A DNA stretch of 30,739 nt, from IMG/VR virus record IMGVR_UViG_3300032086_004450, positions 1 to 30,739 of that record. One strand, given 5' to 3'. The position numbers and the translations under genes are program-made. Below, one piece after another: positions 1 through 30,739 of this stretch (the stretch's first letter is position 1; every line of letters begins with the position of its first letter). The notes beneath the pieces were generated by a model. The model had not been told where the DNA came from. It did no database searches and worked only from the letters and a program-made list of their open reading frames with translations. The stretch comes from a virus.

Positions 1-1009
1 CATCGACCCAGGCATCGAGAATGCGCTGCAGCTCGATGCTGTCGATCCCGGCTTCGATAACGGCGCGGCCGGTCTTCTTCTTTGCGCGGGCGCGCAGCTG
101 CTGCGCCTGGGCCACATTGTGGCCGACGAAGCCCTTTAGCATCGAAGCGCGTTCGCGGTTGAAGGTGCCAAACACGCGCTCGACGTGCGGCTTGTCCTCC
201 GGGTGACCGGGAAGACAGGCGTCGAGCTTGATGCCGACAGCGTCGAGCGACGCGATGATCGAAGCGTTGATGAAGCCCGAGCCGTTGTCGACCTTCAGCA
301 CCGCAGGCATGACACCCCAGGCCAGCATTGTACTGACCAGCATGGTGCGGACCGATTGTGCGCTTTCGCTTTCGACCACCAAAAAGCGCGTGCGACGGCA
401 CCAACGGTCGATGATGCCCAGGATCGCCTTCCGGCCATCGGTGCACATCACGTCAGCCTTGGTGGTGTCGATCTCCCACATTTCGTGGGCGTAGGAGACG
501 GTGGCATCCATACGGCCGAGCGCCGGGCGGTACATCGACTTGTATTTGTCGGGATCGCGTTCGGCGGCGAGGAGAACCTTATGCTCCTTCTCGACCCGCT
601 GTATGTAGCGCTTCAAGCTGCGCAGGGACGGTAGCTCGTCAAATTGCGCATTTAGGAGTTCCATGACGCGGGTAGACGCGTGTTTGTGTTCGGCCAGAAT
701 GACCAACACCGCATCGGCGACTTCGGGATGGCGATCGAACCAGTCGCCCTTGGGGCGGCCAACCGGGCGCATGGCGGACAGGGCGGCGTCAGCTCGCCTT
801 TCAATCAGATCGGCGCGCGCCGCCTCCGGCAGGCCTATGATGTCATAGAAGTGAGCCTCGCCGCCGCGCACGGTGCGCAACTCGAACGGCCAGCCTTCCA
901 GATCGGCGCGAAGCTGAACGCCCTTCTTGGTCGTCGGCAGACCTGTCAGACGCAGCTCGGCGATTTCCTTGGCGCTCAGATGTTTGGTTCGCCCCTCGAT
1001 GGCGCTCAT
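1..1009 (-). CDS. Mu-type DDE transposase, C-terminus cut by the window edge
   Basis: This gene encodes the transposase that would integrate the phage and replicate it by transposition. I translated 336 codons by hand from the ATG at 1009, which has a GGAGG-type ribosome site just upstream (1013-1020). Residues 11-65 match the Mu-type N-terminal winged-helix domain (key stretches AKEIAELRLTGLPTTKKGV and LEGWPFE). Residues about 90-145 look like the second DNA-binding helical domain. The catalytic core shows Asp181 (WEIDTTKAD), Asp241 (KVDNGSG) and Glu277 (KPHVERVFGTF). The last two are separated by 35 residues, the classic D,D35E spacing, shorter than the 55 in phage Mu A itself and closer to the rve/Tn552/TniA group. 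The C-terminal domain is missing only because the window ends. It lies downstream of the Ner-like gene on the same strand, so both probably share the leftward early promoter. Confidence 0.93.
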   Translation of the reverse strand, partial: MSAIEGRTKHLSAKEIAELRLTGLPTTKKGVQLRADLEGWPFELRTVRGGEAHFYDIIGLPEAARADLIERRADAALSAMRPVGRPKGDWFDRHPEVADAVLVILAEHKHASTRVMELLNAQFDELPSLRSLKRYIQRVEKEHKVLLAAERDPDKYKSMYRPALGRMDATVSYAHEMWEIDTTKADVMCTDGRKAILGIIDRWCRRTRFLVVESESAQSVRTMLVSTMLAWGVMPAVLKVDNGSGFINASIIASLDAVGIKLDACLPGHPEDKPHVERVFGTFNRERASMLKGFVGHNVAQAQQLRARAKKKTGRAVIEAGIDSIELQRILDAWVD

Positions 1010-1109
1010 GATGCGCCTCCGAAACGTGCCGATTTGACGCTGCACCGATTTTTCGGGGTGTGAACGCAGAGTAAACAAGACTCCGCCAAGCGTCTATGAT
1101 AGGCGGCAC

Positions 1110-1337
1110 TCACGCGGCTACTCCCACGGTGGGAGTAGCCTGTTCCGAAAACTCGGAGACAGGGCGAGCGATGACCATCTTTATTGCGTGCTCGACACGA
1201 GAACTCGCGCGCGATCGGCAGACGTCAGTCACAGATTTGGCGGGTAGTTTGAACGCACGCTCAAAGGCCGCAAGCGTTCCAAAACGCTTGCGAATCTCGG
1301 CTTTGATATCGTGCGGGTCCATGTCCGCGAGGTTCAT
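1110..1337 (-). CDS. ner: Ner-like DNA-binding regulator
   Basis: The 75-aa product matches the Ner/Nlp winged-helix family in size and pattern (HDIKAEIRKRFGTLAAFERA followed by LPAKSVTDVCRSR). In Mu, Ner turns down early and repressor transcription early in lytic growth; the same role is inferred here. The reading frame is open further upstream, but the ATG at 1337 gives the usual family length; a second ATG lies at 1322. The start at 1337 directly abuts the repressor start at 1338, reading the opposite way. The ribosome site is weak (GGA about 8 bases upstream). The gene is followed after 100 bp by the transposase gene on the same strand. Its coding DNA contains two strong inverted repeats (1269-1292 and 1116-1140). 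Confidence 0.8.
   Translation of the reverse strand: MNLADMDPHDIKAEIRKRFGTLAAFERAFKLPAKSVTDVCRSRASSRVEHAIKMVIARPVSEFSEQATPTVGVAA
1116..1140. repeat. Perfect 25-bp palindrome at the 3' end of ner
   Basis: Two perfect 12-bp arms (GGCTACTCCCAC and its complement) flank a single central base. It lies inside the last codons of the Ner-like gene, directly before the gap to the transposase. No T-run follows on the minus strand, so it is not a standard intrinsic terminator. It may be a protein-binding site, a cruciform, or an RNA hairpin that tunes transposase expression. Confidence 0.8.
1269..1292. repeat. Inverted repeat inside ner (10-bp arms, 4-nt loop)
   Basis: CGCAAGCGTT and AACGCTTGCG are perfect complements separated by CCAA. 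The repeat lies in the codons of the N-terminal helical part of Ner, about 50 bp from the divergent starts. It could be a Ner operator or a hairpin in the early mRNA. The symmetry is seen directly; the function is not known. Confidence 0.6.
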
Positions 1338-2066
1338 ATGATCAATCCGAAAATTCGTAACGAAAATTCGGATAGACGGGGCCGAAGGGGCGGTCAAGCC
1401 ATTAAAACCGAAAATTCGGTTGGTGCGCGAATTCTCGAAGCTCTGACGACGAAAAATCGTGATGTTGCTTGGCTAAGCGAGGCTGCGCAGATTCCGGCAA
1501 ACACCTTGCGAGATTATATTCATCGCGGCATCACGAAGACTGATGCTGCGTTGGCGATCGGCAAAGCTCTCGACATGGGGCTAGAGTTGTTGCTGACGGG
1601 GGAAGGGGGTGTTGGGCCGGCTCCCCCGTCCGAAGGCGATATGATTTTGGTGCCGATGCATGATGTCGCTGTGTCGGCAGGTCATGGGGCGCAGGCTGTA
1701 GAGGCAGGCGTTTCGCCAGAAAGTTTGGGGTTCCCTTTGCGTTGGTTGCGCCGTCGATTTGGCGACTCGAAGCAGCTAAGAGTGCTTCACGTGCAAGGCG
1801 ACAGTATGATGCCGACCCTGGGTGACGGTGATCTTGCAATGATTGACTTGAACCGTCGCGACCCGGTGGATGGTATCTTTGTTTTGCGAGTGGATGATCA
1901 GTTGATGGTCAAGCGCGTTCTTTTCCCTTCCTCTCGGCGTGTGCTCGTCACCAGTGACAATCGAGACTACGACCGCTGGGATCGAATGATTGATTTGGAA
2001 AGTGATGCGGCTCGAGATGGTTTCCAATTGATTGGTCGTGTGGTTTGGGTCGGTCGAGGACTTTGA
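1338..2066 (+). CDS. S24-type (LexA/CI-like) phage repressor
   Basis: The 242-aa product has an N-terminal helix-turn-helix region (about residues 28-85) and a C-terminal S24 self-cleavage domain. The catalytic serine is Ser156 in HVQGDSMMPTLGDGD and the lysine is Lys192 in QLMVKRV. An Ala-Gly pair in VAVSAGHG (residues 114-115) fits the usual cleavage site. Family knowledge says such repressors keep the prophage silent and are cut after DNA damage. I chose the ATG at 1338 because GCGAGG lies 5 bases upstream; a GTG at 1311 would add nine residues. Two of the three operators fall in its first 30 codons, suggesting autoregulation. The C-terminal half closely resembles the host S24 protein at 26564-27232. 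Confidence 0.9.
   Translation: MINPKIRNENSDRRGRRGGQAIKTENSVGARILEALTTKNRDVAWLSEAAQIPANTLRDYIHRGITKTDAALAIGKALDMGLELLLTGEGGVGPAPPSEGDMILVPMHDVAVSAGHGAQAVEAGVSPESLGFPLRWLRRRFGDSKQLRVLHVQGDSMMPTLGDGDLAMIDLNRRDPVDGIFVLRVDDQLMVKRVLFPSSRRVLVTSDNRDYDRWDRMIDLESDAARDGFQLIGRVVWVGRGL
1348..1421. promoter_or_regulatory. Three phage operators (CGAA-AA-TTCG)
   Basis: The 10-mer CGAAAATTCG occurs three times: 1348-1357, 1361-1370 and 1409-1418. The first two are in phase with a 13-bp period. The third extends to AACCGAAAATTCGGTT (1406-1421), with perfect 7-bp arms around a 2-bp centre. They lie just inside the repressor coding region and over the predicted leftward early promoter. This is where a temperate phage repressor would bind to silence ner and the transposase and control itself. 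Which protein binds (S24 repressor, Ner or transposase) is inference. Confidence 0.75.
1369..1397 (-). promoter_or_regulatory. Predicted leftward early promoter
   Basis: Reading the minus strand, TTGACC (1397-1392) is followed after 17 bases by TATCCG (1374-1369). The -35 matches consensus at 5 of 6 bases; the -10 is weak. The -10 overlaps the second operator (1361-1370) and transcription would start close to it, so a bound repressor would block it. The predicted transcript would have a leader of about 25 bases before the ner ATG at 1337. Confidence 0.4.
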
Positions 2067-2081
2067 GGAAGGGATGAATCG

Positions 2082-2585
2082 ATGAGCTTGTCACTCGTGG
2101 TCCTAACAGCGGCTGTGGCATTGGGCGCATCGCCTGCAGCGCGCGAAAATGGTTGGTTCATACAGGCTACGCAAGATCCTATATCGGGCGTGATCCAGGT
2201 TGCTGCACAGAAGAGAACGCAAGGAGCCAAGCTCACCCTTTGGTGCGCGCAAACAACGCCTTCCGATGTCCGAGTTGAGGTTAACATCGATGATTATTTA
2301 GGCGCGGCCGATAGCTATCGTGTGTTTTATAGGTTGGATAGTGGACAGCCGGTGTCGTCATACTGGCATTCCACGACGAAGGGTGATGGCACGACAATAT
2401 ATCCAACGCGCGCGACAGGGCTTCATCTGATCGAAGGGTTGAAAGCTGCCGATAGGCTTGCGGTGCAGTCAGATACCTTCGACCGGAACGCCCGCCCCGT
2501 GGTTCGGGTGATCGATGTTAAGGGTGCTGGCTCCATCATAGGAGAGTTGCAGAAGGCGTGCTCGTCAGTGGCTGCAGCACCCTAA
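2082..2585 (+). CDS. Secreted VasI/TagO-like protein beside the repressor
   Basis: The 167-aa product starts with a signal-peptide-like segment (hydrophobic residues 3-15, small residues to Ala20), so it is probably exported to the periplasm. The rest resembles the VasI/TagO family linked to type VI secretion, in the order LTLWC near residue 52, a YRLDSG segment near 83, a YW.STT.GDGTTIYP segment near 94-107, and a closing LQKAC near 160. Cys55 and Cys160 could form a disulfide joining the two ends of the domain. It begins 15 bp after the repressor stop, so it is probably transcribed in the lysogen. A role in superinfection exclusion or lysogenic conversion is possible but only inferred. No other type VI genes are present. 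Confidence 0.7.
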   Translation: MSLSLVVLTAAVALGASPAARENGWFIQATQDPISGVIQVAAQKRTQGAKLTLWCAQTTPSDVRVEVNIDDYLGAADSYRVFYRLDSGQPVSSYWHSTTKGDGTTIYPTRATGLHLIEGLKAADRLAVQSDTFDRNARPVVRVIDVKGAGSIIGELQKACSSVAAAP

Positions 2586-2654
2586 ACTGGCTTCAGGTTG
2601 TTCTTGTTTTGTTCTAACATTCGCTCATTGTCGAGTCGATGAAGGGAGTGAGCA

Positions 2655-2888
2655 ATGAAGCATTTCAAACCGGATTTTCAGCCAAAGATCGATTTTGGCC
2701 CTTGGTTATTAGCGCAACAAAAACGGGATGATGCAATCGGCGAGCTAGCAAAAGCGGCGCATCGTGACCCTAAATTTCCGATCAATGGCGACGTGAAGGC
2801 TGTCGCCGCGCGCCTGAGTAAGCTCGAAGCAGATCCAGATATGCACTGCGCCTTGGAAGATGCCGAGCTGGAATGGTTGGCATACTGA
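2655..2888 (+). CDS. Small YozE-like (SAM-like) protein
   Basis: The 77-aa product has the pattern FGPWLLAQQKRDDAIGELA followed by a D-x-x-FP segment, resembling the YozE SAM-like family of short helical proteins often found on phages and plasmids. A good ribosome site (GGGAG) lies 7-8 bases before the ATG. It is acidic at its C-terminus and has no membrane segment. Its biochemical role is unknown. It sits in the lower-GC segment between the repressor and the late genes, together with the secreted protein upstream, suggesting accessory cargo rather than a virion gene. Confidence 0.65.
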   Translation: MKHFKPDFQPKIDFGPWLLAQQKRDDAIGELAKAAHRDPKFPINGDVKAVAARLSKLEADPDMHCALEDAELEWLAY

Positions 2889-3215
2889 TGAGGTGTCTCT
2901 TCGGTCTATGCGGAGAAAAGGCTGGTTCGAAACTGATTCTCGATGCGCTGAGCTAATGCCCCTGCCAACGGATGCCTATGCCGTAAATTGGGGCCTGCTT
3001 TTTCCCCAGGCCAAGGTGGACATTGCCCCGCTCTGATATGGCTCATTGGATTGGACCGTTTTAAGGCCCGTCAAGCGGTGAGGTGGCGTTTTGGCCATCC
3101 AACTACCAAAACGCCCCTCGAACCCCATGGGCAGAATGCCCACGGGCATTCAGGGGCTATTATCCTTCGCCAATGTGATGCAGGGTCTGCACGGCGGTTG
3201 AGCGGAGGTGGGAGG
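2889..3215. other. Gene-poor structured spacer
   Basis: No convincing gene is seen. A 22-codon frame begins at 2888 overlapping the previous stop (TGATG) and ends at 2956; it lacks support as a gene. Two strong inverted repeats follow. At 3085-3115, GGCGTTTTGG pairs with CCAAAACGCC across an 11-nt loop. At 3134-3151, GAATGCCC pairs with GGGCATTC across 2 nt. Neither has a T-run after it. They may mark the 3' end of the lysogeny transcript or a control site for the late genes. Confidence 0.5.
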
Positions 3216-3356
3216 ATGCTGAACGAGTGGTCTGATCGCGACGGTGTCGATAGTCATCGATCTGCCTGGTCGATCATTGGCCGCTGGAGTGTCGCCCTGG
3301 TCGTGGCGGGTGGAACGCTGGTCTTTCTCTGGCAGTTGTTCACAGGACTGATCTGA
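3216..3356 (+). CDS. 46-aa single-pass membrane protein
   Basis: An ATG at 3216 has an excellent ribosome site (GGAGG at 3204-3208, 7 bases away, plus a second GGAGG directly before the ATG). The product has a charged N-terminal half (MLNEWSDRDGVDSHR) and one predicted membrane helix at about residues 24-45 (WSVALVVAGGTLVFLWQLF). The same frame is open further upstream to 2988, but the ribosome site supports the short form. Function is unknown. It could be an exclusion protein, a small lysis regulator or an unrelated cargo gene. It is far from the muramidase, so a holin role is not favoured. Confidence 0.5.
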   Translation: MLNEWSDRDGVDSHRSAWSIIGRWSVALVVAGGTLVFLWQLFTGLI

Positions 3357-3469
3357 CGCTCTTGCTTTCCGGCCAAGCTCCTGCAATTTGAAGTCGATCT
3401 AATGGTTGCCGGCTTGGTTTCCGCCTGCGGATAACCATTGCCCTGGTCCGCCCCGCCTATCCGGTGGTC

Positions 3470-4438
3470 ATGGATCAGACGCCCCCCACCATTCGCCTTG
3501 CTCGTGTTGGCAAGTTCACCTCGAACGAAGGTGTCGAGGTTTCCTTCACCGAAGAAATGATGGCGGCGACAGCTGCCGCCTATGATGCTTCCGCTGATCC
3601 GGCGCCGCTGGTAGTCGGCCATCCGCGTCTTGATGATCCGGCTTATGGCTGGGTTGCAGGGCTTGCCCTTCAGGGTGGCGAGTTGGTCGCCACGCCTTCC
3701 GATATCGAGCCGAGCTTCGCGGAAATGGTGCGGGCGCGCCGCTTTCCCAAGGTGTCGGCCCGCTTCTACCCGCCTGCGCACCCCGCCAATCCGAAGCCTG
3801 GCGTTTGGTATCTGAAGCATATCGGTTTCCTGGGTGCGGCCGCGCCCGGCATCAAGGGGCTGGGCACGGTCCAGTTTTCCGAAGGCGATGACCGGGGCGT
3901 CGCCACCATCGATTTTCCATCCACCGAAGAGGCAGATATGTCGAAAGAAGCGAGCTTCGCCGAGCGGGAAACCGCGCTCAATGATCGTGAACAGTCGCTG
4001 GCGCAGCGCGAGGCGGCCATCGCCGAGCGGGAAGAGGCGACCAAGGCCTCTGCCTTGAAGGCCGTCCATGACGGTAATGTCAGCTTCGCTGAGGGCTTGG
4101 CCGCCGCCGGCAAGCTTGCCCCGGCTGGCAAGGGGCTGCTGATCGGGGTTCTCGACCATCTCGATGCCACCGCTGTCGTAAGTTTCGGCGAGGCCGGTGA
4201 GATGGCTCCCGCCATCGCGCTCAAAAAGCTGTTCGAGAGTGCTGTGCCGCTCGTCTCGTTCGGCGAGCATGGCAAGAAGCCCGGCGGCGACAAGTCCTAT
4301 GTCAGCTTCGCCGCGCCGGAAGGCTATAATGTCGATCCCGAGCAGGCTGATCTCCACGCCCGCGCCGTCGTCTTGCAGCAGGCCAATCCCGGCCTGTCAT
4401 GGCTCGACGCTGTCAAGCGCGCCCAGGCCGACAGCTAA
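3470..4438 (+). CDS. Mu gpI-like head maturation protease/scaffold
   Basis: The 323-aa product matches the Mu-like prophage I protein family. An N-terminal protease region (about residues 1-150; conserved-looking VVGHPRLDDPAYGWV, FPKVSARFYP and YLKHIGFLGAAAPGIKGL) is followed by a charged coiled coil (about 155-200, ERETALNDREQSLAQREAAI) and a C-terminal helical tail. Members act inside the assembling head, cutting the scaffold and themselves. I prefer the ATG at 3470, though GTG at 3464 is also possible; neither has a good ribosome site. The terminase, portal and MuF genes that usually precede this gene are absent here. Confidence 0.88.
   Translation: MDQTPPTIRLARVGKFTSNEGVEVSFTEEMMAATAAAYDASADPAPLVVGHPRLDDPAYGWVAGLALQGGELVATPSDIEPSFAEMVRARRFPKVSARFYPPAHPANPKPGVWYLKHIGFLGAAAPGIKGLGTVQFSEGDDRGVATIDFPSTEEADMSKEASFAERETALNDREQSLAQREAAIAEREEATKASALKAVHDGNVSFAEGLAAAGKLAPAGKGLLIGVLDHLDATAVVSFGEAGEMAPAIALKKLFESAVPLVSFGEHGKKPGGDKSYVSFAAPEGYNVDPEQADLHARAVVLQQANPGLSWLDAVKRAQADS
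3938..4438 (+). CDS. Nested in-frame scaffold (gpZ-like) from an internal start
   Basis: Inside the protease gene an ATG at 3938 is preceded by GAAGAGG (3926-3932) with 5 bases of spacing, a far better ribosome site than that of the full-length start. It would make a 166-aa protein beginning exactly at the coiled-coil region (MSKEASFAERE). Phage Mu makes its scaffold gpZ in just this way from within gene I. The start signal is visible; that it is used is inference from the Mu precedent. Confidence 0.5.
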   Translation: MSKEASFAERETALNDREQSLAQREAAIAEREEATKASALKAVHDGNVSFAEGLAAAGKLAPAGKGLLIGVLDHLDATAVVSFGEAGEMAPAIALKKLFESAVPLVSFGEHGKKPGGDKSYVSFAAPEGYNVDPEQADLHARAVVLQQANPGLSWLDAVKRAQADS

Positions 4439-4474
4439 AGCCTCCCTTCGCTCACCTTCCAGCAGGACTGAACC

Positions 4475-4810
4475 ATGCAGAAAAATTCAATCTTCACCTT
4501 TTCCGCCATCGCCACGGTGGCCGTCGCGGCAGCCCGGTTCGTGGGTCTTGGAACCGGCGCGCATTGTGCGGCCGGCGCCAAGGCGCTCGGCGTTTCGCAG
4601 ACGCCTGCCGCCGCAGGCGAGGCTTTGGCCGTCGATGTCGTCGGCACCGCCATTGTCGAGGTGGGTGGTGCCATCGCGGCCTGGGGGCCGGTCAAGTCGG
4701 ACGCCAATGGCAAGGCCATCGCCCAGGCCGGTGCCGGTGAAATCCTCGGTTACGCGGTCACCGCCGCCACGGCGGACGGCCAGAAGATCGAGGTGCTCCT
4801 CAAGTTCTGA
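4475..4810 (+). CDS. Head decoration (capsid cement-like) protein
   Basis: The 111-aa product is rich in Ala, Gly and Val, with a beta-rich pattern (ALAVDVVGTAIVEVGGAIAA, then GEILGYAVTAATADGQKIEV). It resembles the small DUF2190-type capsid cement proteins that stabilise heads. Its place between the protease/scaffold and the major capsid gene is the usual one for a decoration protein. The N-terminal segment is mildly hydrophobic but does not look like a true signal peptide in this context. The assignment rests mainly on size, composition and position. Confidence 0.65.
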   Translation: MQKNSIFTFSAIATVAVAAARFVGLGTGAHCAAGAKALGVSQTPAAAGEALAVDVVGTAIVEVGGAIAAWGPVKSDANGKAIAQAGAGEILGYAVTAATADGQKIEVLLKF

Positions 4811-4815
4811 AGGTC

Positions 4816-4836
4816 GGGCGGCGATGATGGCCGCCC
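4816..4836 (+). other. GC-rich hairpin between decoration and capsid genes
   Basis: GGGCGGC (4816-4822) pairs perfectly with GCCGCCC (4830-4836) over a 7-nt loop, 5 bases after the decoration gene. No T-run follows. A GGGAGGC/GCCTCCC pair lies downstream before the capsid ATG. It may protect the mRNA end or slow read-through into the capsid gene. Confidence 0.4.
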
Positions 4837-4920
4837 GGATACTGCCCAAGGGAGGCGGCCTGACCTTGCACAGGCGGCGCAACGGCCTCCCACCCTGTTT
4901 CCAGTGAAAGGTCTACCCTT

Positions 4921-5850
4921 ATGTCCATGAATGGCTCTCAGCTGCGCGTCGTCGACCCGATCCTGACCCAGCACGCGCGCGGTTACACCAATGCCGGCTT
5001 TATCGGCCATATCCTCTTTCCCGAGGTCGATATGCCGACCCGCGCGGCCAAGCGGATCGAATTCGACCGTTCCTCCTTCCGTCGTCGTCGGACCCGCCGC
5101 GCGCCCGGCGCGCAGATTGCAGCGCTCGAGTTCGGCTATGAAGGGAAGGCGGTCAGCCTTCATCAGGAAGCGCTGTCGGCCGTCACGCCGATCGAGCATC
5201 AGCAGGAAGCCGGCGAGGTTCCTGGCATCGATCTCCTTCAGGTCGGTGTCGATACGGTCCTGGCGGTGATCGCGATGGAAAAGGAAATCCAGCAGGCCGA
5301 GGTGGCACGGAATGCCGCCTCCTATGCCGCAACCAACAAAGCCGCGCTGACGGGCGCCGACAAGTGGTCCGATCCGACCTGCGACACGCTGGTCCAGGTG
5401 CTGGATGCCAAGGAAACCATCCGCGCCCGCATCGGTCGTCGGCCCAATACGCTGGTGTTGACCGGCGGTCTCGCAACCGATCTGCAGAAGAACGAGAGCA
5501 TCCGCGAGCATTTCAAGCACACGACCTCTTCCACCATCACCATCCCCATGCTGCAGACCTATTTCGATGTGCAGAATGTCGTGGCGGGCGATGGTATCTA
5601 CGACCAGGCGGACGGGACCACGGTCGACATCTGGGGGACCGAAGCCATCCTCGCCTGGGTGCCGCCTGCCGGTCAGCGCCAGATGCCGCTGCCCAGCTAT
5701 GGCTACACTTATCGCCTGCGCGGCCATCCGCTGGTCGAGCCGGCCCGCTGGGACGGCGACATTCGCAGCTGGAAGAATGACGTCCTGGACGAGTTCTCGG
5801 CCGAGCTGGTCGGCGCCGATGCTGGCTTCCTGTTCCAGGGCGCGCGCTGA
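4921..5850 (+). CDS. Major capsid protein
   Basis: The 309-aa product has the size and layout of a phage major head protein. Early segments (FPEVDMPTRAAKRIEFDRS) are followed by a helical stretch with ETIRARIGRRPNTLVLTGGLAT, then ESIREHFKHTT, a FDVQNVVAGDGIYDQADG segment, IWGTEAILAWVPP and a C-terminal SYGYTYRLRGHPLVEP. These are typical of HK97-fold capsids in B3-like and related phages rather than of Mu gpT itself. It follows the scaffold and decoration genes and is followed at once by a strong terminator, consistent with a gene that needs a high transcript dose. No N-terminal delta domain is obvious, so the separate scaffold likely guides assembly. Confidence 0.85.
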   Translation: MSMNGSQLRVVDPILTQHARGYTNAGFIGHILFPEVDMPTRAAKRIEFDRSSFRRRRTRRAPGAQIAALEFGYEGKAVSLHQEALSAVTPIEHQQEAGEVPGIDLLQVGVDTVLAVIAMEKEIQQAEVARNAASYAATNKAALTGADKWSDPTCDTLVQVLDAKETIRARIGRRPNTLVLTGGLATDLQKNESIREHFKHTTSSTITIPMLQTYFDVQNVVAGDGIYDQADGTTVDIWGTEAILAWVPPAGQRQMPLPSYGYTYRLRGHPLVEPARWDGDIRSWKNDVLDEFSAELVGADAGFLFQGAR

Positions 5851-5866
5851 TCCTTCGCGGCCCTGG

Positions 5867-5899
5867 CTGGCGGAGGCTTGCCCTGCCTCCGCCAGTTTT
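5867..5899 (+). terminator. Intrinsic terminator after the major capsid gene
   Basis: CTGGCGGAGGC (5867-5877) pairs perfectly over 11 bp with GCCTCCGCCAG (5885-5895) around a 7-nt loop, and TTTTCTC follows. It begins 17 bases after the capsid stop codon. It probably ends part of the transcripts so that capsid mRNA is more abundant than downstream late mRNA. Confidence 0.85.
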
Positions 5900-5918
5900 C
5901 TCCTGAATGGAGTTTGTG

Positions 5919-6461
5919 ATGCAGAATTATGAACTGAAGATGCCGGTGCGCGGCCTGCCCCGTGCGGACGGGCAGCGCAAACCGATTGGCGTTGGCGCGG
6001 TGGTTGCGCTGCCGGTCGATCGCGCCGCTGAACTGCTGCGCATGGAAGCGATCGAACCGAGCGGTGCGGAGGTGACTTGCCCGCTGAATTGGGAAGGGCT
6101 GAGCGCTCTGGGCATGGTCAATCCGCCGATTTCCGTGGTGGCGGTGACCGATCGTTACGCCCTGACCGGCGCGATCGAGGCGCTCGGCGGTATAGTGTTC
6201 TTCGTCGGCGAAGGGCTGCCGGACAATGCGACGGTCGTGCTGGCCGATTTCTCGAACGATCAGCTTTTGGCCGAACTGGATATTCGCCGCGCAGAGGGGC
6301 GGCTGGCGCAGCGCCCCGAAGCGCCGGAGGCCGAAGCGAAGCGGCCGGCAGGTGAAACGCAGTCCGATGACGGTGACGACGCGGCAACCGCCAGCGAGGG
6401 GCAGCAGGCCGAGCCGGAAGCCGAGGCCAAGCCGACCCGCAGAAAGACGGCGGGCAAGTAG
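5919..6461 (+). CDS. Uncharacterised phage head-region protein
   Basis: The 180-aa product has no motif I can name. Residues 1-120 look folded (MPVRGLPRADG, then a segment with VALPVDRAAELLRMEAIE). The C-terminal third is low-complexity, rich in Glu, Ala, Pro and Lys, and ends in a basic TRRKTAGK. I chose ATG 5919 over ATG 5907 because GGAG at 5909-5912 is well spaced for it. It lies between the major capsid and the gp36-like gene, where head-tail connector or minor head proteins are encoded. It is the first gene after the terminator at 5867-5899. Confidence 0.75.
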   Translation: MQNYELKMPVRGLPRADGQRKPIGVGAVVALPVDRAAELLRMEAIEPSGAEVTCPLNWEGLSALGMVNPPISVVAVTDRYALTGAIEALGGIVFFVGEGLPDNATVVLADFSNDQLLAELDIRRAEGRLAQRPEAPEAEAKRPAGETQSDDGDDAATASEGQQAEPEAEAKPTRRKTAGK

Positions 6462-6470
6462 AGGGCTGAC

Positions 6471-7193
6471 ATGCGCCCTGAAACGATCCTGAAACAGCCT
6501 TCCGAGGTGCTGCACCGTCCGATCACCTTCAGCGGGGTGTCGACCGTGACGGAGTTGCACTCGGTTGAGGTCGCGGCCAGAGGGCTGGTCGCGGGTGCGG
6601 CGGAGCTGGGAGTCGTGCCCCAGCTTTTTGTCGGCGCCGTAACGCTCGCCATCTCCGGGGGAACGGATGGCGAGCGTTACCTCATCACCGCCATCGCCGA
6701 CGATGCCGATGGGCAGCGGGTGGAAACCGAGCTGGAGATCGCGGTCATCGACATGGCCTGGGCGATGCCCGACGGCGGTGCGCCCTATCTGTCGATCGCG
6801 GATTTCATCGAGCGCTTCACCCTGGAAGAGGTCATGACGATGACCGACACCGGCAAAGGCTTCATCGATCGGGGGTTGCTGGTCGGTGCGCTGATCAACG
6901 CGCAGGCGGTGGCGGACGCGCATATCGCCGCCCGCTACACCGTGCCGCTGCTCGATGTGCCGCTGATCATCAAGAAGATCGTGGGTGACCTCGCGCGGGC
7001 TGAACTCTATCCTCGCGGCGCGCCCGATGGCGTCGATGCGCAGGCGAAGGCGTCGATGAAGATGCTGGAACGCATCCAGTCCGGCGCGCTGCCGGTGCCG
7101 GCTGCAACAGCCCCGACCGCAGCGCCCAGTCAGGACGATATTCTGGTCGCGCCGGGTAGGCGCGCCTACCCGGATGGGTTGAAGGGCTACTAA
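6471..7193 (+). CDS. gp36-like (DUF1320) connector protein with an added N-terminal beta domain
   Basis: The 240-aa product appears to have two parts. Residues about 105-240 match the Mu gp36/DUF1320 family (PYLSIADFIERFTLEEV, ALINAQAVADAHIAARY, then IIKKIVGDLARAELY), which are head-tail connector proteins. Residues about 15-95 resemble the beta-sandwich of phage fibre or tail adaptor proteins (ITFSGVSTVTELHSVEV, then a GG-DGERYLITAIADDADG segment). Most gp36 homologues consist of the second part alone, so this looks like a fusion. The stop overlaps the next start (TAATG). Confidence 0.75.
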   Translation: MRPETILKQPSEVLHRPITFSGVSTVTELHSVEVAARGLVAGAAELGVVPQLFVGAVTLAISGGTDGERYLITAIADDADGQRVETELEIAVIDMAWAMPDGGAPYLSIADFIERFTLEEVMTMTDTGKGFIDRGLLVGALINAQAVADAHIAARYTVPLLDVPLIIKKIVGDLARAELYPRGAPDGVDAQAKASMKMLERIQSGALPVPAATAPTAAPSQDDILVAPGRRAYPDGLKGY

Positions 7194-7720
7194 TGGGCGC
7201 GGGTTTCGACGTCACCATCCAGATGGATGATGCCGCACTCGACGCGGCGCTATCCCGCGCGGTGAAGGCCGGTACGGACCTGCGCCAACCGATGGGCGAA
7301 ATTGCAGAGGAGTGGATGGACCATGTCCGCGACCGCTTTGCCCAGGAGCGCGACCCCTTCGGCGTGCCCTGGAAAAAGCGTCGCATCGACCCGGATGCGC
7401 CGATCAATGTCAAGGATGCGAGTCGTCCGCTGCTCCGCAAGGAAGGTTTTCTCTTCAACGCGATCGTGCCCGACTTCGGATCGAACTTCGCCCAGGTCGG
7501 GGTGCTGAAAACGGCGGGACCGGCCAAATATGCACGCATCCACAATGAAGGCGGCACCATCACGCCCCGGAAAGGCAAGGCCCTGTCCTTTGGCGGGCGC
7601 CTGGTCGCCAAGGTGGTGATGCCCAAGCGCCAATATGTGGGCTTTGGCCCGGATGAGCGCCGCACCGTGATTGAAGTGATGACCGACTTTCTGCGCGGTC
7701 TGTTTGGAGGCCCGGCGTGA
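7193..7720 (+). CDS. Phage virion morphogenesis protein (Mu gpG / tail completion family)
   Basis: The 175-aa product matches the virion morphogenesis family that includes Mu gpG and P2 gpS. Characteristic parts are an N-terminal amphipathic section (ALSRAVKAGTDLRQPMGEIA), a central GVPWKKRRIDPDA segment, a KYARIHNEGGTI segment near residue 110-120 and a KRQYVGFGPDERRTVIEV segment near the C-terminus. These proteins finish the head-tail joint. It overlaps its neighbours by one base at the start (TAATG) and by four bases at the end (GTGA), so translation is coupled. Confidence 0.85.
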   Translation: MGAGFDVTIQMDDAALDAALSRAVKAGTDLRQPMGEIAEEWMDHVRDRFAQERDPFGVPWKKRRIDPDAPINVKDASRPLLRKEGFLFNAIVPDFGSNFAQVGVLKTAGPAKYARIHNEGGTITPRKGKALSFGGRLVAKVVMPKRQYVGFGPDERRTVIEVMTDFLRGLFGGPA

Positions 7721-8139
7721 TTTCTCAAAAGCCCATCGTCGCACGGCTCGAACAGGCGGGCCTTCGGAACGTATCCGGCTTGCTCGAATGGGCCAGCCTT
7801 GCGGAGGCCCCGCGCGCCTCCCCCTCGTTCTTCGTGGTGCCGGAAGCCGACTCGGCGGCGCCGAACGGGCTTGGCACGCGGGCGCTGGACCAGAAGCTGG
7901 CAGAGCAGTTCGGTGTCATCGTCGTGGTCGAGGCGCGGGCGCGAGGCGACAACATGGTCGATGATGCGCTGAAGGAGCAGGTCGACAAGGTGATCGATGC
8001 GCTGGTGTTGTGGACGCACCCGGAGGCGAGTGCGCCTACGCAATATGGCGGCGGCCGGCTGCTTTCCGCTGAGGGATACCGCGTCGCTTGGCTTGTGAGG
8101 CTTACGACATCTCGGCACATCAGGAAGGAAAGTCAATGA
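7717..8139 (+). CDS. Tail terminator-like (Gp37/DUF1834-type) protein
   Basis: The 140-aa product begins at a GTG that overlaps the previous stop. It has an N-terminal helix (IVARLEQAGLRNVSGLLEWASLAEA), a beta segment with FFVVPEAD, a strand-turn FGVIVVVEARA and a long helix (LKEQVDKVIDALVLW). This layout and its place between the gpG-like gene and the tail tube are those of tail terminator or tail completion proteins such as Mu gp37. I cannot identify the exact family with certainty. Confidence 0.65.
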   Translation: MISQKPIVARLEQAGLRNVSGLLEWASLAEAPRASPSFFVVPEADSAAPNGLGTRALDQKLAEQFGVIVVVEARARGDNMVDDALKEQVDKVIDALVLWTHPEASAPTQYGGGRLLSAEGYRVAWLVRLTTSRHIRKESQ

Positions 8140-8375
8140 CCCGCCAGGCGAAGGTTTCTCAGGCAAACCCGACGCAGCCGCGCCCCCGAGACGCTGCGGG
8201 CAACGAACTGGACCAGTGGGGACTGCCCATCGCCGGTCCGTTGCGGGCTGCTCGACTGGCCGAACTGAAGAAGACCGATCCCAATGTAGAGCCGGAGGCG
8301 TGGGCCTCTGCCGGCACCGGCGACGCCAGCGGCGCGTCGGTCGCGTCGGACAAGGAGGATGACGCAAATGGTTGA
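8136..8375 (+). CDS. Small uncharacterised phage protein (79 aa)
   Basis: The gene starts at ATG 8136, overlapping the upstream stop (ATGA) and preceded by AGGAAGGAAAG. The same frame stays open upstream but the ribosome site supports this start. The product is polar with a motif PRDAAGNELDQWGLPIAG and an acidic, disordered tail. It occupies the position of the small Mu gp38-like protein before the tail tube. I do not recognise its family. Confidence 0.65.
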   Translation: MTRQAKVSQANPTQPRPRDAAGNELDQWGLPIAGPLRAARLAELKKTDPNVEPEAWASAGTGDASGASVASDKEDDANG

Positions 8376-9306
8376 TGCCACCAAGGTACTGCTGGCCAAA
8401 AAGGAAACGACATATGGCACCGACGCCGCCCCCACGGCTGCGGCGAATGCCATTCTCACCCGGAACTTTTCGACCAAGCCGGTCGAGAGTGACCGGCTGG
8501 AGCGCAACCTTGACCAGCGCGTCTTTGGCGCGCGGGCGTCGGCCGCCACGAACGAACGCCGCACGATGAGCTATGAAGTTGAGCTGGCCGGCTCTGGCAC
8601 GGCAGGCACCGCGCCCGCCTGGATGGAACTGTTGGAAGCCTGCGGCATGGCGGCGGCCGTGCTGTCGGCCGGCGCCAGTGCCGTTCAGAACTTCGCCGCG
8701 CCCGGTGTTGCGGGCACTTCGCTGACCCAGCATGATTACATGGCTGATCAGCGCCGCAAGACGGTCGGCGCTGTCGGGACGTTCTCGCTCGATTACACCG
8801 CTGGCGCTTATCCCTTTGCCACGCTTCAGTTCACCGGCCTTATTCCCACGGCCACGCCGTTCGACAAAAGCGCCCCAACCGCGCCGGTTCTGACGCGCTG
8901 GAAGCGGCCGCAAGAAGTAAATGTCGACAACACCACCGTATCGCTCGACGGCTATTCGGCCGTGACGCGCAGCTGGCGCGCGGAAGCGGGCGTCGATGTC
9001 GCGCTGCGCAATCTGGTCGGTTCGCGCTATGTGCGACGCGGCAATCACTCCATGACATCGACCTTGGTGATCGAGGCTCCCGACATTGCGGCGAAGGACT
9101 ATATTTCTCGTCTGCGCGCCAATGATCTTGTCGCCTTCAGCCTTACCCATGGGCTGGGTGCGGGCAATATCCTCAACCTCGCCTCAGCCAAGGTCCAGAT
9201 CGCGGATATCGCCGAAAGCGAGGAAAATGACATCCTCATGTGGACGTTGTCGCTGATCCACACCGTTGACGGCGGCGCGGCCGACCTGACCATCACCGCA
9301 ACCTGA
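8368..9306 (+). CDS. Phage tail tube protein
   Basis: The 312-aa product resembles long tail tube proteins of siphoviruses. It begins KVLLAKKETTYGTDAAPTAA, a common opening in this family that marks the start of the tube domain, and contains beta-rich stretches throughout with a closing DILMWTLSLIHTVDG. A perfect AAGGAGG sits at 8352-8358. It is 9 bases from ATG 8368 but touches ATG 8359, so 8368 is the start. No tail sheath gene is present, which supports a non-contractile tail. The next genes are the chaperone pair and the tape measure, as in other long-tailed phages. Confidence 0.85.
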   Translation: MVDATKVLLAKKETTYGTDAAPTAAANAILTRNFSTKPVESDRLERNLDQRVFGARASAATNERRTMSYEVELAGSGTAGTAPAWMELLEACGMAAAVLSAGASAVQNFAAPGVAGTSLTQHDYMADQRRKTVGAVGTFSLDYTAGAYPFATLQFTGLIPTATPFDKSAPTAPVLTRWKRPQEVNVDNTTVSLDGYSAVTRSWRAEAGVDVALRNLVGSRYVRRGNHSMTSTLVIEAPDIAAKDYISRLRANDLVAFSLTHGLGAGNILNLASAKVQIADIAESEENDILMWTLSLIHTVDGGAADLTITAT

Positions 9307-9419
9307 ATACCGAGAGGCCATGAAGCCAATACCGGCGTCCGGGCCGGCTGGTGGAGCCAAGACATCGGATCGGCGGGGCCGCGACCCTTGCCTATCCACC
9401 AGCACCAAGGGACCACAGC

Positions 9420-9809
9420 ATGTTCAAAATTACCGCCGCGCCTCTGGTCTGGTGGCCGGTCACTTTCCCCGGCGTGTCCGAAGAGGGCGAAGTCGTCGAA
9501 AACCGGTTCGAGATGCGGTTCCGTATCCTCACGGAAGACGAGCATCAGGCCTTCATCCTGTCAGTCGGCGCGAACGAGAAGCTGGACGTGGCCAATGGCA
9601 CGGTGTCGGCGCCCAGCGAGGAAGCGGCCAAGGTCGTGCTGCGGATCGCAGCGGACTGGCGCGGTGTCGGGGCCGAAAATGGCGAGCCGCTGAAGTTCAG
9701 CGATGAGCATCTGCGTCAGCTGTTGAATGTTCCCAACGCCTTCAACGGCGTGATGAAGGCTTATGGCGCATGCCGTGCCGGCCGCGCCGAGGTTCGCGCG
9801 GGAAACTGA
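9420..9809 (+). CDS. Tail assembly chaperone, short form (gpG analogue)
   Basis: The 129-aa product (MFKITAAPLVWWPVTFPG onward) lies between the tail tube and tape measure genes, where long-tailed phages encode the assembly chaperone. It ends on GGA-AAC-TGA, which forms the slippery heptamer GGGAAAC at 9800-9806. ATG 9420 was chosen as the start because it gives the usual length and follows a structured 113-bp gap (a GCTGGTGGA/TCCACCAGC pair at 9347-9403). By analogy with lambda G and GT, the short form is made in excess and helps assemble the tail tube on the tape measure. Confidence 0.85.
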   Translation: MFKITAAPLVWWPVTFPGVSEEGEVVENRFEMRFRILTEDEHQAFILSVGANEKLDVANGTVSAPSEEAAKVVLRIAADWRGVGAENGEPLKFSDEHLRQLLNVPNAFNGVMKAYGACRAGRAEVRAGN

Positions 9810-10156
9810 AAGCCGCTGCGCGCGCCTGGGCGAGCGGGCGTGGCGGCGTCAGGAAGAAGGCTGACGATATTTTGACCCAGGCCGCGATCATGCCCGCATG
9901 GATGGAAGAGCGGATGGCGGCAGAGAGTCGTGAGTTGGAACTTGCGCCCGATGAGGCCACGCCCTTCAGCCTCTTCCTGTCGCTCGGAACGCAATGGGCT
10001 CGCCATGCCATGACCGGCGTGCGCCTCGGCCTCGACTATTCGGTTATCCCGTCAGTGGCCCAGATGATGGGCATTGCCCTCACACCGCCCATGTTCCTCG
10101 ATCTGCGCATCATGGAAGGCGCTGCCCTGGATGAGTTTGCGAGGGCCAAGCGATGA
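9420..10156 (+). CDS. Tail assembly chaperone, long -1 frameshift form (gpGT analogue)
   Basis: An overlapping frame runs to the stop at 10156, which touches the tape measure start (ATGA). Slipping back one base at GGGAAAC (9800-9806) joins the short chaperone to this frame: after 129 residues, reading resumes at CTG 9806 and adds about 116 residues (LKAAARAWASGRGG onward), giving about 245 in total. The added part has its own helical segments (AIMPAWMEERMAAESRELE). It lacks a credible independent start. This is the classic lambda G/GT arrangement. Confidence 0.85.
9800..9806 (+). promoter_or_regulatory. -1 programmed frameshift site GGGAAAC
   Basis: The heptamer has the form X XXY YYZ in the correct reading phase (G GGA AAC) and is followed directly by the stop TGA at 9807-9809. 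The sequence downstream is very GC-rich (for example GCCGC at about 9812 and GCGGC at about 9843 could pair) and may form a stimulating structure. Confidence 0.88.
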
Positions 10157-13100
10157 GCGATGTCGTCGTCGGCGTTCGCCTCAATGGCGACGGGTCCGGC
10201 CTGGTCGGGCAGCTCCGAGTTTCGTCCAGCGAGTTTGACCGCCTTCGTGCGGCAGAGAAAGGCGTGGCTGACGGCGCGCGGGATGTATCTGCCGCGACCG
10301 GGCAGGCGGCGTCGGGCTTGGCCAACACCTCCGTTGAGGCGCGCAAGGCCGCCTTCAACCTGAGCCACCTCTCCGAGCAATCGGAGGCGCAGACGCGTGC
10401 CCAAAAGCAGGCAGGCGAAGCCGCCAAATCCCTCAACGGCAACATTGGGCTGCAAAGGGCTGGCTGGCAGTCCCTCGGATACCAGATGCAGGACATCGGT
10501 ATCCAATATTCCATGAACACGCGACTGAGCCAGATCATGGCGATGCAGTCGGGGCAGGTGTTCAGCGCCATCAACATGATTGCCCAGGGCAGCGAAAACG
10601 CCCAGGGCAAGCTCGGCAAATTCGCGGCGATCATGGGAGGGCCGTGGGGGATCGCCGCGACGGTCGCGATCTCCCTGGGTTCGGCGCTGTGGAGCCAGTT
10701 GAGCAAGGTTGACGACGCGAGCGATGATGCCAGTCAGTCGACCATCAATTTCAGCAGCAGCCTGGTCGCTCAGCAAAGCATCGTCGCCAATTCGACCGAT
10801 GGCATCAAGCAGCTGGAGGAGGCGACGCGCGGCCTCATCAACACCCAGGCCATCCTGCTGGACAATCTGCAGCTCGTATCGAAAGCGAGTGTTGGCGAGC
10901 TGGAGCGGCAACTCGCCGGCGTAGACGCGCAGATCGACAAGCTGTCGAAATTCAAACCGCCGATCAACCTGATCCCCTTCCTCGACGACCCGGCATCGTC
11001 GCGTATTGCCGATCTGCAGCAGCAGCGGAACGATGTGTTGGGCCAACTCGCCAGCGCGCGCCGGTCGCTGGCCAGCGCGCGGGTGGGGCTGGAGGAACGC
11101 GCCGCGAACGAGCGCGCCGACCCCGATGAACGCGCGCGGGGGGAGATAGAGCGGGAACGCGCCCGCCTTCGTGAGCGCCGCCAATATACGCTGGGCCTTG
11201 AGACCGGATCGGTGCCGTTGGCGGATGGGCCGTCGCTCGATCAGCTCAGCGCCGCCCAATTCGACCAGCAGATGGCGGAGCTGAAGCGCCGGGAGAATGC
11301 CCTGAAGGACAGGGCGAAGCCGAAGAAGGACAACAGCGCAGCGAAGGCGGCGCGCGAGGCGGAGCGTCTGGCTGTGTTCGGCGAACGCGCCGAAGACGCC
11401 ATCGCCCGGATGAACGACCAGTTCAACGCCGCACCGCGCGATATCGACCAGGCGCGTCAGGCGACCGCGAAGCTGGACGACATCATCGCCGATCTGGAAA
11501 AGCGCAAGCCCAAGAATTTCGAGGCGCTGATCGCCCAGGCGGAGGCGGTGAAGCCGCTGATCCAGGAAAGTCTTGTCAGGCCGATCCGGCAGATGCTCGC
11601 CGATCAAGAGCGTCAGATCGACCTGGGGGAGCTTCAGCTCGCCGGTCGGCAGGCTGATGCGGATGCGCTCCAGCTCACCTATCAGCTCATGGACAAGCTG
11701 GGGGTGGAGAGCGAGCAGCAACTCGCCACGGAGTTGGCGAAGCGCGGTGTGACGGAGGACCAGGTCCGCGCGCTTTATGATAATCTGGACGTGATGCGCG
11801 AACAGACCCGCGAAATGCGCGTTCAACAGCAGCTCCAGCAGATGTTCCTGTCCGCCGTTGGCGACATGCGGGAAAATGTCCGGCTGACTTTCGAGAGCCT
11901 TCGGACGGATGGCCCGAAGGCGCTGGAGGACTTCGGCAAGCGCTTTGTCGATGTGTTTGACCGGCTGTTTTCCGAGACGATCACGGAGAAGCTGTTCGGG
12001 GACTTCTTCCGCGATCTGGAAGATGACATCACCGGCGGCGACAAATTGAGCAAGGCCGGCGATAAAATGGCGGAAGCCGTAGGGCGCGCTGCCAGGGAGA
12101 TCGACCGGACTTCCAGCGACATCACCGATCTAGGAAAGGCCGCAGCCACGGCGGCTGCGAATATTAGTGGGGCGAAAGCTTCAGTCCCGGCGGGCTGGGT
12201 TGTTGGTGATGACGGAAAGCCGTTCGATCCCAATGCCCCGGCCGACATCATCGTAAATGGCAATAAGCCGGACATCCTGAAAGATTTGAAGCTGGGGTTC
12301 AAAGAGGGCTACGGTGACTTCTTTGATGAGCTGAAGGGTGATTTTCGTAACATCTTCACCGAGATTTTCGGTGACAAGGGAATATTCAGTGAGTCGCTTG
12401 GAAAAACACTAGGTGGTCTCACGGCGGGTGCGCAGACCGGTTCATTGGCAGGAAACCTCGTCACGGACGTCCTGGGCATCAAGGGAAGTTCTACCGGCGG
12501 CGCGATCGGCGGTGCCATCGGGTCGGCGATCGCGGGTCCGCTTGGGTCGATCGTCGGCGGAACACTCGGCTCCGTAGTAGGTGGCCTTTTCAAGAAGACG
12601 AAATATGGCACTTCGGTCGTCACGGGTGGCGATAGCGAGGATGTATCAACGGCCGGTAACAGCTCCAGCCGCGAAAAGGCGTCGATTGGGTTGGCCAGTT
12701 CGATCCAGGATACGCTGGGTCAGGTCGCCGAGGAATTTGGTGCGAAGATCGGATCGTTTAATACGTCGATTGGCGTCTACAAGGACAAATATCGCGTTTC
12801 CACCACGGGTTATGAGGGTAAGCTCAACTTCAGTGGCGCGAGTGCCAACGGTCTCTACAATTTTGACGATGATCAGGCGGGCGCTATCGCCTTCGCCACG
12901 CTCGACGCTATCCGTGATGGCGGTCTGGAAGGTCTGTCAGATGCCGTTCGCAAGGCCTTTTCGAGCAGCGACGATCTAGACGAAGCACTAGAGGAAGCGC
13001 TGAAGGTCCGCGAAGTCGAAAAGCTGCTGGGCGGTCTGGGCGCTGAGCTGGAGGATCAGTTCAAGGCCTTTGAAACACAGGCGAAGGAGCGGGTGCGCAT

Positions 13101-13644
13101 CGCCACCCAATATGGCTTCGATGTCGTCGAGATCGAAAAGCGCAACGCCGAAGATCGGGCCAAGTTGGTCGATGAAATCCTGAGTGACCGAGTGGGGTCG
13201 CTCCAGCAGCTCCTTAACGACATGAAGTTCGGTGACCTGTTCGAAGGATCGGCCGCCGATCGTCGTGAGGCTCTGTTGGTCGAGATCGCCAAGGCGCGCC
13301 AAGCTGCCGAGGCGGGCGAGGATGGTGCTGCCGACACCCTGGCGGACCTTTTGCGTCAGCTGACTGAGCTATCCCGCGAGGCTTATGGCACGGCGGGCGA
13401 TGAATATGCTGCCGATCGGGACAATGCGGTCTCAGCAGCCGAGGCGGTGATCAAGGCCGAGAATGATCGTATCAAGGCCGCGCAGGATGCCGTTGACGCG
13501 ACAAATGCGAAGCTGGACACCGCCAACGAGCTGGCCAATGAGCAAGTCCAGTATCTCGCGGAGATTGCGTCGTCGCTGGCCAGGGCTGGCGTAGTCGTTA
13601 GCACGGTGGTGCCTGAATTGAACCAGGCGCTGGTGGCGCGTTAG
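10153..13644 (+). CDS. Tail tape measure protein
   Basis: The 1163-aa product is the largest gene of the tail tube module and follows the chaperone pair, as tape measures do. It is mostly helical and Gln/Ala/Glu-rich, with long coiled-coil stretches (for example around residues 310-520). A hydrophobic segment occurs near residues 165-185 (MGGPWGIAATVAISLGSALW), and a Gly-rich hydrophobic stretch near residues 775-815 (GGAIGGAIGSAIAGPLGSIV) could insert into the host membrane. Using the usual rough ratio of 1.5 angstroms per residue, the tail would be about 170 nm. The start overlaps the chaperone stop by four bases. Confidence 0.9.
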   Translation: MSDVVVGVRLNGDGSGLVGQLRVSSSEFDRLRAAEKGVADGARDVSAATGQAASGLANTSVEARKAAFNLSHLSEQSEAQTRAQKQAGEAAKSLNGNIGLQRAGWQSLGYQMQDIGIQYSMNTRLSQIMAMQSGQVFSAINMIAQGSENAQGKLGKFAAIMGGPWGIAATVAISLGSALWSQLSKVDDASDDASQSTINFSSSLVAQQSIVANSTDGIKQLEEATRGLINTQAILLDNLQLVSKASVGELERQLAGVDAQIDKLSKFKPPINLIPFLDDPASSRIADLQQQRNDVLGQLASARRSLASARVGLEERAANERADPDERARGEIERERARLRERRQYTLGLETGSVPLADGPSLDQLSAAQFDQQMAELKRRENALKDRAKPKKDNSAAKAAREAERLAVFGERAEDAIARMNDQFNAAPRDIDQARQATAKLDDIIADLEKRKPKNFEALIAQAEAVKPLIQESLVRPIRQMLADQERQIDLGELQLAGRQADADALQLTYQLMDKLGVESEQQLATELAKRGVTEDQVRALYDNLDVMREQTREMRVQQQLQQMFLSAVGDMRENVRLTFESLRTDGPKALEDFGKRFVDVFDRLFSETITEKLFGDFFRDLEDDITGGDKLSKAGDKMAEAVGRAAREIDRTSSDITDLGKAAATAAANISGAKASVPAGWVVGDDGKPFDPNAPADIIVNGNKPDILKDLKLGFKEGYGDFFDELKGDFRNIFTEIFGDKGIFSESLGKTLGGLTAGAQTGSLAGNLVTDVLGIKGSSTGGAIGGAIGSAIAGPLGSIVGGTLGSVVGGLFKKTKYGTSVVTGGDSEDVSTAGNSSSREKASIGLASSIQDTLGQVAEEFGAKIGSFNTSIGVYKDKYRVSTTGYEGKLNFSGASANGLYNFDDDQAGAIAFATLDAIRDGGLEGLSDAVRKAFSSSDDLDEALEEALKVREVEKLLGGLGAELEDQFKAFETQAKERVRIATQYGFDVVEIEKRNAEDRAKLVDEILSDRVGSLQQLLNDMKFGDLFEGSAADRREALLVEIAKARQAAEAGEDGAADTLADLLRQLTELSREAYGTAGDEYAADRDNAVSAAEAVIKAENDRIKAAQDAVDATNAKLDTANELANEQVQYLAEIASSLARAGVVVSTVVPELNQALVAR

Positions 13645-13755
13645 TGGCGCTCTTGCATTTTGCTGCGTGATGAGTGAATTGTGGGCAGGCGCACGAACGG
13701 CCGCGCCCGTGTTTCCGTCAATGGAAACCCATTAATCTTATCCTCCAAGCCTAAT

Positions 13756-13782
13756 CCGATCCCATGGATCGGGCGCTTTTCT
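13756..13782 (+). terminator. Intrinsic terminator between tape measure and giant fibre genes
   Basis: CCGATCC (13756-13762) pairs with GGATCGG (13766-13772) over a 3-nt loop, then GCGC and TTTTCTTTG. It lies in the 172-bp gap after the tape measure gene, the largest gap in the late region. The giant fibre gene would then need partial read-through or its own promoter. Confidence 0.65.
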
Positions 13783-13816
13783 TTGTTGCTTTGCGGCGGG
13801 CATTCGGGGGTGCGCG

Positions 13817-16800
13817 GTGAGCGTCGTCACGCGCATCCGAGCATGGCCCCGTAATGCGGCAACCGGCCTCGTCGTCGCCATATGGCTGGCAGGCGGCAAT
13901 GACGGCACGCCTCACCATGACGGTGTTGGTCACTATCAAGCAGGCCTGATTGCCGATCCCCGCTTTGAAGCCTCGGTCAGTTTCAGCAATGATGGTTGGG
14001 CGGCGCGCGCCGTGCCCACCGCCAGTGCGATTGCCTGGGCGCCGGCCGAGCCGGCGAGACTGGACCCCATGGCTGGCCTCTACTGGCCTGATGCCGCGAT
14101 CGAGATCGATCGAGTGAAGAATGGCGTTGTCACTCGACGCCTGACGGGCACTATCGCTGAAGCGACCATCGCCGAAGGCAAGCTCGTCATTACCTGCGCC
14201 GATCTGGCCAAAAAGCTCGATAATCCCCTCACGACTGCCACCTTTTCCGGCGGCGGTGGCATTGAGGGTGGTGATTTTGCGATTGGACGGGCGAAGCGTC
14301 GCAGCTTCGGCCTGGTGTGGAACGTCGAAGGTCGCCTGCTCGATCAGGCCAATAATATCTATGAATTTGGCGATCCCGCCTTTCCGTTGCAGGGTTGCAC
14401 GGCCCTGCGCGACATGGGCCGCGCGGGGCCGCTCGGCATCGTGGCATGGCAAGGCAGTGTCGGGGCAACATTCAATGCCCTGAAGGCCGCCGTGCCCGAG
14501 CGTGGCGGCGGTGTGTTTGCCCCCTCCATAGCTTGCGCCAAATGGTGGACCCAGCCAGCAGGTCCGCTGACAGCTGATCTCAAGGGGCAGGCGAGCGGCT
14601 ATTCCGAAACTCCGTCTGGTGTTGCGATGCAAATCCTGACGGCCGTCGGTGGACCGGTCATCAGCGACATGGGGCCAGCCAGGAGCGGCGCGGTCGGTGT
14701 GCATGTTGGCGACAACAATGAAACCGCCGCCGCCATTCTGGACCGCCTTCTTCAGCGGATATCCTTGGGATGGCGGCTGAATGCCGTGGGTTCGGTCGAA
14801 ATCTGGGAATATGGGTTCAGCGGTCCTGTCGAGGCGCTGAACGCTATTTTCATCGGCCGTGAAAGCACCATTCATCCCGTCAAGTCGAGACAGATCGGCT
14901 ATAAGAAGAACGAGCGCATCCATGGCGACGGCGAGATTTCGGCCGCCGTCCAGGCCAGCGACGTCGTCTATGAGGACGGGTCGACAGCCGAAGATTACAA
15001 GCCGGCCGAGCCGGGGGCCACCAACGGTGCGACGCCGGAAGAGAAGGATCAGCTCGCCCAACTGGAGGCTGATACGGCCGTCGCTCAGACCCGCATGGCG
15101 CAGGCTGAAGCGGACATCGCGGATCTGTTCGAAACCTACGGCGACAGCGCGAGCGCCGCACAGTCAGCCCTTGCCGCAGCGCAATCGGCGCAGACCGCGC
15201 AGGATGCCAAGGCTAATGCCGAACAGGCAAAAGCAGACGCACAGGCGGCATACTCGGCCGCCGCAGCGGCGCAGAGCGCGGCCGAAGACTTCGCGGACGC
15301 CGCCGACCTGTCAGCCGCAGCGTCCGATACCGCGCGCGCCGCCGCCGTCACGGCAAAAAGTGCGGCCGAAACCGCCCGCGCCCAGGCTCAAGCCGCCAAG
15401 ACGGACGCCGAAGCTGCCTTTTCGGGATCGGCAACGGCGCGGGATGCGGCCGTGGCGGCCAAGACGGCGGCCGAAACTGCCCGCACCCAGGCCCAGACCG
15501 CTAAGACGGACGCGGAAACAGCTTTTTTCAACAGCGCCACTGCCCGCGACGCCGCGCAGGCAGCCAGGACCGCGTCCGAACTGGCCCGCGACAACGCTCA
15601 GACCTATGCTGCCAATGCCAACGGCAGCGCGACGGCGGCAGCAGGCTCGGCAACGCTGGCCAGCACCAGGGCCACCGAGGCCGGCAACAGCGCGACGGCG
15701 GCGGCGGCTTCGTCGGTATCGGCCCAATCCGCCTATACCGATGCGCTTCGCACCGTTTACGTCAGTTCGCCCCTGCTTCCGTCCACCTTCGGGGAAGGCG
15801 CGAAGCATTGGACCAATTTGCGATTTGGTAATCCTGTCACGGTGCCGGCCGCCACCGGCGCGCCGATGGCTGACCCGGACCTTGGGGCCTCTCTGGAAAT
15901 TTCCGATTGGACCAATGCGGGCAACAATATCCTGTCCAAGGGCGCGCTCCCGGTCTTACCCGGCCGCATTTACGAGGTGTCGGCCAAGTTCAAGATCACG
16001 GCATCAGACGGAAGCGTCAGCCTTAACGTGATCCTTGGCGCCATGCTGGACAATTACGGCACCGCAGCGGCGAGCTATGTCGGGGGGCCGGCAACGACCT
16101 GCGATGGTACTGGCACCTTCACGCTGGTCCGCAAGTTCGCGCTCGGCGGCGGCGCCAACACCACCACGATCCCGGCGGATGTCGTTCTTGCTCGGCCGGG
16201 TCTGCGCCTTTCGTCGGCGACCGAGGCTGGCCTGGTCCTGCGCGTGTCTGAGATCCGCATCATGGATGTCACCGAGCGCGAGCAGGCTACGGATCAGGCC
16301 AACGCGGCCGCCGCCAGCGCCTCGTCAGCAGCAACCAGTGCTGGTGCCGCTGGCACGTCGGCGACAGCGGCCCAAACCAGCGCGACCACGGCAACGACTA
16401 AAGCTGGTGAGGCTTCAACCAGCGCATCTCAGGCATCGACCTCTGCCACAAACGCCGCTGGGTCTGCTAGCGCCGCCCAGACCAGTGCGGGGGCCGCTGC
16501 GACCAGCGCATCCAATGCCGGCCAGTCGGCAACGGCAGCGAGCAACAGTGCGCAAACGGCCTCCACGAAAGCGACAGAAGCCGGCCAATCGGCCGCTTCT
16601 GCCGCAACTAGTGAAACCACCGCGACGACGAAGGCGGGCGAAGCCTCGACCAGTGCTTCGCAGGCGTCTACTTCCGCGACCAACGCGGCCGGGTCGGCGT
16701 CATCGGCATCGACCAGCGCCGGGGCGGCAGCTGGCTCGGCGACGGCCGCCGGCAACAGTGCAACGGCCGCGTCAGGTTCGGCGAACACTGCCAGCACCAA

Positions 16801-19800
16801 AGCGACCGAGGCTGGTAATAGCGCAACAGCTGCGGCGACCAGCGCTGTCTCGGCTTCGAGCGCCTACAGCTCTGCTGTGGGTGTGGTTATCCCCACCCTC
16901 CCGGAAAAATACACAAACGCGAACGACCCCTATTTCTCTACCGAGCATGTTGGCGCACCCGCCAGCATCCCTCCCGCGTTCGCCAACGCCACATCGCCGG
17001 AAGGCACCCCGGTCTATCAGATCATTTTGACAGCGAACGGCGGAGCAAATTGGGCGCAGCGCGGGGTGTTCCCGGCGGTCACCGGCCGCGTCTATGAGGT
17101 CGAATTCGAATATCGCATTCCAGCGGTGTCGGGCAGCGTCGATGTCAAAGCCTATGTGCGAAGCCTGGACGGCTCCTACGCCAGCATCACCTCTTCGGCC
17201 GTGTCCATGCCAGCCATTGCGGGGCGACGCACGCAAACCTTCCTGGTCAGCGCTGCCGGCGCCGACATTAACTGGCACTCGACCGCTGTGTGGCTGCGCG
17301 CCTTCATCAACATCACGACCGGTTCGGATGGGTCAATCACCATCCAGCCGCTGCGCATTCGTGTTTCCGATGTCACAGCCCGCGAGGCGGCTAAATCGTC
17401 CGCCAGCGCGGCCGCAACCAGCGCCAGCGCAGCCGCGACCAGTGCGACCAGCGCCGGGCAATCGGCTAGTGCAGCCCAGACCAGCGCGACCACTGCCGCG
17501 ACCCAGGCGGGCAATGCTTCAACCTCAGCCGGTCAGGCATCGACCTCTGCCACGAACGCCGCAGGCTCAGCCAGCGCGGCCCAGACCAGTGCCGGGGCGG
17601 CGGCCACGTCGGCCACGAACGCAGGCAACAGCGCCACGGCGGCCTCGACGAGTGCACAGACTGCCTCCACGAAAGCGACCGAAGCAGCTCAATCCGCCTC
17701 TTCGGCCCAGACCAGTGCCACCACGGCGGCGACCAAGGCGAGCGAAGCCTCGACGTCGGCAACGCAGGCCTCCACTTCCGCGACCAACGCGGCCGGCTCC
17801 GCGTCGTCGGCATCGACCAGTGCCGGCGCAGCCGCTGGGTCAGCGACGGCGGCGGGTAACAGCGCCACGGCAGCTTCGGGTTCGGCCAACACTGCCGCAA
17901 CCAAAGCGACCGAGGCCGGAAACTCAGCAACGGCCGCTGCGAGCAGCGCAGTGTCGGCCAGTTCTGCGCTTGAGAATAGCGGCTATCTCGATGCCGGGTT
18001 TGTCAGCGATTTTAACAATACCCTGAATAGCTGGGCATCTTCCAGCAGCGCCAATCTCACGACTTCGGCCGCTGGGATGCAAGTGGCGGTCACCGGCGTC
18101 GATCCCTACATCTATCGGAGCGGCCTGTCTTTCGACGGTGCGCGGTTTACCCGCGTTGTCGTTTCGCTCACGCGAACTGCGAACCGCTCGTCAGGGACGT
18201 GGGACGGCTCCCTTTACTGGAGCCGGGCTGGTCATAGTTGGGCCAGCGAATACAAAGCCGATACTGCCATGGTCGGCGGTGATCCCTCTCTCAATCAGCG
18301 CACCCAGCTAGTCTACGATATGCCGACCGCGTTCGGCGGAGCGGATTGGACAGCCGGCACGATCACCGGCATTCGCCTCGATCTTGACCAAGGGAATGGC
18401 GGCAGTTTCGTCATTCATTCGATCCGTGTCGTCGGACCGGACGCCCTCGCGCCAGCCAAGGCGGCGCAGGCGGCAGCTACGAGCGCGTCGTCGGCTGCAA
18501 CGAGCGCCACCAATGCGGGGCAGTCGGCCACCAGCGCCACCGCCAGCGCCAATACGGCATCGACCAAGGCGGGCGAGGCGACTTCCAGCGCCGGCTCGGC
18601 GGCGAGCAGCGCGGGCGACGCGCTGGGCTATCGCAACAGCGCGCAGACGGCGGCAACGAACGCGGCGACCAGCGCTACCAGCGCGGGCAATAGCGCGACG
18701 GCCGCCAGCGGTTCGGCATCCTCGGCCGCCACCAGCGCCACCAACGCGGGCAACAGCGCCACTTCGGCCAATAGCAGTGCAGTCGCCGCAGCTTCGACCT
18801 ATTCCTCACTTCAGGAAACGGTCGCCAATCAGAGCCAGGCGCTGCCCTATGATTTCAAGGAGGGCAACGCCTATTGGACCAACGACCGCACGGGTTCCCC
18901 GATTGGGCGACCATTGGCCGCTGGTTCGCTCATCTCCAATGATGCGATCTTTGGCACGAGCTGGGAAATTTCCAACTGGACGAGCGCCGGCAACAACATC
19001 CTGACGAGGGGTGTTGTCCCAATCCAAGCCGGTCGGTTCTACGAAGTTCGGGTTCGTTTCCGTATGATGTCGGGAGCGCCAGCTGAGTTTAATGTGGTCG
19101 CCGCTGGCATGATCGCTGATTATTCCGGCACGGACTTGGCCTTTCGCGGCGGCACGGTAATCAATGCGAACGACGCCAGCGTAAAGGAGGTTGTTGGTCT
19201 ATTCAGCGACACCACAGCCAACGGTGCGACCGCCTTCAGCTCCGAGGCTGTTTTCGCACGCTTTGGTCTGCGGCTGAACCAATCCAAGGCTGTTGTTCTG
19301 CGCATCGCCTCGATCCGCGTGACAGATGTGACCGAGAAGCTGGCCGCCGCCAACAGCGCTACGGCGGCGTCCGGCTCGGCCTCGAACGCCGCGACATCGG
19401 CTACGGCGGCGGGAACGAGCGCCACGGCGGCGCAAGGCTCCGCAACCACGGCGTCAACGCAGGCCGCCAACGCGGCGAACAGCGCCAGCGCAGCCGCTAC
19501 CAGCGCCTCAGCGGCCAGCTCGTCCTCGACCGGGGCAGCGCAGAGCGCTTCGGCTGCAGAGAGCAGCCGGATTGCGGCAGACATTGCTTCAAGCAACGCG
19601 GGCTATATCGATGCCGGGTTAGTTGCGGATTTCACCGATGGCACTCTGAACGGCTTCGCGGCGAATAATGCCACGCTCACTGGAGGGAGTGGCGGTCTTC
19701 GTGTGGTCCCGACAAGTGGCGATCCCTATATCTCGCGCACCGGCCTTTCAATTCAGGGATCGCGCTTCACTCGGGTTCTCATTGAGCTGACCCGAACCGC

Positions 19801-22279
19801 GCCGACGCTAGGCGCTTGGGACGGCACACTTTACTGGGCCACCTCCGGTCACGGTTGGAACGGCAGCTATAGGGCGCTTGCTGTTCAGGGCGAACCGGCA
19901 ATCAACGCCACAACGACGCTGGTGTTTGACATGCCCAACGCGGTTTCGGGCGCGAGCGATTGGACATCCAGCACTATCACAGGCCTGCGTTTCGACACCG
20001 ATAATGCGGTTGCGGTCGGCCGGGAAGTGACGATCCGCTCGATCCGCGTCGTCGGGTCGGACGCGCTGGCGCCCGCCAAGGCGGCGCAGGCGGCGGCGAT
20101 CAGTGCTTCCAGCGCGGCTGGGTCAGCTACGGCGGCCGGTAACAGCGCCAGTGCCGCGCAAGGCTCCGCCACCAACGCCGCGACCTCGGCCGGGCAGGCC
20201 AGCACCAGCGCCGGCCAGGCTAGCACCAGCGCCTCGCAGGCCTCCACCTCTGCCACGAACGCCGCCGGGTCCGCGTCGATGGCAAGCACCGCTGCCACCA
20301 ATGCGGCGCAATCGGCTACAAACGCGGGCAATAGTGCTACCGCCGCCGCCGGTTCCGCGTCGATCGCTTCCACCAAGGCTACAGAGGCTGGGAATTCGGC
20401 GACGGCCGCCGCAGGCAGCGCAGTGTCGGCTGCGTCCAGCTACAATGCGATGATCCAGTCGCAGGCCGCATCGTCGGTTCTGCCCTATGATTTCTCGGAC
20501 GGCCTGAACCAATGGACCAATAGCCGCTCCGGCCTACCGCAGAATGTTGGCAACGCCACGGGCACGGTCATCGTTGGTGATGGCATCTTTGGTCAATGTG
20601 CTGATTTCGCATGGTTTAAAGCAGGCCAGGGCGTCCTGACGCGCGGCGTTGTGCAAACTACCGCAGGCCGCTTTTACGAGGTCCGGGCGCGCATCCGCGT
20701 GCGTCAGGGCGATGGCTCCTACCAGTTCACCATTATCGGCGAATGGATGGATGGAAGTTGCGTCGAGATCAGCAACTCCTTTGTGAGCAATACGACTGTC
20801 GACAGCGGCGTGCGGGAGGTGGTGGCCCTATTCAGCGACACCACGGCCAATGGCGCGACAGCGTGGCCGTCAACCGCCATTCTGGCCCGGTTTGGTCTGC
20901 GTCTTTCGTCTGCGGAAACGGATATGGTTGTCCGTATAGGCTCGATCCGCGTAACTGACGTCACGGACAAAATGGCGGCCGCAAACAGCGCCAGCGCGGC
21001 CAGCACGTCGGCAAGCAACGCTGCCACCAGCGCCGGGCAGGCGGGCGCCAGCGCGACCGCAGCGAGCGGCCATGCCAATACCGCGCAGACGAAGGCAGGC
21101 GAGGCGGCATCGTCGGCGTCCGCAGCGAGTTCCAGCGCCGCCTCCGCGAGCAGTTCGGCCTCCTCGGCATCGAGCAGCGCCGGCAACGCATCAATCTATG
21201 CTGGTCAGGCGCAAAGCGCTGCGACGACAGCCAGCAGCCAGGCGACCGTGGCGACCAATGCCGCCGCTGCCGCGCAGAGCATCGCTACGATCAGCGCGCA
21301 GGTTGCAGCGGCGTCAATCAACCCAAACCCCGTATTTTCCGATTGGCCCAACGGGCAGGCGCTGCCGACCAACTATTCGCTCTGGGCAGGCACCTACATT
21401 ACGACATACAAGATGACCGGGGCGCAAAGTCCCTACGCCCCGATGACGTCAATGGCGTCCAACAGTGAGAATGGCGGCGGCGGTATGCAGGCGACCACCT
21501 ACACGGCGACGCAGGTAATCCAGAACAATATGTGGCTGGTGCTTGAAGTCGACGCGCGTCGAAACAGTGGTGACTTGCGCGGTTCTTGCGCACTTTTTCG
21601 CGTCGTGAACCCGACAGGCAGCACGGCCCAGAACCACTATATCGATCTCTATAATGAGGCCGATACGGCTGGGGTTAGTGGCAATGGCAACACGGGCGTT
21701 AGACGGTGGCGTAAGCTGATACAGGTGACGACGTCATCGGCGCACGGCTATACGATCTTCCTCATGAACCGCTATAGTGGTGCGCCCAGCTACATCACAG
21801 CAGCTACTGCCAACCAGATCGAATGGCACAAGGCCAGCTTCCGCCCGGCCACGGATCAGGAAATCGCGGCCAAGCAGGCAACTGCGGACATTTCAACGCT
21901 GTCGGCGACCGTCGCGCAGCAGGCGTCAACCCTCTCCACCTTGTCGACGCAATATGCCTCGCTCAGCAGCACGGTTTCCGCCCAGGGAGCGACGGTCAGC
22001 CAGCAGGCTAGTGCCATCGCCTCGGTCGAAAACAATGTGACGACGCTGTTCGCGAGATGGGGCTTTGAAATCGACGTGAATGGCTATGTCAGCGGCATGG
22101 TTATGAACAATAATGGCCAGCGCGCCGACCTGACCTTTCGCACCGATCGGGCGCGCTTCATCACGCCGTCGGGCAAGGGTGGTTTCTGGAACCTCGATTT
22201 CGACAGCCAGGGCCGACCGACGCAGACCATCGGCGATGATGCTTCCGGCGTCACCATCGAACTGGGCTATCTCGCATGA
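13817..22279 (+). CDS. Giant 2820-aa tail hub / fibre / tip protein
   Basis: It begins at GTG 13817; the ribosome site is weak. Residues 1 to about 395 form a beta-rich tail-hub-like domain. A coiled coil follows at about 410-443 (LEADTAVAQTRMAQAEADI). Then seven Ala/Ser/Thr-rich stretches of 7-residue repeats alternate with compact beta-domains of about 170 residues, starting near residues 648, 1020, 1387, 1668, 1927, 2213 and 2500. The domains are of at least two kinds. One has YDF/W-T-N openings and ends in RVTDVT. The other opens with GY(I/L)DAG and ends in RVVG-DALAPAKAAQ. A second coiled coil (about 2690-2748) leads to a C-terminus resembling lambda-J-type tip proteins (GFEIDVNGYVSGMVMNNNGQ). 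It probably forms a trimeric fibre that contacts the cell surface. The beta-domains are plausible glycan binders, which is inference. Confidence 0.88.
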   Translation: MSVVTRIRAWPRNAATGLVVAIWLAGGNDGTPHHDGVGHYQAGLIADPRFEASVSFSNDGWAARAVPTASAIAWAPAEPARLDPMAGLYWPDAAIEIDRVKNGVVTRRLTGTIAEATIAEGKLVITCADLAKKLDNPLTTATFSGGGGIEGGDFAIGRAKRRSFGLVWNVEGRLLDQANNIYEFGDPAFPLQGCTALRDMGRAGPLGIVAWQGSVGATFNALKAAVPERGGGVFAPSIACAKWWTQPAGPLTADLKGQASGYSETPSGVAMQILTAVGGPVISDMGPARSGAVGVHVGDNNETAAAILDRLLQRISLGWRLNAVGSVEIWEYGFSGPVEALNAIFIGRESTIHPVKSRQIGYKKNERIHGDGEISAAVQASDVVYEDGSTAEDYKPAEPGATNGATPEEKDQLAQLEADTAVAQTRMAQAEADIADLFETYGDSASAAQSALAAAQSAQTAQDAKANAEQAKADAQAAYSAAAAAQSAAEDFADAADLSAAASDTARAAAVTAKSAAETARAQAQAAKTDAEAAFSGSATARDAAVAAKTAAETARTQAQTAKTDAETAFFNSATARDAAQAARTASELARDNAQTYAANANGSATAAAGSATLASTRATEAGNSATAAAASSVSAQSAYTDALRTVYVSSPLLPSTFGEGAKHWTNLRFGNPVTVPAATGAPMADPDLGASLEISDWTNAGNNILSKGALPVLPGRIYEVSAKFKITASDGSVSLNVILGAMLDNYGTAAASYVGGPATTCDGTGTFTLVRKFALGGGANTTTIPADVVLARPGLRLSSATEAGLVLRVSEIRIMDVTEREQATDQANAAAASASSAATSAGAAGTSATAAQTSATTATTKAGEASTSASQASTSATNAAGSASAAQTSAGAAATSASNAGQSATAASNSAQTASTKATEAGQSAASAATSETTATTKAGEASTSASQASTSATNAAGSASSASTSAGAAAGSATAAGNSATAASGSANTASTKATEAGNSATAAATSAVSASSAYSSAVGVVIPTLPEKYTNANDPYFSTEHVGAPASIPPAFANATSPEGTPVYQIILTANGGANWAQRGVFPAVTGRVYEVEFEYRIPAVSGSVDVKAYVRSLDGSYASITSSAVSMPAIAGRRTQTFLVSAAGADINWHSTAVWLRAFINITTGSDGSITIQPLRIRVSDVTAREAAKSSASAAATSASAAATSATSAGQSASAAQTSATTAATQAGNASTSAGQASTSATNAAGSASAAQTSAGAAATSATNAGNSATAASTSAQTASTKATEAAQSASSAQTSATTAATKASEASTSATQASTSATNAAGSASSASTSAGAAAGSATAAGNSATAASGSANTAATKATEAGNSATAAASSAVSASSALENSGYLDAGFVSDFNNTLNSWASSSSANLTTSAAGMQVAVTGVDPYIYRSGLSFDGARFTRVVVSLTRTANRSSGTWDGSLYWSRAGHSWASEYKADTAMVGGDPSLNQRTQLVYDMPTAFGGADWTAGTITGIRLDLDQGNGGSFVIHSIRVVGPDALAPAKAAQAAATSASSAATSATNAGQSATSATASANTASTKAGEATSSAGSAASSAGDALGYRNSAQTAATNAATSATSAGNSATAASGSASSAATSATNAGNSATSANSSAVAAASTYSSLQETVANQSQALPYDFKEGNAYWTNDRTGSPIGRPLAAGSLISNDAIFGTSWEISNWTSAGNNILTRGVVPIQAGRFYEVRVRFRMMSGAPAEFNVVAAGMIADYSGTDLAFRGGTVINANDASVKEVVGLFSDTTANGATAFSSEAVFARFGLRLNQSKAVVLRIASIRVTDVTEKLAAANSATAASGSASNAATSATAAGTSATAAQGSATTASTQAANAANSASAAATSASAASSSSTGAAQSASAAESSRIAADIASSNAGYIDAGLVADFTDGTLNGFAANNATLTGGSGGLRVVPTSGDPYISRTGLSIQGSRFTRVLIELTRTAPTLGAWDGTLYWATSGHGWNGSYRALAVQGEPAINATTTLVFDMPNAVSGASDWTSSTITGLRFDTDNAVAVGREVTIRSIRVVGSDALAPAKAAQAAAISASSAAGSATAAGNSASAAQGSATNAATSAGQASTSAGQASTSASQASTSATNAAGSASMASTAATNAAQSATNAGNSATAAAGSASIASTKATEAGNSATAAAGSAVSAASSYNAMIQSQAASSVLPYDFSDGLNQWTNSRSGLPQNVGNATGTVIVGDGIFGQCADFAWFKAGQGVLTRGVVQTTAGRFYEVRARIRVRQGDGSYQFTIIGEWMDGSCVEISNSFVSNTTVDSGVREVVALFSDTTANGATAWPSTAILARFGLRLSSAETDMVVRIGSIRVTDVTDKMAAANSASAASTSASNAATSAGQAGASATAASGHANTAQTKAGEAASSASAASSSAASASSSASSASSSAGNASIYAGQAQSAATTASSQATVATNAAAAAQSIATISAQVAAASINPNPVFSDWPNGQALPTNYSLWAGTYITTYKMTGAQSPYAPMTSMASNSENGGGGMQATTYTATQVIQNNMWLVLEVDARRNSGDLRGSCALFRVVNPTGSTAQNHYIDLYNEADTAGVSGNGNTGVRRWRKLIQVTTSSAHGYTIFLMNRYSGAPSYITAATANQIEWHKASFRPATDQEIAAKQATADISTLSATVAQQASTLSTLSTQYASLSSTVSAQGATVSQQASAIASVENNVTTLFARWGFEIDVNGYVSGMVMNNNGQRADLTFRTDRARFITPSGKGGFWNLDFDSQGRPTQTIGDDASGVTIELGYLA
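15145..21310 (+). repeat. Seven blocks of 21-bp / 7-residue repeats in the fibre gene
   Basis: The blocks lie at about 15145-15750, 16290-16860, 17390-17975, 18480-18810, 19350-19590, 20098-20450 and 20985-21310. In protein each unit reads roughly A-x-x-A-x-x-S (for example ASTKATEAGNSATAA, ASQASTSATNAAGSA), with Lys replacing Ser at intervals. The second block holds about 25 consecutive units. Alanine at two positions of each heptad fits a tight helical bundle. Near-identical DNA units make the gene prone to recombination. Confidence 0.85.
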
Positions 22280-22557
22280 GCGGCTGGGGCATGAGGGTGA
22301 AGCGCAACGGCGTGGTGGAGCAGGAGCCGCTCACCAATATGGGACGGATCATCGGACGGGTGGACACCGCCGGCGTGAATGGCTCGGTGAACGATGATGG
22401 CCTGCTGACGGGCACGCCAGAATGGCAGGTGGTTTTCTTCAACGCCCCGCCGCTCGCGGCAATCATGCCGACGATATCCGTCAGCGGGAGCACGCTTTCC
22501 TGGGAATATCCTGCAGGTTCCACCTCGCAGGCCATCATTGTCTACTGGGTGCGCTAG
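22276..22557 (+). CDS. Small tail-fibre-associated protein (93 aa)
   Basis: The start overlaps the giant fibre stop by four bases (ATGA), so its translation is coupled to the fibre. The product is beta-rich with GWGMRVKRNGVVEQEP at the N-terminus and a closing SGSTLSWEYPAGSTSQAII. It has no membrane segment. The position suggests a fibre accessory or tip protein, but I do not recognise the family. Confidence 0.7.
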   Translation: MSGWGMRVKRNGVVEQEPLTNMGRIIGRVDTAGVNGSVNDDGLLTGTPEWQVVFFNAPPLAAIMPTISVSGSTLSWEYPAGSTSQAIIVYWVR

Positions 22558-23301
22558 ATGGGCAGATACGGTACGCGGATCAGAAACCGGCAAACCGGCT
22601 CCATCCAGATCGATGATCTGTATGCCAATATGGCGCTGCGATCGAAGACGACCCTGACGGTCAGCGCCGGCCTGGTAGGAGACAATCTGCGCAGCGCGGC
22701 TTTCACGTTTGTCGCTTCCGAACTGCCGGTGGTGGCTTTCCAATGCTCTGCGCCCACGTTCCTCGCCTGGGTCACCAGAGATAACGGCTCAAACAGTTGG
22801 ACGTTCACATTCTGGAGCTACACCGCCAGCGCATCGACCACTGTCGCCTGCTATGAATTTGGTGAGCCACCTGTCCTCGGGCCGGGGTGGGGAATGAGGA
22901 TCATGCGCGCCGGGCAGGTCAAATATGACAGCCGGCATAGATATGCGCGGATCGCATCAACGCTGCGCGGCGAGTTCGACACGGCGTCAGACCCCGGCAG
23001 TTCCGGGCCTGCCGCCAATCTTCCGGCCGGTGCCACCTACGCGATCGTGATGGGATCAAGGACAGGGCGTAGTAACCGTTTGATAACGCCGGTGGCAGGC
23101 GCTCAGAATGGCTACAACGATAACATGTCGGCGGCTGCACTGGGGGTGGCTGTCAACGGAGCGTCCGTGTCCTCGCAGTATTTGCTGACGCAATTCAGCA
23201 CGACATTTTTTCCCGTGCCTCCATCGCCTCCGCCACCCCCCGGCTACAACTACCGCCAGCCCCAATATTCCTGGGCTGTGTTGGATGTGACCGGCTTCTG
23301 A
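22558..23301 (+). CDS. Tail-fibre-region protein (DUF6453-like motif)
   Basis: The ATG follows the previous stop codon directly. The 247-aa product is beta-rich. It contains GMRIMRAGQVKYDSRHRYARI near residues 105-125, a motif resembling those of tail proteins found beside the tip protein in many long-tailed phages. A Pro-rich tract (PVPPSPPPPPG) near residue 220 separates a short C-terminal segment. It probably builds part of the tail tip. Functional detail is unknown. Confidence 0.7.
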   Translation: MGRYGTRIRNRQTGSIQIDDLYANMALRSKTTLTVSAGLVGDNLRSAAFTFVASELPVVAFQCSAPTFLAWVTRDNGSNSWTFTFWSYTASASTTVACYEFGEPPVLGPGWGMRIMRAGQVKYDSRHRYARIASTLRGEFDTASDPGSSGPAANLPAGATYAIVMGSRTGRSNRLITPVAGAQNGYNDNMSAAALGVAVNGASVSSQYLLTQFSTTFFPVPPSPPPPPGYNYRQPQYSWAVLDVTGF

Positions 23302-23325
23302 CCAACTCAACTGAAGGAGAATGAC

Positions 23326-23763
23326 ATGATCCCGACCCTGAAACTAAAGCTGCAAAATGGTGCCCGCTTCGAGCTGCCGGCGGCATCCATCAACATCGTC
23401 GAGGAGCGCGATGAAGGCAAAGGCTCCGTCATTGGCTATGATATCGGGTCCGGCGCGGCCGATGAGGCGCTGACCGATCAATATGGCTTCGTGAAAAAGC
23501 AGGTGATCGACGCAGGCGGCATCCAGAACCCGATCGAACTGACGGTGGTCGGCGTGGATGGTCAGACGCATCGGGTCACCCTTTCCCGCGACCGCGTCGT
23601 GGCGCGTCTGGAGGTGCTGGACAGTCCGACTGGCGTCAACGCCATCCTGTCGATCGCCTCGGGCAATGCCAGTTTCAAGCTCAACGTCGCCGACACGCTC
23701 GACCAGATGGACGGGCTGGAGAGCCGCGCGCCCAAGCGTGCGCGCCCGCAGGCAGCCGCCTAA
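23326..23763 (+). CDS. Uncharacterised tail-region protein (145 aa)
   Basis: A good ribosome site (AAGGAGAATGAC) precedes ATG 23326. The product is predicted mostly beta with segments LKLKLQNGARFELPAASI, IELTVVGVDGQTHRVTLS and NAILSIASGNASFKLNVAD, and a basic C-terminal tail. I do not recognise its family. It is the first of a small cluster of late genes between the fibre proteins and the muramidase. Confidence 0.7.
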   Translation: MIPTLKLKLQNGARFELPAASINIVEERDEGKGSVIGYDIGSGAADEALTDQYGFVKKQVIDAGGIQNPIELTVVGVDGQTHRVTLSRDRVVARLEVLDSPTGVNAILSIASGNASFKLNVADTLDQMDGLESRAPKRARPQAAA

Positions 23764-23787
23764 CCTCTTTATCAACCGGAGTATCCC

Positions 23788-24111
23788 ATGACTGACACCA
23801 CCACCCTGGCCGAACTGGAAGCCCAGCAGGCCGCCCTTGCCGCACAGCAGACGCAACTTGATCGCCAGCTCGCCGCCGCCTCCCTTGGCGGCGTGCAGGC
23901 CGCCAAGGCCGTCCTCGACCGGGCGGCATCGATCAAGGTTGCCGACGATCTGGAGGCGCTGCTGACGCAACTGCCCAATGGCAGCATGGCCCGCGAGCAA
24001 ATGGCCAACGTCATCTCGGTCAACAGGACGGTCCGCGACCTGCTCGGGCGTGAAGCGACGCGCCTTGAGGCGCTTGCGGCCGAACCCGAGGAAGAGGCTG
24101 TCGCGGAATGA
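23788..24111 (+). CDS. Coiled-coil phage protein (107 aa)
   Basis: The product begins with a strong Gln/Ala/Leu coiled coil (LAELEAQQAALAAQQTQLDRQ) and ends in an acidic tail (AEPEEEAVAE). There is no membrane segment or known motif. Its stop overlaps the next start (ATGA). The function is unknown; it may be a small tail or fibre assembly factor. Confidence 0.65.
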   Translation: MTDTTTLAELEAQQAALAAQQTQLDRQLAAASLGGVQAAKAVLDRAASIKVADDLEALLTQLPNGSMAREQMANVISVNRTVRDLLGREATRLEALAAEPEEEAVAE

Positions 24112-24470
24112 CCGTCAACGCCGAATTTGCAGCCTGGCTCGGTTCGGCTTGCCTCAATGCTGTCGCCAGCTCTGCCGCGCTTGAAACGGCGTGGGGCAGT
24201 CTGGCGGCGGTGGCCGAGAATGTCTCAGCGTTGGCGGCCAAGGCGGACGCTGAAGAAGAAGCGGCCCGGCAACTCGACCTTTTCGGTGCGCCGATGGTCG
24301 TCGAAATCCTCCAGGTGGCAGGCTTGCGGGTCGATCTGATTTGTAAGCCCATCCGCCTGACGGCTTCCCGCGCCGGCTATACCGGCGGCGCCAACGTCTT
24401 CGTCCTGGGAGCCAGAGAATTGGAAAAGGTGGAGCGGACCAACCTGACCGTCTTGAGGAAGCTCGCATGA
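24108..24470 (+). CDS. Uncharacterised phage protein (120 aa)
   Basis: Coupled to both neighbours by four-base overlaps. The first 60 residues are helical and alanine-rich (LETAWGSLAAVAENVSALAAKADAEEEAA). The second half has a short beta-like section (MVVEILQVAGLRVDLICKPIRLT) and ends KVERTNLTVLRKLA. I do not recognise its family. Confidence 0.65.
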   Translation: MTVNAEFAAWLGSACLNAVASSAALETAWGSLAAVAENVSALAAKADAEEEAARQLDLFGAPMVVEILQVAGLRVDLICKPIRLTASRAGYTGGANVFVLGARELEKVERTNLTVLRKLA

Positions 24471-25219
24471 GCGGCGTTCTGATCATCAAACCTCTGACCG
24501 TGGCCATGACGCCGACCGTGACGGGATCAGGGCAGGCGAACCTCCTGACCGCAGACCCCAATGAGGCATGGATTGCTACATCGGTGTCGTCACTCGCCAT
24601 GGATATCGACATGGGCGCAGCAGTCTCTGTCGACAGCTTCTATCTTGGCTACACCAATGCAACTGCGGCGGCAGCCTGGACGATTGCGCGGGGAACCGGC
24701 TTGGGCACTGGCCTCACGACGATCAAGGTGTCTGGCCCGATGCGCGCAGCCGACAGCGAAGGTCCGCGTCATCATTGTTTTGCGCGCCTCGCCGCGCCGG
24801 TGTCCTCGCGCTATTTTCGGCTGACCCTGGTGCAATCGGGCACGGCGCCGCTTTTTGCGGGCGCGCTCGTGATCGGGCGCGCATTCGAGAAGTTCCGGGA
24901 GCATGGGCCAGGCCGGATGCCGGTGGACACCGCGAGTCGCGAAGAACTGCCAGGCGGTGGCTTTGCCATTGGCGATGGCGTGGTCAAATCGCAGTTCGCC
25001 TTCTCTTTCGTCGACCTGACCGATGCGGAAACCAATCAACTCTGGTCGATCAAGAAGGACAGGGGCCTGACGCGACCGGTTCTGGTGGTCGAGGATGCAG
25101 AACTTTCCGCAGGTATGAACGAGGCCATCCACTATGGCGTTTTTGAGCGGTTCCAGGCATATGAGCGCCTCGATCCTGCCAACACGCGCTGGGCAGGCTC
25201 CGTCATCGACTGGGCATGA
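24467..25219 (+). CDS. Tail protein with a discoidin-like N-terminal domain
   Basis: The 250-aa product has two parts. Residues about 20-140 fit a galactose-binding-like (discoidin) beta-sandwich: NLLTADPNEAWIATS, then DIDMGAAVSVDSFYLGYTNA, a TIARGTGLG strand and SSRYFRLTLVQSG. Residues about 150-250 form a second beta-region (FEKFREHGPGRMPVDTAS to WAGSVIDWA). Proteins of this design are encoded near fibres in alphaproteobacterial phages and may bind surface sugars or form part of the distal tail. Both ends overlap neighbours by four bases. Confidence 0.65.
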   Translation: MSGVLIIKPLTVAMTPTVTGSGQANLLTADPNEAWIATSVSSLAMDIDMGAAVSVDSFYLGYTNATAAAAWTIARGTGLGTGLTTIKVSGPMRAADSEGPRHHCFARLAAPVSSRYFRLTLVQSGTAPLFAGALVIGRAFEKFREHGPGRMPVDTASREELPGGGFAIGDGVVKSQFAFSFVDLTDAETNQLWSIKKDRGLTRPVLVVEDAELSAGMNEAIHYGVFERFQAYERLDPANTRWAGSVIDWA

Positions 25220-25881
25220 TTGCCAGCGGCGGATACCAAGGGCCGGCAGCGCTTTCCGCCATGCCGCGTGACATGGCCCAGCTATCCACTCGAGTCGCAG
25301 GCGGCGGTCTGACCGTCGCTGTTCTGGCGATCATCGCCTCGATCTTCAATGTCGAAGGCGGCTACGTCAACAACCCGCGCGATCCGGGTGGGGCCACCAA
25401 TCACGGCATCACCGAGCAGGTCGCCCGTGCGCATGGTTACAAGGGCGCGATGAAGGATTTGCCCAAGGAGTTGGCCCGGCAAATCTACTTCGAGGACTAT
25501 ATCCGTGCGCCGGGCTTTGACCGGCTGATCGAACTGTCCGCGCCGGTGGGTGAAGAGGCTGTGGATAGCGGGGTCAATACCGGTCCCGCCCAGCCGTCTC
25601 GCTGGTTGCAGATCGCCCTCAACAGTCTCAACCGGCAGGGCCGGGATTATGCCGAACTGAAGGTGGACGGTCAGGCCGGTACTAAAACCATGGCCGCCTA
25701 TACCGCGCTCCAGGAGTTGCGCGGCAAGGTCGAGACCTGCCGCATGATCATCAAGCTCATGGATGCCCAGCAGGCCGCCCACTACCTCCGGCTGACCGAG
25801 GGTAACTCGACCTACGAGACCTTCATGCCGGGCTGGATCATCAATCGCATCGGCAATGTTCCTTTGGAGAAATGCGCATGA
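25216..25881 (+). CDS. GH108-type muramidase (endolysin)
   Basis: The 221-aa product has the GH108 signature VEGGYVNNPRDPGGATNHGIT; Glu47 is the expected catalytic acid. Later parts match the family's C-terminal peptidoglycan-binding section (VDSGVNTGPAQPSRWLQIALN, then DGQAGTKTMAAYTAL). It would cut the glycan chains of peptidoglycan to release progeny. Residues about 27-45 (VAGGGLTVAVLAIIASIF) are unusually hydrophobic. They could act as a signal-arrest-release anchor, but they also overlap the helix that normally precedes the catalytic Glu, so this is uncertain. The start overlaps the previous stop; internal ATGs at codons 16 and 20 are alternatives. Confidence 0.9.
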   Translation: MIASGGYQGPAALSAMPRDMAQLSTRVAGGGLTVAVLAIIASIFNVEGGYVNNPRDPGGATNHGITEQVARAHGYKGAMKDLPKELARQIYFEDYIRAPGFDRLIELSAPVGEEAVDSGVNTGPAQPSRWLQIALNSLNRQGRDYAELKVDGQAGTKTMAAYTALQELRGKVETCRMIIKLMDAQQAAHYLRLTEGNSTYETFMPGWIINRIGNVPLEKCA

Positions 25882-26135
25882 AACTTCCCTTCGGCAAGAT
25901 CGCCAAGTGGCTCGGCAATGTCGTACTAGCCGCCGTGGCGCAGGCCGCCGTCGATCGTCTCTCGCGTCCTCGCGCAAAGGCCGAATCCGTCGCGCGCCAA
26001 TCGCAGGAGGATGCCGTTCGTGAAGCGGTGAAGGAAGCGCTTGAGGCTAGCGCTAGATCGACTGCTGGTGTCGGCCGCGCGCAGATGGAAACCTATCTGG
26101 CTGCTTCAGAGCCGGGCACTAAAAAAGGCGCCTGA
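25878..26135 (+). CDS. Small lysis-region protein (85 aa)
   Basis: ATG 25878 overlaps the muramidase stop (ATGA) and has GGAG 7-8 bases upstream, favouring it over ATG 25872. A mildly hydrophobic helix (about residues 11-28, WLGNVVLAAVAQAAVDRL) is followed by a long charged helix (RQSQEDAVREAVKEALEASA). The layout would suit a small membrane-associated lysis partner, but it is not clearly a holin or spanin. It is the last phage gene; its stop lies inside a hairpin that terminates leftward transcription. Confidence 0.65.
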   Translation: MKLPFGKIAKWLGNVVLAAVAQAAVDRLSRPRAKAESVARQSQEDAVREAVKEALEASARSTAGVGRAQMETYLAASEPGTKKGA

Positions 26136-26142
26136 AGCGCCT
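26121..26142 (-). terminator. Leftward intrinsic terminator at the prophage right end
   Basis: On the minus strand AGGCGC, a 5-nt loop and GCGCCT are followed by TTTTT (26126-26121). It overlaps the stop of the last phage gene. It would stop host transcripts coming from the small leftward gene at 26447 before they enter the phage late genes on the antisense strand. Confidence 0.65.
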
Positions 26143-26175
26143 GTGCAAGAACCCTGAACCGCTCTTTCTCAGCTT

Positions 26176-26219
26176 AATTTTTGACCCGAATTTTTGGCCC
26201 GAATTTTTGGCCCGCTACA
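26176..26219. repeat. Tandem 13-bp repeats, likely prophage right end
   Basis: AATTTTTGRCCCG occurs three times head to tail: 26176-26188, 26189-26201 and 26202-26214. CTACA follows, with CA at 26218-26219, the dinucleotide expected at the right end of a Mu-like element. Read from the end inward the repeats give GGCCAAAAATTCG, sharing CC-R-AAAATTCG and the 13-bp spacing with the operators at 1347-1371. They are good candidates for transposase end-binding sites. Confidence 0.6.
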
Positions 26220-26261
26220 TTCGGATCAGGTTGGGCTGGCGGAAATAGTGATCGACCCTTG

Positions 26262-26447
26262 TCATTGGCCCCGGCTCCTGCGATAAGTGTTCATGAAATG
26301 TTCTACACGCCTCGTCAACCGCTCGCCCGGTTCGCGGCCCAGCCGCAAATCGAACACCAGGCGCGGATCGCGCGCACTATGGCGGCCGAATGTGGTCGGC
26401 GTCATGTCGTTCTGGCGCAGGAATGTCTCGATCATACGCAAGAGCAT
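26262..26447 (-). CDS. Small host protein divergent from the S24 gene
   Basis: The 61-aa product (MIETFLRQNDMTPTTFGRHS, then ARDPRLVFDLRLGREPGERL) looks like a short helix-turn-helix-like protein that I recall as common in sphingomonad chromosomes beside S24-type genes. GGAG lies about 10 bases upstream of ATG 26447; ATG 26435 is an alternative. The reading frame is intact and its stop is about 42 bp from the predicted prophage end, so the phage inserted just past its 3' end. Function is unknown. Confidence 0.65.
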   Translation of the reverse strand: MLLRMIETFLRQNDMTPTTFGRHSARDPRLVFDLRLGREPGERLTRRVEHFMNTYRRSRGQ

Positions 26448-26492
26448 CGCGTCTCATCTCCCCAGTCATGGCGACTCGCCCGATGCGAGCCA

Positions 26493-26539
26493 ATAGGTAT
26501 ATTCCTATGTCAGACCCTATTTCCTACTTGTCTAGGAAA
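26493..26539. promoter_or_regulatory. Operator-like inverted repeats before the host S24 gene
   Basis: Two inverted repeats share the TAGG/CCTA half-site with 6-bp spacers: ATAGG-TATATT-CCTAT (26493-26508) and TTTCCTA-CTTGTC-TAGGAAA (26520-26539). They lie in an AT-rich 116-bp gap between the small leftward gene and the S24 repressor, 25 bp before its ATG. Autoregulation by the S24 protein is the likely role. They differ from the phage operators. Confidence 0.6.
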
Positions 26540-26563
26540 AATCTTATCGGTAATGGACCGGAT

Positions 26564-27232
26564 ATGGACCAAGCGCAGGATGCCCGGATCGCCCTGGATC
26601 GGTTGATTGCCGAACGTGGGGAAAATTACGCCGATCTGTCCCGGCTGATCGGCCGCAACCCGGCCTATATCCAGCAGTTCATCAAGCGCGGCACGCCGCG
26701 GAAACTGGATGAGGACGACCGGCGCGTGCTGGCTCGTTATTTCGGGGTGCCCGAAGAATTGCTCGGCGGCGGAACGCCCGCGCCGGTCGTGTCCGCGCGG
26801 GTGCGCGGCACGCCTGCGGTGGTGTCCGTCCCCCGCCTTTCGCTGGGTGCCTCGGCAGGCGGCGGCACGCTGGACGAGGATGAGCGCGCGGCGGGCGTGA
26901 TGGCCTTCGACGCGCGCTGGCTGCGCCATCTGGGAGTGCGGCCGCAGCGCGTATCGATCATTCGCGTCGATGGCGAATCGATGGCGCCGACCTTGAGCGA
27001 CGGCGACGATATCATGGTCGATCATGATGATGACGCCGAACGGTTGCGGGATGGCGTCTATGTCCTGCGGCTGGATGGCGTTCTGATGGTGAAGCGGATC
27101 GCGCTGGGACCGCTCCGGGGCCGGTTCAGCGTGCTGAGCGACAATGCGCATTATCCCGACTGGACCGATATTGATCCTGCGCTGGTCGACATCGTCGGCC
27201 GGGTGGTGTGGACCGGCCGGCGCTTGCACTAG
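26564..27232 (+). CDS. Host S24-type (LexA-like) transcriptional repressor
   Basis: The 222-aa product has an N-terminal DNA-binding region (about 5-65, with YADLSRLIGRNPAYIQQFIK) and an S24 domain with Ser139 (RVDGESMAPTLSDGD) and Lys177 (VLMVKRI). An Ala-Gly pair in GASAGGG (residues 98-99) could be the cleavage site. I prefer ATG 26564, which matches where sphingomonad relatives start; ATG 26507 would lie inside an operator. Family knowledge says such proteins control genes until DNA damage or another signal triggers cleavage; the targets are unknown. Its C-terminal half is very similar to the phage repressor (DNAHYPDW versus DNRDYDRW, GRVVWTGRRL versus GRVVWVGRGL). Confidence 0.88.
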   Translation: MDQAQDARIALDRLIAERGENYADLSRLIGRNPAYIQQFIKRGTPRKLDEDDRRVLARYFGVPEELLGGGTPAPVVSARVRGTPAVVSVPRLSLGASAGGGTLDEDERAAGVMAFDARWLRHLGVRPQRVSIIRVDGESMAPTLSDGDDIMVDHDDDAERLRDGVYVLRLDGVLMVKRIALGPLRGRFSVLSDNAHYPDWTDIDPALVDIVGRVVWTGRRLH

Positions 27233-27275
27233 GCGCTCGTCATCCCCATTCCTGCCGGGCGACGTGAAGAGCGTC

Positions 27276-28217
27276 ATGTGCTGGCCAGGGAGTTTGGCAT
27301 TGAACGATAATGGCGCGGTGATTCGCAAGGCGATCGAATGGCGCGGCGCGCCTATGGCGCTGGCCACGGTCATCTCCACCTGGGGATCGGCCCCCCGGCC
27401 CAGGGGCAGCCATATGCTCGTTCATCAGGACGGTCGACTGGAAGGGAGCATTTCCGGCGGTTGCGTCGAAGCCGATGTGCTTGAGCGCGCGGCTGCCGTA
27501 ATCGCCGGCCGGCCGGCCCATATCCAGACCTATGGCGTGGCCGACGGTGATGCCTGGGAAGCGGGGCTGCCCTGTGGCGGCGAGATCGCCGTGCTGGTGC
27601 AGCCAGTGGCGGAGGCTGGCTTCGCGCCCGCGCTGTTCGATCGCATTGCCGCTGAAAGCGCGCAGGGACGAGCGCTCACGCTCGCCACCGACCTGAGCAG
27701 CGGCGAAACGCGGGAGGGCGTCCGGGACGGCGTCTTCCTCAATCGCTATGATCCGCCGCGGCGTCTGCTGATTGTGGGCGCGGTGCAGATCGCCCAGTCG
27801 CTTGTCCCGCTGGCGCAGGCCATCGGCGTCCTGCCAGTGGTGATCGACCCGCGTGGGCGCTTCCTGACCGCAGAACGCTTTCCCGGCGTCGAACTGGATG
27901 ATCGCTGGCCCGACGAGGCGATCGCGGCGCGGCATCCTGGCGAATCAACGGCGGTCGTGACGCTCAGCCATGACATCAAGATTGACGACCCGGCGCTGGC
28001 CGCGGCGCTGCGCGCGCCAACCGGTTATGTCGCGGCGCTGGGATCGCGACGCAGCCAAGCCGCGCGGCTTGACCGGCTGCGCGCGATAGGTTTTTCCGCG
28101 CAGGCGCTGGTCCGGATTGACGGACCGGCAGGGCTGGACATTGGCGCTATCGGACCGGCGGAGATTGCGCTGTCGATCACGGCGGGGATGGTGGCTGGCT
28201 TCAACGCAAAGGGATGA
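27276..28217 (+). CDS. XdhC/CoxI-family protein
   Basis: The product (about 313 aa) has the N-terminal XdhC/CoxI domain (PMALATVISTWGSAPRPRGS, then EGSISGGCVEAD with its conserved Cys) and a C-terminal Rossmann-like domain opening LLIVGAVQIAQ near residue 165 and continuing VVIDPRGRF and VVTLSHDIK. Family members insert or sulfurate the molybdenum cofactor for xanthine dehydrogenase-type enzymes; no such enzyme gene is in the window. The start is uncertain: ATG 27276 follows GAAGAG, while TTG 27300 follows AGGGAG with 7-base spacing and would also suit the family length. It lies 43 bp after the S24 gene. Confidence 0.88.
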   Translation: MCWPGSLALNDNGAVIRKAIEWRGAPMALATVISTWGSAPRPRGSHMLVHQDGRLEGSISGGCVEADVLERAAAVIAGRPAHIQTYGVADGDAWEAGLPCGGEIAVLVQPVAEAGFAPALFDRIAAESAQGRALTLATDLSSGETREGVRDGVFLNRYDPPRRLLIVGAVQIAQSLVPLAQAIGVLPVVIDPRGRFLTAERFPGVELDDRWPDEAIAARHPGESTAVVTLSHDIKIDDPALAAALRAPTGYVAALGSRRSQAARLDRLRAIGFSAQALVRIDGPAGLDIGAIGPAEIALSITAGMVAGFNAKG

Positions 28218-28222
28218 AGCGA

Positions 28223-28256
28223 GTGCCCCCTGCCGCAAGGGACGGGCAGGGGGCAC
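28223..28256 (+). terminator. Strong hairpin after the XdhC-family gene
   Basis: GTGCCCCCTGCC (28223-28234) pairs perfectly over 12 bp with GGCAGGGGGCAC (28245-28256) across a 10-nt loop, beginning 6 bases after the stop codon. No T-run follows, so it is either a non-canonical terminator or an mRNA-stabilising hairpin. Confidence 0.55.
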
Positions 28257-28309
28257 ATCCCCAGGCTGTCGGGCACCAAGGATGGGCGGCCCGTATCAGA
28301 GGTGTATGA

Positions 28310-28386
28310 AACAGCAATAGCTAAAACGCCGAAAATCTAAATTTTCCGTTCGTAAAATTGCAATATATTGTAATAAAGTTGCAAAA
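28310..28386. other. AT-rich convergent intergenic segment
   Basis: This 77-bp stretch is very AT-rich compared with its surroundings. It lies between the rightward XdhC-family gene and the leftward cstA-ybdD operon. It contains the palindrome CAATATATTG (28361-28370) and an inverted repeat GAAAAT/ATTTTC (28331-28346). It may help end transcription from both sides. No gene is seen. Confidence 0.5.
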
Positions 28387-28572
28387 TCAGCAGCAACGTC
28401 CGCCATTGCGGCCCCCATAACGGGCTTCCTGCCGGTCACGGAAAAAGGCGGTTCGGTCCATCACCGGCTGTTCGGGATGGCGATCGGCCATGTGGCGCAG
28501 ATAGGCGTCATAATCCGGTATGCCAACCATAAGATGCGCCGTCTGGCGGATAAGGCAGAACAAGCGGTTCAT
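28387..28572 (-). CDS. YbdD/YjiX-family small protein
   Basis: The 61-aa product carries the family pattern MVGIPDYDAYLRHMADRHPEQPVMDRTAFFRDRQEARY in outline, with conserved PDYD.Y, HPEQPVM, FFRDRQEARYGG and a closing RCC. Family members (E. coli ybdD and yjiX) are encoded directly downstream of CstA-type transporters and are thought to help them. Here the start overlaps the cstA stop by four bases, so translation is coupled. It is host DNA. Confidence 0.9.
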   Translation of the reverse strand: MNRLFCLIRQTAHLMVGIPDYDAYLRHMADRHPEQPVMDRTAFFRDRQEARYGGRNGGRCC

Positions 28573-30617
28573 TGGGCCGGAACCATCTGGGCGGGGATTT
28601 CACGGGTGGTGGGCGCTGCGCATCTGCGGGCCGCCAGGCAGGTCTTCACCGTGAAAAACAGGATCGCCAGCACGACGGCTAGAAAGATCGCGACCAAGGC
28701 GGCGTCGACCCGGTCGTTGAAGATGATGCGCTGCATCTCCGCCATCGACTTGGCAGGGCCGAGTAATGCGCCTGCATCCGCCGCCGCGTCATACCGGGCG
28801 GCATGGGCAAGGAAACCGACTTTGGGATCGGTCGAAAACAGCTTGAGCCAGCCGGCCGACAGCGTGCAGATCAGCAGCCATGTCGTGGGCAGCATCGTCA
28901 CCCAGGCGAATCGGTCGCGTTTCATGCGGAACAGCACGGTGGTGCCGAGCATCAGCGCGATCGCCGCGAGCATCTGGTTGGAAATGCCGAACACTGGCCA
29001 GAGCGTGTTGACGCCGCCCAGAGGGTCGGTGACGCCCTGATACAGGAAAAAGCCCCAGGCCGCGACGCAGAGCGCGGTTGCGATGACGCCGGGCGCATGG
29101 CTGTTCGTTTCCTTGAAAGCGGGCACGGCCAGCGCGATCAGGTCCTGAAGCATGAAGCGGCCCGCGCGGGTGCCAGCGTCCACGGCGGTCAGGATGAATA
29201 GCGCCTCGAACAATATGGCGAAATGATACCAGAAGGCCTTCATCGCCGGGCCGCCGACGACATGGCTGAAGATCTCCGCCATGGCGACCGCCAGCGTCGG
29301 CGCGCCGCCGGCGCGGGAAATGATCGTATGTTCGCCGACATCCTTCGCCGTTTGCGCGATCATATCGGGCGTGATCGGGAAGCCCATGGCGGTGATGGCC
29401 GCCGATGCGCTGGCAGCGTCCGTGCCGATCATTGCCGTGGGGCTGTTCATCGTGAAATAGATGCCGGGGTCGAGGATGGAGGCGCCGACCAGCGCCATGA
29501 TCGCCACGAACGCCTCCATCAGCATCGCGCCATAGCCGATGAAGGGCGCGTGGCTTTCGCTGGCGATCAGCTTGGGCGTGGTGCCGCTGGAAATCAGGGC
29601 GTGAAAGCCCGACACCGCGCCGCAGGCGATGGTGATGAAGAGGAAGGGGAACAGGCCGCCCGCCCAGACCGGGCCGCCGCCCGCCGCGAACTGGGTGAGG
29701 GCGGGCATTTTGAGCGGCGGCGCCATGATGACGATGCCGATGGCGAGCGCGGCGATCGCACCGATTTTGAGGAAGGTCGACAGATAATCGCGCGGCGCCA
29801 GCAGCAGCCAGACCGGCAGGACGGACGCCACGGCGCCATAGCCGATCAATATCCAGCACAGCTGCACCGGCGTGAAGGTGAAGATCGGCCCCCAGAGGGG
29901 CGATTGCGCGATCGCCTGACCATAGACGATCGCCGCCAGCAGGCCGATGAGGCCCAGGATGGATACCTCCCCGATGCGGCCGGGTCGCACCCAGCGTGTA
30001 TAGGCGCCCATCACCATGGCCAGCGGCACGGTGGCCGCCACGGTGAACATGCCCCAAGGGCTTTCGGCCAGCGCCTTGACCACGATCAGCGCCAGTACGG
30101 CCAGGATGATGACCATGATCATGAAGGCGCCGAACAGGGCGATGGTGCCGGCGACCTGCCCCATTTCGAGGCGGATCAGCTCGCCCAGCGATTTGCCGTC
30201 GCGCCGCATCGAAATGAACAGGATCATGAAATCCTGCACCGCGCCCGCCAGCACCACGCCGAAGATGATCCATAAGGTGCCTGGCAGATAGCCCATCTGC
30301 GCGGCCAGCACTGGCCCCACCAGCGGTCCGGCGCCTGCGATCGCCGCGAAATGATGGCCGAACAGCACGGTGCGATCGGTCGCCACATAGTCCAGCCCGT
30401 CGGCGCGGCGCAGTGCCGGGGTCGGCCGCGCCGGATCGAGCTGCATCACATGGCGCGCGATGAACAATGCATAATAGCGGTAGGCGACCAGGAAGCAGCT
30501 GACCGCGGCGATCACGATCCACAACGCATTGACCGCCTCGCCGCGTGACACGGCCACGATTGTGAGCGCGACAAGGCCGAAGATCGCTGTCAAAATCCAG
30601 GGTATGTGCCGGGTCAC
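28569..30617 (-). CDS. cstA: CstA-family pyruvate/peptide transporter
   Basis: The 682-aa product is an inner-membrane protein with many predicted helices from the first residues (IPWILTAIFGLVALTIVAVS). It matches the CstA family, with RADGLDYVATDRTVLFGHHF, AGAGPLVGPVLAAQMGYLPG and VQDFMILFISMRRDGKSLG. E. coli relatives (CstA about 701 aa, BtsT about 716 aa) take up pyruvate, and CstA is also linked to peptide use in carbon starvation. The start is GTG 30617, with GAGG about 5 bases upstream; the next methionine in frame is far inside. YbdD follows in the same operon. The 122 bp upstream of the start show no clear promoter to me. Confidence 0.93.
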   Translation of the reverse strand: MTRHIPWILTAIFGLVALTIVAVSRGEAVNALWIVIAAVSCFLVAYRYYALFIARHVMQLDPARPTPALRRADGLDYVATDRTVLFGHHFAAIAGAGPLVGPVLAAQMGYLPGTLWIIFGVVLAGAVQDFMILFISMRRDGKSLGELIRLEMGQVAGTIALFGAFMIMVIILAVLALIVVKALAESPWGMFTVAATVPLAMVMGAYTRWVRPGRIGEVSILGLIGLLAAIVYGQAIAQSPLWGPIFTFTPVQLCWILIGYGAVASVLPVWLLLAPRDYLSTFLKIGAIAALAIGIVIMAPPLKMPALTQFAAGGGPVWAGGLFPFLFITIACGAVSGFHALISSGTTPKLIASESHAPFIGYGAMLMEAFVAIMALVGASILDPGIYFTMNSPTAMIGTDAASASAAITAMGFPITPDMIAQTAKDVGEHTIISRAGGAPTLAVAMAEIFSHVVGGPAMKAFWYHFAILFEALFILTAVDAGTRAGRFMLQDLIALAVPAFKETNSHAPGVIATALCVAAWGFFLYQGVTDPLGGVNTLWPVFGISNQMLAAIALMLGTTVLFRMKRDRFAWVTMLPTTWLLICTLSAGWLKLFSTDPKVGFLAHAARYDAAADAGALLGPAKSMAEMQRIIFNDRVDAALVAIFLAVVLAILFFTVKTCLAARRCAAPTTREIPAQMVPAQ

Positions 30618-30739
30618 GCCGCCTCGTCGATGGTTGGGAGACCTGGCCGTAAAGCGGGGCGGGCTTGCGGGTCGGCTCCGGGGATGAACGGCGTCACCCT
30701 AAGCAGCTGCGCTTCAAAGACAACCGCCTACCTGCGGCG

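Follow-up and report, generated by a model that had tools for sequence, protein, structure and literature searches.

Whether a tail hub, a modular fibre and a fibre tip can be joined in one polypeptide is the question raised by a gene in a viral DNA of 30,739 nucleotides (IMG/VR record IMGVR_UViG_3300032086_004450), referred to here as the window. The initial annotation, made from the letters alone, had read the 2,820-residue product as a hub, nearly 2000 residues of fibre and a lambda-J-type tip, with inserted beta-domains that looked as if whole stalk-plus-domain units had been duplicated. That observation was confirmed overall and its interpretation is supported, with the amendments given below.

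The giant gene is intact and encodes a hub, a fibre and a tip

The frame at 13817-22279 starts with GTG and encodes 2,820 amino acids without an internal stop. The gene is repetitive and repeats are prone to mis-assembly, so an assembly chimera or repeat-collapse artefact had to be considered. A separate IMG/VR contig (3300032081_001312, the companion contig) nevertheless encodes an identical protein and matches the window at 99.995% identity, with one mismatch, over 21.2 kb; its DNA agrees with window bases 1-3816 and as far as base 27232. The fibre of a related phage, L035, is also colinear with that of the window at 61% identity. Changes relative to related genes are concentrated at third codon positions, and dN/dS estimated from codon-position differences was 0.13 for the hub (versus a second relative, L003), 0.23 for the fibre (versus L035) and 0.26 for the tip. 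The gene is therefore real and under purifying selection along the whole chain. With the second contig and this selection in hand, an artefactual frame was rejected as highly improbable, and the gene is not broken, which the initial annotation had named as a possible refutation. A Pfam search of the full protein returned zero family matches, and the plasmid collection held no relative of the whole protein.

The layout of the protein was derived by composition segmentation and self-alignment. Residues 1-411 form the hub, residues 412-2740 a fibre of eight stalk segments and seven beta-domains, and residues 2741-2820 the tip (Table 1). Self-alignment of the seven domains gave the order A1-A2-B1-A3-B2-A4-C, which agrees with the A, A', B, A, B, A, C proposed earlier; the distance from hub to tip had been underestimated and measures ~2,330 residues.

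Table 1. Position of the hub-fibre-tip gene, its parts and the tail genes upstream of it in the window (residue numbers of the 2,820-residue protein in brackets).
Feature	Nucleotides	Strand	Basis or remark
Tail tube protein	8359..9306	+	Pfam Phage_tube_2, E 1.4e-12
Tape measure protein of 1,163 aa, immediately upstream of giant gene	10153..13644	+	phrog_167
Hub-fibre-tip protein, 2,820 aa, ~280 kDa	13817..22279	+	intact ORF; identical in second contig
Tail hub (1-411), phrog_8917-type	13817..15049	+	phrog_8917, E 6e-23; Foldseek hub matches
Junction linker YEDG...KPAEPGATNGA (384-405)	14966..15031	+	fibre joins different hubs here
Stalk 1 (412-646), Ala-rich, without proline, weak 3.5-residue periodicity	15050..15754	+	
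Domain A1 (647-824)	15755..16288	+	
Stalk 2 (825-1020), Ala heptads	16289..16876	+	period power 38 vs <=7.5 in 2,000 shuffles
Domain A2 (1021-1192), divergent A type	16877..17392	+	
Stalk 3 (1193-1383), Ala heptads	17393..17965	+	
Domain B1 (1384-1551), CBM-like	17966..18469	+	R4C match; pLDDT mostly 70-88
Stalk 4 (1552-1669), predicted helical	18470..18823	+	structure model
Domain A3 (1670-1844), CBM-like jelly roll	18824..19348	+	pLDDT mostly >90
Stalk 5 (1845-1923)	19349..19585	+	
Domain B2 (1924-2091)	19586..20089	+	56% to B1; direct R4C tblastn match
Stalk 6 (2092-2216)	20090..20464	+	
Domain A4 (2217-2388)	20465..20980	+	49% to A3
Stalk 7 (2389-2496)	20981..21304	+	
Domain C (2497-2685)	21305..21871	+	of the fibres compared, only L035 and L041 have homologues
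Short stalk 8 (2686-2740)	21872..22036	+	
Tip (2741-2820), lambda-J central-straight-fibre-like domain	22037..22276	+	9ze4_N; phrog_2589, E 1e-6

Genome context points to a Mu-like siphophage of a sphingomonad

The companion contig carries genes for a transposase (phrog_310), a DNA transposition protein (phrog_296), terminase and portal, and the window carries Mu-like head genes (phrog_976, phrog_1005) along with tail tube, tape measure and endolysin genes. This gene content is that of a Mu-like transposable siphophage. Two different CI-like repressor genes lie in the phage part (1311-2066 and 26390-27232). The companion contig stops at base 27232, which is the end of the second repressor gene; the exact phage end is uncertain. 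Bases 27233-30739 are likely host DNA and hold an XdhC-family gene (+ strand) and cstA (- strand). The cstA region shares 81% identity with the Sphingobium faniae genome. Sphingomonads produce much polysaccharide. Among 401 genomes of this sphingomonad family, the hub profile was found in 19, where most of the open frames are 650-1,450 residues long, and type A domains in one; the giant array is rare in that host family.

The N-terminus resembles siphophage tail hubs

The family phrog_8917, of unknown function, matches all 13 aligned hub members (the window hub and 12 further). An AlphaFold2 model built from these 13 sequences had a mean pLDDT of 55 and was good only at about residues 1-50 and 70-135. 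The best PDB matches of this low-confidence model in Foldseek (E 4e-5 to 1e-3) were T5 pb3, the GTA particle, the JBD30 baseplate, Neisseria and Mu-type tail proteins and the R4C baseplate, with lambda gpL ranking lower; nine of the first ten were tail or injection-system hub components. No credible family match for the hub was found in NCBIfam, and a sequence search of the hub profile against the PDB gave nothing credible, which leaves folds and PHROG relatives as the basis of the assignment. Profile and fold evidence concur with the hub proposed in the initial annotation, and the predicted structure does show hub similarity. These results support residues 1-411 as a predicted siphophage tail hub of the T5 pb3, gpL-gpJ or GTA type. 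In sequence, the window hub is of another family than lambda gpJ, matching phrog_8917 and not phrog_31.

The hubs of L035 and three further relatives (L037, L038 and L040) fall in one superfamily with that of the window, matching phrog_8917 with E 1e-42 to 2e-69 and aligning with the window hub in hhalign with a probability of 99.9 (E 2.8e-32). A tblastn search of 50,697 phage records gave no relative of the window hub, no cultured phage with the window hub or fibre array was found, and PF13550 was absent from five of the relatives' contigs. Further downstream in the window, a 120-aa protein (24108-24470) matches the C-terminal end of phrog_8917 (516-609) and is perhaps a split-off hub domain. 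A 250-aa protein (24467-25219) weakly matches the galactose-binding-like F5/8 type C family; its appearance makes it a candidate for the distal tail protein, although its gene is placed a long way downstream from the hub.

The fibre alternates alanine-core stalks with carbohydrate-binding-module-like domains

The eight stalk segments contain no proline across 1,107 residues. We measured the 3.5-residue period of small hydrophobic residues, mostly alanine, in the seven larger stalks against 2,000 shuffles of each. Five of the seven were clearly above all shuffles and a sixth barely so (8.5 vs 7.9), with stalk 1 below the shuffle maximum (7.3 vs 7.7). In the strongly periodic stalks both heptad core positions are nearly all alanine, and in a model of B1, stalk 4 and A3 two long helices span the stalk. 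PHROG tail-fibre families match the stalks and the T7 gp17 fibre (7boz) does so weakly, matches that low complexity makes partly compositional. The summed stalk length was computed as ~164 nm if continuous. The tape measure of 1,163 aa compares with that of JBD30, whose residues are numbered up to 1158 and whose tail is 180 nm long (PMC11445458), and by this comparison fibre and tail may be of similar length.

Among the side domains, A3 and A4 are 49% identical (BLASTP E 8e-49) and B1 and B2 56% (E 6e-58). A1 is 37% identical to A3 (E 7e-35), 34% to A4 and 25% to A2 (E 3e-16), and A2 is ~25% identical to the other A domains. No significant sequence match was found between types A and B. A type-B HMM matched residues 490-628 of the R4C megatron protein (E 2e-24), within a region (482-629) called a carbohydrate-binding domain like CtCBM11 (PMC10276861). 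PDB fold matches of the two-domain B1-A3 model included a CBM22 tandem, CBM16, CBM11 and CBM4, matches made to the model as a whole and not assigned to one domain or the other. The model also matched R4C 8gtc_M (3.0 A rmsd, 28% identity) and the central fibre gp20 of mycobacteriophage Douge (8zdp); its viral matches included CenC-like carbohydrate-binding proteins and J-tip proteins. Cry- and Vip3-type insecticidal proteins were also among the fold matches, which we read as a shared beta-sandwich fold only. Six of the seven domains, those of types A and B, thus appear to have a carbohydrate-binding-module fold, as judged from the predicted jelly rolls and the homology of B to the R4C domain. 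This is consistent with the potential sugar-binding domains proposed earlier. A carbohydrate-binding-module fold alone does not always mean sugar binding, and galactose-binding-like folds are common tail-protein decorations from which binding cannot be assumed (LSH1 paper, PMC13243795); homology and fold suggest that A and B may bind glycans.

The tip resembles the end of the lambda J shaft

Residues 2696-2781 match PDB 9ze4_N (E 2.4e-5), named as the central straight fibre domain of tip attachment protein J, and the tip is conserved in L003 and L038. In lambda, a receptor-binding domain comes after the central straight fibre (PMC11101478). No such domain follows here, as 39 residues remain past the 9ze4 match before the chain ends at residue 2820. 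Because the chain ends at this match, whereas lambda continues, the window protein has the end of the J shaft without lambda's terminal receptor-binding domain. The lambda-J-type tip of the initial annotation is thus borne out by PDB and PHROGs for the central straight fibre and not for the receptor-binding part. A tip-related stretch also occurs in four shorter hub relatives (L011, L026, L027, L028) and weakly in two others (L019, L029). In these shorter proteins the sequence continues past the tip-like stretch, and in the window and L003 it ends there.

Two genes directly downstream (22276-23301) encode proteins of 93 and 247 aa with a common short WGMR-like motif, in one copy in the former and apparently two in the latter. 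Both proteins are possibly tip-associated. A structural search with the 247-aa protein gave no useful match.

The fibre is a mobile module

A search with type A domains found eight viral loci: one is the companion contig, and the other seven belong to phages whose giant proteins share this plan. The open frames are 2,906 (L035), 2,577 (L037), 2,588 (L039), 2,499 (L040), 2,647 (L041) and 2,215 (L038) residues long, and that of L036 is truncated. By HMM, the hub subfamily of the window was in none of these seven. The N-terminus of L036 is of true J type (phrog_5616, E 2e-136; phrog_31, 'central tail fiber J', E 1e-12) and is fused to the same stalk/A/B array as in the window, and that of L041 is a third type (phrog_6278). 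The fibre alignment between window and L035 covers residues 374-2788; the hub, domains 2-3 and the tip have low identity and the remainder is ~70% identical. L003 is 75% identical to the window in the hub and has the tip in common, with a different stalk and mostly unrelated domains. The junction motif YEDG...KPAEPGAT recurs in L003, L035 and L038, where the hubs before it differ in lineage. Similar arrays on three kinds of N-terminus indicate, at the level of sequence, that the fibre moves as a module.

Side-domain units are duplicated and exchanged among relatives

In L035 a stalk-plus-A unit of 372 residues and 1,116 nt is repeated in tandem (L035:5469-6268). Nucleotide identity is 100% in six successive 100-nt blocks (~600 nt) and 95% in the blocks flanking these, giving 95% or more over ~800 nt; there is a small chance that this tandem duplication is an assembly error. 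The L037 and L039 proteins are mostly 94-100% identical and diverge at ~1300-1485 and ~2131-2330, stretches of one globular domain each, with a milder dip in identity near 1831-1881. The tandem unit of L035 and the two-cassette difference between L037 and L039 together indicate that both whole-unit duplication and single-cassette replacement occur among the relatives.

In the window itself, A3, A4 and B2 share 66-70% identity with the corresponding L035 domains and 49-53% with their own paralogues. Recent duplication within the window was therefore rejected, and these copies predate the split from L035. At some positions in the window the change came through cassette replacement and not duplication. 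The stalk-plus-domain duplication proposed earlier is accordingly seen directly in L035, whereas the window copies are old and in part replaced.

A probable central fibre with multiple side domains

From what was established directly (the intact gene, its layout, the homologies, the predicted folds and the exchange of modules among relatives), we consider it likely that the protein is tail hub and central tail fibre in one chain, a trimeric multi-domain adhesin of a Mu-like sphingomonad siphophage. The end of the tail would be closed by residues 1-411 of three chains, whose C-terminal parts would run jointly along the tail axis as alanine-core coiled-coil stalks. Each fibre would then bear three copies of each of the seven side domains, with a J-type beta-prism tip at the end. 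The side domains may grip exopolysaccharide or other surface glycans multivalently, and this grip would possibly draw the hub towards the cell and start hub opening. The tip, which has no lambda-type receptor-binding domain, may be completed by separate proteins encoded downstream. The array would evolve by recombination: with similar stalks on both sides of each bead, single cassettes could be exchanged, duplicated or lost, and the whole fibre could transfer onto a different hub. We propose more tentatively, as an idea that may well prove wrong, that the repetitive stalks act as built-in homology through which single carbohydrate-binding-module cassettes are swapped, duplicated and reordered on a central fibre of about tail length, and that the array moves between unrelated hubs. 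If true, this would amount to combinatorial host recognition within one gene.

The side domains could instead be decorations or clasps on an array that serves mainly as a spacer to extend reach, with specificity residing in the tip or in the small downstream proteins. The frequency of galactose-binding-like folds in tail proteins, where fold does not imply binding (PMC13243795), and the 93-aa and 247-aa genes, whose products could sit at the tip, speak for this arrangement. We nevertheless regard it as rather unlikely. Cassettes are swapped between near-identical phages while the stalks stay fixed, the pattern expected of specificity domains, and B is homologous to a domain that the R4C authors assigned to carbohydrate binding.

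The stalks also resemble PHROG tail-fibre repeat families, as would be expected if a lateral, Stf-like side-fibre protein had been fused by chance to a hub-like domain. The Ala/Ser/Thr-rich repeats are like the stalks of T7 gp17-type proteins, which are side fibres, and the lambda Stf stalk is probably similar. Unlike those of Stf and T7 gp17, however, the window stalk is part of a hub protein, and globular domains break it into segments. The array is fused to a hub and a J tip, and in L036 to a J-type N-terminus, which argues for a central position and makes a laterally splayed fibre quite improbable.

Lambda gpJ likewise joins hub domains, a fibre, an alpha-helical shaft and a beta-prism central straight fibre in one chain (PMC11101478), but its chain includes two FNIII domains and ends in a receptor-binding domain, whereas the window protein has ~2,330 residues of stalks and carbohydrate-binding-module-like domains. 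The R4C megatron gp16 has one carbohydrate-binding domain, homologous to B, in a GTA-like megatron (PMC10276861), in contrast to two B and four A domains on a coiled coil in the window. Douge gp20, which resembles the B-A module in fold (PDB 8zdp, PMC13033339), is a three-fold central fibre encoded separately from the hub in a phage of a mycobacterial host, with no sequence match to the window protein. Domain exchange between near-identical receptor-binding proteins follows the same principle (PMC10684548), but the tail-fibre example there is a C-terminal exchange, whereas the window group has internal cassette swaps and whole-unit duplication. J-like central fibres, carbohydrate-binding-module-like side domains and domain shuffling are thus each already known. 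What is unusual is that a single chain of 2,820 residues unites hub, fibre, J-like tip and such domains, that the side domains are so numerous, and that cassette exchange and hub switching can be read directly from its relatives.

In lambda-type central fibres specificity lies at the tip, whereas the seven side domains of the window protein probably line the tail axis. The swapping and duplication of beads one at a time points to a quick route for changing the adhesion target and offers a testable system for how alphaproteobacterial siphophages change receptor range. L037 and L039, which differ mainly in two cassettes, form a natural pair for comparing host range.
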